DNA of 64,000 bases from Enterococcus sp. DIV0212c (lineage in GTDB: Bacteria > Bacillota > Bacilli > Lactobacillales > Enterococcaceae). The first letter of the stretch is position 1. Each line of letters starts with the position of its first letter. Position numbers and translations under genes: made by a program. Under the pieces are notes generated by a model. That model saw only the letters and a program-made list of their open reading frames with translations. It was not told where the DNA came from and did no database searches. Of this stretch, positions 1 to 64,000 are shown in pieces. The DNA is taken from NCBI RefSeq assembly GCF_017377505.1, contig NZ_JAFREN010000023.1, positions 45,359 to 109,358 on the forward strand. The letters run 5' to 3'.

Positions 1-1792
1 ATGCATACAATTCTTTGGCGAAATAGGCATGAGGAGTGTTTGAAATAACGGAAAATGTGGCAGTTTCATTATTTATATCTGTTTCAAAATTTGCAAATGT
101 ATAATTACTAAGACCAAAAAATTTGATTGTTTGATTCATTAATTTACTCGAGTTCAGTTTCTCTACTTCAATTGTTGCTTCATTATTTTTTTCTTTGATA
201 TGAACGTAGTGTCCACTATATTTATATTCATTCGATTCATTAGAAAATCCAACTGTGTAGACACCATTGGGAACATTGTAAAAATGAATATTTTCTTGAT
301 CAATCTCAACTTCTTGGATCACATGGCTGCCTTCTTTAAGTTTCAGTGTTTCTCCCTTTAAAATATTGATATCATCAATTGCTAAATGAATCTCAATGTC
401 TCCTTCTAATCCCAGAGGAGCGATATCTTTATTGTTGACGAGTTCAAAGTTTGAATTCATGAGAATAGTTGGATCTACAAGTTTACGTGCATTAGCCAAT
501 TGATTTGATGGTACAATATTAACCAATGATGCGACCGCTTCGTAGTTTTGATAACGATTGATCTCGTCTTGAAAATTACTAGTTTGGATTTCCCACTTAT
601 TTAATGCAGGAGTAAAATCTAAACCAGTTGTTTCACTATAATATTTATTCATCAAGTCAGAAAATAAAATAGTCTCTTTTTTGACATCTGGTTGCAGCAC
701 TAACTTTCTATATCCTTGATATAGTTTCGCATATGTATTTGTTCCAGCTTTTTGCTTTAACATTGTTAATAGAACTAATTGACTCCGTAAATCAAGCGCA
801 GAGTAACCTTCCCCATTAACAACCGTTCTCTGATATAAATTATTATCTACTACTTCTCTTTTACCGTTATTAAATAACCAGCTAAACCGATCTGCTTCTT
901 TTCCATACTGATCATATTGATATTGAGCCGCTAATAAATTATTTGATACTTCTCCAGTAGATATCCCTCTATTTCTGAAATCTGCTTGGTAGCCATGTGC
1001 GATTTCATGGAGTGCCCCCCAACTGATTTTGTTCAGCCACAAGGTTGTATTATTTTTAGAATTAGCTGTCCAAATTGGGCCATAATAAGCACCACCAGCG
1101 CCATGGGTATCAGCTTTTAAAAAGTAACGATTTTTTGATTGTTGATTTTCATACGATGAATTATCTAAACCAATATACCGATCATATGTATCAAATATGT
1201 TTTCATAGTGATCAATCAGCTCGTCAATAGAAGCAAAATCTTTTGAGTTTCTCAGTAATTCTTTGTCTATTTTTGGTAAAAAAAGCTGAAATTTTTTTGA
1301 CTTAATCAACGCAAACTCACTATCCAATTGATCCCAGATATTGAAAAATTTAGCTTCGTTTCCTTTCTTTTCATATATCGGTAATAATTTTTGAGTTGTA
1401 TCATTTTCAACTTGAAATTCGATCGTTGGATTCACGTTACCAAAGGGTGTATCCACAAAAGGAACTGTTACAGTTTCACTGGAAATTTCAGTCCATTCAG
1501 TTCCTACACTTACGGATTTTTCTTCCTTTGAATCATTAGATAAGAGACGAACGGTTAATTTATTTTTTATTTCTGGATTTGTTTGCCTAATCTTTAAAAT
1601 AGTGTTTTTAGCTAATACAAAGTCCAAATCTTGGCGATCATGATTTTTTCCTTTAGAAATTCCTGCTTTAAATAACCAGATAGGTTCCTCAATACTTCTA
1701 ATTTCCTTTTCTTTCACTTCAGCGACCACTACTGGGCTTGTTGAAAATAGTCCAATTAGTAAAATGATGCTAATAATTATTTTTTGTTTCAC
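1..1792 (-). CDS. M60/enhancin-like surface metallopeptidase, locus A (C-terminus outside window)
   Basis: 597 codons are visible and the frame runs off the left edge. The start is GTG (1790-1792) behind AAGGGGAAA, followed by a signal peptide (cleavage near VVVA). Residues 262-266 read HEIAH, the HExxH zinc motif of M60 (enhancin/mucinase-like) peptidases, with a downstream Glu in TGEVSNN as the likely third ligand. A carbohydrate-binding-like region follows. It is closely similar along its visible length to the complete paralogue at 27992-30724, which ends in a WxL domain, so the missing part probably carries a WxL wall anchor too (inference). It probably cleaves host glycoproteins at the cell surface. 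It lies downstream of the locus A winged-helix regulator, after a probable terminator. Confidence 0.85.
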   Translation of the reverse strand, partial: MKQKIIISIILLIGLFSTSPVVVAEVKEKEIRSIEEPIWLFKAGISKGKNHDRQDLDFVLAKNTILKIRQTNPEIKNKLTVRLLSNDSKEEKSVSVGTEWTEISSETVTVPFVDTPFGNVNPTIEFQVENDTTQKLLPIYEKKGNEAKFFNIWDQLDSEFALIKSKKFQLFLPKIDKELLRNSKDFASIDELIDHYENIFDTYDRYIGLDNSSYENQQSKNRYFLKADTHGAGGAYYGPIWTANSKNNTTLWLNKISWGALHEIAHGYQADFRNRGISTGEVSNNLLAAQYQYDQYGKEADRFSWLFNNGKREVVDNNLYQRTVVNGEGYSALDLRSQLVLLTMLKQKAGTNTYAKLYQGYRKLVLQPDVKKETILFSDLMNKYYSETTGLDFTPALNKWEIQTSNFQDEINRYQNYEAVASLVNIVPSNQLANARKLVDPTILMNSNFELVNNKDIAPLGLEGDIEIHLAIDDINILKGETLKLKEGSHVIQEVEIDQENIHFYNVPNGVYTVGFSNESNEYKYSGHYVHIKEKNNEATIEVEKLNSSKLMNQTIKFFGLSNYTFANFETDINNETATFSVISNTPHAYFAKELYA

Positions 1793-1872
1793 TTACTTTC
1801 CCCTTCGCGAATGCTTTGGATAAGATTTAACCTAAGTTTCCCTATCTATTAACATAATTCTTGTTTATTATT

Positions 1873-1920
1873 GAAAAAGAAAGAGTAAGATAAACGTAAT
1901 CAGATATACTACTCTTCTTT
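1873..1920 (-). terminator. probable terminator after the locus A winged-helix regulator
   Basis: An imperfect inverted repeat (1876-1887 with 1910-1920) gives an 11-bp stem with one bulge. On the minus strand it is followed by TTTTTC. It sits just past the stop of the regulator gene. Confidence 0.5.
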
Positions 1921-1941
1921 ATCAACTATTCTTATCTTTAC

Positions 1942-2622
1942 TTATATATCGAGCATATAGCCTCTTGAACGGACTGTTTTAATAAATCTTGGTCTTGCCT
2001 TATTCTTTTCGATCTTATTTCTTAAATGAAAAATAACATTAGCGATACGATAGTTGTGATTGTTTAAGCTATATTCTGAATTCCACAAATGTTCTTTGAA
2101 TTTCTTGTATGAAATAGCTACAGAGGGATTATTATATAATATCTCTAGTGCTTGATATTCTTTTTTAGTCAAATTTATTTCTCGATCTCCATCAATTATT
2201 ACACTTAAGTTTCCTGGATTTAATTCTAAACTCGTTTTTTTCATTGTTTTTTCTTTACTTGTCAGTTGTTCATCTGATTGATTCACCAATAGGTTCGTAA
2301 GTGTGTGGAAAAGTTCTTCTGTATTCGTTTCTTCTGAAAAACAAATTTTTACACCCAGTTGCAAATAAACAACATTCGCATCAGAGCCGCCACCAGTTGA
2401 GTGTAAATAAATAGGGAGGTCAAAGCGTTGTGTCAATTCCATCAACCAACAACATGTTATAGGCATCGTACTTTCTTCTATAACAATAGCTGTCATTTTC
2501 TCTTCGTTTTCTAGAAGTTTGTCTATTTCAATTGGAGAGACCTCCCAACCTTTTTCCTTTAAATAGTCAATATGCGAATTTTCTTTTGAATCATCTTCAG
2601 TTAAAAATTTAATTTTGTACAT
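1942..2622 (-). CDS. Orphan winged-helix response-regulator-like protein, locus A
   Basis: 226 residues. The C-terminal ~100 residues form an OmpR/PhoB-type winged helix (LTKKEYQALEIL near its start, RSRGYML at the end), so it probably binds DNA. The N-terminal ~110 residues resemble a receiver domain, but the usual phospho-acceptor Asp position is Glu (IVIEESTMP), so phosphorylation is unlikely. A Cys-Cys-Trp motif (TCCWLMEL) is shared with the locus B paralogue. I chose the ATG at 2622 (MYKI), which matches the MYTIG starts of both paralogues and has GGAGG upstream; a TTG at 2637 lies inside the ribosome site. Each surface locus carries one such gene, so a local regulatory role is likely. 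The signal is unknown. Confidence 0.8.
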   Translation of the reverse strand: MYKIKFLTEDDSKENSHIDYLKEKGWEVSPIEIDKLLENEEKMTAIVIEESTMPITCCWLMELTQRFDLPIYLHSTGGGSDANVVYLQLGVKICFSEETNTEELFHTLTNLLVNQSDEQLTSKEKTMKKTSLELNPGNLSVIIDGDREINLTKKEYQALEILYNNPSVAISYKKFKEHLWNSEYSLNNHNYRIANVIFHLRNKIEKNKARPRFIKTVRSRGYMLDI

Positions 2623-2821
2623 CATTATCTCCTCCAAATGTATTGTTATCTATGTAGGTATTATTTTGTTCAATAAAACTTTTTAATTGTTTATCCAAAT
2701 AATTTTAACTGAATTTTTTATGTTTTTTATAAGGTACACGAGGCAAAAACTAGCGTTTTAACCTCGCTTCCCTATAAATTTGAATGCTAAAATATAAACA
2801 TTCTCGCTTTATTTCAATTTA

Positions 2822-5800
2822 CTATTGCTTTGGTACATCTTCCAAGATCCATGTTACGCTGCCTTTGTAATTCCCAAGATAATTCGATTGGTTAACAGTA
2901 TAATGAAGTCCTTGTTCATCCGTCCATTTTTCAGATATCGACGTGACTTCATTTGCTTCATCACTTGCGCCACTTTCAATAAGGACTTTTTGCCCCGTTA
3001 CAATAGTATTTCCAGTACCTTTATCATCAACATAATGATACTCTCCCACAAGTTTTCTTTTTCCTGAAACCAATTCACTTGGCAGAATACTTAGCTGCCA
3101 ATTCCCTTTACCACGATTATCAAAGACAGAAGCATGCCCTCCTGTTGGTTTAACAGGTTTTCTATGGTTACTTTTTGATGAGATTGAAAATGATAGTTTG
3201 TCTGGGATACTGTTTAGTTTCAATTCTGGGATCTTACTGTTCACCGTAATTACGTTATTTGGATTTTGATCCGCTTTGTCTAAGACCACAGTGTATGCTG
3301 TTCCTTTTTTATGAGGGATTTCTACATTTTTATCTGCTTTCCCTTCATAAAGAATGGTCCCTTCAGGATTTTTGATGGTATAAATATGGTCATTATGAAG
3401 CAACTGTGGTTTCCCTGTTGCTGAATACACATGTAACAAGAAATAGCTGCTAGACTTTGCATCAAATGGTCGGATCACTGATTCATCCGCCTTAATATTA
3501 ATTACTTCACTTCCTCTTAATGTAAGTCCCTCAACGAAGGTCTCTTGATAATCGGATAGTTCCGCACTTATTAAAAAGCTTGGTACTTGAGCTGAGTTAT
3601 ACGTTAACTGATTATGATTAATGGTAAATCCTTTCATGTTGTCTCTGAATATTGGTACCTGACCAACAAGTTTATTATGAGCTACACTCAACCAACTAAG
3701 CTTTGGTAGTGCCGCTAGCCCTTCTGGGATTGATCCTGTTAAGCCGTTATTTACTAGATACAGTGTTTCCAGATTGCTAAGATTGCCTAAACTTTCTGGA
3801 ATCTCTCCAGTAAAGGTATTCCCATAAATTCTTAAATCTTTCAATTTTGTTAAATTCCCTAATTCATTTGGAAGGCTGCCAACCATTTTTGCGTCCATTA
3901 ACAAAAGATCTGTTAGATTCTTTAGAGCATCAATATTTTTGGGAACACGTTGACCTTCAGTAACTTTACTAGGAAAACCTGGATTGATTAACGTAATGGC
4001 AGCTAAATCAGATAAATAAACATCTTGATCAATTTGTTTGGGTCTCAGTTGCTTATTTATTTCATTAATAATCCACGATTGATTTTCAAAGAATTCAGAG
4101 GTAATAATCTCTAATTCAACAGGTGTTACATTAAATACATTTTTTGGATTTTTATCTGCCTGATCCAAAATTACTGTATAGATAGCGCCTTTTTTATGTC
4201 GGAAAGAGACATTCTTGTCAGCCTTTCCTTCATAAACAACACCTTCTTGCGTTTTGATGGTATAAATATGGTCATCATATAACTGCTCCACATTTTCTCC
4301 ATTCAGTGCATGGAGATTGAAATAACTAGATACCTCGGAATCAAAAGGTCTAATCGTTGGTTCGCCTTCTTTGATTTCGATTGTTTCATTTCCTTGCAAC
4401 GAAAGAGTACTTATAAATGTTGATGTGAAAATTGCAGTTGTCGCACTGTGGATATAGCTTGGTATTTCGTTTGAATTATCGGTTATTTGATTATTATTAA
4501 TAGAAAGTATTTTCATTTTTTCACGTAATTTTGGTAGTTGTCCTACAAGCTGATTCCCATTTAGGAAAAGTGTATGCAACTTAGATAACTTAGCTAATCC
4601 TTCTGGAATTGTTCCTGTTAGCCCGTTATTTGAAAGCAATAATGTTTCCATCTCACTAAGATTTTCTAAGCTTTCAGGAATTTCCCCTGTAAAGTTATTT
4701 CCAAAAATTCGTAAATCTTGCATGTTTGTTAAATCACCTAATTCTTTCGGTAACTTCCCACTCATTTTTGCATTCGATAACAAAAGTATCTTTAGGTTTT
4801 TTAGAGCACTAATATTTTTTGGAATAAACTGACCTTCGGTAACCGTGCTGTTTGAACCTGGATTAATTACAGTGATCTCTTCTAAATCTGACAGATAAAC
4901 ATCATGATCAATTTTCTTCGGTTGTAACTGATCATTGATGTTATCAATAATCCATGATTGATTTTCAAAGAATTCAGATTTGACTGGCTCTATATCTACC
5001 GACTTAATCTTAACTATATTATTTGGATTTTGATCGGCTTTGTCTAATACCACGGTGTAGGTTGTTTCTTTTTTATGAGGAATTTCTACATTTTCATCTG
5101 CTTTCCCTTCATAAAGCACCATTCCTTCTTGATTTTTGATGGTATAAATATGCTCATCATAGAGCGTTTGCGACTTTCCTTCTGTTTGAGTCGCATGTAA
5201 ATCGAAATAGGTAGGGGATGCTGAATCAAACGGTCGAATAACTGGATCATGTGCCTTAACCGTAAGTGAGTCCTTCCCTTTTAATGTGAGTCCTTCAATA
5301 AAGGTATTTTTATAATCGAAATTTTCCGCACTTGTTATAAAGCTTGGTACTTGGGCAGAATTATACGTTAATTGCGTATTATTAATGTATAATGCTTTCA
5401 TGTTTTCTCTAAATGTTGGTACCTGACCAACAAACTTATTAGCAATTAAAGCCATCCACTCAAGATTTGGTAGCGCAGCTAGCTCTTCTGGGATTGTTCC
5501 TGTTAAATTACTATTTACTAGATATAGCTGCCTTAACTCACTAAGATTACCCAAACTTTCTGGAATCCCTCCAGTGAAGGTATTCCCCATGAGTTTTAAA
5601 TTTTTCAGTTTTGTTAAATTCCCTATTTCCGTTGGAAGGCTACCAACCATTTTTGCCTCCATTAATATAAGATCTGTTAGATTTGTTAGGGCATCAATAT
5701 TTTGGGGAATGAACTGACCTTTGGTACCTTTACTAGACATACCTGTATCGATCGTAGTAATTTCGGCAAGATCCGATAAATAAACATCTTGATCAATTTG

Positions 5801-8800
5801 TTTTGGATTCAGTTGCTTGTTTACTTCATCAATAATCCATGATTGATTTTCAAAGAATTCAGAGGTGATAACTTCTAATTCAACAGGTGTTACTTTAAAT
5901 ACATTTTTTGGATTTTTATCTGCTTTATCCAAAATAACCGTATAGTCTGCGCCTTTTTTATGTTGGAAAGAGACATTCTTATCAGCCTTTCCTTCATAAA
6001 CAACACCCTCTTGCGTTTTGATGGTATAAATGTGGTCATCATATAACTGCTCCACATTTGATCCTTTTAGGGCATGGAGATTGAAATAACTAGATGACGC
6101 AGAATCAAATGGTCGAATGGTTAGTTCTCCTGCTTTGATATTGATTGCTTTATTTCCTTGAAGCGATAGACCACTGATAAAAGTGTTCCCTATTCCTAAA
6201 TTCGTTGCACTTTCCATAAAGCTTGGTACTTTTTCAGCATTATAGGTTAATTGCGTATTACCCACTTGGATAGTTTTGAAATTCTCACCAAAGTCTGGGA
6301 TTTGTCCAACTAATTTATTTTTCTCTAGATAGAGGCTATGGAGTTTAGGTAACGTTGCTAATCCACTAGGAATTGTTCCCGTTAAACCATTTTCATCTAA
6401 AATTAAATTCTCTACCTCTTTTAAATTCGTAAAGCTTTCTGGAATACCACCTGTAAAGGTATTATTGAAAATTCGTAAATCTTTCATTTTTGTTAAACTA
6501 CCAAGTTCTTTTGGTAATGAGCCAGTCATTAGCGTATTTCTTAAATAGAGTAATTCTAGGTTTTTTAGGGCGTTAATATTTTTTGGAATATGCTGTCCAT
6601 TGAATGGTCGTTTAGCATCTGTATTAACTTGTTTGATTTTTTCCAAATCAGACATATAAACATCCACATCGATTTTCTTTGGTTTCAATTGGTCATTGAT
6701 ATTATTAATGATCCATGATTGGTTTTCAAAGAAGTTTGAGGTTACCAAATCAGATTCTACAGATTTAATCGTAAATACATTCTTTGGATTTTGCTCCGCT
6801 TTATCCAGTATCACGGTGTAATTTGCACCACTTTTATGAGTGAAAGAGACATTTTCATTTGCTTTCCCTTCATAAACAATTTCATCCTTGTTTTTAATGG
6901 TGTAAATATGGTCATCATATAATGACTGTTTCCCTTTTGTTGCTGAATAAGCGTGTAGATCAAAATAGCTATTCGCTGACTTATCAAACGGGCTGATCGT
7001 ATACCCTGCTTGAACTTGTATTTGTCCATTTCCTTTTAGAGACAGTGTACTAATAAAGGTTTCAGCTATTCCTAAATTCGTTGCACTTTCCATAAAGCTT
7101 GGTACTTTTTCAGCATTATAGGTTAATTGCGTATTCCCCACTTGGATAGTTTTGAAATTCTCACCAAAGTCTGGGATTTGTCCAACTAATTTATTTTTCT
7201 CTAGATAGAGGCTATTGAGTTTAGGTAATGCTCCTAATCCACTAGGAATTGTTCCCGTTAAACCATTTTCATCCAAAATTAAATTCTCTACCTCTTTTAA
7301 ATTCGTAAAGCTTTCTGGAATACCACCTGTAAAGGTATTATTGAAAATTCGTAAATCTTTCATTTTTGTTAAACTACCAAGTTCTTTTGGTAATGAGCCA
7401 GTCATTAGCGTATTTCTTAAATAAAGTAGTTCTAGGTTTTTTAGGGCGTTAATATTTTTTGGAATATGCTGTCCATTAAATGGTCGTTTAGCATCTGTAT
7501 TGACTTGTTTGATTTTCTCTAAATCTTCTGGATACACATCCACATCGATTTTCTTTGGTTTTAATTGGTCATTGATGTTATTGATAATCCAAGATTGATT
7601 TTCAAAGAAAGCAGACGTAATAATTGCTATCTCAACGGGCGTTACCTTAAATACATTTTTTGGATTTTTATCTGCTTTATCCAATATTACTGTATAAACT
7701 GCGCCTTTTTCATGTTGGAAAGAGACATTCTTACCTGCTTTTCCTTCATAAACAACACCATTTTGCGTTTTGATAGTATAAATATGGTCATCATATAACT
7801 GCTCCACATTTGCTCCTTTTAGGGCATGAAGGTTGAAATAACTAGAAGACGCAGAATCAAATGGTCGAATCGTTGACTCGCCTTCTTTGATATTAATTTT
7901 CTCATTTCCATTCAATGAAAGACCAGCTATAAATGTTGATGTAGTCATATTATGCTGTGCACTCTGTATAAAACTAGGCACTTCATTTGAGTTATACGTT
8001 ATTTGGTTGTTATGACTATAAAATGTAATCATATTATCACGGAATTTTGGCAGTTGTCCTACAAATTTATTACCATTCAAGTAAATTGAATGCATATTAG
8101 GCAACGTAGTCAGCACTTCTGGTACTGTTCCTGTTAAAAGATTATTTGAAACCAACAAGTATCTTAGTTCTTTAAGATTTCCTAAACTCTCTGGAATTTC
8201 ACCTGTCAAGCTATTATCAAAAACTCGTAAATCTTTCATTTTCGTTAATTCGCCGAGTTCTACTGGCAATGAACCGCTTATTTCAGCATTGCTTAAATAT
8301 AATACTTCAAGATTTTTAAGTGCTTTGATATTTTTTGGAATATGCTGCCCTTTGAAAGGTCGTTTAGCATCTGTATGGACTTGTGTGATTTTCTCTAAAT
8401 CTTCTGGATACACATCGACATCTATTTTTTGGGGTTTCAATTGATCATTGATGTTATCAATGATCCATGATTGATTTTCAAAGAAGGCAGACGTAATTAC
8501 TGCTATCTCAACGGGAGTTACCTTAAATACATTTTTTGGATTTTTATCTGCTTTATCCAATATTACTGTATAGATTGCACCTTTTTTATGTTGGAAAGAG
8601 ACATTCTTACCTGCTTTTCCTTCATAAACAACGCCATTTTGCGTTTTGATGGTATAAATGTGGTCATCATATAACTGCTCCGCATTTGATCCTTTTAGGG
8701 CATGGAGATTGAAATAACTAGTAGATTCGGAATCAAAGGGTCTAATCGTTGGTTCGCCTGCTTTGATTTCAATTTTTTCATTTCCTTTTAGCGATAGGCT

Positions 8801-11800
8801 ACTGATGAAAGTGTTCCCTATGCCTAAATTCGTTGCACTTTCCATAAAGCTTGGTACTTTTTCAGCATTATAGGTTAATTGCGTATTCCCTAATTGGAGA
8901 ATTTTGAAGTTCTCTCCAAAATCTGGGACTTGTCCAACTAATTTATTGTCATCTAGATATAGACTATGCAATTTTGGCAAAGTCTCTAGCCCAGTAGGAA
9001 TTGTTCCAGTTAAGCCATTTCCATCCAAGTATAAATATTCTATATTCTTTAATTTTGTCAGACTGTCTGGAATGCCACCTGTAAAGCTATTATCAAAAAT
9101 TCGTAAGTCTTTCATTTTTGTTAAATCGCCAAGTTCTACTGGCAATGAACCGCTCATTTTAGTATTTCTTAAATGCAATAATTCAAGATTTTTTAGAGCG
9201 TTGATATTTTTTGGAATATGCTGTCCATTGAATGGTCGTTTAGCATCTGTATTAACTTGTTTGATTTTATCTAAATCTTCTGGATAAACATCGACATCTA
9301 TTTTTTTGGGTTTCAATTGGTCATTCAGGTTATTAATAATCCATGATTGATTTTCAAAGAAGGCTGAGGTGATTAAATCATCATTTATTGTTTTAATCGT
9401 CAATACATTATTTGGATTTTGATCAGCCTGATCCAAAATTGCCGTATAGACCGAACCTTTTTTATGAGGAAATGACACATTTTTATTCGCCTTTCCTTCA
9501 TAAACAATGCCATCTTGATTTTTAATCGTATAAATATGGTCATCATATAACGACTCCGTAGTTCCGTTAGCTACTGCATGTAGATTGAAATAAGTAGAGG
9601 ATGTTGAATCAAATGGTCGTACCGTTAAATTGGATCCTTTGAGATTAATTTCTTTGTTCCCATTCAATGAAAGGTCCTCTAAAAAGGTTGTTGTCGTTTG
9701 ATTATTTTCTGTACTCTGGATAAAACTAGGCACTTTATTTGAGTTATGCGTTATTTGATTGTTATGAATATAAAATGAAGTCATATTGTCCTTGAATTTT
9801 GGCAATTGCCCTACAAGTTTATTATTATTTAAAAAAAGTATCGACAATTTAGGAAGTTTAGTCAGCACTTCTGGTACTGTTCCTGTTAATCCATTATGTG
9901 AAATGATCAAAATTTCTAATTCGCTAAGGTTTCCTAAACTTTCTGGAATTTCACCAGTAAAGGTATTTCCATTAATTCGTAGTTGTTTTAGCTTTGTTAA
10001 TTCTCCTAATTCTTTTGGAAGAACCCCAACCATTTTTCCATCTAACACTCTGAGAGATTCTAAATTCCTTAAATAACGTATATTTTTCGGGACTAACTGC
10101 CCCTTGTACTCATCTTCTTTTGGAAAAAGAGCGATTTCAGTAATTTTAATTAAATCTGATAGATAGAGATCTCTATTCATTGTCTTAGGTCTCAATTGAT
10201 ATTCTATTTCATCAACGATCCAAGCCTGATTTTCGAAAAAACTAGCCTTGACTATTTCGTCCACCACAGTAACAGGAACACTGATTATTTTGGTTAATTG
10301 AGGTATCAACTCACTTTGTATTTTTACATCTATATATTCCCTTCTGTTTCTATCAAATACTTTTTCTGCTACCAAACCAACAACTTTTACTTTATCCCCT
10401 GGAATATTACTCACTGTGTCTTTTAGTAGCTTATTTATATTTAAATCTTTTGTTGAACTACCAAGTATTGTTTTTGTGTCAACTGGTGTAGCAGAAATAG
10501 CAGGTGTTACCTCAGCAGATGCTGCACTTGATTCTGATTGAATGTCTGTCTGTCTTTGTGTAATATTATAAGTAGTGAGCGGTAGTTTAACCGTCCCAGT
10601 AGTCGAATTGAATAGTGATATGGCTTTACTTATATTAATTTTATCAACAGAAACCTCCATTCTAATTGTATTGGTTCCTAATTCTTCTAATAGTGTTTTA
10701 GGCAGAGTAATCTTTAATTTATTTGAACCAATAGACTCTACGTTCACCTGACTGGTGATTTCCGTGTCCTTATTGTTAAACAATTGAACTCTAGTCGAAT
10801 CTAAGCTTGTAAATACCTTTTCTTTGTCCTCTAAAATTACCGACAGAGAACTTGGGAAATTTTTTGAATACGTATTAATCAGGTTTTGTCTAACTGTATA
10901 ACTCGCAGTAAACGATTCTGTTTTCTTTCCTTCGACAGTTGGACTAGTATAAATTGGCTCTCCAATTGACTTTATACTTGGATCATATAGCAACATATGT
11001 GATATATAATTATTCGATGGGCTATATGTTCCAATTACTAGAGGATTCTTATTGTCAAATACATACGTATATAAATTTTGAGATACACCTTTGCCCGTTT
11101 TTTGGTGGGTCGTTCTAAGTGTCGTTCTAGAATTGAAATCACTACTATTACCTGTATCAATATAAGCGCCGTTGAATACAAGACTACTATTGTCATAAGT
11201 TTGTAGATAAACTTTTTTTATTCCTTCTACTCCAATACTATCAAAACCAAATGTACCATTCGGATTTCTATAGTTCTCATTAATAATTAGATTAGAAAGT
11301 TCAACATAAATATTCTCAACAGGTGTTTTTGTATCTGTATAAACAAGCTGGTAAGAAGTTGTACCATATCCAGCAGCCTTGTCACCAGAGATGAAAGTTT
11401 GGCTGAGTCCCCCGCCATTGAATACTTGATTCTTGAAGAAATCCGCATTTATACCACTTCCCCCCGTAATATGACTAATTTTTAAAGAAAGGGAACGATT
11501 ATTATACTTACCCATATTATTGTAATAAAAATAGGTACCAGCTCCATATTTTATAGGTGTTGAATATTTTCCAAAATAGAGTGACCCATCATTCTTTTTG
11601 ATATCAGCTAAAGGGAAATTCCCTTGATAAACTGCCTTGATTGTTGGTTTATCTGGATTGAAGATGGAGCCAGTTGATATACTACCGTCTGGAGCTACTA
11701 CAGCAAAGCAATCTCCGACCTTCACGTCCTCCTCCGCCTGTACTGTCATTGATTTTAATACAAAGAAACTACTAAAGAGAAGACAAAAAAGTAGTTTAAA

Positions 11801-11824
11801 AACAACCTTTGTTCTGTTTTTCAT
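2822..11824 (-). CDS. Giant 3000-residue multi-module LRR protein with C-terminal WxL domain
   Basis: A secreted surface protein. It has a signal peptide (cleavage after VQA, residue ~30) and an N-terminal domain (~30-410) shared with the LRR proteins at 12006 and 30867. A ~100-residue linker domain follows, then eight ~292-residue modules. Each module has an FFENQxWII cap, about four to five plant-type LRRs (LTGTIPxxL type) and a ~120-residue domain with IRPFDS, DDHIYTI and YEGKA motifs. The last ~160 residues form a WxL domain (GNWQL and VTWILEDVP), which binds peptidoglycan non-covalently. Usual WxL-LRR proteins, as elsewhere in this window, carry one module. It is probably an adhesin; the ligand is unknown. 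The start is ATG after AGGAGG. Modules 4 and 5 are nearly identical, so slippage or assembly collapse is possible. Confidence 0.92.
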   Translation of the reverse strand: MKNRTKVVFKLLFCLLFSSFFVLKSMTVQAEEDVKVGDCFAVVAPDGSISTGSIFNPDKPTIKAVYQGNFPLADIKKNDGSLYFGKYSTPIKYGAGTYFYYNNMGKYNNRSLSLKISHITGGSGINADFFKNQVFNGGGLSQTFISGDKAAGYGTTSYQLVYTDTKTPVENIYVELSNLIINENYRNPNGTFGFDSIGVEGIKKVYLQTYDNSSLVFNGAYIDTGNSSDFNSRTTLRTTHQKTGKGVSQNLYTYVFDNKNPLVIGTYSPSNNYISHMLLYDPSIKSIGEPIYTSPTVEGKKTESFTASYTVRQNLINTYSKNFPSSLSVILEDKEKVFTSLDSTRVQLFNNKDTEITSQVNVESIGSNKLKITLPKTLLEELGTNTIRMEVSVDKINISKAISLFNSTTGTVKLPLTTYNITQRQTDIQSESSAASAEVTPAISATPVDTKTILGSSTKDLNINKLLKDTVSNIPGDKVKVVGLVAEKVFDRNRREYIDVKIQSELIPQLTKIISVPVTVVDEIVKASFFENQAWIVDEIEYQLRPKTMNRDLYLSDLIKITEIALFPKEDEYKGQLVPKNIRYLRNLESLRVLDGKMVGVLPKELGELTKLKQLRINGNTFTGEIPESLGNLSELEILIISHNGLTGTVPEVLTKLPKLSILFLNNNKLVGQLPKFKDNMTSFYIHNNQITHNSNKVPSFIQSTENNQTTTTFLEDLSLNGNKEINLKGSNLTVRPFDSTSSTYFNLHAVANGTTESLYDDHIYTIKNQDGIVYEGKANKNVSFPHKKGSVYTAILDQADQNPNNVLTIKTINDDLITSAFFENQSWIINNLNDQLKPKKIDVDVYPEDLDKIKQVNTDAKRPFNGQHIPKNINALKNLELLHLRNTKMSGSLPVELGDLTKMKDLRIFDNSFTGGIPDSLTKLKNIEYLYLDGNGLTGTIPTGLETLPKLHSLYLDDNKLVGQVPDFGENFKILQLGNTQLTYNAEKVPSFMESATNLGIGNTFISSLSLKGNEKIEIKAGEPTIRPFDSESTSYFNLHALKGSNAEQLYDDHIYTIKTQNGVVYEGKAGKNVSFQHKKGAIYTVILDKADKNPKNVFKVTPVEIAVITSAFFENQSWIIDNINDQLKPQKIDVDVYPEDLEKITQVHTDAKRPFKGQHIPKNIKALKNLEVLYLSNAEISGSLPVELGELTKMKDLRVFDNSLTGEIPESLGNLKELRYLLVSNNLLTGTVPEVLTTLPNMHSIYLNGNKFVGQLPKFRDNMITFYSHNNQITYNSNEVPSFIQSAQHNMTTSTFIAGLSLNGNEKINIKEGESTIRPFDSASSSYFNLHALKGANVEQLYDDHIYTIKTQNGVVYEGKAGKNVSFQHEKGAVYTVILDKADKNPKNVFKVTPVEIAIITSAFFENQSWIINNINDQLKPKKIDVDVYPEDLEKIKQVNTDAKRPFNGQHIPKNINALKNLELLYLRNTLMTGSLPKELGSLTKMKDLRIFNNTFTGGIPESFTNLKEVENLILDENGLTGTIPSGLGALPKLNSLYLEKNKLVGQIPDFGENFKTIQVGNTQLTYNAEKVPSFMESATNLGIAETFISTLSLKGNGQIQVQAGYTISPFDKSANSYFDLHAYSATKGKQSLYDDHIYTIKNKDEIVYEGKANENVSFTHKSGANYTVILDKAEQNPKNVFTIKSVESDLVTSNFFENQSWIINNINDQLKPKKIDVDVYMSDLEKIKQVNTDAKRPFNGQHIPKNINALKNLELLYLRNTLMTGSLPKELGSLTKMKDLRIFNNTFTGGIPESFTNLKEVENLILDENGLTGTIPSGLATLPKLHSLYLEKNKLVGQIPDFGENFKTIQVGNTQLTYNAEKVPSFMESATNLGIGNTFISGLSLQGNKAINIKAGELTIRPFDSASSSYFNLHALKGSNVEQLYDDHIYTIKTQEGVVYEGKADKNVSFQHKKGADYTVILDKADKNPKNVFKVTPVELEVITSEFFENQSWIIDEVNKQLNPKQIDQDVYLSDLAEITTIDTGMSSKGTKGQFIPQNIDALTNLTDLILMEAKMVGSLPTEIGNLTKLKNLKLMGNTFTGGIPESLGNLSELRQLYLVNSNLTGTIPEELAALPNLEWMALIANKFVGQVPTFRENMKALYINNTQLTYNSAQVPSFITSAENFDYKNTFIEGLTLKGKDSLTVKAHDPVIRPFDSASPTYFDLHATQTEGKSQTLYDEHIYTIKNQEGMVLYEGKADENVEIPHKKETTYTVVLDKADQNPNNIVKIKSVDIEPVKSEFFENQSWIIDNINDQLQPKKIDHDVYLSDLEEITVINPGSNSTVTEGQFIPKNISALKNLKILLLSNAKMSGKLPKELGDLTNMQDLRIFGNNFTGEIPESLENLSEMETLLLSNNGLTGTIPEGLAKLSKLHTLFLNGNQLVGQLPKLREKMKILSINNNQITDNSNEIPSYIHSATTAIFTSTFISTLSLQGNETIEIKEGEPTIRPFDSEVSSYFNLHALNGENVEQLYDDHIYTIKTQEGVVYEGKADKNVSFRHKKGAIYTVILDQADKNPKNVFNVTPVELEIITSEFFENQSWIINEINKQLRPKQIDQDVYLSDLAAITLINPGFPSKVTEGQRVPKNIDALKNLTDLLLMDAKMVGSLPNELGNLTKLKDLRIYGNTFTGEIPESLGNLSNLETLYLVNNGLTGSIPEGLAALPKLSWLSVAHNKLVGQVPIFRDNMKGFTINHNQLTYNSAQVPSFLISAELSDYQETFVEGLTLRGSEVINIKADESVIRPFDAKSSSYFLLHVYSATGKPQLLHNDHIYTIKNPEGTILYEGKADKNVEIPHKKGTAYTVVLDKADQNPNNVITVNSKIPELKLNSIPDKLSFSISSKSNHRKPVKPTGGHASVFDNRGKGNWQLSILPSELVSGKRKLVGEYHYVDDKGTGNTIVTGQKVLIESGASDEANEVTSISEKWTDEQGLHYTVNQSNYLGNYKGSVTWILEDVPKQ
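3225..10245 (-). repeat. Eight tandem ~875-bp coding repeats in the giant LRR gene
   Basis: The conserved FFENQ-W segment recurs near 4085, 4965, 5850, 6725, 7600, 8475, 9350 and 10230, so the period is 875-887 bp. Each unit encodes a cap, LRRs and a beta-rich linker domain. The units near 6180-6700 and 7050-7580 are almost identical at the DNA level, which implies recent duplication or gene conversion. The outermost units are the most divergent. Confidence 0.9.
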
Positions 11825-12005
11825 ATATTTTTCCTCCTATTTCCCATCAGGGATATTCCTTTTAGGTTTTTTCATTTTTTTACTGATTCAATGGATACCA
11901 AGCATTGAACGACATGTTTTTATTCGTTCTACAATATTGAGAGCTAGTCTATAATTTTGATAATCCACAGTTTAACTTGGTTAAAAAACTCAAAAAATGT
12001 CTATT

Positions 12006-14852
12006 CTAATTTGAAGTAGGCACATCTTCCAAGGTCCATGTAACGCTACCTTTGTAATTCCCTAGATAATTTGAACCATTCATTGTATATTGCAATCCTC
12101 GTTTTCCATTCCATTTATCTGATACTGGGATTCGTTCATTTTCAGCATCGCTAATACCTTTTTCGATGAAGGCTTTTTGGTCGGTGATGATACTTGTTTC
12201 CGTTCCACTTGAATTAATGTAGCTGTATTCACCTTTGAGTGTTTTTGTTTCAGACTCCAATAGACTAGGTGTAATCCCTAATTTCCAATTCCCTTCATCA
12301 CGGTTATCAAACACAGCAAGAGCCCCAATCATCTCTACTGGTTTTTTCAAGTCATTGCCTAGCGCAATGTCAAAAGCTAAGGCAGAAGGAATGGTTTCTA
12401 ATTTTAGTTCAGGAATCTTAGTTTTTACGATACATTGATTGTTCGGATTCAACGCTGCATTATCTAAAATAACGGTGTAACCTATACCTTTTGCATAAGG
12501 GATTGCCTGCTCTTTATCCCAATATCCCTCGTAAAGTATCTCGTTGGTTGCTTCATTTAAAATCGTGTAGGTATGCCCATCAACTAAAGGGATTTCTTCC
12601 TCTCCAAGCGCATGCAAATTAAAATAGCCTTGATCTACTTCATCAAATGGTTTAATCATGCTTATGTCCTTACCTTTAATACTAATCGCATTTTTTGCGG
12701 TTAGCTGTAACCCTTGGATAAACGTGTCCTCGTAATAAGCATTTGGACCTGTTAAAAAACTTGGTATCTTCTCTGAATTGATCGTTAGTTGATTTTTAGC
12801 TACGCTTATTTCTGCAAACGCATCATTAAAATAAGGTAATTCGCCGATAAAATCATTTTCTGACACGTTTAGTTTAGTTAGATTTTCTAAAGAGGTTAGG
12901 CTTGTTGGGATTTTCCCTGTTAATTTATTTGACTTAAGATTCAGCGTTTCAAGAGTCTCTATCTCAGCAAAACTTTCTGGAATTCCACCTGTAAAAATGT
13001 TCCCATTAAGTATCAATGCTCGAACTTTACTTAGTTGTCCTAACTCTTTAGGAAGATTGCCAGAAAATTGTGTATTCACGAGAGACAATGTTTCAAGATT
13101 TCGAATATGATAAATATTTTTAGGAATAAATTGGCCTTTTATTCCATCATCAGCGCTCGTTATCGTAATATTAGTAAGTTTGTTTAAATCAGACATATAT
13201 AGATTTTTACCAACTTGCTTGGGTGTCAATTGTTCATTTATATTATCAATAAGCCAAGATTGATTCTCAAAAAATGATGGCATGACCAAATCATCCGTCA
13301 CATTTATAGGAACAGTGATTGTTTTTATTAGTTCTGGTAATCGTTGACTTTGGATTTGAACAGCCACCGAATCTTTTTTTACTGTATCAAATTTTTTTTC
13401 TTCGGTGAAACCAATAATTGAGACCTTATCTTCTGGAAGATTGCTCGTTATATTTTTGACTAGTTCGTTTAAATCTAAGTCTTTGGTCGAACTGCCAATG
13501 GGTACCGTTTGTGGTACAGCATCTGCCGCTAAACGAGCTTCAATCGACATTTCACCTAAACTTTCTTCCGTTTCTATTTTTTCTCCATTGTTTTCTCTAA
13601 TAGTATAAGCAGTTAGAGGCAGTTTAATCAGACCACTTGAAGCATCGTATAAACTTAGTACTTTTTCTAGTGCTAATTTATCTGTATCTAATTGAATACT
13701 GACATTGTTACTCTTCAATTCTCTTAACAGACTAGACGGCAACGAAATGCTGACTTTATTCGCGGATAGGTTTCTAATAATCGCCCGTTGTGTAAGGTCT
13801 CTCTTTTCTCGATCAAATAATTGAATTGCTGCTGACTCAATCGTTGAGAAAATCTTCTCTTTATCTTCGACTACGATAGTGACATAATCTGGATAGTATT
13901 GATCGTAGGTACTGGATAATGGCTGATTGATCGTGTAACTCCCACGAAAATCTTGAGAATTACTCTTTCCTTCTATCAACGGAGCATTATAAGTCGGCAC
14001 CCCTGGAACAGGAACTGAACTTGAAAAAATATTAAAGCTCGTATTGTAGGCAAAAGCTGAATAGATTCCTATCGTCATCGGTAAATTATTATCAGAAACC
14101 ACAACAAAACTTTGTGGAATTAACGCGCTAAAGGCTGGACTTAGGACAGCTTTGATAAGATTTCTACCTGTGATATTCCCTGTCATGTTGGTTAGTTTTG
14201 AATCCATTCCATTTTTATCTGTTTTTTGCAGGTAAACTTTTTTCAAGCCATCTATACCAAACGTATCGTAGGAATGATTCGGTGCAACTTGACTTGTTGC
14301 TTGATGATTGTAGATTATTTGAGGAAATTCAAGATAGACATCCTTAACAACTTCTTTTGTATCAGTATACACAAGCTGATATGAAATCATTCCTTCACCA
14401 GATTCTACATCTCTATTCATTGTAGATTGATTGATCGATCCATCCAAATTTAGCTGTACCACATAAGATAGTACGAGATCGGATGAGGCTGGCCCTACCA
14501 AATAATCAATTTTTAAAGACAACCCACGATTTAAATGAGTGCCGACATTGTTATAGTAGAAGAATTCCCCTTTTTTATATTTTTGTTTCTTTCCATAACT
14601 CGTAAAGTATGGTTTTCCAGTGCTATCGGTGATATCTGACAACAAAGACTCCCATGTCCCTTGATATTCCGGTCGAATCGTCCGCTTGTCTGGATAAAAA
14701 ATAGTTCCAGACGTTACCTCTCCATCTGGGGCTACTTCTGTAAAATAATCAGATGGGGAATCTGCGGATACAGATAAACTATTTATTAAAAATAAGCTTG
14801 TGAGAAGTAGGAAGTAGAATGAGACTATATGTATTTTAATGCTGTTTTTCAC
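12006..14852 (-). CDS. Single-module LRR surface protein with C-terminal WxL domain, locus A
   Basis: 948 residues, GTG start (14850-14852) behind GGAGGAAT. It has a signal peptide ending near SVSA and an N-terminal domain (~30-430) with VAPDG, SGTIF and IRPEYQG motifs, shared with the giant protein and the locus B LRR protein. A linker follows, then one FFENQSW cap with plant-type LRRs, a PFDE/YTIL domain and a WxL domain (GNWKL, VTWTLEDVP). It should be exported and held to peptidoglycan through the WxL domain, with help from the DUF916 protein encoded upstream. The likely role is adhesion or surface-complex assembly (inference). It lies between the DUF916 gene and the giant LRR gene, with a terminator-like hairpin before it, so its expression may be partly uncoupled from the core operon. 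Confidence 0.9.
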   Translation of the reverse strand: MKNSIKIHIVSFYFLLLTSLFLINSLSVSADSPSDYFTEVAPDGEVTSGTIFYPDKRTIRPEYQGTWESLLSDITDSTGKPYFTSYGKKQKYKKGEFFYYNNVGTHLNRGLSLKIDYLVGPASSDLVLSYVVQLNLDGSINQSTMNRDVESGEGMISYQLVYTDTKEVVKDVYLEFPQIIYNHQATSQVAPNHSYDTFGIDGLKKVYLQKTDKNGMDSKLTNMTGNITGRNLIKAVLSPAFSALIPQSFVVVSDNNLPMTIGIYSAFAYNTSFNIFSSSVPVPGVPTYNAPLIEGKSNSQDFRGSYTINQPLSSTYDQYYPDYVTIVVEDKEKIFSTIESAAIQLFDREKRDLTQRAIIRNLSANKVSISLPSSLLRELKSNNVSIQLDTDKLALEKVLSLYDASSGLIKLPLTAYTIRENNGEKIETEESLGEMSIEARLAADAVPQTVPIGSSTKDLDLNELVKNITSNLPEDKVSIIGFTEEKKFDTVKKDSVAVQIQSQRLPELIKTITVPINVTDDLVMPSFFENQSWLIDNINEQLTPKQVGKNLYMSDLNKLTNITITSADDGIKGQFIPKNIYHIRNLETLSLVNTQFSGNLPKELGQLSKVRALILNGNIFTGGIPESFAEIETLETLNLKSNKLTGKIPTSLTSLENLTKLNVSENDFIGELPYFNDAFAEISVAKNQLTINSEKIPSFLTGPNAYYEDTFIQGLQLTAKNAISIKGKDISMIKPFDEVDQGYFNLHALGEEEIPLVDGHTYTILNEATNEILYEGYWDKEQAIPYAKGIGYTVILDNAALNPNNQCIVKTKIPELKLETIPSALAFDIALGNDLKKPVEMIGALAVFDNRDEGNWKLGITPSLLESETKTLKGEYSYINSSGTETSIITDQKAFIEKGISDAENERIPVSDKWNGKRGLQYTMNGSNYLGNYKGSVTWTLEDVPTSN

Positions 14853-14892
14853 TTACTATTCCTCCATCATTCTCTTTTAATTGGTCATTTTG

Positions 14893-14954
14893 TTGTTCCA
14901 ATTGCAGTAATTTCTAAATGTTTTAACACTTTGGAATTATTGCAATTGGAACAA
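14893..14954 (-). other. 20-bp inverted repeat between the DUF916 and LRR genes
   Basis: Arms 14893-14912 and 14935-14954 (TTGTTCCAATTGC...) pair with one mismatch around a 22-nt loop. There is no U-tract on the minus strand, so it is not a normal terminator. It lies in the leader of the LRR gene and may be an mRNA stability or attenuation element. Confidence 0.5.
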
Positions 14955-15022
14955 AAATACTTCATTTATTTTAGTTCCTCTTTGATTGTCTAAAATACAA
15001 ATAACAAATGTTTCATAGTAAA

Positions 15023-15088
15023 AATAACGGAGAAAAAAGAACGACCTTATGATTTTGATTGTCACTTCACTTTTTCTCCGTCGTTATT
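15023..15088 (-). terminator. Terminator or attenuator after the locus A DUF916 gene
   Basis: Arms 15071-15088 and 15023-15037 pair over ~15 bp with a 3-nt bulge. On the minus strand they are followed by TTTTTAC. One arm overlaps the DUF916 stop codon. It could separate the LPXTG-WxL-DUF916 core from the LRR genes. Confidence 0.55.
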
Positions 15089-16190
15089 ATTTCTTCTCTT
15101 TTTCTGGCTTTACTTTACGTTTTCTTTGTTGTGCTTGTTTTTTAGCTTGTTGTTTTCTCTTCATCGCAGCTTTCCGTTTTTTATTACTGATTGCTTTGAT
15201 AATTAATAGAATAACAATAACTAAAGACACCACAATTGCCGCAATTATGCCACCGATCATCCAGTAATTTGGTGCTTTTACTAATTCAACCGCTTCATCA
15301 TTTAATTTTTTACTTTCTTTTGCAGTAATTTCAAAGTCTTTTTTGAATGTCCATTCGTCATCTTTATTGCTGGCTACTAAATTCATTGTGTACTTTCCAG
15401 CAACTAGTTCTTGATTGTCCCAGTTGATTGGGAAATCAAAGTTTGAGTTTGGTGCCATATCCATTGCTTCTTTTGTTGTTTCGTGCAGGATTTCTGTTGA
15501 CCCTTTTTTACTGACTTTAGCTACAACTTTCAATCCGTTAAGGAATGTTGGTTTTGTATTTTGAAGATTGGCTGTAACTGACGTCCGATAATTGATCAAG
15601 CTTGGTTTGATATCATTTAATGTCATTTCTGGTGCAATTTTTTCGTCATTTTCTCTTAATTGTAAACCAACGACCATCGCATATTTATTCGTGATCTGGA
15701 CACCACTTGATTGTTTGCTTTTGTCTTCTTTTTCTTCTTTGTTAATATAAAATCCGCCGACAATTCTTCCTGGAATTTCTTCTTTTGGCATTTCTAATTT
15801 AAAGATTACTTCTTTTTTCTCAAAAGGGGCGACTGTTACTTTTTGTGCTTTTGAAAGGATTTTTGTTATAGGATACTTTAAGGTTGAATCGATTTCACGA
15901 TCTTTTTCACTGAAATCGATCACACCATTTTGGTTCGTCGTTGCAACATTCGGTACAACGTTTATATTAATTTCTTTGTCTCCTGAGTTGGTAACATTTA
16001 AAACGAGTTCTTGCTTGTCACCTGGTTTTACTTTTAAATCAAAATAAGATTGTGATTTATCAATTTGATTTTCTGGTATTTTCGCACTGACTGAATAGTC
16101 CATGTCAGCAGCCATAGCTTGTGGTGTGAATAGGGTTAGCAAGATGATTAAGCTAAGTAAACTGTAAAAACTTTTTTTCATGTGTTGCAT
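15087..16190 (-). CDS. WxL-interacting membrane protein (DUF916/DUF3324), locus A
   Basis: 367 residues. It has a signal peptide (ends near AMAA) and two extracellular beta domains of the DUF916 (peptidoglycan-binding) and DUF3324 (host-binding) kind, with motifs IPENQIDKSQSYFDL and MAPNSNFDFPI. One membrane helix (~312-336) and a very basic cytoplasmic tail rich in Lys, Arg and Gln follow. Family members sit in the membrane, bind WxL proteins and help display them at the wall. The start ATG has AGGAGG 7 nt upstream. Paralogues are at 33602 and 49001, with a more distant one at 52952. It follows the four WxL genes; a long hairpin lies in the gap upstream. Confidence 0.93.
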   Translation of the reverse strand: MQHMKKSFYSLLSLIILLTLFTPQAMAADMDYSVSAKIPENQIDKSQSYFDLKVKPGDKQELVLNVTNSGDKEININVVPNVATTNQNGVIDFSEKDREIDSTLKYPITKILSKAQKVTVAPFEKKEVIFKLEMPKEEIPGRIVGGFYINKEEKEDKSKQSSGVQITNKYAMVVGLQLRENDEKIAPEMTLNDIKPSLINYRTSVTANLQNTKPTFLNGLKVVAKVSKKGSTEILHETTKEAMDMAPNSNFDFPINWDNQELVAGKYTMNLVASNKDDEWTFKKDFEITAKESKKLNDEAVELVKAPNYWMIGGIIAAIVVSLVIVILLIIKAISNKKRKAAMKRKQQAKKQAQQRKRKVKPEKEKK

Positions 16191-16287
16191 TTGGTTTCCT
16201 CCTATGTAGTATAAATTGAGGCATTATGTGTAAGTATAGTTGAAATATTTAGACTTACTTCTATTAGAATAAATGATTCTCATAGTT

Positions 16288-16370
16288 GCTAACCTTAGTA
16301 TCTGACTAAGAAGTACTTTATCTAATGATAGACTTTGTACTTCTCGGTCAATATATCTAAGGTGATTAGC
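16288..16370 (-). other. Long imperfect hairpin between WxL and DUF916 genes
   Basis: Arms 16288-16316 and 16337-16370 pair over about 28 positions with small bulges (GCTAA-CCTTAG against CTAAGG-TTAGC; GAAGTAC against GTACTTC). There is no U-tract. A second small perfect hairpin (ATCTAAGC) lies at 16387-16410. The remainder of the 239-bp gap shows nothing else. A processing or stability element is possible. Confidence 0.5.
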
Positions 16371-16429
16371 TAATGCTCTTTGATACATCTAAGCTATAAG
16401 TTGCTTAGATTAATTATTCCTTTAACCTT

Positions 16430-17140
16430 TTAATTCCCTTTAGGAGCTGCTTCAAGATTCCAGTAGACAGTTGTTGAATATTCAGTATTAGCTTTTGCTG
16501 TCCCTCCTAGAATAGCGAGTTTGATCTTAGGATTTGTTTTATTTTCGTCTGTTACTTCTGAATTCTTCCATGAAAGCATCCAAGTTCCTTCACCAGTACC
16601 TTTAGTTGCACTCATGATTGGTTTAAATGAACTACCTAGAGTTACGCTTTGTGCTACTGGTTTTGTGACAGAGTTACCTGTACTTGCTGTAACCGCTTCT
16701 CCATCGTTTAATGACAACGCGGCTCCTTTTAGTTCGAACTGACCATTGGCACTCTTAAAATCATCTGCCTTTACAGATAATGTCCAACCTTCTGAAGATC
16801 CTCTTACATCAGTAACTTGCGCGTAAGGATTAGTGTTGACAGCATACTCAGCTTGATCAGAACCATTGATGTTGATTTCACCAAAATTAATATTCGGCAC
16901 GCGATCAATGGTCAATACTCCTTTGTTCCCTGTTCCAGGATTATTCTCATCTTCTGGGTCTGTTCCACCAACAGGAGGATGAGTAATTGTTTCATCTCCT
17001 TGTAGCATCTTAATTTTAACTTGAGAATCAGCTCCTGCTGGTTCTCCATCTTTTTCATCAGCCTTTACTTCTAATTGAAGGCTGCCTACCGTTAACAATC
17101 CTAATGCTAGTGAAGTCAATAATAGTGTGTGTGTTTTCAT
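16430..17140 (-). CDS. Secreted WxL-domain protein (type 4), locus A
   Basis: 236 residues. It has a signal peptide (cleavage near VKADE) and a short Pro/Gly-rich linker with PPVGGTDP and NPGTGNKG, then one WxL domain: LTIDRVPNINFG, VTDVRGS-EGWTL, a GTGEGTWML segment, and a final VYWNLEAAP. WxL domains bind peptidoglycan non-covalently. There is no other domain, so it is a wall-coat or complex subunit. Close paralogues in the same operon position are at 35054 (B) and 50044 (C); all three share the DRVPNI and AYxxNxxPY-like features. ATG start with AGGGAGA upstream. Last of the four WxL genes before the DUF916 gene. Confidence 0.9.
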   Translation of the reverse strand: MKTHTLLLTSLALGLLTVGSLQLEVKADEKDGEPAGADSQVKIKMLQGDETITHPPVGGTDPEDENNPGTGNKGVLTIDRVPNINFGEININGSDQAEYAVNTNPYAQVTDVRGSSEGWTLSVKADDFKSANGQFELKGAALSLNDGEAVTASTGNSVTKPVAQSVTLGSSFKPIMSATKGTGEGTWMLSWKNSEVTDENKTNPKIKLAILGGTAKANTEYSTTVYWNLEAAPKGN

Positions 17141-17161
17141 TTTGTTCTCCCTCTTTTATCC

Positions 17162-17839
17162 TTAGTTTTTTGGTGCATTTGTTAAAACCCAAATTAAATC
17201 TGCTTTATATTTACCGATTTTTGCATAAGTTGGAATGGAAAGACGAACTGATTTCTCTTCATCTGCTGTTTTGTCATCCATAAAAACATTTGTGTATGTT
17301 CCCAAACCAGTATCTTTGTCCGCTGAAAATACAACTGAAGCCGCCATTTTATCAATAATAACTTCCTGAGATTTAGGTGGATTAGCCAAATCACCAAACT
17401 TACTGGTAACAGTTCCTGCTGGAATGACTAACTTCCAACCTTTAGCAATTGTATTTTTATTGCCTTCTTCTGTTGACTTAAATTCACCCATAACTACTTG
17501 AACATTCCAACCAGAACCGAGTCCACGTTCATCAATTACTTCTAATCCTAATTTTCGATCTTTTGCAACAATTGCTTTTCCTAATTTACCCATTTCAATT
17601 TTTCCAAAGTTGAAGTCTGAGAGTCCATTAATCGTAAAATCGCCAGACCCAATACCAGGTTTTCCTGGTTCACCAATCGGTTCTTCTGGTTCTGCTCCAC
17701 CACTACCGTTTTCAGGTTTAGTGACTTCCACTTCTGCTATTGACGTTTTACTTGTAGGCGTATCTGCAAAAGCTGTTGCGGTATTTATTAGTAATAGACT
17801 TGCCATACTCATCGTGACTAGTAACTTAACTTTTCGCAT
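17162..17839 (-). CDS. Secreted WxL-domain protein (type 3), locus A
   Basis: 225 residues with a signal peptide (AFADT) and an acidic Gly/Pro linker (EPEEPIGEPG). The WxL domain contains FTINGLSDFNFG, VIDERGLGSGWNV, a GDLANPP motif and a terminal LIWVLTNAP. The start is ATG 17839 (MRKVK), which has GGAAGGAA upstream. An in-frame ATG at 17872 overlaps the previous gene's stop and lacks a ribosome site. Paralogues of this type are at 35762 (B) and 50786 (C). The WxL domain of the M60 protein at 27992 belongs to the same subtype. Probably translated with its neighbours from one operon mRNA. Confidence 0.88.
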   Translation of the reverse strand: MRKVKLLVTMSMASLLLINTATAFADTPTSKTSIAEVEVTKPENGSGGAEPEEPIGEPGKPGIGSGDFTINGLSDFNFGKIEMGKLGKAIVAKDRKLGLEVIDERGLGSGWNVQVVMGEFKSTEEGNKNTIAKGWKLVIPAGTVTSKFGDLANPPKSQEVIIDKMAASVVFSADKDTGLGTYTNVFMDDKTADEEKSVRLSIPTYAKIGKYKADLIWVLTNAPKN

Positions 17840-17864
17840 TAAAAATTTCCTTCCGTGTTTACGC

Positions 17865-18545
17865 TTAATCATTTACAACTGGTGCAGCACTGATTGTCCA
17901 TGTGATTGCTGCTTTGTATTTACCAAGCAAGTTTCCGCCTGGGATTGTTAATTCTACTTCCTCTGCCCAATCATTGATCCAAGAACCGTTTCCTTTGCCC
18001 TCAGTTGCAAATATAATTTTTGATGCAGCATCTTTACCGATAACTGTTCCTGCTGCATTTGCTGCTACTGGCGGATTGTCTGTGTCCCCATCAGCTCTTG
18101 TGTAGAATGTTCCTGCTGGTACAGTAATGTATGCACCTCTTAAGATTTGTGTTTCTTTTTTCTCTTCTGTAAAATCAGTAATTTGCGCATGAACTTCCCA
18201 ACCTTTTGCTGATCCTTGTTTATCGGTTACTTGGATACCAATTGTTTCGCCAGCTGGAACCTTTACGTTTGTTTTTGTTTCTCCACCTTTGATCTCTGCT
18301 GACTCAAACGCAAATTTAGAAACAGCATCAATTACTAAAGGACCTTTATTACCTGATTCTGGTTTAACTGGTTTAGTTTCATCCACTGGAGGATTTGTTT
18401 CAGCTGGATCAGCTGGTGTAAATTCAAACGTTGCCTGTGAACCTGCTACTAGTGGATTTTTTTCATCTGCATGTGCCGCATTTGCCCCTGCCACTAATAA
18501 CGCCCCTAAAATAACCGTACTACTTAAAATAATTGTCTTTTTCAT
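17865..18545 (-). CDS. Secreted WxL-domain protein (type 2), locus A
   Basis: 226 residues. The signal peptide ends near AAHADE, followed by a Pro-rich linker (NPPVDETKPVKPE) and a WxL domain with LVIDAVSKFAF, VTDKQGSAKGWEV, GNGSWINDW and AITWTISAAP. The first WxL motif reads WEV, a conservative variant. The start ATG lies 2 nt after the stop of the preceding WxL gene, with AGGAG inside that gene's end, so translational coupling is likely. The counterpart in locus B is at 36463; locus C lacks a clear type-2 gene. Confidence 0.88.
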   Translation of the reverse strand: MKKTIILSSTVILGALLVAGANAAHADEKNPLVAGSQATFEFTPADPAETNPPVDETKPVKPESGNKGPLVIDAVSKFAFESAEIKGGETKTNVKVPAGETIGIQVTDKQGSAKGWEVHAQITDFTEEKKETQILRGAYITVPAGTFYTRADGDTDNPPVAANAAGTVIGKDAASKIIFATEGKGNGSWINDWAEEVELTIPGGNLLGKYKAAITWTISAAPVVND

Positions 18546-18547
18546 TT

Positions 18548-19240
18548 TTATTCTGCTCCTTTAGTTTCTTCTTCTGTTCCAGTTGGTGTCGTTGCAATTG
18601 TCCAATTTAATTCCGCTTTATAGTTTCCTACTAAAGCATCTTGAGGAATTTTCAGTTCAATCTTGTCTTTACCAAATTCATTCAACCAGATTCCAGCACC
18701 TTCTTTATCATTAGCAACAAATACTGGTTGAGGATCTTTCTCTACAGATTTCACTTCCACAGGTGTCGGTTTTCCATCTGTTAATTTATCTGGTGATGTT
18801 GCTTCTCCCATCGGTAAGTACAACTCTGCACCTTTCAATGTAACTTTGTTGTCTTCTTGTTGTACAAAGTCAGACATTGAGACGCTGACAGTCCAACCTT
18901 TAGCTGTTCCGCGAATATCTCTTACTTCGATATTTGGCGCTGTATTTTTTGCTTTAATGGTTTCTTGTTTCCCTGTCAATTGGAACGTGCCAAAATCTAA
19001 TGGTGAAACAAACACAAGTGCTAAACGTCCTGTATTACCAGTTCCTCCGCCTTCTTCTCCTCCTGGATTGGTTGGCGTACCTTCTTCTTCATCACCAGCT
19101 TTTAATTCAACTGTTCCATAAGATGTTGCATCCTTATTTTCTTCTTTATCTCCGGCTGTGTTATCTGCTAATGCCAATGTTGGGCTCACAAGTCCACCTA
19201 ATACAACCGTTGTTACTAACATTGATTTCCATAATTTCAT
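18548..19240 (-). CDS. Secreted WxL-domain protein (type 1), locus A, internal start
   Basis: From the internal ATG at 19240 this is a complete 230-residue WxL precursor: signal peptide MKLWKSML... (cleavage near ALADN), a linker with NPGGEEGGGTGNTG, then a WxL domain with LVFVSPLDFG, VRDIRGTAKGWTV, GAGIWLNEFG and LNWTIATTP. The locus B counterpart (37170-37853) begins with the same MKLWKSML and is a separate gene. The same reading frame continues upstream without a stop into the LPXTG protein (see 18548-19567). A good ribosome site (19245-19253) supports independent initiation here. Confidence 0.85.
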   Translation of the reverse strand: MKLWKSMLVTTVVLGGLVSPTLALADNTAGDKEENKDATSYGTVELKAGDEEEGTPTNPGGEEGGGTGNTGRLALVFVSPLDFGTFQLTGKQETIKAKNTAPNIEVRDIRGTAKGWTVSVSMSDFVQQEDNKVTLKGAELYLPMGEATSPDKLTDGKPTPVEVKSVEKDPQPVFVANDKEGAGIWLNEFGKDKIELKIPQDALVGNYKAELNWTIATTPTGTEEETKGAE

Positions 19241-19567
19241 TGTTCTTCCTCCTAATATATATCTGTAAATAATAATGCCGCCTGCGGCTACGATTAGCAG
19301 GTATCCAAATGCAATGCCTAAAATCGTCAGGATTTCTCCTGTTTGCGGTAATCTCTTGCCATCTCCAATACCCAAGTCCCCTAGAAATTTTCCCATCGTA
19401 TCAGGAAATTTGCCGTTTTTTATTGGTGTATTGTCTTTTAAAAATCTAATACTTACTTGACTGCTTGCTTTATTTCCAGCGTTTTGTTCGACAGCGTCGA
19501 CAGGTTTAGGGTAAAATATAAAATAGGCCAACACTAGAAATATAAGAAGCAATCGCTCCCTTTTCAT
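18548..19567 (-). CDS. In-frame fusion of small LPXTG protein and type-1 WxL protein
   Basis: 339 residues from ATG 19567 (GGAGG 8 nt upstream). Residues 1-109 are a small LPXTG protein like those at 37807 and 52608: signal peptide (VDAVEQ), SSQVSIRF, a short spacer, RLPQTGE, a membrane helix and a short positive end (YRYILGGR). No stop follows; the frame runs straight into the WxL precursor at residue 110 (MKLWKSML). In locus B the two genes overlap in different frames. Topology would allow processing into two proteins: sortase at LPQTG, and signal peptidase before the WxL part. Whether the full fusion is made, or mostly the internally initiated WxL protein, is unknown. Confidence 0.75.
   Translation of the reverse strand: MKRERLLLIFLVLAYFIFYPKPVDAVEQNAGNKASSQVSIRFLKDNTPIKNGKFPDTMGKFLGDLGIGDGKRLPQTGEILTILGIAFGYLLIVAAGGIIIYRYILGGRTMKLWKSMLVTTVVLGGLVSPTLALADNTAGDKEENKDATSYGTVELKAGDEEEGTPTNPGGEEGGGTGNTGRLALVFVSPLDFGTFQLTGKQETIKAKNTAPNIEVRDIRGTAKGWTVSVSMSDFVQQEDNKVTLKGAELYLPMGEATSPDKLTDGKPTPVEVKSVEKDPQPVFVANDKEGAGIWLNEFGKDKIELKIPQDALVGNYKAELNWTIATTPTGTEEETKGAE
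19245..19253 (-). promoter_or_regulatory. Internal ribosome binding site of the type-1 WxL gene
   Basis: AGGAGGAAG lies 4-5 nt before ATG 19240. It is located inside the open frame of the upstream LPXTG part and encodes LGGR. It decides that the WxL protein can be started on its own despite the fused frame. Confidence 0.8.
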
Positions 19568-19680
19568 AAAAAACACCTCCTTATATTTTTTTCCCTATTC
19601 AAAAGTCCATTGTGTATACAAGCAACCCTTTTACTTAAATTATTGATCGTAATTTTGTATGTATCTAAAAGGCGCTGTCT

Positions 19681-19700
19681 TAATACTCTTTAAATACTAC
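19681..19700. promoter_or_regulatory. Motif conserved between divergent regions A and B
   Basis: TAATACTnTTTAAATAnTAC here and at 38224-38243. It lies 114 bp (A) and 43 bp (B) before the LPXTG start codons. It is a candidate LytTR-regulator or promoter element. No clear copy was found in locus C. Confidence 0.45.
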
Positions 19701-19727
19701 AATCTCCATGTTTTTAAAAAAATTCCT

Positions 19728-19741
19728 TGTAAGCGCTTTAT
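19728..19741. promoter_or_regulatory. cre-like site (CcpA), locus A
   Basis: TGTAAGCGCTTTAT matches 12 of 14 positions of the consensus TGWAANCGNTNWCA. Similar sites are in the matching regions of loci B and C. Confidence 0.45.
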
Positions 19742-19871
19742 CGTCACTTTCGAGCATTTCTTTGCTATTAATTAACAAATACTTTCTTTTTTTGTAAATA
19801 TGCTCTAAAATATATTGAAATTATTGAATAATTCTTTCATATCAATTATTTTAAACCAAAGGAGAAGGTTC

Positions 19872-20624
19872 ATGACTCTCACTGCAAAAGTCTACATAAT
19901 AGAAGATGACAATGAATATAGAAAAGGAATTGTTCACTCATTACAAAGCTATCACTCTCGTTTCGTTCATTTTGAGGTTTCTCCTATTGATAATCATTTA
20001 TTTTTTATGGAAGATCTTCAAACACTTCGAATAACAGATACAGATATTTTTATTTTTGATATCGATTTAAAAACTACTTTTTCTGGAATTGATTTAGCAA
20101 TAGAAGTTCGAAAGAAAAATACAAAGTGTATGATTATTTTTTTAACTAGTCTTGAAGATCAAGCAATCTCAGTCATCAACAGTAATATTTTCCCGCTAGG
20201 TTATCTTATTAAAAATCTTTCAGCACAAATAAACTTAACTGAATCAGTTCAAACATTACTGACTAAAGTAGAGAACAATCTAAGAAGTTATTGGCGTGAA
20301 GATCAAGATGTTGTGATGTTGACCAATGGAACTGAAAATGTTTACCTGAACTGTAAAGAGATTCTTTATATTGAATCATTGAAGGGGATGAGGGGAAGGA
20401 TATTGATTAAAACCTTGTCTGAAGATATTTTAATTGATGGCCGCATTGGAAAAATAAAAACAATGCTTACTCAGCCTTATTTCTTAACCTCTTTGCAATC
20501 GTACATCATTAATTTATCTGCAATTACATTCGTTGATAGAAGACACGGCATGATTACTTTTTCTGATGGACAAGAATTGTTGGTCGGTATAAAAATTATC
20601 GATAAAATAAAAAAAATCTTATAG
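19872..20624 (+). CDS. LytTR-family response regulator, locus A
   Basis: 250 residues. The N-terminal receiver domain has the acidic pair EDD (11-13), phospho-acceptor Asp63 (IFIFDID), Thr92 (FLTS) and Lys114. The C-terminal LytTR DNA-binding domain (~150-250) has YLNCKEILYIES and a final SYIINLSAI region. This is the AgrA/ComE type that activates divergent operons. ATG 19872 has AAAGGAGAAGG upstream; an in-frame TTG further upstream lacks a ribosome site. It is followed 10 nt later by HK1, so the three genes form one signalling operon. The likely target is the divergent surface operon (inference from position). Paralogues are at 38410 and 54548. Confidence 0.92.
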   Translation: MTLTAKVYIIEDDNEYRKGIVHSLQSYHSRFVHFEVSPIDNHLFFMEDLQTLRITDTDIFIFDIDLKTTFSGIDLAIEVRKKNTKCMIIFLTSLEDQAISVINSNIFPLGYLIKNLSAQINLTESVQTLLTKVENNLRSYWREDQDVVMLTNGTENVYLNCKEILYIESLKGMRGRILIKTLSEDILIDGRIGKIKTMLTQPYFLTSLQSYIINLSAITFVDRRHGMITFSDGQELLVGIKIIDKIKKIL

Positions 20625-20634
20625 GAGTCCTTTA

Positions 20635-21942
20635 TTGAATACATCACTACTTACTTCTTTAATTGCGTTAAACTTTCTACAAATTATTTGGTTAGTGACC
20701 TATAAAAGATTATTCAATTTACGTGAAAGTTTGATTTTAACGTTTTTTATTCTTTTACAGTTTGCATTACCTTTTTTTATTCGTCATGACTACGTCACCG
20801 TGCTTAAGCTTCCGTTTTATTTTTTTCAATTTGCCTTTGCCATGAAGCGGTTGAAAAATTGGTTTATTCCATCACTATTAATTAGTTTTGAAAATTCTTT
20901 GATTCTCTTATCCTGGATACCCACTTTGGACGCGTGGGATATTTTGTATATTAATCAGCAAATTTCTGCTAGTACATATATGTCTTTTTCAGTTTTATTT
21001 ATGTTTCTACAACAGTTTCTACTTTTTTTATTCATTGTATTGACGAATTATTTAAATGTACGTTTTTCATTTACGAATTCGATTGCTCTACTACCTAAAA
21101 ACTATAAATTTCTATCTACGATTTTTTTGTTCTTCTTATTTTTGTCCATCAATCTTAAACAAATTAGTGTATTGAGTGGCGACCTTTCTTCTCTTCTTTA
21201 TAGTTCGTTTATTGTAATTGGTTATACCTTATTTATTGGATTTACGATTTTGATTTTAGTCAATTACAACAATGAAAAACAATATATTGCACTGTTAACT
21301 GAAACACATGATCGTGAAAAAAAGAAAATTGCTCTTTCCCATGAATTTCGTAAAGAGTATAAAGCACTTTTACTTAGTTTAACGGGGTATTTAGAAACTG
21401 GAGATACGGAAAAAACACTTGAATTGCTCCATAGTATTATTGACTATTCTGATTCTTTACTTACTCCAAATTTATATAAGAAAATTTCAAATATAGAAAA
21501 TTTACCCATCCAAGGGCTTTTAACTAGCTTCTTAAATCGTTGTTTGTCGTCAGGTGTTCAGATAGACTTACAGATAACAGAAAAACTAGGTAATATCGAG
21601 ATGAATATCGTTGATTTTGTCCGTTGTTTCTCGATCCTTTTGGATAATGCTTATGAGGCAACAGAAATGTCTGTTCAGCCTGCAATTGTTATAAATATCA
21701 GTGGAGATGTTCAATCGGTAACAGTTGAAGTTGTGAATACATTCGATGAGAAAGAACCTATTCCTTTCCAGTCATTACTGCAAAATAATTTTTCAACTAA
21801 AAAGGGACATCAAGGTAAAGGATTACATATATTTTTAACTATTTTGGCAAACTATAAACAAAGTAGTTACAATATTTCTAAGAAAAACAATCATTTTATC
21901 TCTCAATTTACCATTCTAAAAAAATACGTTGATCATACGTAA
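20635..21942 (+). CDS. AgrC/ComD-type sensor protein HK1 with lost phospho-acceptor His, locus A
   Basis: 435 residues with about six membrane helices (1-210), then a cytoplasmic HPK10-like domain. The usual phospho-acceptor motif FRHDY reads FRKEY, with Lys240 in place of His. The ATPase part looks intact: N box LLDNAYEA (Asn338) and G box QGKGLHIF (~393-400). It therefore probably cannot autophosphorylate in cis but could phosphorylate the His of HK2 (21956) in trans (inference). Start is TTG behind GGAG, which overlaps the response-regulator stop, suggesting coupled and modest translation. The signal is unknown; no AgrD/ComC-like peptide gene is seen nearby. Confidence 0.88.
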   Translation: MNTSLLTSLIALNFLQIIWLVTYKRLFNLRESLILTFFILLQFALPFFIRHDYVTVLKLPFYFFQFAFAMKRLKNWFIPSLLISFENSLILLSWIPTLDAWDILYINQQISASTYMSFSVLFMFLQQFLLFLFIVLTNYLNVRFSFTNSIALLPKNYKFLSTIFLFFLFLSINLKQISVLSGDLSSLLYSSFIVIGYTLFIGFTILILVNYNNEKQYIALLTETHDREKKKIALSHEFRKEYKALLLSLTGYLETGDTEKTLELLHSIIDYSDSLLTPNLYKKISNIENLPIQGLLTSFLNRCLSSGVQIDLQITEKLGNIEMNIVDFVRCFSILLDNAYEATEMSVQPAIVINISGDVQSVTVEVVNTFDEKEPIPFQSLLQNNFSTKKGHQGKGLHIFLTILANYKQSSYNISKKNNHFISQFTILKKYVDHT

Positions 21943-21955
21943 AAGGAGATTATTC

Positions 21956-23272
21956 ATGGACATATCCATTTTTACTGGAATGCTAGCACTAAATTATCTC
22001 CAGATCATTTGGTTTTTAGGAAATAAAAAATTTACTTCTTCGCTTCAAACAACTATTCTTTCTTCCTTGTTGATTTTTCAATTTTTGTTAAGTCTATTCA
22101 TTAAAGATCCTTATATTTTGATTGCTCTATTACTTTTTTCGATTCTTCATCCTATATTTATTATTCATTTCTCAAATAATTGGCTGTCCATGGGTCTTTT
22201 TCTTTACTTAGAAAGTTCCTTGGTGATTCTTGCTTGGTTGTTTACACATGATCTATTGTTTTTTTTGACCAAGACAGGAAAAATTCCTGCTACTTTCTAT
22301 CAGCAGTTTGCCCCTTTTTCATTAGCAGCGCAACAGCTATTACTCCTAGTTTTGATTTTGTCGATGCTAAAATTAGAGTCTAAGTATAAGATTTTTGATT
22401 CTATTTCTCAGATTCAAAAGAATTATAAAACACCGGTCATCATCCTGACTGTTCTTTTAATTATTCTAAATATTCTTAGACATTTATCCGTTGTTACTTA
22501 TACTCTGATTACTTTTTTATATTTAACTTTTATCCTACTCACACTTAGCACTGTTTTTTTTCTGATTGCTTATCTATACAGTCGTTATTATTTACAGCAA
22601 ATAAAAAAGACTCTTTTATTTCAACGATACAATAATGAAATGGAACAAATTGCTCTAGCTGATGAATTTAGACATGATTATCGTAATATTTTGGTAAGTT
22701 TAATGCGTTATGTTGAGCAAGGAAAAACAGATGAGGCACTGACTTATATTACTTCCATTACCAATTACTCAAAAGATTTGCTAGAAGAAGATCAATATGA
22801 GCAACTAAGTCGTTTGTTGATACCTTCTGTACAAGGATTGCTGATTCATTTTGTTGAGACGTGCAGAATAAAAAACATCAAACTGACTCTTATTATCCCT
22901 CAAGCTATTCAGGAAATAGATGTTTCTATTCGATTAATTGATTTTATTCGTTGTCTCTCTGCGGTTTTTGATTATGCAGTGACGAAGCAACGATTTGAAA
23001 CACAAAAAGAGTTCGTTTTAATTATAAAAAAAGAGAATGATCATCTTTATTTTGAGTTAACGAATATAGACGCACATCAGGGCTCAATTAGTGAATCCGC
23101 TGATTTTACATTGAATAATAAGAAAGAGTTGAGGATTGCTGGGCTTAACAGTATTTCGAAGATTTTGGCTCAATACCGAGGTACTTTATTCTCTTTTTAT
23201 GAGAATGAAGAGGAGTTTTCAGTGGAGTTTATGCTGGAGGTCAGTACTTCAAATTTATTTGAGTTTAGCTAG
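21956..23272 (+). CDS. AgrC/ComD-type sensor protein HK2 with degenerate ATPase, locus A
   Basis: 438 residues with about six membrane helices, then FRHDYRNIL with His240 intact at the position where HK1 has Lys240. The catalytic domain is degenerate: the N box reads VFDYAV, with Tyr340 replacing the Mg/ATP-binding Asn, and no GxGL G box is visible (RIAGLNSI instead). It looks like a phosphotransfer partner without kinase activity. ATG 21956 follows AAAAGGAG, 13 nt after HK1. The HK1/HK2 pair may form a heterodimer that phosphorylates the LytTR regulator (inference). Last gene of the operon; a hairpin terminator follows. Confidence 0.87.
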   Translation: MDISIFTGMLALNYLQIIWFLGNKKFTSSLQTTILSSLLIFQFLLSLFIKDPYILIALLLFSILHPIFIIHFSNNWLSMGLFLYLESSLVILAWLFTHDLLFFLTKTGKIPATFYQQFAPFSLAAQQLLLLVLILSMLKLESKYKIFDSISQIQKNYKTPVIILTVLLIILNILRHLSVVTYTLITFLYLTFILLTLSTVFFLIAYLYSRYYLQQIKKTLLFQRYNNEMEQIALADEFRHDYRNILVSLMRYVEQGKTDEALTYITSITNYSKDLLEEDQYEQLSRLLIPSVQGLLIHFVETCRIKNIKLTLIIPQAIQEIDVSIRLIDFIRCLSAVFDYAVTKQRFETQKEFVLIIKKENDHLYFELTNIDAHQGSISESADFTLNNKKELRIAGLNSISKILAQYRGTLFSFYENEEEFSVEFMLEVSTSNLFEFS

Positions 23273-23313
23273 TTGTTTTAGTAATCAAATATGTTTTTCT
23301 TTCTATTTCGAAT

Positions 23314-23363
23314 AAGAGAATAGAGCTCACCCAGCTATAAATGCGGAGGAACTCTACTCTTTT
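23314..23363 (+). terminator. Terminator after the locus A sensor operon
   Basis: Imperfect arms 23314-23328 and 23349-23363 (AGAG-TAGAG against CTCTA-CTCTT) are followed by TTTATTTTCT on the plus strand. It lies between convergent genes and may also stop the rpsN transcript weakly. Confidence 0.55.
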
Positions 23364-23381
23364 ATTTTCTCATGTAAATAT

Positions 23382-23522
23382 TCAACCAACACTACCAGAA
23401 ACCATCACTCGATGTCTTTGCTCCCGTTTATATTGCTGAATGATTTTCAGTGCTCGTTTTCTAGTTTTTCGATTCGTGCACTTCAATCGTCTGCGTGCAC
23501 TTGAAAGATCTTGTTTCTCCAT
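23382..23522 (-). CDS. Small basic protein downstream of rpsN
   Basis: 46 residues, starting MEKQDLSSARRRLK, with about one third Lys/Arg (KTRKRALKII, YKREQRHR). ATG 23522 has AGAGGTGA upstream. It starts 34 nt after rpsN on the same strand, so it should share the rpsN transcript and its Zur-like control. It resembles the very short basic proteins labelled putative metal homeostasis proteins in lactobacillales; I recall this only loosely. The function is unknown. The context suggests a role in zinc shortage. Confidence 0.7.
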   Translation of the reverse strand: MEKQDLSSARRRLKCTNRKTRKRALKIIQQYKREQRHRVMVSGSVG

Positions 23523-23556
23523 CAAATCACCTCTTTGCATCTATTTTTCGATTTCT

Positions 23557-23826
23557 TTACCAGCTTGCTTTATGAACACCAGGAATTTGTCCTTGATGTG
23601 CTAAAGTTCTAAAATTAATTCGTGACATGCCGAATTTACGCATATAAGCTCTTGCTCGTCCATAGATCAAATCGCGGTTTTTTAAGCGATTTGGATTGGA
23701 ATCTTTTGGTAATTTTGCTAAAGCTTCGTAGTCTTTATTCGCTTTTAACTCAATGCGTTGTTCAGCATATTTTTCAATCAATGCTTGTTGCTGTTTTGCT
23801 TTGGCAATTTTTGATTTTTTAGCCAT
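23557..23826 (-). CDS. rpsN: 30S ribosomal protein S14, zinc-independent (C-minus) form
   Basis: 89 residues. The C-terminal part ([19 protein letters not shown], then [11 protein letters not shown]) is diagnostic of S14, a small-subunit protein near the decoding head. It has no cysteine, so it lacks the CxxC zinc ribbon of the main low-GC Gram-positive S14; the 89-residue length fits the C-minus form. This form typically replaces the zinc form when zinc is scarce. A Zur-like box lies ~20 bp before its start. ATG 23826 begins MAKKSK with AAAGGA upstream; an upstream in-frame ATG would add residues over the operator. It is outside the ribosomal operons, as usual for the paralogue. Confidence 0.95.
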
Positions 23827-23844
23827 GTTTTCTTTCATCCTTTC

Positions 23845-23867
23845 TAAATCGTAACGATTACTCTTTA
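23845..23867. promoter_or_regulatory. Zur-like operator before rpsN
   Basis: The 23-bp site matches the low-GC Gram-positive Zur consensus (TAAATCGTAAT-N-ATTACGATTTA) at 19 of 22 defined positions; the core reads TCGTAACGATTAC. Its position at the rpsN leader fits zinc-dependent repression. Confidence 0.75.
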
Positions 23868-23930
23868 AGGGTGATAAGAATAACATCAAATATTATAAAA
23901 TGCAAGTATTTTTTATCTAACATATCCCCT

Positions 23931-24134
23931 TTTGAACGATATATATCGGCTGTTCTTGACTGCACAGCTGATGTCCATGACAATCGGGAGAAAGAAGCCT
24001 TCAATTTATCTCTTAAAAAAGAAGATGGTCAGCCTTATTTTGAATTGGGAAACACTGAATATCAACAATTATCAACCATAAAAAATACAAATTATTCTAT
24101 TCATCACAAAAAAACAGCTGAAAAATTATGGGTT
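23931..24134 (+). pseudogene. Decayed fragment of an HK2-type sensor gene
   Basis: About 67 codons match the catalytic-domain region of the HK2 proteins: RYISAVLDCTAD aligns with RCLSAVFDYAV, and LSLKKEDGQPYFELGNTE aligns with the IIKKENDHLYFELTNID region. No membrane domain, His motif or end is present; the match stops just before a dispersed repeat at 24144. It is plus-strand, like the intact HK2 genes. It is probably what remains of another regulator operon, or of a partial duplication of the 21956 gene. Confidence 0.65.
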
Positions 24135-24143
24135 GTCTATTGT

Positions 24144-24255
24144 AGAAAGAGCATGAGACAGAAGTGTTTAATTCCGAAGGGATTGCTTCTGCTTCCACCG
24201 TTTATCCGGATTCTACGTGAGTGGGATATGACTCGAAGAGTTATGTCCCACTCAC
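24144..24255 (+). repeat. Dispersed intergenic hairpin repeat, copy 1 (short form)
   Basis: Shares GACAGAAGTGTTTAAT, the CCACCGTTTATCCGGATTC region and the end hairpin (GTGAGTGGGATATGACTC with its inverse) with copies at 34829-34998 and 42862-43036. It lacks the ~65-bp inner stem-loop of the other copies; the join is clean at AATTCCGAAGGG. The end hairpin could act as a terminator. It is probably a non-autonomous mobile repeat. Confidence 0.8.
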
Positions 24256-24331
24256 TTCCTCTTCTTTTTACATATACGAACAAAAATTTTTAATTGAGCT
24301 TAACTTACGCTGAATCTACTCTATTTGAATA

Positions 24332-24374
24332 AAAAAACAACTGCTCTTCTTAATAAGGAGAGCAGTTGTTTTTT
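24332..24374. terminator. Bidirectional terminator
   Basis: A perfect 16-bp stem (24332-24347 with 24359-24374, AACTGCTCT against AGAGCAGTT), flanked by A-run and T-run, with an 11-nt loop. It ends the locus B surface transcript on the minus strand and any plus-strand transcript from the repeat region. Confidence 0.85.
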
Positions 24375-24596
24375 GAGTATTTTTGTTATAGTCGGATTTC
24401 CTCTTGGAATTAAAACCATCTCTTTTGCTGTGTTTCTTTCTCCATCATATGTTTCAGCATATACATACGATGGAATAAACGAATCGTTAAACCTACAAGA
24501 GCTGCTAAAAAAAGAAACATACCTTACATTTTTACTAAACACATACGATTCGTTCTTTATAATATCCAATGACATACACCTTTCCTTACTTCTCAT
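24375..24596 (-). pseudogene. Possible remnant of a small secreted-protein gene
   Basis: A short open frame containing SFIPSYVYAETYDGERNTAK looks like the end of a signal peptide (cleavage after VYA) and the start of a mature protein. The hydrophobic stretch (FLAALVGLT) lies in another frame, which implies two frameshifts. The frame then runs into the terminator. AAGGAAAGG precedes an ATG near 24575. The remaining bases show nothing clear. Weak call; it may be non-coding. Confidence 0.3.
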
Positions 24597-24635
24597 TCGA
24601 GTAGATATTAATTCTATTTACCATTTATCTATTTT

Positions 24636-27149
24636 TTAATTCCCACTAGGAACATCTTCTAAGACCCACGTGACCTCACCTTTATAGGCTCCTAAATAAT
24701 TTGAACCATTCATTTTATACTGCAGTCCCTGTTCTTCTGTCCAGTTATCTGATATCGGAATTTGTCCCGTTTTCGATTCACTAGAACCTTTTTCAATTAC
24801 CATTTTTTGATTTTCTATGATTGGTTTTTGGGTTCCTTGACGATCAATGTAATTGTATTGACCTTGAAGCTTTCTGCTATCTGATTTTAATTCACTTGTT
24901 ATCATACTTAATTGCCAATTACCATTGTCACGATTATCATATATAGTAAGAGGTCCAATTAATACGACTTTTTTTTGTAGTTCTTCACCTAAACTGATAG
25001 AAAAGGCCATAGAGGAAGGAACTGTTTCAAATTTTAGTTCAACTAGTTTACTATCAACAATTACCCAACTAGAATCATTCAAGTGAGCACCATCGAGAAC
25101 AACCCGATAATTTATTCCTTTCGTGTAAGGAATGGCGATCTTTTTATCTGCAACGCCCTCATAAAGAACTTCTTTTGTCTTTTCATTTAAAATCGTAAAT
25201 ACATGATCCGCATAAAGTGGTTTAAATGTCCCGTTTAATAACTTAAGATCAAAATAACCTTCATTTGTTGCATCAAAAGGTTTGATAGTATTTATCATTT
25301 CATTTTTTATTTGAATCTCTGGTTTTGCAGCAAGTTTTAGTCCTTTAATAAAGGTATTATCATATCCTTTTGAAGCCGCAGTTGTTAAGAAACTAGGAAC
25401 GGTATTAGAGTTATAAGTTAATTGATTATCGCCAACTTGCAAGATTTTAAACTTATTGGCAAATGTCGGCAACAAACCCACCAACTTATTTTGATTCAGG
25501 TATAAAGTATGAAGGTTTTTCAATTCTGCAAGATTACTTGGTACAGTCCCAGTCAAATTATTAGCATCCAGAATTAAGAACTGTAACACGTTTAAATTTC
25601 CTAAACTTTCGGGAATTCCGCCAGTCAACGAATTATCAAAAATTCGTAAATCTTTCATATTAGATAGACTTCCTAATTCTTCTGGAAGCGTCCCACTCAT
25701 TTTAGTATTTCTTAAATACAGAAGTTCTAAATTTTTAAAATAGCTAATATTTTTTGGAATATGCTGCCCTTTAAATGGTCTAGTGAGATCGGTATTGATT
25801 TTATTGATTTTTAAAAGATCAATTGTGTAGATATCTTTATCTATTTTTTTAGGTGCTAGCTGCTTATTAACAACATCAATAATCCACTTTTGATTTTCAA
25901 AAAAAGCGGAGGTAACAGGTTCTCCTACGTTTACTTGATACTGATTCGTTAGTTTCGCTGAAACATAGTTATCGGCTACAAGAGTTGAGTCTATAGTTGC
26001 TGCAGAATCTTTAGTAAAACGATCGTTTTTAACTTTAAATTCAACGTCAAGCTTTTTAGCACTGCTTCCTATATTTACAGGAATCGTCAATCTATTATTC
26101 TCTACTATAGGTGTTACAGCGATGCCATTAACAAGTAATGAGTTGTTCTGATAAGTACTTCCTGGGTCTAAGTTAAACAACAATTTCCCATTGATTATAT
26201 CTTGTTTTCCCGAGATATAATCCCCAAGATATTTTAAGGTAACGACACTATCAAGAATCGTTTTTTCTACTACTGTTCCCTTTTCATCATAAATATTTTG
26301 TTCTGATTCATATCGCACTAATCCTGGAACTGATTTAAAGGCAACCGCTGCATTTTCTGTCAAACCACCTGTGGAACCAGTAAAACCCCAGTAAACACTG
26401 TCAGTTCCGAAAATTGATCGATTGATCGTGACCTTTTGCGGTGTAAAACCCGGAAAATCATAATAGTATTCTAATTGCCCATTATTGTCACTATCCCACT
26501 TCTCCCAGTTAATTTTCAATAAGTGCCACTTACCATCTGCAAGAGCTGCCTGTGGGTAAAAAAGATTATCATGCTTTAATGCTTTAAGCGGAAGCGCATT
26601 ATAATAGCTAGAAAGCTGATCTGGAAAGGCTGTCGCTATATGTCCATAGTCTTGATTATAAGTAAGATTAGCGTCAGCACTATCACCATTGTAATAAGTA
26701 TCAAATTCCAACGCAAAACTATTCTTAAGCTGTCCCATTCTAGAGAAATCATTGATAAACAAACCAAATATCCCATAAACACCTAAACTACTACCTACAT
26801 TCCCAGTATCATTTCCAGCGCGTTGAACATCATTGTGCATAACAAAAGTAATTCCGTCAGCAGCACTCGTTCCACCATCCAAGTAAATATACATTTCCGC
26901 CTCAAAATTTTCCGATAAATTCACCTTGTTATTTTCAGTCGAAAATATGCTTCCCCGTTGATTTAGTTTATTTTGAGTAATCATCACCTTATTTCCATCA
27001 ATGTAACTATTTGAGCTAATAGGAACTTTAAATATATTGTTTAACGGTACACTAAAATCCGGATTCGGAATCTCTGCTGAAGCTTCTAAATTGTGTCCCA
27101 AAAGACCTATAACAAATAGAAAACAGATCATACTTATTTTTCTTCCCAT
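24636..27149 (-). CDS. L-type lectin / LRR surface protein with WxL domain, locus B
   Basis: 837 residues. ATG 27149 (MGRKIS) has AAAGAGG upstream; longer in-frame starts lack this. It has a signal peptide (ASAE). Residues ~25-285 form an L-type (legume-like) lectin domain: AEMYIYLDGGTSAADGITF, FALEFDTYYNGD, DGKWHLLKINW and a closing VYWGFTGSTGG. A linker domain follows, then one FFENQKW cap with plant-type LRRs, a PFDA/VFTIL domain, and a WxL domain (GNWQL, VTWVLEDVP). It is likely a wall-bound glycan-binding adhesin; sugar specificity cannot be read. It is the last gene of locus B, after the winged-helix regulator. Confidence 0.9.
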   Translation of the reverse strand: MGRKISMICFLFVIGLLGHNLEASAEIPNPDFSVPLNNIFKVPISSNSYIDGNKVMITQNKLNQRGSIFSTENNKVNLSENFEAEMYIYLDGGTSAADGITFVMHNDVQRAGNDTGNVGSSLGVYGIFGLFINDFSRMGQLKNSFALEFDTYYNGDSADANLTYNQDYGHIATAFPDQLSSYYNALPLKALKHDNLFYPQAALADGKWHLLKINWEKWDSDNNGQLEYYYDFPGFTPQKVTINRSIFGTDSVYWGFTGSTGGLTENAAVAFKSVPGLVRYESEQNIYDEKGTVVEKTILDSVVTLKYLGDYISGKQDIINGKLLFNLDPGSTYQNNSLLVNGIAVTPIVENNRLTIPVNIGSSAKKLDVEFKVKNDRFTKDSAATIDSTLVADNYVSAKLTNQYQVNVGEPVTSAFFENQKWIIDVVNKQLAPKKIDKDIYTIDLLKINKINTDLTRPFKGQHIPKNISYFKNLELLYLRNTKMSGTLPEELGSLSNMKDLRIFDNSLTGGIPESLGNLNVLQFLILDANNLTGTVPSNLAELKNLHTLYLNQNKLVGLLPTFANKFKILQVGDNQLTYNSNTVPSFLTTAASKGYDNTFIKGLKLAAKPEIQIKNEMINTIKPFDATNEGYFDLKLLNGTFKPLYADHVFTILNEKTKEVLYEGVADKKIAIPYTKGINYRVVLDGAHLNDSSWVIVDSKLVELKFETVPSSMAFSISLGEELQKKVVLIGPLTIYDNRDNGNWQLSMITSELKSDSRKLQGQYNYIDRQGTQKPIIENQKMVIEKGSSESKTGQIPISDNWTEEQGLQYKMNGSNYLGAYKGEVTWVLEDVPSGN

Positions 27150-27279
27150 GTTTAAAACCTCTTTCATATCCCTATTATTAAAAGAAGAATAAAATACCAT
27201 ATAATCGTTATTCTTAAACAATATCTCTTAACTTCTTCCTAAAATAATGGTTATCGTCTCACCTTCCATTCAACCATTT

Positions 27280-27978
27280 TTATTTTGTATTTAACATATA
27301 TCCTTTAGAACGAATTGTTTTAATAAATCTCGGATTTGTCGAATTTTGTTCAATTTTATTCCTTAAGTGAAAAACAATATTAGCAATTCGATAATTTTTA
27401 TCACCAACTTCAGTTTCTTTACTCCATAATTTTTCCATAAATTCTTCATAAGAAATTGCTCGGCTTGGATTATTATATAAAATTTCCAGCGCTTGAAATT
27501 CTTTTTTTGTTAGAATAATTTCTGTTTCTCCATCAATAATCACACTCGAATTAGTTGGAACTAATTCGAGACCTAAAGACTGCAAGGTATCCGTTCCAAT
27601 TTCTGTGTTACCTAGTTGCTGACGATACATATAGTAACTCGTCAGCAAATTCTCTAATGTTAATGTCAGTTCCTCCGAATCTATTTTCTCAGAAAAACAA
27701 GCCTCAACACCTAATTGTAAATAGACAATGTTTGAATGACTGTCATTATCTTTTGAAAGAAGATAAATAGGAGCATTACTATGTCTCGCCAGCTCAATCA
27801 ACCAACAACATGTTGTTGGCATAGTATCTTCTTGGATAATAATGGCATCAACCTCCGTTTCGATAGTTGCGAGTTTAGCCATGTTGAATTGGACAACACT
27901 CCATTCTTTTTCTTTAATATAATTTACATGTCTATTTTCTATTTGCTCCTGCTCAGTCACAAAGCCAATTGTATACAT
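27280..27978 (-). CDS. Orphan winged-helix response-regulator-like protein, locus B
   Basis: 232 residues. The receiver-like N-terminal half has Glu at the phospho-acceptor position (IIIQEDTMP) and the motif TTCCWLIEL. The C-terminal half is an OmpR-type winged helix (ILTKKEFQALEIL, IRSKGYML). ATG 27978 has AGGAGG 6 nt upstream and lies 13 nt after the M60 gene, so the two are co-transcribed. It is about as similar to the locus A paralogue (1942) as to the locus C one (41975). Its place between an enzyme gene and a lectin gene suggests control of the distal genes of the locus (inference). Confidence 0.82.
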   Translation of the reverse strand: MYTIGFVTEQEQIENRHVNYIKEKEWSVVQFNMAKLATIETEVDAIIIQEDTMPTTCCWLIELARHSNAPIYLLSKDNDSHSNIVYLQLGVEACFSEKIDSEELTLTLENLLTSYYMYRQQLGNTEIGTDTLQSLGLELVPTNSSVIIDGETEIILTKKEFQALEILYNNPSRAISYEEFMEKLWSKETEVGDKNYRIANIVFHLRNKIEQNSTNPRFIKTIRSKGYMLNTK

Positions 27979-27991
27979 TTTTTACCTCCTA

Positions 27992-30724
27992 TTATTTTAT
28001 TGGTCCATCAATCAATGACCATGTTAATTCGGCGCTATATCGACCGATTTTAGCGTAAGCTGGAATCATCAAACTGACTGCATCTTCCGGTGCTGTTTGA
28101 GCATCCATCCATACATTCGTATAATTTCCCAGCCCTTTATTTTTATCTGCTGAAAAAACCAGTTGGTTGGTATTAGCTGTTGTCATGATTACTTCATGGG
28201 CTTTTGGAAGATTGTCTAAATCGCCTTGGTCACTTGTTATTTTTCCTTCGGGAATCCTTAAACTCCAGCCTTTGACGATAGTTTTTTCTTGTTCCCCAGA
28301 AGTAGCTGAAAAATCTGTCATCGCTACCTCTACATTCCAGCCACCACCAGTACCTCTTCTATCAGTTACTTCTAAACCTAGCGTTTGATCGTTTTCTAGC
28401 GTTGCTTGACCTGTACTGCCAAGTTCAATTTGATCAAATGAAAATGGTGAAACCGCATTGATCAGAAATTCATTGGACGCTGTCACTTCAACAGTGATAC
28501 GCCCTTTTGATATGTTAGCAAAAAGAGACTCATATTTTTCAACATAGGTCGTCTTATTCGGTTCTGTCAATTCATTGATTGCTGCCCAAAGCTGCTGTTT
28601 CAATTCAGATTCTGATGACTTTTTCAGCTCTTCTTGACTATTTATTTCCGCTGCTAATGCATCGATTTTCCCCTTTAAAATCAATTCAGGATTATTTTTC
28701 AGCTGCTCATTTGCTAAGCCTGTGACTGTCATTTTGAACTTATTTGTATTGTTTCCTTTATAAATAATATTATCAGTACTTAGTAAACGAGTTTTGGTTT
28801 CAGCATGGAAGATTTCCAGTTGGTAGCCTGGAGCAAAAGAAAACGTATCTTCTCCTACCGTATTTTTTGTCCCTTCCAGTTCTTTACTGTAAATAACCTT
28901 ACCTGTTGTATCTCGTACTTGTATACTGATGTATTTTTCTCCTTCATAATAGCTATGAGGATCTTTATTTATCACTTTAAAACTTGCCTGTTGAAGATTT
29001 GCATTTGTTTTAAAAGAAGCGACAAGGTAGTTTCCTAACCCTTGAAAAAGTATTTCTTGATTCACTAATGTACTTGCACTGATTTTTTTGAATGTAAGAG
29101 TACTCGTATTTTTCTTTTCTTTCACATAAATATAATGTTGGTCGAAAGTATAGCCAAGTTTTAAATTATCAACAACCTCTAGCGTATAAATACCATTTGG
29201 AATGTCATCAAAATAAACTTGCTCTTGATCAATCACAGTTTCACTAACCACATCTTTTCCATCGAGCAAGCGAATTTTTTTCCCTTTTATCTTGTTGATA
29301 TCATCAATTTTCAAATCAATTGTCAGTGACCCTCTCAAACCTAACGGTGCAAGTTGCTGGTTATGAATAATTTCGAAATTGGAATTAATCAAAATCTGAG
29401 AATCAATACTTTTTCTTGCAGCATCCAGCTGATTCGAAGGAACAACATCTGCCAAAGCTGCCACGGCTTGATATCGTCTCGAACGATTTAGTTCTGTTTG
29501 TTTTTTATTTGTTCCCATCTTCCAACGATCTAACGCCGGAGTAAAATCAAAGCCGCTTGTTTCACTGTAATATTTATTCATCAGTTCAGGCAAGGGATAG
29601 TTTTTTGTATTAAAACCTGATTGTTGCGCTAATAAACGGTAACCTTGATACATTTTGGTGTAGGCTTCTTTTCCTGCTTTTTGTTGCAGCATCACTAAAA
29701 GAACTAAGCGTTCCCGATGAGATAGATCATCTTTATAGCCTTTTCCACCAATTATTATTTTATTATATAACCCACTATCTATTTCTGTTCTTTTACCGAA
29801 GTTAAAGAGCCAACTAAATGAGTCAGCAGATTTTCCAAATTTTTCATATTGATATCGTGCAGCTAATAAATTATTGGATACTTCTCCTGTATAAATGCCT
29901 TCATTGTCAAATCCTGCTTGATAACCATGACCGATTTCGTGTAGTGTTCCCCATCCTTTATACTCTAACCACATATCGATGCTTCTACTTGTATTTGCAG
30001 TCCAATCGACACCGTAATAAGCCCCTCCTGGTCCGCTAACATCTGCTTTCAAGAAATAACGGTTTTCACTACGCATATTTACTGGACTAGAATTATCTAA
30101 GCCAATATATTGATCATAATTATTTAAGATGTCATCCAAGTAATTGGCTACATCCTTCAATGTTTTAAAATTTTTATGTGCTTTGACCAGTGCTTTGTCT
30201 CTCTTAGGGATAAAAAGTTGAAAATTGCTTCCTTTTAAAAGGGCAAAACTACTATCAGATTTGTCCCAAGCAGTAAAGAATTCATTTTCATTGCCATTTC
30301 CTTCATAAATAGGCAATGGTACGGTTCCCCCAGAATCTTCTATTTGATATTCTATTTTAGCCGTCTTCTGACCATAAGCTCTATTGATAAATGGAGTTGT
30401 TTCAAACCCAGAAGAAATCGATACCCACTCTGATCCGAATGTTGTTGTTGTTTCCTCTTTTGAATCATTTGACAGTAAACGGATCCTTAACGAATCTTTA
30501 AATTCAGGATTGACTTGTCTGACTTTTAACACTACATTTTTCTTCAGGATAAACCCTAAATCTTGTCGATCATGATATCTCCCTTTACTGATTCCAGCTT
30601 TAAATAACCATGTGGGTTCTTTCATACTTGTTATCTCTAGACTGCCTTCTTCAGCTTGTGCAACTTGTCCACAAAGAAAGAACACTATAACAACAGACAA
30701 GACGATCATTATATTTTTTTTCAT
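27992..30724 (-). CDS. M60/enhancin-like metallopeptidase with WxL wall anchor, locus B
   Basis: 910 residues: signal peptide (AQAEE), an N-terminal beta region, then the M60 catalytic domain with HEIGH at 262-266 and a downstream Glu (YTGEVSNN), a carbohydrate-binding-like region (~490-640), a helical spacer (~665-725), and a WxL domain (~730-910: FLINAVSPFSF, VTDRRGTGGGWNV, LTWSLIDGP). M60 enzymes cleave mucin-type glycoproteins. Here the WxL domain would keep the enzyme on the wall. The WxL domain is of the type-3 family (GDLDNLPK motif) rather than the LRR-protein type, which suggests domain shuffling from the neighbouring WxL genes. ATG with AAGGGG upstream. It has a truncated-in-window paralogue at 1-1792. 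Confidence 0.92.
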   Translation of the reverse strand: MKKNIMIVLSVVIVFFLCGQVAQAEEGSLEITSMKEPTWLFKAGISKGRYHDRQDLGFILKKNVVLKVRQVNPEFKDSLRIRLLSNDSKEETTTTFGSEWVSISSGFETTPFINRAYGQKTAKIEYQIEDSGGTVPLPIYEGNGNENEFFTAWDKSDSSFALLKGSNFQLFIPKRDKALVKAHKNFKTLKDVANYLDDILNNYDQYIGLDNSSPVNMRSENRYFLKADVSGPGGAYYGVDWTANTSRSIDMWLEYKGWGTLHEIGHGYQAGFDNEGIYTGEVSNNLLAARYQYEKFGKSADSFSWLFNFGKRTEIDSGLYNKIIIGGKGYKDDLSHRERLVLLVMLQQKAGKEAYTKMYQGYRLLAQQSGFNTKNYPLPELMNKYYSETSGFDFTPALDRWKMGTNKKQTELNRSRRYQAVAALADVVPSNQLDAARKSIDSQILINSNFEIIHNQQLAPLGLRGSLTIDLKIDDINKIKGKKIRLLDGKDVVSETVIDQEQVYFDDIPNGIYTLEVVDNLKLGYTFDQHYIYVKEKKNTSTLTFKKISASTLVNQEILFQGLGNYLVASFKTNANLQQASFKVINKDPHSYYEGEKYISIQVRDTTGKVIYSKELEGTKNTVGEDTFSFAPGYQLEIFHAETKTRLLSTDNIIYKGNNTNKFKMTVTGLANEQLKNNPELILKGKIDALAAEINSQEELKKSSESELKQQLWAAINELTEPNKTTYVEKYESLFANISKGRITVEVTASNEFLINAVSPFSFDQIELGSTGQATLENDQTLGLEVTDRRGTGGGWNVEVAMTDFSATSGEQEKTIVKGWSLRIPEGKITSDQGDLDNLPKAHEVIMTTANTNQLVFSADKNKGLGNYTNVWMDAQTAPEDAVSLMIPAYAKIGRYSAELTWSLIDGPIK

Positions 30725-30866
30725 TTTGCCACCCCTTAAAATTAGAAGAACTACTCACTTCAAAATAGGATTGAATGTTGCTTCTCTCTTTTTATCCATC
30801 CTACTCCCATTCTTACTATGTATTTCCCAATCATTTACCTTATATACTAAAGAGATTCCTAGCTCA

Positions 30867-33581
30867 TTACGAACTAGGAACATCTTCTAGTGTCCATGTA
30901 ACACTGCCTTTATATGATCCCGCATAATTAGAACCTGAGGAGAGAACGTATTGTAAGCCTCGTTTCTCATTCCAATTAGTCGAAATAGGAATACTTTCAT
31001 TCTCTGGATCACTTACGCCGCTTTCAATTATAGTCTTTTGACCTGCTGAAATTAATTGATAGCCGCCATTTGTATTTTGATATACGAATGCGCCTTTAAG
31101 CTCTCTAGAACCAGAAGTAAGAGTTGTTGGCGTCAATCCTAATCTCCAGTGGCCGTTATCTCTATTGTCAAAGATAGAAACAGCTCCTGTTAATTTCACT
31201 GGTTTAGGCTGATTGTCATCTAATGAAATTGTAAATGACATATCACTTGGTACATTATCAAGCTTCAATTCAGGTATTTTTGTGATTACCACAAATTGAC
31301 TGTTAGGATTTGAAGTGGCATTGTCCACAACCACTCTATATTTGATCCCTTTTGCGTAGGGAATCGAAATCGCTTGATCTACTGGACCTTCGTATAAAAC
31401 AGCTTTTGTATCGTCATTTATGATTGTATAAATATGTCCGTCATCTAATGAAAATACTTTATCACTACCTACTTGTGATACCTGCAGAGCGAAATTTCCT
31501 TGGTTTGTTTCATCAAATGGCTTGATCGTCGTTATACCAGCACCATTGATGTTTAATGAGGAGTTTCCTATTATTTTTAATTTTGTGGTACTAGAATCGT
31601 TAACAAACGTATTCGTATTCGTTCCAGTACTTGCACTTGTTAAAAAGCTTGGAACCTTGTCTGAATTGACCGTCAATTGATTATTACTAATATCGATCAA
31701 ACTAAATCCATCGGAAAATGCTGGTACTTGTCCAACAAACTTATTCCCATTGACTGAAAAAGAGTTTAATTTCGATAATTCTCTTAATCCTTCTGGTAAA
31801 GTTCCTATCATTCCTTTATTTTTTAACGATAAAAGACTTAGATTGATTAAATACTTGATATTTTTAGGAATAAATTGATTGGTAAACTGTCCATCAGTAT
31901 CTGTATTAAGTTGTGATACTTTAGTTAAGTCTGACACATAGACATCTTTGTCAATTTGTTTAGGCTTCAATTGATTGTTGACAGCATTGATGATCCAACT
32001 TTGATTTTCAAAAAATGCAGCAGTTACAACATCATCGGTGACATCAACAGGGACATCCAATGTTTGAGTAACATCAGGAAAAATCTGACTTTGAAGTTGT
32101 ACTTTAACTGTATCTTTTTTCACTGTATCAAAGACTTTTTCAGTTGGAATCGTAACGGTTACTTCATCTCCTGGAATCGTACTTTTTACATCTGTCAGAA
32201 TTTTGCTTACATCTAAATCATTTGTTGTACTATTTATCGGCAATTTTTGAGAAACTGCGGTTGCCGAAAGAGTTGGTACAATTTCTGAATAGCCAATAAT
32301 ACTGTCAGATTGGACTTCTTTGCCTTCGGCATTTCTGATATTGTATGCTGTCAATGGAATCTTGATCGTACCGCTTTTTTTATCAAAAAGTGATAAGGCT
32401 TTATCAACATTCAATTGAGTAAAATCTATACTCAATTTGACAGAGTTACTATTTAACTCGTTTAATAGACTATTTGGTATAGTGACGCTTATTTTATCTC
32501 CAGCTAACTGTTTTACTTGAACTTTACTGGTTATATTATCTCCGTTTCGATTTGACACTTTAAGTGCTGAGGCATCAAATGTTGAGAATATTTTCTCTTT
32601 GTCTTCTAGTATAACAGTGACATTATCTGGATAATATATTGGGTAAGCAGCACTCACAGCTTGAGAAATATCATAAGATGCATGAAATCCATCGCTTACT
32701 CGTTTTCCAACAACACCTGGTGTTCCATAGGTTGGAATACCGGGTACTGCAATTGAGCTTACAAAAATTCTCATCTGGCGATACACAGATCCTATGTTTT
32801 TCAATCCAGTAGTTCCAGGAAAATTATTGTCACCTATTGTCACATAGCTTTGATCAACGGGTCCCCAATAATTATTACGGTCCAAAGTAGCTGTCAAAAA
32901 CGATTTTCCAGATACCTTATCCGTTACTAGATCTAAACTAGGTGCTTGTTCATATTCTTTTATTTGCCTATTATAAACTTTCTTTAACCCGTCTATAGAA
33001 AACGATTGATAAGGATATACTCCAGAATTAGGATTATGATTATCCATCTGAATAATCTGAGGGAATTCTAGATAAATATCTTTAACCACTTCTTTTGTGT
33101 CTGAATACACTAATTGATAATTATAAATACCGGTTGTTCCATCAGCAGTAAATGTTGGACTAAAATTAATAGAACCCTCTTTAGATAAAGCTAGGACATC
33201 ATACCCGTTTGCTATCTGTGGTCCATCAAGAACAACAATTTTGAGAGCTAATTGTCGATCTTTGTGATATCCAACATCTTTATAATACAGAATTTGGTCT
33301 TTAGTATAGCCCCTAGGTACATCGTAGCCTGCAAAAAATGGATTGTCATCCTTATCAACGACCTCATTAAGAAGCTCATCCCAATCTCCTTGATATTCCG
33401 GTCGAATCACTTGTTTATCAGTAGTAAAAATTGTTCCAGATCTGACTACTCCCTTTGGAGAGATTTGTGTAAAATAGTCTTGTGCCACAGCTGCGTCAAC
33501 AGTCTGTATTTTTAAAAAAAGTAGGCTGATGAAAAGTAGACATAACATAGCTTCCCTTAGAAACTTAGCTTTTCTTTTCAT
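30867..33581 (-). CDS. Single-module LRR surface protein with WxL domain, locus B
   Basis: 904 residues. Signal peptide (VDAAV), an N-terminal domain like those at 12006 and 2822 (ISPKGVVRSGTIF, IRPEYQG), a linker, one FFENQSW cap followed by a shortened set of plant-type LRRs (about two to three; the central LTGxIP repeats of the paralogues are missing), a PFDE/HIYTI domain, and a WxL domain (GHWRL, VTWTLEDVP). ATG with AGGAGG upstream. It starts 20 nt after the DUF916 stop, so here the LRR gene is joined to the core operon, unlike locus A. Probable wall-bound adhesin or scaffold. Confidence 0.9.
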   Translation of the reverse strand: MKRKAKFLREAMLCLLFISLLFLKIQTVDAAVAQDYFTQISPKGVVRSGTIFTTDKQVIRPEYQGDWDELLNEVVDKDDNPFFAGYDVPRGYTKDQILYYKDVGYHKDRQLALKIVVLDGPQIANGYDVLALSKEGSINFSPTFTADGTTGIYNYQLVYSDTKEVVKDIYLEFPQIIQMDNHNPNSGVYPYQSFSIDGLKKVYNRQIKEYEQAPSLDLVTDKVSGKSFLTATLDRNNYWGPVDQSYVTIGDNNFPGTTGLKNIGSVYRQMRIFVSSIAVPGIPTYGTPGVVGKRVSDGFHASYDISQAVSAAYPIYYPDNVTVILEDKEKIFSTFDASALKVSNRNGDNITSKVQVKQLAGDKISVTIPNSLLNELNSNSVKLSIDFTQLNVDKALSLFDKKSGTIKIPLTAYNIRNAEGKEVQSDSIIGYSEIVPTLSATAVSQKLPINSTTNDLDVSKILTDVKSTIPGDEVTVTIPTEKVFDTVKKDTVKVQLQSQIFPDVTQTLDVPVDVTDDVVTAAFFENQSWIINAVNNQLKPKQIDKDVYVSDLTKVSQLNTDTDGQFTNQFIPKNIKYLINLSLLSLKNKGMIGTLPEGLRELSKLNSFSVNGNKFVGQVPAFSDGFSLIDISNNQLTVNSDKVPSFLTSASTGTNTNTFVNDSSTTKLKIIGNSSLNINGAGITTIKPFDETNQGNFALQVSQVGSDKVFSLDDGHIYTIINDDTKAVLYEGPVDQAISIPYAKGIKYRVVVDNATSNPNSQFVVITKIPELKLDNVPSDMSFTISLDDNQPKPVKLTGAVSIFDNRDNGHWRLGLTPTTLTSGSRELKGAFVYQNTNGGYQLISAGQKTIIESGVSDPENESIPISTNWNEKRGLQYVLSSGSNYAGSYKGSVTWTLEDVPSS

Positions 33582-33601
33582 TTTGTAACCTCCTTTCTTA
33601 T

Positions 33602-34684
33602 TTACTCATTATTTTTCATTTTCTTTTTTTTCCGTTTTTTCTCTAAACGTTTCTTTTCTAACGCTTTTTTACGTTGTTTTTCTTTTATGATTTTTACAAT
33701 CACCAGAATAACGATTAAAATAACCAAAATGATTCCCGCAATAATTCCGCCAATCAACCAATAGTTCGGTTCTTTTTTGACTTCAATTGCTTCTTCTGTT
33801 AATTTTTTCGCTTCCTTACTGTTGATTTCAAAATCTTTTGAGAATTTCCACTCATTATCTTTTGTGCTTGCGACTAACTCTAAAGAATATTTTCCTGGAG
33901 TAATCTCCTGATTATCCCAACTAATTGGAAAATCAAAATTTGAGTTTGGTGCCATTGCCATTTCTTCTTTAGTTGTTTGGTGGATAACTTCTTTTGATCC
34001 TTTTTTGCTTACCTTAGCCACAACTTTCAAATCATTCACAAATGTTGGTTGTGTGTTTTGTAAATTAGCTGTTATGGCTGTTCGATAGTTCAGTAAACTT
34101 GGTTGAATCGTATTCAATTTTAATTCAGGTGCTACAGGATCATCTTTTTCAGTTAGTTGAATACCAACAACCATGGCATATTTATTGGTGATTTGAACGC
34201 CGCCTTCAGATTTTTTGTCTTTTTCCCCTGATTCATCTTTATAGACGTAAAATCCGCCCACTATTTTCCCAAGCAGTTCCTCTTCTGGCATTTGTAAGCT
34301 AAACGAAACCACTTTATTCTCTTTAGGTGCTAAGGTCACTTTTTGTTCCTTAGATAGAAGCTTTGTCAGTGGATACTTAAGGCTAGAATCTATGGCCTTG
34401 TCCTTTTCACTAAAATCAATCACACCGTTTTGATTGGTTGTTGCCACATTGGGAATGATATTCAACGTGATTTCTTTGTCTCCAGCATTTGAAACATTCA
34501 GTGTTAAGTCTTGTTTTTGTCCTGGTTTCATTCGTAGATCAAAGTACGTTTGACTTTTATCTACTTGATTTTCCGGAATATTGGCAGATATGGAATATTC
34601 CATATCTGCCGCTAAAGCGGGCGTTCCTATGAAAAATAATGTAATTAAAAATAAACTGTAAATCATTGTTTTGACGTTGCGCAT
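33602..34684 (-). CDS. WxL-interacting membrane protein (DUF916/DUF3324), locus B
   Basis: 360 residues: signal peptide (ALAAD), DUF916 domain beginning YSISANIPENQVDKSQ, DUF3324 domain with MAPNSNFDFPI, one membrane helix (~308-332), and a Lys/Arg/Glu-rich tail. Very close to the locus A protein at 15087, so the two loci are recent relatives. It should bridge membrane, WxL proteins and peptidoglycan. ATG with AGGAGGAAAAA upstream. It is separated from the upstream WxL gene by a 369-bp gap that holds a dispersed repeat. Confidence 0.93.
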   Translation of the reverse strand: MRNVKTMIYSLFLITLFFIGTPALAADMEYSISANIPENQVDKSQTYFDLRMKPGQKQDLTLNVSNAGDKEITLNIIPNVATTNQNGVIDFSEKDKAIDSSLKYPLTKLLSKEQKVTLAPKENKVVSFSLQMPEEELLGKIVGGFYVYKDESGEKDKKSEGGVQITNKYAMVVGIQLTEKDDPVAPELKLNTIQPSLLNYRTAITANLQNTQPTFVNDLKVVAKVSKKGSKEVIHQTTKEEMAMAPNSNFDFPISWDNQEITPGKYSLELVASTKDNEWKFSKDFEINSKEAKKLTEEAIEVKKEPNYWLIGGIIAGIILVILIVILVIVKIIKEKQRKKALEKKRLEKKRKKKKMKNNE

Positions 34685-34828
34685 CGTTTTTCCTCCTGTA
34701 GTAAATGAGCTTGGGCTAACCTAAAACTTTTGAGACACCCAACTTTTAAAACAGATGTTTTAACGTCTGTGGTGAATAAAATAACGATTAGTTTATTTAA
34801 TGTGATCAATCGTTAGAAAGTAAGAGTT

Positions 34829-34998
34829 GTGAGTGGGACATAACTCTTCGAGTCATATCCCACTCACGTAGAATCCGGATAAACGGTGGGAGCAGAAGCA
34901 ATCCCTTCGGAAATAAGCTGGAATTCACAAAAATTTGAAGAGAAATTTTCGTGAATTTCTTCTTATTTCTCGGGATTAAACACTTCTGTCCCATCCTC
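34829..34998 (-). repeat. Dispersed intergenic hairpin repeat, copy 2 (long form)
   Basis: A 170-bp copy, inverted relative to copies 1 and 3, with the inner stem-loop (AATTCACAAAAATTT against its inverse) and the outer end hairpin (GTGAGTGGGA...TCCCACTCAC). It lies inside the locus B operon between the last WxL gene and the DUF916 gene. The rest of the 369-bp gap (34685-35053) shows nothing else. Confidence 0.82.
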
Positions 34999-35053
34999 AT
35001 CATCTACCTACTTTCTTAGTATCAATCAATTTTTGCCTTGCTCTTACTCATTT

Positions 35054-35737
35054 TTATTTCCCTGGTGCGTCTTGAAGCTCCCAGTAAATGGTTGTTGTAT
35101 AAGCTGTGTTAGCTTTAGCTGTACCAGCTAAAATAGCTAATTGGATACTTTTATTTTTTTCATCAGCAGCTGCTTTTGTCCATTTTTGCATCCAAGTACC
35201 TTCACCGGCTTTTTTGTCTGCCATCATAACTCTTTGGTTTTTTGCTGTTAATGTCACATCAAAACCTTTTGGTGCAACGATTGCTTTTCCTGTACTAGCT
35301 GATACAACTTCATTATTGTTCAATGATAATGTTGCACCTTTTAATTCGTCTTTAGCAGCACTTGTAAAAGCATCAGCTCTAGCATAAAGTGTCCAACCAG
35401 CAGAAGTTCCACGAACGTCTGTTACTTGAGTATATGGATTTTCATTCATGGCATATTCTACTTGATCAGAACCACTGATGTTTACTTCACCAAACGTTAT
35501 GTTTGGCACACGATCAATCGTTAACAGACCTGTATTTCCTGTTCCTGGATTTTCTGGGTCAGTTGGATCTTCGCCTCCTGCTGGGGGACGAATTTCGTTT
35601 TCGTTTCCTGCCAACATTTGAAGCTCAGCAGTTGATTTGCCATCTGATAATTTTTCTGCATGTGCCTCTGTGTTAAAGCTGTTAACGGCTAATACGCCTA
35701 ATACTAGAGATGAGAATAATACTAGATTTTTTTTCAT
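35054..35737 (-). CDS. Secreted WxL-domain protein (type 4), locus B
   Basis: 227 residues. Signal peptide (AHAEK), linker with PPAGGEDPTDPENPGTG, and a WxL domain: LTIDRVPNITFG, VTDVRGTSAGWTL, GEGTWMQKW and IYWELQDAP. It corresponds to the locus A gene at 16430 in both sequence and operon position. It is probably a non-covalently bound wall subunit. ATG with TAGGAG upstream. The dispersed repeat downstream may reduce read-through to the DUF916 gene. Confidence 0.9.
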   Translation of the reverse strand: MKKNLVLFSSLVLGVLAVNSFNTEAHAEKLSDGKSTAELQMLAGNENEIRPPAGGEDPTDPENPGTGNTGLLTIDRVPNITFGEVNISGSDQVEYAMNENPYTQVTDVRGTSAGWTLYARADAFTSAAKDELKGATLSLNNNEVVSASTGKAIVAPKGFDVTLTAKNQRVMMADKKAGEGTWMQKWTKAAADEKNKSIQLAILAGTAKANTAYTTTIYWELQDAPGK

Positions 35738-35761
35738 TTTTACACTCCTATTTTTTTAAAA

Positions 35762-36436
35762 TTATTTTGCTGGTGCGTTCGCCAATATCCAAGTTAAATC
35801 AGCTTTATATTTACCTACTTTTGCATAGCTAGGAATTGTTAAACGAACACCATCTGTAGCTGCTGTTTTGTCATCCATAAATATGTTCGTATATCTACCT
35901 AAGCCTTTATCTTTTGCCGCAGAAAATACTGTTTTAGCAGTACCAGCAGTATCCAATGTTACAGCACTTGTATCAGGAGCATTCACTAAATCCCCTTGCT
36001 TACTTGTCACTTTTCCTTTTGGAATCTCTAATTTCCAACCTTTTACGATAGTATCTGTGTTGCCCTGAACTGTTGAGCTAAAGTTTGTCATAGCCACTTG
36101 AACATTCCAACCAGCACCTGTTCCTCGATCATCAACAACTTCTATCCCTAATTTTTTACCAGTTGCAACTGTTGCAGTACCAACTTCACCAATTTTGATT
36201 TGACCAAAAGCAAAATCAGAAACGGCATTGATAGTGAAGTCGCCTGATCCAGTTCCTGGTCCGATTGGTTCTTCTGGGTCTACTGGTTTTCCTGGATCAA
36301 TTCCGGCAGATTTCGTTACTTCAACTTCTGCTTTAGTTGTTTTTTGTGTTGCTGTATCTGCTGCAAAAGCACTTTGGCCATTGATGAATAAAAGACCAGC
36401 TAATGCAACGCCTGCTAATAAATTAATTTTTTTCAT
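35762..36436 (-). CDS. Secreted WxL-domain protein (type 3), locus B
   Basis: 224 residues. Signal peptide (AFAAD), linker with GKPVDPEEPIGPG, and a WxL domain with FTINAVSDFAFG, VVDDRGTGAGWNV, GDLVNAPD, GRYTNIFMDD and LTWILANAP. It matches 17162 (A) and the WxL domain of the M60 protein at 27992. ATG with AAGGAAG upstream, 24 nt before the next gene. Role as for other WxL-only proteins: a peptidoglycan-bound coat or complex subunit. Confidence 0.9.
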   Translation of the reverse strand: MKKINLLAGVALAGLLFINGQSAFAADTATQKTTKAEVEVTKSAGIDPGKPVDPEEPIGPGTGSGDFTINAVSDFAFGQIKIGEVGTATVATGKKLGIEVVDDRGTGAGWNVQVAMTNFSSTVQGNTDTIVKGWKLEIPKGKVTSKQGDLVNAPDTSAVTLDTAGTAKTVFSAAKDKGLGRYTNIFMDDKTAATDGVRLTIPSYAKVGKYKADLTWILANAPAK

Positions 36437-36462
36437 TTTATTACTTCCTTTTCTTTATCTGA

Positions 36463-37155
36463 TTATTTTGTTCCTGTAGGCGTATCAATTAATGTCCAAG
36501 TAATTGTTGCAGAGTAAGTACCAACAAGGTTTCCACCAGGAATTACTAACTCTACTTGATCAGCCCACGCATTGACCCAAGAACCTTTTCCTTTTTCTTT
36601 AGCTGCCGTGATAAGTTGTGTTTCAGTTGTTCCAATCACTGTTCCTTGAGCATTTGCTGCTGTTGGTGGATTTAATGTATCCCCATTTGCGGATGTTTTA
36701 AACGTTCCAGCAGGAATTTTTACTGTAGCGCCTTTTAATGTTTTAATATTTTTATCATCTGTTTTATCTTCAAAATTGCTGATTTTTGCTCGAACATTCC
36801 AACCAGCACCTGTTCCACGCTTATCTGTTACTTGAATTCCTAATGTTTCTCCATCTTTAGCTACTGCATTTGTTTTTGTTTCGCCACCTGAAATAGCTGC
36901 TGAACCAAAGTTGAATTGAGAAACAGCATCAATCGTCAATAAGCCTACTTGACCTGTTCCACCTTCTTCACCTGGATCAACTGGTTTTTCTGGATCTACA
37001 GGTTCATTGGGATCTGGATTTGTCGGATCTTCTGTTTCAAGACTGAATGTCGCTTTACTATCATATGGTTTTGTACTTTCTGCATGAACTGCTTGTGCAG
37101 CCATAGCAAATGATGTTAATACAACTGCACTTGTTAAAATAATTGTTTTTTTCAT
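36463..37155 (-). CDS. Secreted WxL-domain protein (type 2), locus B
   Basis: 230 residues. Signal peptide (VHAES), a Pro-rich linker (DPNEPVDPEKPVDPGEEGG) and a WxL domain with LTIDAVSQFNFG, VTDKRGTGAGWNV, GKGSWVNAW and ITWTLIDTP. It corresponds to 17865 in locus A. ATG with AAGGAGAG upstream. It sits 14 nt after the type-1 gene, so the two are co-transcribed. Confidence 0.9.
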   Translation of the reverse strand: MKKTIILTSAVVLTSFAMAAQAVHAESTKPYDSKATFSLETEDPTNPDPNEPVDPEKPVDPGEEGGTGQVGLLTIDAVSQFNFGSAAISGGETKTNAVAKDGETLGIQVTDKRGTGAGWNVRAKISNFEDKTDDKNIKTLKGATVKIPAGTFKTSANGDTLNPPTAANAQGTVIGTTETQLITAAKEKGKGSWVNAWADQVELVIPGGNLVGTYSATITWTLIDTPTGTK

Positions 37156-37169
37156 TTAATTTTCTCTCC

Positions 37170-37853
37170 TTATTTCTTTCCTGGTGTGTCTGAAATTGTC
37201 CATGTTAATTGTGCTTGATACTCACCAACTAATACATCTTGTGGAATTGTTAATTTAACTGTTTCTTTACCAAATTGGTCCATCCATGCACCAGCACCCG
37301 TTCCATCTTGTGCTTCAAAAACAGTTTGCGCTTTTGTATTTACTTCCATAACTTCTCTTGTTGTAGGTGCTGTGGAAGTTGTGCCACTTGCTTTAGCTGT
37401 TCCTTTTGGTAAATATAAAGAAGCACCCTTCATAATGATTTTATCGTTTGCTTTTTGTTTAAATTCTGTCATGGCTACTTGAACGGTCCAGCCTTTAGCT
37501 GTTCCGCGAATATCACGAATTTGAAGACTTGGATTTTCATTTTTTGCAGCTATTACTTCTTGTTTACCTGTTAATTGGAAATCCCCAAAATTTAGTGGAG
37601 AAACATATGTGATTGCTAGAACGCCAGTATTTCCTGTCTCTCCTTCCCCACCTTCTCCGCCTTCATCACCAGGAACTTCAGGTTCACCAGGCTTATCGCC
37701 TTTTCCTGCTTCTAAATTTACTAAACCATATGATGTTGCATCTTTCTTCGCTTTTTCGTCTCCTGCCGTATCATCTGCCGCAAATGAGACACTTGGTACT
37801 GCAATACTACCTAATAGTACTGTTGTTAATAACATTGATTTCCATAATTTCAT
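37170..37853 (-). CDS. Secreted WxL-domain protein (type 1), locus B
   Basis: 227 residues, starting MKLWKSMLLTT. Signal peptide (SFAAD), an acidic Gly-rich linker (GDEGGEGGEGETGNTG), and a WxL domain with LAITYVSPLNFG, IRDIRGTAKGWTV, GAGAWMDQFG and LTWTISDTP. Its start lies inside the end of the LPXTG gene (overlap 37807-37853) in another frame, with GGGGGAAG as ribosome site. In locus A the same pair is fused in frame. This overlap suggests translational coupling. Confidence 0.9.
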   Translation of the reverse strand: MKLWKSMLLTTVLLGSIAVPSVSFAADDTAGDEKAKKDATSYGLVNLEAGKGDKPGEPEVPGDEGGEGGEGETGNTGVLAITYVSPLNFGDFQLTGKQEVIAAKNENPSLQIRDIRGTAKGWTVQVAMTEFKQKANDKIIMKGASLYLPKGTAKASGTTSTAPTTREVMEVNTKAQTVFEAQDGTGAGAWMDQFGKETVKLTIPQDVLVGEYQAQLTWTISDTPGKK

Positions 37854-38181
37854 TTTTCTTCCCCCTAATTAAATAATAATAACCCACGATGAAACTTAAA
37901 ATTATTAATGCAAGATACCCCGTAGCTACCCATAAAATCATCTTAACTTCACCGGTGTTTGGTAACCTTTTCCCTTGTCCTAGACCTAAATCACCAAATA
38001 TTCCTCCCTTGTTGTTTGGAGTCTCTTGACCTTTTGATGGTGTGTTGTCATGGACAAAAGTAATACTTGCTTGACTACTTGCACGATTGCCTGTGTTTTG
38101 TTCTTCTGCATTACCGGTTGTTGGATAAAAACTCAAACAAATAATCACCAACAAAAATGCAAGTAATCTTTTCCTCTTCAT
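37807..38181 (-). CDS. Small LPXTG sortase-anchored protein, locus B
   Basis: 124 residues. Signal peptide (GNAEE), SSQASITFVHDN, a short spacer with GIFGDLGLGQGK, sorting signal RLPNTGE, a membrane helix and a positive tail. Small LPXTG proteins are a standard member of WxL gene clusters; sortase links them to the wall, where they may seed the surface complex. I chose ATG 38181 (MKRKR) since an in-frame ATG at 38196 overlaps the AGGGGGAG ribosome site. The last ~16 codons overlap the WxL gene and read NEIMEINVINNST, so the native C-terminus extends beyond the usual tail. Confidence 0.87.
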   Translation of the reverse strand: MKRKRLLAFLLVIICLSFYPTTGNAEEQNTGNRASSQASITFVHDNTPSKGQETPNNKGGIFGDLGLGQGKRLPNTGEVKMILWVATGYLALIILSFIVGYYYLIRGKKNEIMEINVINNSTIR

Positions 38182-38223
38182 ATAACTCCCCCTCATTAAA
38201 TCACTCGTATTAAAATGGTACTG

Positions 38224-38243
38224 TAATACTGTTTAAATAATAC
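38224..38243. promoter_or_regulatory. Motif conserved between divergent regions A and B (copy B)
   Basis: TAATACTGTTTAAATAATAC matches the locus A copy at 19681 in 18 of 20 positions. It lies 43 bp before the LPXTG start codon and may include the surface-operon promoter or a LytTR-regulator site. Confidence 0.45.
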
Positions 38244-38270
38244 CGATACTTTTAAATCACTTAAATCGAA

Positions 38271-38284
38271 TGTAAGCGTTTTTT
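38271..38284. promoter_or_regulatory. cre-like site (CcpA), locus B
   Basis: TGTAAGCGTTTTTT matches 12 of 14 consensus positions. It is in the 228-bp divergent region, at a place similar to the locus A site. Confidence 0.4.
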
Positions 38285-38409
38285 TGTCTTTTTTACGTTT
38301 TTTTCTATTTTTTTTATCAATAAACTCTTCATTTTATTCGTAATATAATTTACTATGTATTAATATTGTTTGATTAATATTTATTTTACAGACTAAGGAG
38401 TACTTTATT

Positions 38410-39162
38410 ATGAGCTTATGTGCTAAAATTTATGTGATAGAAGATGATTATGAATATAGGAAACGAATTATTCAATCTTTAAAAGACTATCACTCTAACT
38501 TTGTTGATTTCGATATTTCTTCTATTGATAATCATTTATTTTTTTTAAAGGATTTACAAACGCTGTCCATTACTGATACGGATGTTTTTATTTTTGATAT
38601 TGAGTTGAAAACAACGTTTACCGGAATCGATTTAGCGACTGAAGTGAGAAAACGAAATAATAACTGTTCGATTATTTTTCTGACTAGTCTAGAGGACAAA
38701 GCTATTTCTATCATTAATAGTGATATCTTTCCACTTGGTTATATCGTGAAAGATGCCACTTATCCAGGGAATTTGAATAGCTCAATCCATAAATTATTAA
38801 CAAAAGTAGAACATCACTTAAAAGATTTTTGGACTGAAAACCCTGATATCGTTACATTAAAAAATGGTGCTGAAAAAGTTTATATCAATTGTAAAAATGT
38901 CCTTTACATTGAATCCGTTAAAGGAGTACGTGGACAAATTTTAATTAAAACTTTTTCAGAAGAAATCATTATCAACGGTCATATTGGAAAAATAAAAAAA
39001 CTTTTACCACAAGACTACTTGATGACCTCATTACTGTCTTATATCATTAACCTCTCAACCATTGCGACACTTGATCGAGCAAATGGCATCGTTACCTTCT
39101 CAAATGGAGAACAATTAAATGTAGGTATCTCAATTATTGATAAAATAAAAAAAGCCTTATAG
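38410..39162 (+). CDS. LytTR-family response regulator, locus B
   Basis: 250 residues, the same length as the locus A protein. The receiver has EDD (11-13), Asp63 (IFDIE), Thr92 and Lys114. The LytTR domain (~150-250) has YINCKNVLYIES and SYIINLSTI. It probably binds direct repeats in the divergent region and activates the locus B surface operon (inference from family and position). ATG with TAAGGAG upstream. HK1 follows after 13 nt, with its ribosome site starting at this gene's stop. Confidence 0.92.
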   Translation: MSLCAKIYVIEDDYEYRKRIIQSLKDYHSNFVDFDISSIDNHLFFLKDLQTLSITDTDVFIFDIELKTTFTGIDLATEVRKRNNNCSIIFLTSLEDKAISIINSDIFPLGYIVKDATYPGNLNSSIHKLLTKVEHHLKDFWTENPDIVTLKNGAEKVYINCKNVLYIESVKGVRGQILIKTFSEEIIINGHIGKIKKLLPQDYLMTSLLSYIINLSTIATLDRANGIVTFSNGEQLNVGISIIDKIKKAL

Positions 39163-39175
39163 GAGGCTCATTACT

Positions 39176-40468
39176 TTGGACAAATCTCTCTTCACATCAT
39201 TATTAGCTATTAATTGCTTTCAATTGATCTGGCTTCTTACCTATAAAAAACTTCTTATGTTGCGTGAAAGTCTTATTCTAACCTTTTGTGTGTTGCTACA
39301 ATTTATGGCAGGGTTTCTTATTAGTTCTCCTTATGTCGCCATTTTTCAACTACCTTTCTTTTTATTACAGTTTATTTTTTCAATCCGACGAGTCAACAAT
39401 TGGTTTGCCCCCTCTTTATTGATTAGTTTTGAAATCTCATTGATTACTCTGTCTTGGCTTCCAACATTAGATACTTGGGATATTTTGCATTACAATCATC
39501 AAATTTCTGAAACGACCTATCTATCTTATTTCTATCTCTTTATTTTTTTACAGCAACTTGCATTATTTTTGATTATTTGTTTAATGAATTATTTATGGAA
39601 ACGATTCTTTCCTTCTGATACACCCTTGTTGCTTCCAAAAAAATATCGATTGCTGTCTATCTCACTTTTATTTATGCTTTTTTTAGCCGTTATAATCAAA
39701 CAAATCAATGTTTTAACTGGAGATACTTTTTCTCTGATGTACAGTTTGTTTATCATCGTTGGGTACACCATTTTAATCAGCTGGAATTTACTAATTGTGA
39801 TCAAGTCCAATAATGAGAAACAATATATCGCGCTTCTATCTGAAACCTATAATCGTGAGAAGAGTAAAATAAGTCTTTCTAATGAATTTCGACAAGATTA
39901 TAAAATGTTCCTACAAAGTTTAACGGCTTATTTAGAGGTTGGTGATAAAGAAAAAGCCATTGAGCAACTCAATGGTATTATCCAATATTCTGACTCTTTA
40001 CTTACCCCAAATTTGTATCGAAAAATTTCTGGGATCGACAATTTACCAATTCAGGCGTTACTCACTAGTTTTCTAAATAAATGTCTCGCCGCAAGTATTC
40101 AACTGAATATACATATAACGGAAAATTTGGCAAACATCGACATGAATATCGTCGATTTTATACGATGCTTTTCTATTCTTTTAGATAATGCCTATGAAGC
40201 AACTGGAAAAACAACTTCACCTTCTATTGAATTATCCATTACTGGAACAGCTGAGACGGTAACGATCGAAGTTGATAACACATATGAAAACAATCAACAA
40301 ATTCCTTTCTCAGCTTTTTTACAAAATAATTTTTCAACAAAAGAAGGGCACCTAGGGAAGGGCTTGTATATCTTTATTACGATATTAAAAAGTTACAAAC
40401 AAAGCAGTCATAACTTTACAAATAAAAACAACCATTTTATTGCTAAATTTACTTTTCCAAAAAAGTAA
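39176..40468 (+). CDS. AgrC/ComD-type sensor protein HK1 with lost phospho-acceptor His, locus B
   Basis: 430 residues with about six membrane helices, then a coiled region and FRQDYKMFL, with Gln240 where the phospho-acceptor His is expected. The ATPase boxes are kept: LLDNAYEA and LGKGLYIF. This is the same loss as in the locus A HK1 (Lys240) but through a different residue, so the loss is either independent or under relaxed constraint. TTG start with TAGGAGG upstream. It is probably the catalytic half of a split kinase acting on HK2 (40529). Confidence 0.88.
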   Translation: MDKSLFTSLLAINCFQLIWLLTYKKLLMLRESLILTFCVLLQFMAGFLISSPYVAIFQLPFFLLQFIFSIRRVNNWFAPSLLISFEISLITLSWLPTLDTWDILHYNHQISETTYLSYFYLFIFLQQLALFLIICLMNYLWKRFFPSDTPLLLPKKYRLLSISLLFMLFLAVIIKQINVLTGDTFSLMYSLFIIVGYTILISWNLLIVIKSNNEKQYIALLSETYNREKSKISLSNEFRQDYKMFLQSLTAYLEVGDKEKAIEQLNGIIQYSDSLLTPNLYRKISGIDNLPIQALLTSFLNKCLAASIQLNIHITENLANIDMNIVDFIRCFSILLDNAYEATGKTTSPSIELSITGTAETVTIEVDNTYENNQQIPFSAFLQNNFSTKEGHLGKGLYIFITILKSYKQSSHNFTNKNNHFIAKFTFPKK

Positions 40469-40528
40469 ATCTCTTTGTTTTTTGAGTTTATACTCTTGTC
40501 GCTGCTGTTAACATAAAAGGAGATTTAT

Positions 40529-41818
40529 ATGGAAACAATTATTTTCATTGGAATGATGATCCTGAACTATTTACAATTTGTTTGGCTTCTAAAGGAAAAG
40601 TCGTTCATTTCTATGCGTCAAATGGTTATTTTATCACTAGTATTACTTTTTCAAATTCCCTCTTACCTGCTCTTTAATGAACCGTATGCTCTAATTATTT
40701 GTTTTAGTATTTTACAACCGATTTTTATAATACGAACTTTAAAAAATTGGTTACCAATGGTACTTTTTCTTTATTTAGAAAATTCATTGATCATTCTTTC
40801 ATGGCTATTCACAAATGATTTATTAACGTTCTTATTTGAAGCAAATCACGTACCTGACACTCTCTACCAGCAATTGTTTCCTGTTTCATTAATCGGACAG
40901 CAACTATTACTTTTTGCTTTAATTCAGCTAGCTAAATGGTTTGATTTAAGACATAATATCTTTGACTCTGTTGCTCAGATTCAAAAGAATTATAAAATAC
41001 CTGCTTTATTATTGAGCGCTCTTTTAATTTCTTTAAGCGCCTTTAAGCACTTAGCTATTTTCCTTGGTTCGACGATCGACTTCTTTTATCTAACGTTTCT
41101 TTTACTAACATTGAGTATTATTTTATGTTCTATTGCTTATTTCTACAGCCTTTATTACCGGGAACAATTAAAGAAAAAGATTTTAAATCAACAATATAGT
41201 AAAGAAATGGAAAAAATCACGCTGGCTGATGAATTCCGGCATGATTATCATAATATTTTATTGAGTTTGATGGGCTATATTGAAAATGATGAGTTAGAAA
41301 AAGCACTGGATTTTGTTTCTTCTGTTGAAAATTATTCTAAGAATCTGTTGGAAGAAGATGAATACGATGAAATCAACCACTTAACGATTCCCGCTGTACA
41401 AGGCTTGCTGATTCAATTTATTGAATCATGTGAAGAAAAGAAGATTCCACTTAACATCTCGATTCCTCAACTGATCCATGAATCAGATATTTCCATTCAG
41501 TTGATTGATTTTATTCGGTGTATCTCTGCTCTGTTTGACTATGCATTAAAAAATAATGTAGAAGGTCACGCTTCAACTTTAAGACTCTCAATCAAAGTAG
41601 AAAAACAAGTATTTTACTTTCATTTAACCAATGTAGAAAATCATTCTGAATTAATCGAAACTACGTATAGACAAAGTACTCGTCCTAAAAATAAGCTTAT
41701 TGAAAGTAATTTACTAACTGCTAAAAAAATTCTTCAGCACTATAAAGAAACGGAGTTTTACATTTCCTCTAGCAAAGAAAAATTTACGCTGACTTTTAGC
41801 TTTCCGATAATCCCTTGA
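40529..41818 (+). CDS. AgrC/ComD-type sensor protein HK2 with degenerate ATPase, locus B
   Basis: 429 residues. About six membrane helices, then FRHDYHNILLSL with His238 intact. The N box reads ALFDYAL (Tyr for Asn) and no G box is visible near the C-terminus (NKLIESNLLTAKKIL). It looks like a phosphotransfer partner of HK1. ATG with AAAAGGAG upstream. The 60-bp gap to HK1 shows no terminator, so the operon should continue. A strong bidirectional terminator follows at 41916. Confidence 0.87.
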   Translation: METIIFIGMMILNYLQFVWLLKEKSFISMRQMVILSLVLLFQIPSYLLFNEPYALIICFSILQPIFIIRTLKNWLPMVLFLYLENSLIILSWLFTNDLLTFLFEANHVPDTLYQQLFPVSLIGQQLLLFALIQLAKWFDLRHNIFDSVAQIQKNYKIPALLLSALLISLSAFKHLAIFLGSTIDFFYLTFLLLTLSIILCSIAYFYSLYYREQLKKKILNQQYSKEMEKITLADEFRHDYHNILLSLMGYIENDELEKALDFVSSVENYSKNLLEEDEYDEINHLTIPAVQGLLIQFIESCEEKKIPLNISIPQLIHESDISIQLIDFIRCISALFDYALKNNVEGHASTLRLSIKVEKQVFYFHLTNVENHSELIETTYRQSTRPKNKLIESNLLTAKKILQHYKETEFYISSSKEKFTLTFSFPIIP

Positions 41819-41915
41819 CTCTCTTAACAACTTATAAGAAAAAAGCTGTAGCTATGCTGAAAAAATTGGTAAGTTTCAACTCTATCTACTTTTATCTCAC
41901 TATTTGATGATAAAT

Positions 41916-41969
41916 AAAAATATCTGAGGAGAAATTCATTTCATAATGATTTTCTCCTCAGATATTTTT
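41916..41969. terminator. Bidirectional terminator between loci B and C
   Basis: A perfect 19-bp stem (41916-41934 with 41951-41969; TATCTGAGGAGAAA and its inverse) flanked by A- and T-runs. It separates convergent HK2 (B) and the locus C winged-helix regulator. Confidence 0.9.
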
Positions 41970-41974
41970 CAGTC

Positions 41975-42661
41975 TCATTTCAAATCCAACATATATCCTT
42001 TAGAACGAACTGTTTTGATAAACCGTGGATTGGTTGTGCTGGCTTCTATTTTATTGCGTAAATGGAACATCAGATTTGCCACTCGATAATTTTTATTTTC
42101 TCCATTTATTTCAGAAACCCATAGTTTTTCTTTGAGCTCATCATAAGAAATTGTTTGGCCTGGACTATTGTATAAAATTTCTAGTGCACTATATTCTTTT
42201 TTAGTTAAAGAAACTTCTTGTTTCCCATCAATCAGTACACTTAAATTTCTTGAAATTAACTCTATTTCTTTTCTTGATGATGATGTATTCGCTAAAAAAT
42301 GCCTCTGGTTATTCAAGTAATGGGAAAGTAAATTCGATAATGTGTAATAAAGTTCCTCTGCTTCCATCTTCATGGGAAAACATGCTTCCGCACCTAATTG
42401 TAGATAAACTATATTTGAACGGGATTCATCAATTGCAGATAACAAATAAATTGGCACCTTCACCTGTTTCTTTAGTTTCATCAACCAGTTACAAGTTTCT
42501 GACATTGTCTCACTAAAAATGATGATAGCATTTAACTCTATTGGATGATCTGTTTGTTCCGTTAAGTTGATTTTAGACAAATTCCACCCTTTATCTGTTA
42601 AAAAATTTAAATGTGCATTCTTTTCTTGTCTCTTTTCCATCAAGTATCCAATCGTATACAT
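41975..42661 (-). CDS. Orphan winged-helix response-regulator-like protein, locus C
   Basis: 228 residues. The receiver-like half has Ser at the phospho-acceptor position (IIIFSETMS) and TCNWLMKL, where the other two have TCCW. The C-terminal OmpR-type winged helix has SLTKKEYSALEIL and RSKGYML. ATG with GGGAGGACG upstream. It lies downstream of the ricin-LRR gene but is separated from it by 429 bp containing a hairpin repeat, so it probably has its own promoter. A strong terminator follows. DNA target unknown. Confidence 0.8.
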   Translation of the reverse strand: MYTIGYLMEKRQEKNAHLNFLTDKGWNLSKINLTEQTDHPIELNAIIIFSETMSETCNWLMKLKKQVKVPIYLLSAIDESRSNIVYLQLGAEACFPMKMEAEELYYTLSNLLSHYLNNQRHFLANTSSSRKEIELISRNLSVLIDGKQEVSLTKKEYSALEILYNSPGQTISYDELKEKLWVSEINGENKNYRVANLMFHLRNKIEASTTNPRFIKTVRSKGYMLDLK

Positions 42662-42861
42662 GATTCGTCCTCCCTCTTCTAAAAAACTTATATTTTTTAA
42701 AAATAATTATGAAACAAAAAATAGGAATTATGTTTTTTAAATCAAACAAATTTTATTATATGTATATTACACTTATTTAAAGATAAAAAAAACACCATGA
42801 ATGCGCTACCAAATAACAATCGTGTATTTTTCAGGATTTTATAGACAATATACATCATATA

Positions 42862-43036
42862 AGAAAGAGGATGGGACAGAAGTGTTTAACCTCGAGAAAT
42901 AAGCGGAAATTCACGAAAATTGTTCTTCAAATTTTTGTGAATTTCAGCTTATTTCCGAAGAGGTTACTTCTGTCTCCACCGTTTATTCGTAGTTAGAGTG
43001 TGGGACAAAAGTGCTTTTTACTTATGTCCCACACAC
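42862..43036 (+). repeat. Dispersed intergenic hairpin repeat, copy 3 (long form)
   Basis: A 175-bp copy with GGGACAGAAGTGTTTAA, an inner stem-loop (AATTCACGAAAATT and inverse) and a diverged end hairpin (GTGTGGGACA...TGTCCCACAC). It fills much of the 429-bp gap 42662-43090; the rest is AT-rich and shows nothing else. It may end the surface transcript. Confidence 0.82.
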
Positions 43037-43090
43037 CTTTCCTATTTATTTTTAATAGTCCTACTTTATTCTTTCACGTTCGTTACTTTG

Positions 43091-45979
43091 TCATCCTGTT
43101 GGTGCATCTACTAATTGCCATTCAATTTTTCCAGTATATGCGTCTTTATAGTTACCATTTGTTGACTGTTTATAAAATAATCCACTTTTGTTATCCCACT
43201 CTTTTGATACATTTATTGATCCCACATTGGGTTCGCTCATTCCACTTTCGATCGTTGTAAATGAATCCCCAGCTAGAATTTCTACTGGTGTACCCTCTTT
43301 TGATTTATAAAAGTAACTGCCTGCCATCGTTTTCGTTTTGCTTTTCAGCTCACTTGGCTTAATCTTTAATTGCCACTGGCTATTCAAGCGATTATCAAAC
43401 ACACTTAAGCTATCTTTACTTGAAATTTTCACTTGCTGCTGCTCTAAATCACCTAATTTCAAATCCAGCGATAACGTTTTAGGCACTTCACTTAACGTAT
43501 ATTCGCGAAGCTTTGCTTCAAATTCGGTAATATTGTTTGGATTTTTCTCAGCATTATCCATCACCACTTGATAGAGTGTATCAGAGTCAATTTTAATTTC
43601 CGTACTTTTAATTGCTTGCCCATCATATAGTACTTGATTATTCTCTTTATTGATAATTTTGAATGTGTGCCCTGAATACAGTTCAACATCTGTCATATCC
43701 TTTTTTTGTGCACGAAGGTTAAGATAGCCTTCGTTGATCGGATCAAATGGTTTTATGATTACTTCATCATCTGAAATTAAAAAACTCTTATTGCCTGTCA
43801 AGGATAGACTATTCTTCCCTACAGCAAATGTTTGCTGATACTGGATTTCATTACTAATGAAACTTGGACTATTATTTTCATCATACGTTAACTGAGTGTC
43901 TCGTATGTCAAAATTAGAAAATGGTCCTAAATCAAATGTAGGTAGAATCCCAACAAGTGCATTTTTATTGATATACACTTGTTTTAGTTTCGTTAATTTT
44001 TCAAGTCCAGAAGGAACTGTTCCTGTCAATTTATTATCATTTAGAGCCAGAAATTCAAGATTTTCTAATTTAGATACTGTTTTTGGAATTTCTCCTGTAA
44101 AACTATTCCCGAATATTGATAGTTTCTTCAAGTTTGTTAAATTTCCTAGCTCATCTGGCAAATATCCAATAAGGTGTTTATCTTTTAAATCTATTACTTC
44201 TAAATTTTGAAGAGCCTCTATATTTTTGGGGATATGTTGGTTAGGAAAATCGGCTCCCACTCGATTAACAATTGACGTAATATCTAATAGATCTAACATA
44301 TATAGATTTTTATCTATTTTCTTGCCTTTACTTGAAAACTGGCGATTTATTTCATCAATCAACCAGACTTGATTTTCAAAATAATCTGATGTAACGATCG
44401 GATTTGGCAAAATAGTTACAGGGACATCGATCTTAACTGTTTTATATTTATTTTTAATTGAAACAACTGCAATCTGGTTCCCTTTAAGGCTGGTATCTAA
44501 ATCCAAACCAGAAACTTCAATATTACTTCCAATTTCATCGTTTAGATCTGTTACAAAATCACTAGCGTTTAACGAATTGATATCTGTGTATTGTTCTATT
44601 ACTTGAGGTTTAGGTTTCCCAACAGGAGTGGGATATACAATCTTATATTTTAAAGCTACTCTATTTGATTGAAACATCCCATCCCCCCTTGCAGAAAACT
44701 CCACAAAGTGTTCTCCATCTCTATAATCTGAAGTGTCTACTTGTGCTGAAAAGTTTTGTGTCCCATTTTTTATAGGGATGCTTTGTTCAATAAGCTTTGC
44801 CGCATCTGTATCAAATTGAGCATATAAATCAAATTGTTTAAATTCTGAATCCGTGTATCTTCCATTAACAGTTAATTTTTCGCCTGCATAAAAGGTATTG
44901 CTTTCTCCTGAAATAGTTCCTATTACTTTGATATTATCTATAGTTGGAATTGCTAACTCTTTTTTCTTTTTTAGAATCCATTGCTGTTTTGTACTCTCAT
45001 TTTTTTCTTTTAATTTCATTACCTGACCAATAGTGTCATACGTTTTAATATCTGTGAGTTCATAATATAAACCAGACGCCCAATTTCTAATTGTCACAAC
45101 CATATTGCCATTCAAGCTAGTTATTTTCGAAAGAGATAATAAATTTTTATTCGCATACTTTTCATTAAAACCAATACTATTTAACATAGTACTTGGTGAG
45201 CTTGTGGTATTTTTTTGATCGACAATCAATCGTTTATCTCCAGAATTTGATAAAACATACTGATTATCATTAGGCTTGTATATTAAAAACCATTCTTGAT
45301 TTTTTTTACCCGCTCCTCCAGAAGGATAACCTATAATGTCCCTATCTTTGTACACACCACCCTCAATATCCCAGACCATATTAGGGTACCAGCGGTTTTC
45401 AATTGAATAAACGCCTTGCATTGTTTCAAGCTTAAACCTCTGTGAGTTGCTATTATTATTAGCTTTCATGGAAATTGGAAGCATAGATGTCACATTATCA
45501 ACTGTAATATATAGACCATTTTTTCTATTGGAGATTGAATAAATATTTCCAGAAACTTTTTTTATGTCCCATATCACTTCATCTTCTAGGATACTCAAGC
45601 TATTAATCACTTTTTCAACAGTTTTACTACTCACTTGATTATTCAAACCAAGTGTTAAAATTCTTTGTTCATCTGCAGATAATTGGATAATGTATCCATC
45701 TTTTTCCGGTCTGTATTTAAAGGAAAGTAACTGGTTTCCTAGTCCATGGTACGGATAAGTAATTAATTTACCTGTAGAACCTGAAACATCTAAAACATAC
45801 CCCTCATCTAAAGTTGAGAAAGAAACATACATATTGTCATTCAACGTTCGTTCTGAATGAGCAACTAGTGGACTTCCCCATACAACTAAATATAGTATGA
45901 ATAAAAATAAAATATTGATCACTGTTTTTTTTATCAAATAATGTTGTTCCCCTTTTCTTATTTCCCACATGGAATTCAT
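43091..45979 (-). CDS. Ricin-like trefoil / LRR surface protein with WxL domain, locus C
   Basis: 962 residues. A late hydrophobic signal segment (residues ~18-42). Residues ~48-350 form tandem ricin-type beta-trefoil repeats (GYVLDVSGSTGKL, YIIQLS, QEWFLIYKP, QWILKKK), which usually bind sugars. An Ig-like region, a linker, one FFENQVW cap with plant-type LRRs, a PFDP/TFKII domain, and a WxL domain (SQWQL, IEWQLVDAP) follow. ATG 45979 has AAAGG 10 nt upstream; a TTG at 45937 behind AAGGGG would give a more normal signal peptide and is a fair alternative. Likely a wall-bound glycan-binding adhesin. Close to 46146 from the cap onward. Confidence 0.88.
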   Translation of the reverse strand: MNSMWEIRKGEQHYLIKKTVINILFLFILYLVVWGSPLVAHSERTLNDNMYVSFSTLDEGYVLDVSGSTGKLITYPYHGLGNQLLSFKYRPEKDGYIIQLSADEQRILTLGLNNQVSSKTVEKVINSLSILEDEVIWDIKKVSGNIYSISNRKNGLYITVDNVTSMLPISMKANNNSNSQRFKLETMQGVYSIENRWYPNMVWDIEGGVYKDRDIIGYPSGGAGKKNQEWFLIYKPNDNQYVLSNSGDKRLIVDQKNTTSSPSTMLNSIGFNEKYANKNLLSLSKITSLNGNMVVTIRNWASGLYYELTDIKTYDTIGQVMKLKEKNESTKQQWILKKKKELAIPTIDNIKVIGTISGESNTFYAGEKLTVNGRYTDSEFKQFDLYAQFDTDAAKLIEQSIPIKNGTQNFSAQVDTSDYRDGEHFVEFSARGDGMFQSNRVALKYKIVYPTPVGKPKPQVIEQYTDINSLNASDFVTDLNDEIGSNIEVSGLDLDTSLKGNQIAVVSIKNKYKTVKIDVPVTILPNPIVTSDYFENQVWLIDEINRQFSSKGKKIDKNLYMLDLLDITSIVNRVGADFPNQHIPKNIEALQNLEVIDLKDKHLIGYLPDELGNLTNLKKLSIFGNSFTGEIPKTVSKLENLEFLALNDNKLTGTVPSGLEKLTKLKQVYINKNALVGILPTFDLGPFSNFDIRDTQLTYDENNSPSFISNEIQYQQTFAVGKNSLSLTGNKSFLISDDEVIIKPFDPINEGYLNLRAQKKDMTDVELYSGHTFKIINKENNQVLYDGQAIKSTEIKIDSDTLYQVVMDNAEKNPNNITEFEAKLREYTLSEVPKTLSLDLKLGDLEQQQVKISSKDSLSVFDNRLNSQWQLKIKPSELKSKTKTMAGSYFYKSKEGTPVEILAGDSFTTIESGMSEPNVGSINVSKEWDNKSGLFYKQSTNGNYKDAYTGKIEWQLVDAPTG

Positions 45980-46145
45980 CTCATACCAACCTTTCTTATA
46001 CGGTAAATTTGTTAAATTAATAGTATTATCAAAATTAAAATAGATTCCATTTACATATGAAACGCAGTGAATTTCAAGACTATTTCCAGCTTAGAAACAA
46101 TGCCATTATCATTAATTAGCAAAGAGACAGAGATCAAAACAGACT

Positions 46146-48971
46146 TTATTCTTTACTATCTCCTGTCGGTGCATCTACTAATTGCCATTCAAGTTTCCCA
46201 GTATAAGCATCTTTATAGTTACCAGTAGTTGACTGTTTATAAAATAATCCACTTTTATCATTCCACTCTTTTGATACATCTATTGTTCCCGCATTTGGTT
46301 CGCTCTTTCCACTTTCAATCGTTGTAAACGTGTCTCCAGCTAAAATTTCTACTGGTACACCCTCTTTTGATTTATAAAAGTACCTTCCTGACATCGTTCT
46401 CGTTTTGCTTTTCAGCTCACTTGGCTTAATCTTTAATTGCCACTTGCTATTCAAGCGATTATCAAACACACTTAAACTATCTTTACTTGAAATTTTCACT
46501 TGCCGCTGCTCTAAATCACCTAATTTCAAATCCAGCGATAACGTTTTAGGTACTTCACTAAGCTTATATTCGCGAAGTTTTGCTTCAAACTCCGTACTAT
46601 TGTTTGGGTTCTTCTCAGCGTTATCCATCACCACTTGATAGATTTCATCAGAATCAATGGAAATTTCGATTTCTGGATTTGCGGGTCCATCGTAAATTAT
46701 TTTACTGCTTTTCTTATTTATAATTTTAAATGTATGACCTGAGTAAAGAGCTACTTTTTCCTGATTATTTTTTTGTGCATGAAGCTTAAGAAAGCCTATA
46801 TTATTGGGATCAAATGGTTTTATTTTCGTGCCATTATTAATAATTGGTAGATTGTAAATACTTACTAACGATACATTATTATCGCCTGGTATGAACGTTT
46901 GTTGATATTGAGCAGTTTTAGAAATAAAACTTGGTGCAAGTTTATCATTGTATGTCAATTGAGTATCACTTATATCAAAATTCGTAAAAGGCCCTAAATT
47001 AAATGTAGGTAAGATCCCAACGAGTGAATTTTTATTAATATAAACTTGTTTTAGTTTTGTTAATTTTTCAAGTCCAGAAGGAACTGTTCCTGTCAGTTTG
47101 TTATCATCTAGAGCCAGAAATTCAAGATTTTCTAATTTAGATAACGTTTTAGGAATTTCTCCTGTAAAACTATTCCCAAATATCGATAACTTCTTCAACT
47201 TAGTTAAATTCCCGAACTCATCTGGCAAACGTCCACTAAGATGTTTATCTTTCAAATCTATTACTTCTAAGTTTTCAAGAGCAGCTATATTTTTGGGAAT
47301 ATGCTGATTTAGGAAATCTGCTCCTGTTCGGTTAGTTATTGACATAATATTTAATAGATCTGCCATATATAGATTTTCATCTATTTTCTTACCTTTACTT
47401 GAAAACTGGCGATTTATTTCATCAATCAACCAGACTTGATTTTCAAAAAAAGCTGAGGTAACTGGTCGTGCAATGACCTTAGCTGGAACCAAGATCTCTT
47501 TTTTTATTCCTAATAGTCCACTTTTCAACGTTATTGGGATACTTACATTTCCTACTGTATTAAATTCAACCTTATTTTTAAAGGTTGCAATTACTGTATC
47601 ATTTGGAAAATTACTAGATACATTCGTGATAAACTCATTTTCACTATAATTATTAGTAGAACTTTCAATATCTACTGTTTTATTATTCCCATCTGCTTTT
47701 AATACCAGAGGAAATTTAACAATGGCATTATTTGTCACTTCAATTTCTGTTTTACTAACAGAATTTTTTATACTAGTACTTTTTAGTCCCAATGGAAATT
47801 TAAAATTCTGCTTGGCTGTGTCATAATACGATAACGTCTTTTTATCTGAATAATCAATGTCGCTGCTGAATTTTATTTGTACCTTTTTTCCTGCATATTT
47901 TTTTAAAAATGAATTGGGAAAGATCACTTTATTGTTACTAAAATTATACTCGTTAGCTGCAATAACCTTATTCTCAGAAAAAATAGTTGGTTTTGACAAT
48001 CTTAAGTTACTTGTTCCTTTAGAGTAATCTAGTTCAAGTTTTTCGGGATAATAGACAGTGAGTTCTTGTTCAGGAACTTCTTGCTCAATTATATAATTTA
48101 AATTACCCGATTCGTTATCAATTGATGTAACTGACACTTTATTATACTCTTGAGGGCTGATTATTTTAGACTGAGAATCAAATAAACTAAAACTGTTATT
48201 ACTAAAGCCTTCACTAATATAAGAACCTAACTCTATTCTTTTATTTAGAGGATGTAACAAACTCATCTCAAATACTTGAGAATTAGTCGTCGCTCCTCCT
48301 ACAGCAATACTACTATAATTACCATAAAATTTAGACTTAAGTAAATTTTTTTCTTGGCCCTTATCTGAAACAATTAAAGGAATATTATATGGGATTACCA
48401 TGGCTTTTATGTAAGTGGACCATCCTGTAGTTGTTCTGATAGGCATCATGACTTTAACGTTATCGTTTATTTCTTGTCCTGATTCCTGATCTACCAAAAA
48501 ATAACTTATTTCTGGTGTAGCTTTCACCATTGAAGAAGACCCATTCTGAAAGGTCATTAGAGCAGTATTATTTTCTCTAGAGGCTATCATTACAGACAGC
48601 GCTTCTAAGGACGTAATTCTAATTTCCAATGCTTTACCTTTATAAATACCTACATTTTTAAGACGTAGCTCCTGACCTTTAGAAAAACTAATGTAAGCGT
48701 TTAGTTTTGGCAAAGAATTTTGAATTCTAACATCGTCTTCTAATTTTGTCCCAAAATAATTCAAATTAATAATATTCGATGTTAGATCAATTTTTTCTTC
48801 TGTTTTTAGATTAGAAGCGATCCCCTGATTATTTAGAATATATTCATTTGGCAAATACCCAAAACGACTCCACCCAGTCACATCTATAGCATAACTTATC
48901 TTCGGTAAAATTAATAAACTAGCCATAAACAAGACGATATATAAAATACAACCTATTTTTTTCCGTACCAT
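46146..48971 (-). CDS. LRR surface protein with WxL domain, locus C
   Basis: 941 residues: signal peptide (SYAID), an N-terminal domain unlike those of loci A and B (WSRFGYLPNEY, TTGWSTYIKAM), two linker domains, one FFENQVW cap with plant-type LRRs, a PFDPN/TFKII domain, and a WxL domain (SKWQL, LEWQLVDAP). From the cap to the end it is nearly the same as the ricin-LRR protein (43091), so one arose from the other by tandem duplication with N-terminal replacement (inference). ATG with GGAG upstream, 29 nt after the DUF916 stop. Confidence 0.9.
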   Translation of the reverse strand: MVRKKIGCILYIVLFMASLLILPKISYAIDVTGWSRFGYLPNEYILNNQGIASNLKTEEKIDLTSNIINLNYFGTKLEDDVRIQNSLPKLNAYISFSKGQELRLKNVGIYKGKALEIRITSLEALSVMIASRENNTALMTFQNGSSSMVKATPEISYFLVDQESGQEINDNVKVMMPIRTTTGWSTYIKAMVIPYNIPLIVSDKGQEKNLLKSKFYGNYSSIAVGGATTNSQVFEMSLLHPLNKRIELGSYISEGFSNNSFSLFDSQSKIISPQEYNKVSVTSIDNESGNLNYIIEQEVPEQELTVYYPEKLELDYSKGTSNLRLSKPTIFSENKVIAANEYNFSNNKVIFPNSFLKKYAGKKVQIKFSSDIDYSDKKTLSYYDTAKQNFKFPLGLKSTSIKNSVSKTEIEVTNNAIVKFPLVLKADGNNKTVDIESSTNNYSENEFITNVSSNFPNDTVIATFKNKVEFNTVGNVSIPITLKSGLLGIKKEILVPAKVIARPVTSAFFENQVWLIDEINRQFSSKGKKIDENLYMADLLNIMSITNRTGADFLNQHIPKNIAALENLEVIDLKDKHLSGRLPDEFGNLTKLKKLSIFGNSFTGEIPKTLSKLENLEFLALDDNKLTGTVPSGLEKLTKLKQVYINKNSLVGILPTFNLGPFTNFDISDTQLTYNDKLAPSFISKTAQYQQTFIPGDNNVSLVSIYNLPIINNGTKIKPFDPNNIGFLKLHAQKNNQEKVALYSGHTFKIINKKSSKIIYDGPANPEIEISIDSDEIYQVVMDNAEKNPNNSTEFEAKLREYKLSEVPKTLSLDLKLGDLEQRQVKISSKDSLSVFDNRLNSKWQLKIKPSELKSKTRTMSGRYFYKSKEGVPVEILAGDTFTTIESGKSEPNAGTIDVSKEWNDKSGLFYKQSTTGNYKDAYTGKLEWQLVDAPTGDSKE

Positions 48972-49000
48972 TATTTATTCAACTCCATTTTAGATTACCC

Positions 49001-50029
49001 TCATTTTTTACGACGCCACAATAAGAAGAAGATTACGAACAAAAGAATAGTAATTAAACCAATTGATAGGCTGATGATCCACACAAATTTATTACTCGTT
49101 TTACTCTCAACTTCAATAGCTTCTTCGTTCAAACGAGCAGCTTCTTCATCCGTGATTCTAAATTTTTTAGTAAACGTCCATTCATCATCTTTTGAATGTG
49201 CAACAACATCTAACTCATAACTTCCTGCTGCTAATTCTTGATTTTCTAATGAAATTGGAAAATTGAAATTAGAATTAGGAGCCATCGCCATTTCGGATTT
49301 TTCTGCTTCATAAAGTACTTTACTTGAGTCATTCTTTCTGATTTTTGCTGTTAATGTTAAGTCACTAACAAAATCCGATTTGATGTTCTGGATATTTGCA
49401 GTAATTGCCGTTCGGTAATTGAATAAACTTGCTTTGACTGTATTTAGCTTGAGTTCTGGTTTGATTTTATCCAAATTTTCCCGTAATTGGATCCCAATCA
49501 CAACAGAAAAAACATTTTTTATTTGAACATCATTTTTCTTTGATTTTGACTCGTTTGTTGCATCATTTGCCTCATCGTAAACGTTAAAGCCTCCAACTAT
49601 TTTTCCTTCAAATGCTTTTTTTGGCATTTTTAAAGTAAAGGTCACTCTTTTGGTTTCTTTAGGTTTTAGTGTCACTTTTTGTTGCCCTGAGATGAGTCTG
49701 GTAATTGGATAAACTAAGGTTGAATCATTTTTTTCAGGTTCAACACTATATTCTAATTCTCCATTTTGATTGGTTGTGCCTATGTATGGTACTACAGCTA
49801 AATTTAACGTCTCTTCACTAGAACTTTTGATTTCTAACTCTATATTCTGGGTTTGTCCAGGGTTCATTTTCAAGTCAAAGTACGTTTTCGATTGATCGAT
49901 TTGGTTTTCTGGAATGACTGCTTGAACTGAATAACCCATTCCGTCTGCATATGCGCGATCACAAACACTTACGAGCGTCACCAGAAAAACTACCGTTAGG
50001 CAATACTTTATTGTTTTAAAAAATATCAT
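49001..50029 (-). CDS. WxL-interacting membrane protein (DUF916/DUF3324), locus C core
   Basis: 342 residues: signal peptide (AYADG), DUF916 domain (YSVQAVIPENQIDQSKTYFD), DUF3324 domain (MAPNSNFNFPI), a membrane helix (~315-337) and a very short RRKK tail, unlike the long basic tails of A and B. It starts 14 nt after the preceding WxL gene. Locus C has a second, divergent protein of this family at 52952, so two different WxL-display proteins may serve different WxL types here. Confidence 0.92.
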   Translation of the reverse strand: MIFFKTIKYCLTVVFLVTLVSVCDRAYADGMGYSVQAVIPENQIDQSKTYFDLKMNPGQTQNIELEIKSSSEETLNLAVVPYIGTTNQNGELEYSVEPEKNDSTLVYPITRLISGQQKVTLKPKETKRVTFTLKMPKKAFEGKIVGGFNVYDEANDATNESKSKKNDVQIKNVFSVVIGIQLRENLDKIKPELKLNTVKASLFNYRTAITANIQNIKSDFVSDLTLTAKIRKNDSSKVLYEAEKSEMAMAPNSNFNFPISLENQELAAGSYELDVVAHSKDDEWTFTKKFRITDEEAARLNEEAIEVESKTSNKFVWIISLSIGLITILLFVIFFLLWRRKK

Positions 50030-50043
50030 TTATTACTCTCCAT

Positions 50044-50736
50044 CTAATTTTCTGCACTTGGAACATCTGCTAATTTCCAAGAGATTGTTGCTGTGTACTC
50101 TCTCCCTGCTTTAGCAGTATTAGGCAAAATGTCCAGTTTAATCTTTTTATTTACCCCTTTTTCACTTTTCCATCTTGTTGCCCAAACCCCTTGACCAGCA
50201 TTTTTATCGGCTGACATTACTTTTTGTAAATCCTTGTTCAGTGAAACAGTGTGGCTTTTAGGAGGAGCAGCATACTGCGAATTATGTTCCTGAATATCTC
50301 CTTCTTGTATCGTTAAATTCGCTCCACTCAATAAATATCTTTTTTGATCTTTTGATGTGGGCTCGGAAACAAAGTTGGAAATCTTCGCGTAAAGGGACCA
50401 GCCTCCCAAGTTGCCTCTTAAATCTGACACTTGAATATATGGATTAGAATTGATTGCATATTCTTCTTGATACAAGCCACTTCTAACGACTTTCCCAAAG
50501 CTAAAATTTGGAACTCGATCAATTTTTAATAAGCCCGAACTATTTGTACCGTTGTTTGTTGAATCTTCAGGATCTTGACCAAACGATGGAGGAACGGGAC
50601 TCACTTTCCCTTCGATAATGACTGCATCAATATCTGATTTTAAAGCGTCGCCGGTTTTTGCTAAACCAGTTTCTGCTATAAAAACCGGTGATACAACTAA
50701 ACCCACTAAAGCAACTTTTAAATATTTTGATTTCAC
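50044..50736 (-). CDS. Secreted WxL-domain protein (type 4), locus C
   Basis: 230 residues, GTG start (50734-50736) behind GGAGG. Signal region (AETGLAKTG), linker with PPSFGQDPEDS, and a WxL domain with LKIDRVPNFSFG, VSDLRGNLGGWSL, GQGVWATRW and ISWKLADVP. It corresponds to 16430 (A) and 35054 (B). It is more diverged than those two are from each other, matching an older split of locus C. Confidence 0.88.
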   Translation of the reverse strand: MKSKYLKVALVGLVVSPVFIAETGLAKTGDALKSDIDAVIIEGKVSPVPPSFGQDPEDSTNNGTNSSGLLKIDRVPNFSFGKVVRSGLYQEEYAINSNPYIQVSDLRGNLGGWSLYAKISNFVSEPTSKDQKRYLLSGANLTIQEGDIQEHNSQYAAPPKSHTVSLNKDLQKVMSADKNAGQGVWATRWKSEKGVNKKIKLDILPNTAKAGREYTATISWKLADVPSAEN

Positions 50737-50785
50737 TATTATCTATCCTCCATTTTTGATTTACCAAAAAATCCTTATCTCAGCT

Positions 50786-51451
50786 TTAATTTGGTGTATT
50801 CGTTAATGTCCAGTTCAGTTTCCCGATATAGCTCGCTTTACGTGCTGTATTAGGAATTGATAATTGAACACCAGTTGTTCTTGTTGGCTCTTGTTTGTCT
50901 GCATATCGTTCAAAAATATTTGTATAACGGCCCATTCCTTTGCCTGCATCTGCTTTGAACACTACGCTGGATAACGTGCCTGAAATCTTTGCTTCTTTTC
51001 CGACTGGTGTATTTTCGGGACGAATAGATGCGCTTTTTGAGGTAACTTCAGCTGTTGGAATTGTTAATTCCCAGCCTTTTAAATCTTCTCCGTCATTTTC
51101 TCCGCCTTTCACTTTAAATGAATCCATCGCTACTTTGACGTTCCAACCAGTGCCATTCCCCGTTACATCGACTACTTCAAGACCATACGCTTTATCTTTG
51201 GCAATCGTTGCTGCTCTTGTTTCTCCTAAAGGAACAGAAGGATAATTAAAGTCTGATACTGCTTTGATGATAAATTCTCCATCACGAGGTGTTTTTTCTG
51301 ATATTTCTTCTTCCGCAGGTCCCGCTCCTGTTCCGGCATCAACAGAGACTGTTATATCAGAATTTAACTCGTCTGCCTTTACTGTGACTGGTAAAAGTAC
51401 GGCACCAAACGTTAGTGTTATTATTAAACTCGATACTATTTTTTTATTCAT
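50786..51451 (-). CDS. Secreted WxL-domain protein (type 3), locus C
   Basis: 221 residues. ATG 51451 (MNKKIV) follows GGAGGAATTTTAT; an in-frame ATG at 51466 overlaps that ribosome site. Signal peptide (VKADE), a short acidic linker, and a WxL domain with FIIKAVSDFNY, VVDVTGNGTGWNV, GRYTNIFERY and LNWTLTNTP. It corresponds to 17162 (A) and 35762 (B). The 28-bp inverted repeat at 51476 lies just upstream of this gene's ribosome site, so inversion of the next segment could change its read-through. Confidence 0.88.
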   Translation of the reverse strand: MNKKIVSSLIITLTFGAVLLPVTVKADELNSDITVSVDAGTGAGPAEEEISEKTPRDGEFIIKAVSDFNYPSVPLGETRAATIAKDKAYGLEVVDVTGNGTGWNVKVAMDSFKVKGGENDGEDLKGWELTIPTAEVTSKSASIRPENTPVGKEAKISGTLSSVVFKADAGKGMGRYTNIFERYADKQEPTRTTGVQLSIPNTARKASYIGKLNWTLTNTPN

Positions 51452-51475
51452 ATAAAATTCCTCCATTACTTTTTA

Positions 51476-51503
51476 TTCAACAGCTTACTACGACAACTTC
51501 CTT
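51476..51503 (+). repeat. 28-bp inverted repeat, left copy
   Basis: TTCAACAGCTTACTACGACA and eight more bases are an exact reverse complement of 52285-52312. The two copies flank one complete WxL gene (51555-52256) with its ribosome site. This layout fits a site-specific invertible segment of ~837 bp. Confidence 0.88.
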
Positions 51504-51554
51504 CAAGATTAAAATATTATTTATTGTGTTTTTTTAATGTATTATATGTTCCAA

Positions 51555-52256
51555 TTACTCTGCGTCTGCTAAAGACCAGCTAACTGTACCTGTAAATTGT
51601 TGACCGTTTGTTTTTTCTTTTTGACCAGAATTAACAGCTAACTGAACATTTCTAATTTCAGCAGCAAATCCTTTAGATCCTGGTTTTTTCCCAACTATAA
51701 TATCTGAACTACCTGAAGCTCCTGCTTCAAGAGATACTTTAGTAAAACCAGTTACTTTATCTTCAGCATATTTTGTTAAATCTGGTAGTGTATCAATAGT
51801 GCTTGGTAATTTACCAGTCTCTTTATCTCTTTGATTATCTAAATCAAAAGTAGAAATATTTGCTGAGTTCAAAGTCATTGTTGAAGCTAACGTTTTTGAT
51901 GCATCTGTTGTACTAACAAGATTAGACATTTTAGCTGATAAGGTCCAATTTGTTTGCTGATCTGTCTCACGATCTTCATATACTGCGATGTATTGTTTTT
52001 CATTCAGTTGTTGATAGTATACTGAACTTAGTGCGCTTGCTTCATTTTCTGTACCAAATTTGAAGGCAGTAGGTTTAGCCATCAAACTTAGTGCTTCGTC
52101 GTATGGTCCAGGAACAATTGTGCTCGGACTATCTGTGCTAAATCCAATACCTACTCCTGTATCTGTTTCTCTTTCTGCTGCTTTGGCAGCTGTTGGCAAC
52201 ATTACTGTCCCAACAGATAAACCTAAAATTAATGTTCCTAATACTTTTTTATTCAT
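51555..52256 (-). CDS. Secreted WxL-domain protein of a distinct type, flanked by inverted repeats
   Basis: 233 residues. Signal peptide (AKAAE), a very short N-terminal stretch without the usual Gly/Pro linker, and a WxL domain with LMAKPTAFKFG, TNWTLSAKM and a terminal VSWSLADAE. It differs from types 1-4: it lacks the VxDxRG-GW block and carries YEDRETDQQTNWTL instead. ATG with AGGAGAA upstream. Perfect 28-bp inverted repeats at 51476 and 52285 enclose the gene. If the segment inverts, the gene would face away from the operon promoter and be off. It may pair with the divergent DUF916 protein at 52952 (inference). Confidence 0.88.
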   Translation of the reverse strand: MNKKVLGTLILGLSVGTVMLPTAAKAAERETDTGVGIGFSTDSPSTIVPGPYDEALSLMAKPTAFKFGTENEASALSSVYYQQLNEKQYIAVYEDRETDQQTNWTLSAKMSNLVSTTDASKTLASTMTLNSANISTFDLDNQRDKETGKLPSTIDTLPDLTKYAEDKVTGFTKVSLEAGASGSSDIIVGKKPGSKGFAAEIRNVQLAVNSGQKEKTNGQQFTGTVSWSLADAE

Positions 52257-52284
52257 TTAATTTCTCCTAACATATTCCACCTGC

Positions 52285-52312
52285 AAGGAAGTTGTCGTAG
52301 TAAGCTGTTGAA
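52285..52312 (-). repeat. 28-bp inverted repeat, right copy
   Basis: Exact reverse complement of 51476-51503. It lies between the small membrane protein gene and the WxL gene's ribosome site. Confidence 0.88.
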
Positions 52313-52327
52313 GCTACTGACACCTAT

Positions 52328-52558
52328 TTAACTTAGATTAAAAATATTTATTTGCTTTTGTATATATATAAAGGCATAAATCATCAAAAGAAAACAGATG
52401 ATTGAAACAGCTAATAATAGCCAGTTCACCAAAATTTTTGATTTTTTTAGTTTTAATTTTTTTAATAAAATACTGTCTCGATTCAAGGAGAAGAGGAACA
52501 TTCCTAAAGAAATTGTGCCGCAGGCTCCTAATATATACAGCCAAAGATAGACTCTCAT
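52328..52558 (-). CDS. Small two-helix membrane protein, locus C
   Basis: 76 residues with two hydrophobic segments (~5-24 and ~44-68) joined by a basic loop (KKLKLKKSK). ATG 52558 has AAAGGAG upstream. I do not recognise a family. It lies between the LPXTG gene and the invertible WxL gene and has no counterpart in loci A or B. It might be a membrane accessory of surface assembly; this is only from context. Confidence 0.65.
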   Translation of the reverse strand: MRVYLWLYILGACGTISLGMFLFSLNRDSILLKKLKLKKSKILVNWLLLAVSIICFLLMIYAFIYIQKQINIFNLS

Positions 52559-52607
52559 AAAAACATTCTCCTTTTGTTCATTTTAAAATAGCTCTTTTCT
52601 TTCAAAT

Positions 52608-52946
52608 TTATGAATCACCGCTAACCTTTATTTGTTTATCTAAAATAACTGCAAAACTGATTACGATCAGGATCATGCCGCTAATCAAGAAGCTCAGTTG
52701 TTTTACTACTTCACCAGTATTTGGCAAACGAACACGTTTATTGATTGGCTGATCATTATTCGCTGTAGGTGTATTATCATGTGGCTGTGGCGGTACGTCG
52801 TCTTCTGTTTTTTTAAATGTTATGCCAACATCTCCTTCACCTAATTGATTAGCAGATACTGCTGGTGCAAACATAGAAATGAAGCCGAAAAAGAGTAATA
52901 TTGCTAGTAATCGTTTATTTGAGATTTTTTTAATACCACGATTCAT
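52608..52946 (-). CDS. Small LPXTG sortase-anchored protein, locus C
   Basis: 112 residues. Signal peptide (VSANQ), GDVGITFKKTED, a short Pro/Asn spacer, sorting signal RLPNTGE, a membrane helix, and a short tail. Same kind as the locus B protein (37807) and the N-terminal part of the locus A fusion. ATG 52946 has AGGGAG at the end of the upstream gene, 5 nt after its stop, so translational coupling is likely. It is separate from the WxL gene here, with a membrane gene between. Confidence 0.87.
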   Translation of the reverse strand: MNRGIKKISNKRLLAILLFFGFISMFAPAVSANQLGEGDVGITFKKTEDDVPPQPHDNTPTANNDQPINKRVRLPNTGEVVKQLSFLISGMILIVISFAVILDKQIKVSGDS

Positions 52947-52951
52947 TCATT

Positions 52952-54088
52952 TCACTCCCTCATTCGTTTGTTCTTATTATTCTTTGTTTGCTCTGCCTTT
53001 TTTCTTTTCGCTTGTTTCGCTTTTCTTTTTCTCATTCGTTCGTGAATCATTTTTTTCCAACGTTTATTCCTAACGGATAAAACAACTACAACTGCTATAA
53101 GTGATCCAATAGCAAGCATAACGACATAAGGTAACCAATCAGGTGATTCTATTTTAAAAACAGTTTCTTCATTCATTTTCTTTGCGGTTTCAGCCGAAAC
53201 GTTAAAGTCTTTTTCCCATTTCCAATCTTCTTCATCATTTTGTGCGTGAACTTTTAATGTATAGTCACCAGATTCAATAGCGTCAACTCCCCAATCTACC
53301 GAAAATTCATAGGTACTATTTGGCGCCATTCGAGCATTTTCTACTATTTGTTTTTTCAGAATGTTTTCTGAACCTTTTTTAGTAACAGTTGCTTCAATTT
53401 TTAGATTTTCAGCAATTTTCGGTTCAGGGTTATGTATGACAGCCGCAACTTGTTTACGACCTAAGTTCAACCCTAATTTGGCTGATGTTAGTTCTAGTTT
53501 TTTAGCATTTTTGTATTCTTCTCCTGTCTCAGTCGTGACCAAGCCAATTTTATATTGGTATTTATTGGAGATCGTTTGTTTTTGGGTTTTCTCTTGGTCT
53601 TCAGTCGTTTCGAAGACAACAGCCCCTAATTTAACTCCTTCATAACTTTTTTTGGGTGGTGTTACTACTAGTTCAACTATTTTTTCTTCAAAGCTTGCTA
53701 ATTCTATTTCAGATTCACTTACTTGAACAATTTCTGTTAAGGGATCTTTCAAACTTGTATCTAGTTCTTTAGTCGGTTCATCATACTCAATTTTCCCAGT
53801 TGAACCTGTTGTACCATTCGTAACAAAAACTTTTATTTTAGTTGGCTCATTTTGCGTTGATTTGACTTTTACTTTCAACACTTGTGATTCATCAGGTTTC
53901 GTTTCAATAAAGAAATAAGATTTGTTTATTTCAAGTTGCGTATCTGGTCTAATAGCTTGAACGACAAATCCTAATGGGTCAGGCTCTTTCTCAGCAGCCC
54001 ATGAATGATTCGGGAAGACAAATAGTAAGACACTCGCCACTAAGACATATCGACAATAGGTTGAGATTTTTTTTAAATGTTTAATCAT
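52952..54088 (-). CDS. Second, divergent WxL-interacting membrane protein (DUF916/DUF3324), locus C
   Basis: 378 residues. ATG 54088 (MIKHLKK) follows AAAGGAAG; longer in-frame starts lack a ribosome site. Signal peptide (SWAAE), DUF916-like domain (FVVQAIRPDTQLEINKSYFFIE), DUF3324 domain (MAPNSTYEFSVDW), a membrane helix (~325-347), and a ~50-residue Lys/Arg tail. It is clearly more distant from the other three than they are from each other. It heads the locus C surface operon, whereas A and B have no such gene first. A partner for the odd WxL protein at 51555 is plausible. Confidence 0.88.
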   Translation of the reverse strand: MIKHLKKISTYCRYVLVASVLLFVFPNHSWAAEKEPDPLGFVVQAIRPDTQLEINKSYFFIETKPDESQVLKVKVKSTQNEPTKIKVFVTNGTTGSTGKIEYDEPTKELDTSLKDPLTEIVQVSESEIELASFEEKIVELVVTPPKKSYEGVKLGAVVFETTEDQEKTQKQTISNKYQYKIGLVTTETGEEYKNAKKLELTSAKLGLNLGRKQVAAVIHNPEPKIAENLKIEATVTKKGSENILKKQIVENARMAPNSTYEFSVDWGVDAIESGDYTLKVHAQNDEEDWKWEKDFNVSAETAKKMNEETVFKIESPDWLPYVVMLAIGSLIAVVVVLSVRNKRWKKMIHERMRKRKAKQAKRKKAEQTKNNKNKRMRE

Positions 54089-54547
54089 TGTAACTTCCTT
54101 TCTGTGTATAAAAACTAGTTTGGTTCGTTTCGTGATGACAAAAAATAGAGTTTGTCGATTACAGCTAGAAACGATCTTTAAAACACATTTTCCCACGCTT
54201 TACATTAATGAGGTTGATTAAAAATCAAGTGTTAACTCAACGAACTAAACGAATAGTTCATACATTTTTATATATGGCGTTCATATTTGTTTATCAATGA
54301 ACTCATTCATAGTACAATTACCTAATAACAAATAAAACAACAAGTAAGCGCTAACAAATTACATTTAACTTTTTTATTTATAAATTTTATTTTTCTTCCT
54401 TACGAAAGTGTCAAGTAAACGTTTTCTTGTTACATATACAGCCTTTTTCGTTTTTAATCTATTTAAACCTTTCTTTTTCTATCATTCTATTCTAAAATAT
54501 ATTAAAATTATTTTTTTAAAATATTTATTTTTCTAGGAGGGGAAATA
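54089..54547. other. Divergent intergenic region, locus C
   Basis: 459 bp between the surface operon and the response regulator. It contains two cre-like sites (54343, 54414) and three GTTCAT motifs (54256, 54279 direct; 54297 inverted) of the kind LytTR proteins may bind. A 31-codon frame at 54208 has no ribosome site and was not called. No further features are clear. Confidence 0.5.
54343..54356. promoter_or_regulatory. cre-like site (CcpA), locus C, best match
   Basis: AGTAAGCGCTAACA matches 13 of 14 positions of TGWAANCGNTNWCA. A second, weaker match (AGTAAACGTTTTCT, 12 of 14) is at 54414-54427. Confidence 0.55.
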
Positions 54548-55321
54548 ATGACTATAAATACAACAATTTATGTAGTTGAAGATGATAATCTTTATAGAAA
54601 AAGAATTATTCATTATCTTGAAAACTACCACTCCAATTCTTTTCATTATAAAATATCTCCTTTAGACAATCACTTGCTTTTTATGGAAGATATTCCAACA
54701 TTGGACATCTCTGATAATGATGTCTTCTTTTTAGATATTGATTTAAAAATGCAGTATTCAGGCATTGACTTAGCCAATAAAATCAGAGAAATTAATTCAA
54801 AATGCTCGATTATTTTTCTAACTAGTTTTGAAGATAAGGCGATTTCAATTATTAATAGTGAGATTTTTCCACTTGGTTACCTTGTGAAAAATCCAGTTGA
54901 CTCAACTGAGCTAAAAGCCACAATTGAAAATGTACTACTGAAAATTGAAAGTCTTACTAAAACGGTTTGGAGGCAAGACCAAGACATCACGACCTTTATG
55001 AATGGATACGAAGCAATTTATCTTAATTGTAAGGATATTATATATATTGAATCATTGAAAGGTTTAAAGAGTCGAGTTTTAATCAAAACTCTTTCAGAAG
55101 AGTTAGTAATTGAAGGAAAAATTGGTAAAATCAAAAATAACTTAAAACAACCGTATTTATTTTCATCGCTTCAGTCTTATGTAATCAACCTTGAAAATAT
55201 TTCATCAATCAATCGCAAAAACGGTACAATTACGTTTACTGGTGACAAAGATCTCTTTGTAGGGACTAGGATCATTGATAAAGTGAAAAAAGGGTTGCAG
55301 GAGTATCAATATGTTAGATAG
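54548..55321 (+). CDS. LytTR-family response regulator, locus C
   Basis: 257 residues. The receiver has EDD (11-13), Asp63 (FFLDID), the FLTS Thr and a Lys in YLVKNP. The LytTR domain has YLNCKDIIYIES and SYVINLENI. It is slightly longer at the C-terminus than its paralogues (KKGLQEYQYVR), and that tail overlaps the HK1 start by 11 nt. ATG with AGGAGGGG upstream. It probably controls the divergent locus C surface operon. Confidence 0.92.
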   Translation: MTINTTIYVVEDDNLYRKRIIHYLENYHSNSFHYKISPLDNHLLFMEDIPTLDISDNDVFFLDIDLKMQYSGIDLANKIREINSKCSIIFLTSFEDKAISIINSEIFPLGYLVKNPVDSTELKATIENVLLKIESLTKTVWRQDQDITTFMNGYEAIYLNCKDIIYIESLKGLKSRVLIKTLSEELVIEGKIGKIKNNLKQPYLFSSLQSYVINLENISSINRKNGTITFTGDKDLFVGTRIIDKVKKGLQEYQYVR

Positions 55322-56642
55322 ACCGTTCTTTGTTTCTTTATTATCACTAAATCTGCTACAACTCCTTTGGCTATTCGCTTATAAAAAGATATTACTTTTT
55401 CGAGAAACGATGATATTGAGTGTTATTTTGACTATTCAGTTTATCGTAGGCACATTGACCGATGATCATTTTGTGATCTTGCTGTTGATTCCTTTTTTTC
55501 TTTTACAATTTTCATTCCCTGTAAAAAGAGTCAAAAACTGGTTGACTCCAGCGTTATTCTTAAGCTTTGAAAATGCGATTGTGTTGCTCTCTTGGCTTTT
55601 AACCTTAGATTTTTGGGATATTTTATTTATCAATCATTGGATATCTATTGAGACACACTCTACATATTTAAAATTCTTTATTTTTCTGCAGCAATTCGTT
55701 TTCTATTTACTTTTGATTTTTGCTAACTATTTAAATAAGCGATTTAGTGTGACAGCCACTCTTCATCTTTTACCTAAAAAATATCGATTTGTCTCTGTTT
55801 TACTTCTATTTTTCTTATTTTTTACAGTTGGATTACAACAACTTAGTGTTTTAGAAGGATACTCAGCTCCTTTTTTCTATAGTACGTTCATGATTATTTG
55901 TTTTACGGCTTTTCTTAGTTGGAATATTTTACTTGTTGTTAAGCAACAAAATGAACAACAATATATTAGTATTCTCAAAGAAAAATATGAGCAAGAGCGG
56001 GAAAAAATCGAACGTTCCAATGAGTTTCGCCATGACTATAAACAGCTTTTGATTGGACTTACTTCTTATTTAGAAACAAATGATACGAAGCAAGCCCTTG
56101 GTCTGCTTCATTCAATCATTGATTATTCAAACTCACTGCTTACACCCAACCTATATAAAACAATTGCTGTGATTCATAATCCTCCGATCCAAGGTCTCTT
56201 AACTAGCTTTCTTAAAAGATGTTCAGAAAAAAATATCCAGCCCAAAATCCAAATCACTGAAAAGCTTACAGATATTGACATGAACATCGTTGATTTTATT
56301 CGTTGTTTCTCTATTTTATTGGATAATGCTTATGAAGCAGTTCAAGAAACCAATTTACAGCAAATTGAGATTACCATTACTGGTGACCCACAGTTTGTAA
56401 AATTAACGGTTAAAAATACGTATAAGGATGATAGTGATATCTCGTTTCATTCTCTTTTGCAAAATAATTTTTCAACTAAAGAAAATCATCAGGGGAAAGG
56501 ATTATATATCCTTGCAAAATTGATCGATAAGTACAAAAAAGCCAGTTATCAAGTAGCTAAAAAAGATAACTACTTTATCGCAAGTTTTTCAATCCCAAAA
56601 CTAAAAAACAATAATCCATCACTAAAAAATGTAGAACAATGA
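55311..56642 (+). CDS. AgrC/ComD-type histidine kinase HK1, complete, locus C
   Basis: 443 residues with about six membrane helices. Unlike the HK1 proteins of A and B, FRHDYKQLL keeps His241. The N box (LLDNAYEA) and G box (QGKGLYIL) are also intact, so it could work alone as a normal kinase. ATG 55311 (MLDRPF) overlaps the response-regulator gene by 11 nt, with AGGAG upstream. The stop codon lies within a perfect 24-bp palindrome that acts as a terminator, separating it from HK2. Confidence 0.9.
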   Translation: MLDRPFFVSLLSLNLLQLLWLFAYKKILLFRETMILSVILTIQFIVGTLTDDHFVILLLIPFFLLQFSFPVKRVKNWLTPALFLSFENAIVLLSWLLTLDFWDILFINHWISIETHSTYLKFFIFLQQFVFYLLLIFANYLNKRFSVTATLHLLPKKYRFVSVLLLFFLFFTVGLQQLSVLEGYSAPFFYSTFMIICFTAFLSWNILLVVKQQNEQQYISILKEKYEQEREKIERSNEFRHDYKQLLIGLTSYLETNDTKQALGLLHSIIDYSNSLLTPNLYKTIAVIHNPPIQGLLTSFLKRCSEKNIQPKIQITEKLTDIDMNIVDFIRCFSILLDNAYEAVQETNLQQIEITITGDPQFVKLTVKNTYKDDSDISFHSLLQNNFSTKENHQGKGLYILAKLIDKYKKASYQVAKKDNYFIASFSIPKLKNNNPSLKNVEQ

Positions 56643-56671
56643 TTAGTACTAATCATTGTTCTACATTTTTT
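56624..56671 (+). terminator. Perfect 24-bp palindrome terminator overlapping the HK1 stop
   Basis: Arms 56624-56647 and 56648-56671 are exact inverses (ATGTAGAACAATGATTAGT). There is no spacer and a T6 tail. It includes the HK1 TGA codon. Transcription should largely stop before HK2 in this locus only. Confidence 0.8.
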
Positions 56672-56734
56672 ACTATCTTTATCGTCTAAAAGCACACAGC
56701 AAAAGATTATTTTTTTCATTATACTAGCTATAAA

Positions 56735-56763
56735 TTGTACCTTTTAATACTTTTTGATATGAT
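56735..56763 (+). promoter_or_regulatory. Candidate promoter for HK2, locus C
   Basis: TTGTAC, 17-nt spacer, TATGAT (-10 box 5 of 6). It lies 45 bp before the HK2 start, downstream of the HK1 terminator. The -35 box is a weak match. Confidence 0.5.
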
Positions 56764-56807
56764 AATACAAAGCTATGTTTTTTCTACTTAAAGGAGCATA
56801 CAAATTT

Positions 56808-58091
56808 ATGGAAACTTACTTAGCAACAGAATTATTTGCTATAAATTATCTTCAAATTGTTTGGGCTCTTCTAAATAAAAAATATATTGATAAAAAACAA
56901 TCGATTCTATTATCTTGCCTATTGGTTCTAGTCATCATTATTAGTTTTTTTATTAGAACGCCTTATGTTTTTTTACTATTATTTGCTTTTTTTGCCGCCT
57001 CAGCACTCTTTATTGTCCAACACACTGGCAGTTGGATATTGATGGCTCTCACTCCTTTTTTGATTAATTCATTAGTCATTATTTCTTGGCTATTTACTTA
57101 TGATTTATTGAATGTTCTATTTCAATTGAATTATATCGATGCAACTCAACGACAGTTTTTTGTTCCTTTTTCATTGCTTGCTCAGCAAGTATGCCTGTTT
57201 TCACTAATTTTAGTGGTTAAAAAAGTAGATAAAAAATATATGATCTCTGATTCTATTTTGCATATTCGTAAAAATTACAAGCTACAATCAATGATTGCCC
57301 TTTTTTTTCTGATTATTTTTTCTTTGCTTAAACAAATCGCTATTACCTTTTTTTACGTAGAATCATTTTTTTACCTAACATTTTTACTACTCACTTTAAA
57401 CCTAATCGTTTATACCACGGCGTATCTATATAGCACGTATTATCAGGAACAATTAAAAAAAGAGGTTTTATTCGAACAATATAACCAAGAACTGGAAAAA
57501 ATTACAGTCTCAGATGAATTTAGACATGATTACCGTAATATCCTTTTGAGTTTAGTAAATTATCTTGAGCAGGGTAAAAATCAACAAGCGCTTAATTATA
57601 TTGCTTCAATTACTGATTATTCGAAAGATTTTTTGGAAGAAGATTCTTATGATGATCTCAGTAATATCGATAGTCCATCCGTTCAAGGTTTGTTGATTTC
57701 TCTGATTGAACTATGTGAAAAAGAACAGGTCAAACTTCACCTTGCTATACCTGACAAGATTCAGGAAAACAACATTCCCTTTCGCTTGATCGATTTTCTT
57801 CACTGTCTATCAACCTTGTCTGATTTTGCTGTAAAAGAAACCACGAATAGCAAAGAAAAAAATTTGTATATGATCATAAAAAAAGAAATAAATGGACTAT
57901 ACATTCAATTAACAAATATGCCTCATCCTGAAAATAAGTTAGAGAAGATGACTGAACCATTGAAAAATCAAAAAAAATACTATAAAGAAATCGGACTTAA
58001 AACAGTGATCAAAACAATTCAGCAATATGACAATGCTGATTTTTCCCTTCAATCCAATGAGAAGCATTTTTTAGTACAATTTACTCTATGA
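56808..58091 (+). CDS. AgrC/ComD-type sensor protein HK2 with degenerate ATPase, locus C
   Basis: 427 residues. About six membrane helices, then FRHDYRNILLSL with His240. The N box reads TLSDFAV (Phe for Asn) and no G box is visible. ATG 56808 (METYL) follows AAAGGAG at 12 nt spacing; an in-frame ATG at 56775 would add 11 residues and remains possible. It is cut off from HK1 by a terminator and seems to have its own promoter, so it may be expressed independently here. It is probably a modulator or phosphotransfer partner. Confidence 0.85.
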   Translation: METYLATELFAINYLQIVWALLNKKYIDKKQSILLSCLLVLVIIISFFIRTPYVFLLLFAFFAASALFIVQHTGSWILMALTPFLINSLVIISWLFTYDLLNVLFQLNYIDATQRQFFVPFSLLAQQVCLFSLILVVKKVDKKYMISDSILHIRKNYKLQSMIALFFLIIFSLLKQIAITFFYVESFFYLTFLLLTLNLIVYTTAYLYSTYYQEQLKKEVLFEQYNQELEKITVSDEFRHDYRNILLSLVNYLEQGKNQQALNYIASITDYSKDFLEEDSYDDLSNIDSPSVQGLLISLIELCEKEQVKLHLAIPDKIQENNIPFRLIDFLHCLSTLSDFAVKETTNSKEKNLYMIIKKEINGLYIQLTNMPHPENKLEKMTEPLKNQKKYYKEIGLKTVIKTIQQYDNADFSLQSNEKHFLVQFTL

Positions 58092-58172
58092 CTGAATATA
58101 TGATCAAACAAAAGAGTTTTATTAAAGTCACTCAAAATATGAATAAACCCTATTAATCTTCGGCAATTCCCT

Positions 58173-58211
58173 AAAAACCGCACAATGCATATAACGCATT
58201 GCGCGGTTTTT
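58173..58211. terminator. Bidirectional terminator after locus C
   Basis: Arms 58173-58188 and 58196-58211 (AAAAACCGC-CAATGC against GCATTG-GCGGTTTTT) with a 7-nt loop and one mismatch. It separates HK2 and the convergent AraC-type regulator. Confidence 0.85.
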
Positions 58212-58262
58212 AGTTCAACTGCTCGAGCCTAAACAGCTTTTATCACAGCCTCTTCCCTATAT

Positions 58263-59132
58263 TTAAACAACAATCGACTTTTGATACTTCAAAGGCGATA
58301 TCCCCACCTGTTCCTTAAACACATGATGAAAGGTCTTCACACTAGCAAAACCTGACTTTTCAGCTACTTCGATCATCGGAACTTTTTCATTAGCTAAAAT
58401 GAATTTCGCTTGATTAATACGGTATTCCGTTAAGAAACTCATAAAGGTCGTTCCTGTATTTGCCTTAAAAAAACGAGTGAAATAATACGAACTAAAGCCG
58501 CTGTATTTTGCAATCTCTTCCAATGTAATTGACTCTTCATAATGATTTTCCACATAAGTAAAGATTTTATCTAAATGCTCTAAATTTTCTTTATATTTTA
58601 TTGTAGAGGATTTCGCTCCTTTTTTTACTTCCGTTTGCGTTTGAGGTAACCTTCTGTAAAACGTTGTAACTAGCTGAAATAACAAGCTAAACAATGCATA
58701 ATTCTTTCCTTGGTTGTTATTTGTGTATTCCTCAAATAATTGCTGCAATACTGTTTTCATATCCAACACTAAAGACTTCGACCATTTCGAACTGTGTTTT
58801 TCCCTTGTTTCAAATAATTCGATCAATGAACAATCATCTGCTGATTTTAAGTTTATCTCATCAAATATGTTCAAATCAAACTGATAAACGATTCGTTCAC
58901 TATCAGGAGAAGCTAAAAAATAATGAGGTTCACCACTAGCAAAAAAGTAGAGTTCACCTTCTGATACATGAACGATTTCATCTCCAACACCAATATTGAC
59001 GGTACCGCGTATAGAATAAATAATTTCGATTTCCTTATGCCAATGAGGGTAAACAATTGTCATGCCATCATTGATAAATGCTCTGAAAAGAATATTTTCT
59101 TCAAATTCTGGTCGTTCTAAATATACGCTCAT
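58263..59132 (-). CDS. AraC-family regulator with cupin sensor domain
   Basis: 289 residues. The N-terminal cupin-like domain (~10-100) has YPHWHKEIEIIY and GELYFFASGEPHYF, typical of sugar-sensing AraC proteins. The C-terminal ~100 residues have two helix-turn-helix motifs (LEEIAKYSGFSSYYFTRFFK; MIEVAEKSGFASVKTFHHVF). It probably regulates carbohydrate genes. It is downstream of lacD, but a terminator lies between, so it has its own promoter. Whether it controls the adjoining PTS operon, which has its own RpiR-type gene, is unclear. Confidence 0.9.
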   Translation of the reverse strand: MSVYLERPEFEENILFRAFINDGMTIVYPHWHKEIEIIYSIRGTVNIGVGDEIVHVSEGELYFFASGEPHYFLASPDSERIVYQFDLNIFDEINLKSADDCSLIELFETREKHSSKWSKSLVLDMKTVLQQLFEEYTNNNQGKNYALFSLLFQLVTTFYRRLPQTQTEVKKGAKSSTIKYKENLEHLDKIFTYVENHYEESITLEEIAKYSGFSSYYFTRFFKANTGTTFMSFLTEYRINQAKFILANEKVPMIEVAEKSGFASVKTFHHVFKEQVGISPLKYQKSIVV

Positions 59133-59202
59133 GATCTGCCTCCGATTGTTTCTCTTACTTCTTACTTTATCAAAATTTTCGTTATTTACAACTTATTTTG
59201 TT

Positions 59203-59237
59203 CAAAAAAAAAACAATCCCTAATAGTAGCAGATTGT
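59203..59237 (-). terminator. Terminator after lacD
   Basis: A short stem (59213-59218 with 59232-59237, ACAATC against GATTGT) followed on the minus strand by ten T. It ends the PTS-lacD operon. Confidence 0.7.
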
Positions 59238-59255
59238 CTTTTATACAGATTCGTT

Positions 59256-60233
59256 TTATCTATTCATCCATGGTGTCGCAGTTTCTTTCAAGACACGATT
59301 CAAGGATTCAATGTTTTCCTTGCCTATAGTTCTCATCCATTGCTCGGCAGCTAGTTTTCCTTCTTTAGCAAAAGGTGTTACCCCTTCTTTCCAAGTTGCT
59401 CGACCACATAAAACACCATTAAAAGTTGAGCCTGCTTCTTTTGCAAAATATAACGTTTCTTGAAACAGCTCACTACTAACTCCCGCACTTAAGAAAATAA
59501 ATGGTAGCTCTGTTGCTTCACTTTGTTCTTTAAATAATTGTTTCGCCATTTCTTTTGAATAACAAGCTTCTTCACCAACTCCTTCTACAAAGGACATATT
59601 TACAGGAACCTCGACTTTCAACACATCAACATTGTATCGCGGTTTACTGAATTCTTTCATCATTTCAATGACTTTATGCGGTTTGATTTTAGCATATTCT
59701 TTACTTGATACATCGGTTATCACTGCATCATATGAAACTAATTCTAAGAAAAATGGCAACCCTTCGGCAACACATTCTGAACCAATTCGTTCCATAAAAA
59801 CATGTTTTTGTTCATTGATCGCCTTACTTTCATCCACATCATAATACAGCAAAAATTTCATCGCATCAGCACCTGCTTCTTTTAATCGTTTTACTGACCA
59901 ATCACTTAAAAGATCAGGTAAACGTCCTGGTTCACTGGCATCATATCCGGTTTTTTCATAAGCCACTAATAACCCAGCTTCTTGGTCTCTAACTTTTGCT
60001 GCTGGTAATCCGTATTCTGGATCTAAAAGGATCGCTGAAGCGTAGGGTGTTAGTTCACGAGAAACAATTTCTTTAAACGTGATGATTGCTTCTGCATCTA
60101 CTTCGTGCCCAGATGATTTTTCAATCATTTTTTTCAACGATCCTCTTTGATCGATCGCAAGTGCGGCAATGATTCCGTCTTCATTACACATTTGGTTCAT
60201 TGCTGTTAATTTAGATTCTGTCATTTTTTTCAT
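59256..60233 (-). CDS. lacD: Tagatose 1,6-bisphosphate aldolase
   Basis: 325 residues, the usual LacD length. It is a class I aldolase that splits tagatose 1,6-bisphosphate (family members also accept fructose 1,6-bisphosphate) to dihydroxyacetone phosphate and glyceraldehyde 3-phosphate. Typical motifs are [15 protein letters not shown] near the start, ILLDPEYG and the Schiff-base lysine Lys206 in VDVLKVEVP. It starts 10 nt after the EIIA gene stop, in one operon with PTS and kinase genes. No lacA/B isomerase genes are present, which favours tagatose taken up as tagatose 1-phosphate over the lactose/galactose route (inference). Confidence 0.94.
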
Positions 60234-60242
60234 CGTTATTGC

Positions 60243-60698
60243 TCACTCCTCAATTAATTGTTGATTCACATATTCAGCGATTTCTGCTGCTGTTTTTAAT
60301 TCTTTCAACTGTGTTTTAAATTCGTCTTTCATCAATAGCCGTGCAACTTTGGATAATAATTTTAGATGGGTCGTTCCTGCTTCTTCTTCTGGAATCAATA
60401 GGGCAATAATCATTTCGGTTGGTTTACCATCTAAACTGTCCCATTCAATCGGATTTTTGGTTTTTACAATTAGAATACTAGCTTCTTTGATTACTACGCT
60501 TTTTGCATGAGGAATGGCAAAACCGTCCATCATTCCTGTACTACCTTGGCTTTCTCGTTCATTAAAGCTTGCTAAAACTGCTGAATCATCAGTCGTTATC
60601 TGCAACGATTGAGCGGTTTGTGCTAAAAATTGAAGAACAGATTCTTTCGTTTCAGTTGGTGTTTCTACAAAAACGTGTTTTTCATTTAATAAAACCAT
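60243..60698 (-). CDS. PTS fructose-family EIIA component
   Basis: 151 residues. PTS EIIA type 2 (fructose/nitrogen family), with phosphorylated His64 in FAIPHAKS. It passes phosphate from HPr to the EIIB domain of the next protein. The separate EIIA gene is 24 nt after the EIIBC gene and 10 nt before lacD. It lies in the cytoplasm. Substrate class is ketohexose; fructose and tagatose cannot be told apart from this sequence alone. Confidence 0.92.
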   Translation of the reverse strand: MVLLNEKHVFVETPTETKESVLQFLAQTAQSLQITTDDSAVLASFNERESQGSTGMMDGFAIPHAKSVVIKEASILIVKTKNPIEWDSLDGKPTEMIIALLIPEEEAGTTHLKLLSKVARLLMKDEFKTQLKELKTAAEIAEYVNQQLIEE

Positions 60699-60722
60699 TT
60701 ATTTTCAACCTCTTTCTCTCAC

Positions 60723-62132
60723 TTAAACTGTTACTTCTAATTTCTCAATTCGACGTTTTTGGATCATACCTAGTATGAATCCGCCAACAATTGATCCTGC
60801 TAAAATGGCCAAGACCCATAACAAACCATGAGTAACTACAGGCAATACCAGAAATCCACCATGAGGCGCTGGCACTTGAACTTTAAACATATACGTCAAA
60901 ACTGCAGCAATCGAGGAACCTAACATCATCGTTGGTAAAACCCGTAAAGGATCTTTTGCAGCAAATGGAATTGCTCCTTCTGTAATATGCGTCGAGCCTA
61001 AAATAAAATTGACCAAACCAGCATTTTGTTCACTTGTATCAAAATATTTACGGAAAAATAAAACCGCAAATCCTGTAATCAATGGTGGTGCGATACAAGC
61101 TGCAGAAACACCTGCCATAAAACTTGTATTTCCTTGTGCTAAAAGCGCTGTTCCTGTTACATAAGCTGCCTTATTGACGGGGCCACCCATATCAAAAGCA
61201 CACATACAACCAACAATTATCCCTAAAACTAAAGGACTTGAATTTTCAAACCCAGCTAGAAAATCCATCATACCTTCATTGATCGCAGACATCGGTCCAG
61301 CAATGCCAAACATGATCAACCCTGTGATTGCTACACCTAAAACTGGATATAAGAAAATTGCTTTTAAACCATCTAATGATTTTGGTAGAACTTTAAATAC
61401 TTTAACTAATCCCAACACCACATAGCCCGCTAAGAAACCAGAAACGATTCCTCCTAAAAAGCCAGTACCACCATTGCTTGCTACCAACCCGCCAACAAAT
61501 CCAACTACTAAACCAGGACGTTTAGCAATCCCCTCTGCAATATAAGCAGATAAAATCGGCACCATCATACCCATTGCTAATCCACCGATATCTTTTAATG
61601 TTGCAGCAAATTGATTAAACTGAGTACTTTCAGGATCAGCAGAATAAATCCCCCATAAAAATGAAATAGCAATCAAGACACCACCACTAACAACAAAAGG
61701 CAACATATGAGAAACACCATTCATCAAGTTCTTATAAATGCTATGACCGATTCCTTTAACCTCATTTTCCTTTTCTTCTAAATCAGCAACATTAACTGAC
61801 TTATCACCACCAAGAATTTTTCCCTTTCCAGCTAGTGCATCATCAATCAGCTGACTAGCTTCTTTGATCCCTTTACTAACTGGTACTTCGATAACTCGCT
61901 TTCCTGTAAAACGTTCTGCATGAACATCTTTATCTGCTGCAATAATGACTGCATCGGCCGCTTCGATCTCAGCTTTCGTCAATTCATTTTCAACACCGAT
62001 TTGCCCATGCGTTTCAACTTTGATCGTGATGCCTTTTGCTTTTGCTGCTTGTTCTAACGCTTCTTGCGCCATATACGTGTGCGCGATTCCTGTGGGACAA
62101 CCCGTTGCTGCAATCAATTGATACTTTGTCAT
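60723..62132 (-). CDS. PTS fructose-family EIIBC permease
   Basis: 469 residues. The EIIB domain (1-~100) has ATGCPTGIAHTYMA with phospho-Cys12. A linker (~105-130) follows, then an EIIC domain with about nine to ten membrane helices, including GGIVSGFLAGY and the HITEGAIPFA motif common to fructose EIIC. It takes up and phosphorylates the sugar at C1. It overlaps nothing but begins 1 nt after the kinase gene, so it is tightly coupled. EIIA is a separate gene, unlike full FruA proteins that carry all three domains. Confidence 0.94.
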   Translation of the reverse strand: MTKYQLIAATGCPTGIAHTYMAQEALEQAAKAKGITIKVETHGQIGVENELTKAEIEAADAVIIAADKDVHAERFTGKRVIEVPVSKGIKEASQLIDDALAGKGKILGGDKSVNVADLEEKENEVKGIGHSIYKNLMNGVSHMLPFVVSGGVLIAISFLWGIYSADPESTQFNQFAATLKDIGGLAMGMMVPILSAYIAEGIAKRPGLVVGFVGGLVASNGGTGFLGGIVSGFLAGYVVLGLVKVFKVLPKSLDGLKAIFLYPVLGVAITGLIMFGIAGPMSAINEGMMDFLAGFENSSPLVLGIIVGCMCAFDMGGPVNKAAYVTGTALLAQGNTSFMAGVSAACIAPPLITGFAVLFFRKYFDTSEQNAGLVNFILGSTHITEGAIPFAAKDPLRVLPTMMLGSSIAAVLTYMFKVQVPAPHGGFLVLPVVTHGLLWVLAILAGSIVGGFILGMIQKRRIEKLEVTV

Positions 62133-62133
62133 A

Positions 62134-63072
62134 TTAGATCTTCCCTTCTATTGTTTTGATTTTAATTTGTTTTTCTAGGTCAGTCGTATCACTAAAATCT
62201 GTCAAGCCTTTTCTAAATGCGGTCGAGCTACCCGCTGCAATGCTATGTTTTAGCGTCTCATCTAGAGCTTCACCATTCAATAAGCCGCTAATAAAAGTTC
62301 CCAGCAACGTATCTCCTGCACATGCTGTATTGACGACTTTCCCTTTCGGCGCATTTCCGTAAATGATTCTGTCTTTATCAGCATAAAAACAACCTTCACC
62401 GCCAAAAGACAACAATACTCTTTGAGCTCCTTTTTTGATCAAGCGTTTCAAGTACACAGGACTTTCTTCTAGAGAAATCTCTTTTTGTCCAAACCATCTA
62501 GCCAATTCTTCTTCATTGGGTTTAAGCAAATAAGGCTGATACATCAAACAATCCATCACACTTTGATAGCTACTATCCAACACTAAATGAAACTTTTTCT
62601 CCTGCGCGATTCGGCTGATTTCTAATAAAATCGTTTCCGAAATTCCTTGAGGCAAACTTCCAGAAACACATAGATAAGAACCAGCTTCGATCATTGCAAT
62701 TATTTTTAATAGTTCATCGATTTTTTCTCTAGGGATGTTTGGCCCTTTATTCACAAGTTTGTATTCGGTTTGTTCTTGATTGACTTGGGTAAAAACGTTG
62801 ATTCTGGTATTTTCTCTCACATGGATAAATCGTGTCGGGATTTTTCTTTCATGTAAAAATTCTTCAATGTAACGTCCAGTAAAACCACCACTAAACCCAA
62901 GCGCCGTACTGTCTGTTTTTAGTTTTTTGAGTATTAAGGAAACATTGACCCCTTTACCATTTGCTTGGATATCATCATCGATCGTACGATTAACTACTTT
63001 AGGTTCCATTCTTTCTGTCTCTATAAATAGATCGATCGCCAAATTCATTGTACAAGTATATAGTTGAACCAT
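62134..63072 (-). CDS. PfkB-family 1-phosphofructokinase / tagatose-phosphate kinase
   Basis: 312 residues. PfkB (ribokinase) fold of the FruK/LacC group: GKGVNVSLILKKL near the start, the LGFSGGFTG segment, LKPNEEELARWFG and the catalytic NTACAGDTLLGTF anion hole with the Asp base. It converts fructose 1-phosphate or tagatose 1-phosphate to the 1,6-bisphosphate, or tagatose 6-phosphate in the LacC case. With the C1-phosphorylating PTS and LacD beside it, a tagatose-1-phosphate kinase role is most likely (inference). First gene of the operon; ATG with GGGGGAGG upstream. Confidence 0.9.
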   Translation of the reverse strand: MVQLYTCTMNLAIDLFIETERMEPKVVNRTIDDDIQANGKGVNVSLILKKLKTDSTALGFSGGFTGRYIEEFLHERKIPTRFIHVRENTRINVFTQVNQEQTEYKLVNKGPNIPREKIDELLKIIAMIEAGSYLCVSGSLPQGISETILLEISRIAQEKKFHLVLDSSYQSVMDCLMYQPYLLKPNEEELARWFGQKEISLEESPVYLKRLIKKGAQRVLLSFGGEGCFYADKDRIIYGNAPKGKVVNTACAGDTLLGTFISGLLNGEALDETLKHSIAAGSSTAFRKGLTDFSDTTDLEKQIKIKTIEGKI

Positions 63073-63117
63073 TTTCCTCCCCCTTTCCTCACACTTGTAT
63101 TATCAGCTATTTTCTTA

Positions 63118-63131
63118 TGTAAATGTTTTCA
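63118..63131. promoter_or_regulatory. cre-like site (CcpA) at the PTS operon promoter
   Basis: TGTAAATGTTTTCA matches 13 of 14 positions of TGWAANCGNTNWCA. It lies 46 bp before the kinase gene, fitting catabolite repression. Confidence 0.6.
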
Positions 63132-63143
63132 TAATCACATAAA

Positions 63144-63190
63144 TCAGCTGAAAAATGATACAAACTTTATTTATCTCAGCTGAAAATGGT
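63144..63190. promoter_or_regulatory. Direct-repeat operator candidate
   Basis: TCAGCTGAAAAATGATA at 63144 and TCAGCTGAAAATGGTA at 63176 repeat at 32-bp spacing; a partial copy (ATCAGCTATTTTC) is at 63102. They lie between the divergent kinase and RpiR-type genes and are a likely RpiR-type binding site. Confidence 0.5.
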
Positions 63191-63232
63191 AAGATAGGTA
63201 TGAAAAAGCAGTAGAGTGGAGGAATCTTGATT

Positions 63233-63976
63233 ATGGAAAAGGCATTAAGTGAATCAGAAAAATACTTATGGGATTTTATTGATAAAAACCTGATTGATAT
63301 CCCAAATTATTCCATCGTTAAACTAAGTGAAAAAGCAAATGTCTCTACCGCAACGATCGTTCGAGCAATGAAAAAGAAAGGTTATGAAGGTTTTACTTCT
63401 TTCAAACATCACTTAAAAGATCAATCCAATACAACCATCAACTTTTCTGGTGTGGAGAAAATCGATGCTGAAATCAAACGAGCGATTTTGAAAAATGAGC
63501 AGGAAGTGATTCGTACAATCAATATGCTGGATAGTGGCAGTATTGAAGACGCGATTCAAAAAATCAAAGCTGCCCAAAAGATCGTTATATTCGCCCGTGG
63601 CTTTTCTGAATTGATTGCGCAAGAAATGATGGTAAAATTTCAGCTTTCAGGAAAGTATTGTGAAATGCATGCTGATCCCAATATTATTACTAGTATGAGC
63701 AAAAAAATCACAAAAAACGATATAGTGCTTTTGATTTCTTTGAATGGTGAAACCTCTGAGTTGGTCACTGCTGTAAAAAATTGTTTGAAAAATGACGTTA
63801 GTACGATTACTTTAACGGCTAATTCAAGCAGCTCTTTAGCACAATTATCCGAAATCGTTTTCACTGGATTTAAGTCAGAAGGTTCCTACTTCCCAGAATA
63901 TGAAGTAAGATCAAGGCTACCTCTTTCGATCATGGCTAGAATATTACTTGATTCTTACGCAATAAGAACAACTTGA
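63233..63976 (+). CDS. RpiR-family transcriptional regulator (HTH + SIS)
   Basis: 247 residues. The N-terminal helix-turn-helix (~25-50: VKLSEKANVSTATIVRAMKK) is followed by a SIS phosphosugar-binding domain (~95-235: IVIFARGFSE, LLISLNGETSELV). RpiR proteins sense sugar phosphates and control sugar operons. It is divergent from the PTS operon, which is the likely target. ATG 63233 has GGAGG at 10 nt; a TTG at 63227 is closer to GGAGG and would add two residues. The 24 bases after its stop show nothing. Confidence 0.9.
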   Translation: MEKALSESEKYLWDFIDKNLIDIPNYSIVKLSEKANVSTATIVRAMKKKGYEGFTSFKHHLKDQSNTTINFSGVEKIDAEIKRAILKNEQEVIRTINMLDSGSIEDAIQKIKAAQKIVIFARGFSELIAQEMMVKFQLSGKYCEMHADPNIITSMSKKITKNDIVLLISLNGETSELVTAVKNCLKNDVSTITLTANSSSSLAQLSEIVFTGFKSEGSYFPEYEVRSRLPLSIMARILLDSYAIRTT

Positions 63977-64000
63977 TGAAAAATAAAAGACGTATACTCA

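What the first reader, a model, noticed from the sequence alone, without database searches (positions are those of the whole stretch)
20635..23272. Complementary degenerate histidine-kinase pairs (split kinase hypothesis)
In loci A and B, HK1 has lost the phospho-acceptor His (FRKEY with Lys240; FRQDY with Gln240) but keeps the N box LLDNAYEA and G box GKGL. The adjoining HK2 keeps FRHDY but has Tyr or Phe for the N-box Asn (FDYAV, FDYAL, SDFAV) and no clear G box. In all three loci the second sensor is catalytically incomplete while the His is kept. The simplest reading is an obligate heterodimer: HK1 supplies ATPase activity, HK2 supplies the His. AgrC/ComD systems normally use one kinase. 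B pair: 39176-41818; C pair: 55311-58091.
Basis: partly seen in the sequence, partly recalled or inferred. Interest (0 to 1): 0.88.

Follow-up and report, generated by a model that had tools for sequence, protein, structure and literature searches.

The report
Split sensor kinases in paired halves
Next to genes for cell-surface proteins, some enterococci carry pairs of sensor proteins in which one has lost the residue that receives phosphate and the other has lost its ATP site, so they probably signal only as a mixed pair, and a similar split seems to have evolved separately in streptococci.

Summary
Observation confirmed. Loci A and B: HK1 has Lys or Gln for the phospho-acceptor His but intact N and G boxes; HK2 keeps FRHDY but has Tyr for the N-box Asn and no intact GxG. 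Locus C: HK2 is degenerate alike (Phe), but HK1 is complete. Over 17 RR-HK1-HK2 units (9 of 22 genomes of the genus) HK2 keeps His and lacks the Asn and first G-box Gly in 17 of 17; HK1 keeps both boxes in 17 of 17 and lacks His in 8. The 26 single-kinase relatives fetched for comparison keep everything. All dN/dS values are well under 1. Best reading: obligate heterodimeric (split) AgrC-family kinases at A and B; at C, where a terminator-like hairpin separates the genes, HK2 is optional. Streptococcal FasB/FasC, reported in 2025 as a heterodimer needing FasC's His and FasB's kinase domain, shows the same complementary loss in 13 FasX-bearing loci read here; AU tests reject one clade for each half, so the split arose separately. 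The principle thus has one experimental precedent; the enterococcal family, its residue anatomy and the convergence are what is new. No biochemistry was run.

The parts
19872..20624 (+). RR-A, LytTR-type response regulator (AgrA/ComE-like)
   Evidence: Pfam LytTR 1.3e-10; Response_reg 29.3 bits, just under its cut-off of 30.2; E11, D12, D63, T92, K114 invariant in 17 of 17 RRs; start chosen by RBS
20635..21942 (+). HK1-A, catalytic half: His240 position is Lys (FRKEY), N and G boxes intact
21352..21354 (+). codon of Lys240 in HK1-A, the position of the phospho-acceptor His
   Evidence: arithmetic from the ORF start
21956..23272 (+). HK2-A, phospho-acceptor half: FRHDY kept, N-box Asn replaced by Tyr, first Gly of the G box lost
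38410..39162 (+). RR-B, LytTR-type response regulator
39176..40468 (+). HK1-B, catalytic half: His240 position is Gln (FRQDY), N and G boxes intact
40529..41818 (+). HK2-B, phospho-acceptor half: FRHDY kept, N-box Asn replaced by Tyr, both Gly of the G box lost
54548..55321 (+). RR-C, LytTR-type response regulator
55311..56642 (+). HK1-C, complete kinase (FRHDY, LLDNAYEA, GKGL)
56624..56671 (+). terminator-like 20-bp hairpin with T run across the HK1-C stop codon
56735..56763 (+). possible promoter of HK2-C, read by eye: weak TTGTAC, 17-bp spacer, TGATATGAT; the TGATATGAT block is in 8 of 9 C-type loci. The consensus scan did not list it
   Evidence: against:
56808..58091 (+). HK2-C, phospho-acceptor half: FRHDY kept, N-box Asn replaced by Phe, first Gly of the G box lost
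15087..19576 (-). divergent WxL/WxLIP surface-protein genes next to locus A; likely target of RR-A (inferred)
   Evidence: Pfam WxL and WxLIP for 3 of these ORFs
33602..37155 (-). divergent WxL/WxLIP genes next to locus B; likely target (inferred)
   Evidence: Pfam for 2 of these ORFs
50044..54196 (-). divergent WxL/WxLIP genes next to locus C; likely target (inferred)
   Evidence: Pfam for 2 of these ORFs

Best explanation
Loci A and B (and the related D type) encode obligately heterodimeric AgrC-family sensor kinases. The two membrane sensors pair through their DHp helices. The ATP domain of HK1 phosphorylates in trans the only phospho-acceptor His of the pair, on HK2, and HK2-P passes the phosphate to the Asp of the LytTR response regulator, which probably controls the divergent WxL genes. 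HK2 became a pseudokinase first, once, at the base of the family; HK1 could then lose its own His in some lineages. At locus C the older state persists: HK1 can work alone and HK2 is an added, probably separately expressed acceptor or modulating subunit. Shown by sequence: the residue losses, their complementarity, low dN/dS, the tree, the hairpin at C. Inferred: order of the losses (parsimony), dimerisation, trans-phosphorylation, transfer to the RR, target genes.
For: 17 of 17 pairs: HK2 His kept, N-box Asn replaced by Tyr (10) or Phe (7), first G-box Gly lost; HK1 N and G boxes kept; HK1 His lost in 8 of 17 (5 Q, 2 K, 1 D); 26 of 26 fetched single kinases keep all. Protein database: 21 of 21 HK2-like keep His and lack Asn; 33 of 33 HK1-like keep Asn and glycines, 13 of 33 lack His; these sets overlap with the genomes. 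Mean H-box identity: HK2 94%, 8 near single kinases 84%, HK1 A/B/D 59%; ATP domain: 37, 50 and 58%. dN/dS, 7 ortholog comparisons: HK1 0.07-0.11, HK2 0.14-0.24; ATP domain 0.22-0.40 in HK2 (7 of 7), 0.04-0.12 in HK1 (6 of 7; HK1-B saturated). HK1 and HK2 are each one clade with the same three subgroups; Asn lost once. RR receiver residues intact in 17 of 17. FasBC precedent: two-hybrid heterodimer without homodimers, FasC H246 needed, FasC ATP domain dispensable (PMC12675982, parts read); 13 of 13 FasX-bearing fas loci show complementary residue loss.
Against: No binding, phosphorylation or expression data exist for the enterococcal proteins. HK1-C is complete, so the family as a whole is not obligate. 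In all 4 genomes with A, B or D types a C locus is present too, so cross-pairing with HK1-C is open. Of 8 D-type HK1 proteins in the database set 3 still have His at the site (P0056-P0058), though with Thr for the next Asp. The second G-box Gly survives in 12 of 17 HK2, and HK2's ATP domain still has dN/dS well under 1, so some role of it remains. HK1 A/B is relaxed only at the H-box; the rest of its DHp stays constrained (dN/dS 0.06-0.08 where computable). No shared RR-binding repeat was found upstream.
Confidence: 0.75

Rival explanations
1. HK2 is not a phospho-acceptor partner but a phosphatase or adaptor for the response regulator, and A and B no longer run as kinases; their RRs are charged by another kinase such as HK1-C or by small phosphodonors.
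For: HK2 keeps the His and the Asp after it, residues that RR dephosphorylation would also use (general knowledge, not from a call). A C locus is present in all 4 genomes with A, B or D types.
Against: HK1 of A types keeps a constrained ATP domain (dN/dS 0.07 and 0.10; B not computable), hard to explain if no kinase reaction ran. In the FasBC precedent FasB's C-terminal kinase part is needed (PMC12675982).
Confidence: 0.1
2. Cross-locus pairing: HK2 of A or B is phosphorylated mainly by the complete HK1-C, giving one network of three loci.
For: HK1s are 51-61% and HK2s 41-49% identical across loci; A, B and D types not seen without C in the 4 genomes that have them.
Against: HK1 and HK2 fall into the same three subgroups locus by locus, and A, B and D genes lie -4 to +89 bp apart, which favours cognate pairing.
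Confidence: 0.1
3. Homodimers with residual chemistry: HK1 uses another residue and HK2 still binds ATP weakly.
For: The HK2 model still has a GHKL fold like AgrC's (4BXI, TM 0.75 by target length); the second G-box Gly survives in 12 of 17 HK2.
Against: No other invariant His in HK1's DHp region; the invariant H392 is in the ATP lid and shared with single kinases. HK2 lacks the Asn and the first Gly in 17 of 17. The models do not decide: the ATP lid is of low confidence in both HK1 and HK2.
Confidence: 0.03
4. The degenerate genes are decaying and have no function.
For: Loss of catalytic residues is what decay could begin with.
Against: Both kinases are open frames in 17 of 17 pairs, dN/dS is at most 0.40 in any domain computed, and no kinase lost both sites.
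Confidence: 0.02

Closest known systems
FasBCAX of group A Streptococcus (PMC12675982)
   Same: Two AgrC/ComD-type kinases plus a ComE-like RR; FasB gives the kinase domain, FasC the His; heterodimer and no homodimers by two-hybrid. Residues read here in 13 of 13 FasX-bearing loci of unnamed streptococci: FasB lacks the canonical His (S, N, I, M, A, L, D, E or V), FasC keeps its His and lacks the G box.
   Different: Gene order HK-HK-RR and target fasX; no FasX in the window; the enterococcal proteins lie elsewhere in the tree and a common clade is rejected. FasC keeps the N-box Asn in 8 of 13, HK2 in none.
CheA3/CheA4 split kinase of Rhodobacter sphaeroides (PMC3591291, passages)
   Same: His on one protein, ATP domain on another; neither autophosphorylates alone.
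   Different: Chemotaxis CheA proteins split by loss of whole domains, not two membrane sensors with local losses.
Hik36-Hik43 of Synechocystis (PMC7656254, abstract and passages)
   Same: Called a split histidine kinase; the two halves interact and share an RR.
   Different: Chemotaxis-like proteins with genes at distant places; not AgrC-type.
AgrC of Staphylococcus aureus (PDB 6E52, 4BXI)
   Same: Same fold and motifs.
   Different: One complete protein that functions as a dimer (PMC6755735, passages).
RetS-GacS and DivL-CckA
   Same: A modulating or pseudo-kinase beside a working kinase (RetS-GacS as cited in PMC12675982; DivL-CckA from the listing).
   Different: The partner is a working kinase of its own; no complementary loss. 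Partly recalled.

Membership tests
AgrC/ComD-type (HPK10) sensor kinases | GHKL ATPase domain of Pfam HATPase_c_5 | tested here: met
   HK1-A, B, C E 2e-11 to 2e-14; HK2-A 22.4 bits (cut-off 22) and HK2-C 28.9 bits; HK2-B no hit, by alignment only
AgrC/ComD-type (HPK10) sensor kinases | FRHDY-type H-box, N box and G box together in one protein | tested here: not met
   met by HK1-C and 26 of 26 fetched single kinases; not by HK1-A, HK1-B or any of 17 HK2
AgrC/ComD-type (HPK10) sensor kinases | helical membrane sensor, then DHp and ATP domain; LytTR partner | tested here: met
   predicted models, AgrC as best structural match for both; LytTR RR
AgrC itself (NCBIfam NF046015) | score over the curated cut-off of 500 bits | tested here: not met
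   HK1-A 71 bits, HK1-C 92 bits, HK2-A and HK2-C no hit
Split histidine kinase | His and ATP site on different proteins | tested here: met
   loci A and B by sequence; not met at locus C, where HK1 is complete
Split histidine kinase | neither half autophosphorylates alone, the mixture does | not testable with these tools
   needs purified proteins
Fas system | fasB-fasC-fasA order with the FasX small RNA | tested here: not met
   order here is RR-HK1-HK2; no FasX in the window at E up to 0.1, FasX in 13 streptococcal loci
Fas system | common descent of the two halves with FasB/FasC | tested here: not met
   one clade of His-only proteins rejected, p-AU 1.3e-5; one clade of catalytic-only proteins plus HK1-C rejected, p-AU 1.6e-4; quick trees
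agr quorum-sensing system | AgrB/AgrD peptide genes beside the kinase | not tested
   short peptides were not sought

The most novel reading that the evidence does not exclude
Complementary splitting of AgrC/ComD-type kinases into a His-only and an ATP-only membrane sensor is a recurrent, one-way evolutionary route in Lactobacillales: one partner turns pseudokinase, the other is then free to lose its His, and the pair is locked into obligate heterodimers. Enterococcal WxL loci caught both stages (C before, A/B/D after), and streptococci went the same way separately, with fas and three further pair types seen here, some in four-kinase arrays.
Probability: 0.6. Interest if true: 0.86.

Novelty: new variant of a known kind. 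Interest (0 to 1): 0.75.

Why it matters
Histidine kinases are usually taken to be homodimers. A family in which neither sensor can signal alone gives a natural AND gate from two membrane sensors, fixes which subunit meets the regulator, and forces phosphorylation in trans. Three paralogous loci in one 64-kb window include the state before and after the second loss, so how obligate heterodimers arise becomes testable. The alignment also bears on an open point of the Fas paper: in a relative whose FasB and FasC have the published lengths and His positions, the canonical site of FasB is residue 254 (a Ser), not His241 or His284, which fits the reported dispensability of H241.

Tried and rejected
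RR-binding direct repeats upstream of the RR genes: none shared by A, B and C types, so the target link rests on gene layout alone: WxL-type genes lie beside 10 of 10 units checked (3 in the window; 7 in L104-L110; the other 7 of 17 units were fetched with too little DNA). Several single RR-HK loci also lie near WxLIP genes, so this layout is not special to pairs. Searches of 105 genomes of the family and 395 of the order showed no further tandem pair of this family in their listed rows; lists were cut at the E-values asked and, to 4 scored candidates per genome and a capped list. A search of 59 streptococcal-family genomes showed no tandem pair; one search did. The RR-based genome-contig scan gave 8 enterococcal loci, 7 of them pairs already seen, and distant relatives. 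A third AU test (all split proteins as one clade) did not finish and was not resumed. Rows that do not fit or are odd: L134 has RR-HK(His to Arg)-RR-HK(complete); L170 pairs a catalytic-only with a complete kinase; 5 adjacent catalytic-only/catalytic-only pairs (4 inside four-kinase arrays, 1 in L171); L172 has two catalytic-only kinases and a fragment; L147 and L151 lack the G box because the ORF ends early. FasC ORFs are short in L142 (365 aa) and L165 (283 aa). The promoter before HK2-C is not in the list of the consensus scan, which found fewer promoter-like sites than shuffles. D-type L066 has a hairpin between HK1 and HK2, without a T run. The ATP lid is of low confidence in both models, so the models do not separate HK1 from HK2. 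Two matches to a microRNA family at window 41906-41979 are far below its cut-off and were dismissed.
Full report
What is there. It holds three copies of a unit RR-HK1-HK2, each divergent to WxL/WxLIP surface-protein genes. The RR has a receiver and a LytTR domain; both kinases have a helical membrane part, a DHp region and a GHKL region. HK1 copies are 51-61% identical to each other, HK2 copies 41-49%, HK1 to HK2 26-30%.

The residues. HK1-A has Lys and HK1-B Gln at the FRHDY His; both keep LLDNAYEA and GKGL. HK1-C keeps all three motifs. All three HK2 keep FRHDY; the N-box Asn is Tyr, Tyr and Phe and the first Gly of the G box is gone. Profiles of HK1 and HK2 align with solved AgrC (6E52, 4BXI) at these same positions.

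How general. Searches over the genus (22 genomes) and family (105 genomes) gave 17 such units in 9 of the 22 genomes of the genus; no adjacent pair of this family was seen in the listed rows of other genera at the cut-offs used. Named records place some in E. caccae, E. quebecensis, E. termitis, E. crotali and E. ureasiticus. Motif tally: HK2 His 17 of 17, Asn lost 17 of 17 (10 Tyr, 7 Phe), first Gly lost 17 of 17, second Gly kept in 12 of 17; HK1 Asn and both glycines 17 of 17, His in 9, replaced in 8 (5 Q, 2 K, 1 D). The nine are all C type, the eight A, B or D type. The 26 single RR-HK relatives compared (26 of those listed, mostly the best-scoring, not all) keep His, Asn and glycines, 26 of 26. 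Database proteins agree: 21 of 21 HK2-like, and 33 of 33 HK1-like with Asn and glycines, 13 of these without His (Q 6, K 2, D 4, V 1); these overlap with the genome set. Among 8 D-type proteins the site reads Asp (4), His (3) or Val (1), with Thr in place of the next Asp, as expected of a position no longer under selection, though three do still have a His.

Selection and history. On a 78-row tree without the motif columns (quick method, SH-aLRT only), HK1 is one clade (97), HK2 is one clade (99), both fall into the same three subgroups (A/B, C, D), the Asn was lost once and the His state changed at least four times. By parsimony HK2 lost its ATP site before HK1 began to lose His. Mean H-box identity is 94% in HK2, 84% in 8 near single kinases and 59% in HK1 A/B/D; for the ATP domain 37, 50 and 58%. 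In 7 ortholog comparisons dN/dS is 0.07-0.11 for HK1 and 0.14-0.24 for HK2; the ATP domain runs at 0.22-0.40 in HK2 and 0.04-0.12 in HK1 (6 of 7 computable) (some dS values near or above 1). HK2's ATP domain is thus relaxed but still held, and the residue in place of Asn is aromatic in 25 of 25 HK2 rows, which suggests a structural part rather than plain decay. HK1 A/B is relaxed at the H-box, not over the whole DHp region.

Gene layout. In A, B and D types the second ATG lies -4 to +89 bp from the HK1 stop and a strict script found no hairpin (8 of 8; two of these gaps were also folded, one of which, L066, has a hairpin without T run). In C types the gap is 132 to 221 bp by the start chosen (165 in the window); the strict script found a terminator-like hairpin in 4 of 9, and folding showed one, judged by eye, in the other 5. 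A block TTTTTGATATGAT, which could be an extended -10, precedes HK2 in 8 of 9; the consensus scan did not list it. So where HK1 is complete, HK2 seems to be expressed separately; where HK1 has lost His, the two are tied. No control set was folded for this comparison.

A tested precedent. PMC12675982 (2025; abstract, passages, sections 7, 8 and 10, and the first part of section 16 read) reports for group A Streptococcus that FasB and FasC interact in a two-hybrid test without homodimers, that FasC H246 is needed, that FasC works without its ATP domain, and that FasB works without its membrane part. The authors leave open phosphorylation of FasB on H284. The FasX RNA family marks 13 distinct fas loci (L142, L153-L156, L158, L160-L166; L146 is the same place as L166); fas-like L159 had no FasX hit, and L157, where FasB is in pieces, was not put to that search. 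In the 13 loci FasB has another residue at the canonical His site with Asn and glycines kept, and FasC keeps the His and lacks the G box (Asn kept in 8 of 13); the FasC ORF is short in L142 and L165. Numbering fits: in most of them the canonical site is residue 246 in FasC, the published H246, and residue 254 in FasB. The relative in L156 has the published lengths (448 and 427 aa) and FasB His at 241 and 284 among others, but Ser at 254. Its species is not known to me, so the step to the laboratory strain is by likeness.

Convergence. Of 51 adjacent kinase pairs in the fetched loci, 30 are complementary (8 enterococcal, 22 streptococcal), 9 are complete plus His-only (enterococcal C type), 6 both complete, 5 catalytic-only twice, 1 catalytic-only plus complete; no kinase lost both sites (the one such row is a WxLIP protein caught by mistake). 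Of 54 other rows 45 are complete; the rest are that row, the odd rows told in Tried and rejected, and three fas proteins whose neighbour failed the adjacency, length or duplicate rule. The sample is not random: streptococcal loci were chosen as tandem or fas-like hits. On a 110-row tree the enterococcal pairs nest among enterococcal single kinases and the streptococcal ones elsewhere; at least 6 changes at the His and 4 at the ATP site are needed. Holding all His-only proteins as one clade is rejected (p-AU 1.3e-5), and so are all catalytic-only proteins with HK1-C (p-AU 1.6e-4), on 100 rows and quick trees. Separate origins in the two genera are therefore well supported under the model used; how many origins there are within Streptococcus is not settled.

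Mechanism. The best reading is trans-phosphorylation from HK1's ATP domain to HK2's His, then transfer to the RR. The RR keeps its receiver residues in 17 of 17, so phosphate most likely still matters. At C, HK1 may act alone, with HK2 as an added partner. What the sensors sense and whether the RR acts on the WxL genes are not shown. Modelling of CheA3/CheA4 suggests that split kinases can give switch-like responses if the free His partner is the phosphatase (PMC3591291, passages); whether this holds here is unknown.

In print? Ten full-text searches of the held open-access library listed no paper, by title and abstract start, on these enterococcal pairs or on residue-level complementary loss in AgrC-type pairs, other than the Fas paper; subscription journals are mostly missing and preprints are not held. 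I recall, without a call, a 2009 study of engineered complementing AgrC mutants; it was not found here.

Noticed in passing
L142, L160, L161, L166: Streptococcal fas loci preceded by a second complementary pair, giving four-kinase arrays in the order His-only, catalytic-only, catalytic-only, His-only.
   Followed up: partly
L140, L141, L167: Another streptococcal pair type with the order reversed (His-only first, N-box Asn replaced by Arg, then a catalytic-only kinase); no RR was recognised in the stretch fetched.
   Followed up: partly
L168, L169: A further complementary streptococcal pair followed by an RR; no FasX hit at the gathering score.
   Followed up: partly
L134 (2151-3428 and 4343-5626): RR-HK-RR-HK in another family of the order; the first kinase has Arg for the phospho-acceptor His while the second is complete.
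   Followed up: no
L130 (own genome, contig C10), L131, L132: Tandem Agr-like kinases that are all complete, so tandem duplication alone does not bring the split.
   Followed up: partly
L157: A fas-like locus in which the FasB reading frame is in pieces; described only.
   Followed up: no
window 41906-41979: Stretch after HK2-B that matches a microRNA model on both strands far below its cut-off, so an inverted repeat; perhaps a transcription terminator.
   Followed up: no
HK2 N box: The lost Asn is Tyr or Phe in all HK2 rows (25 of 25) although the domain is only 37% identical, as if an aromatic residue plugs or props the old ATP pocket.
   Followed up: partly
window 12006-27221: Surface-protein genes beside locus A include leucine-rich-repeat and legume-lectin-like proteins.
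   Followed up: no
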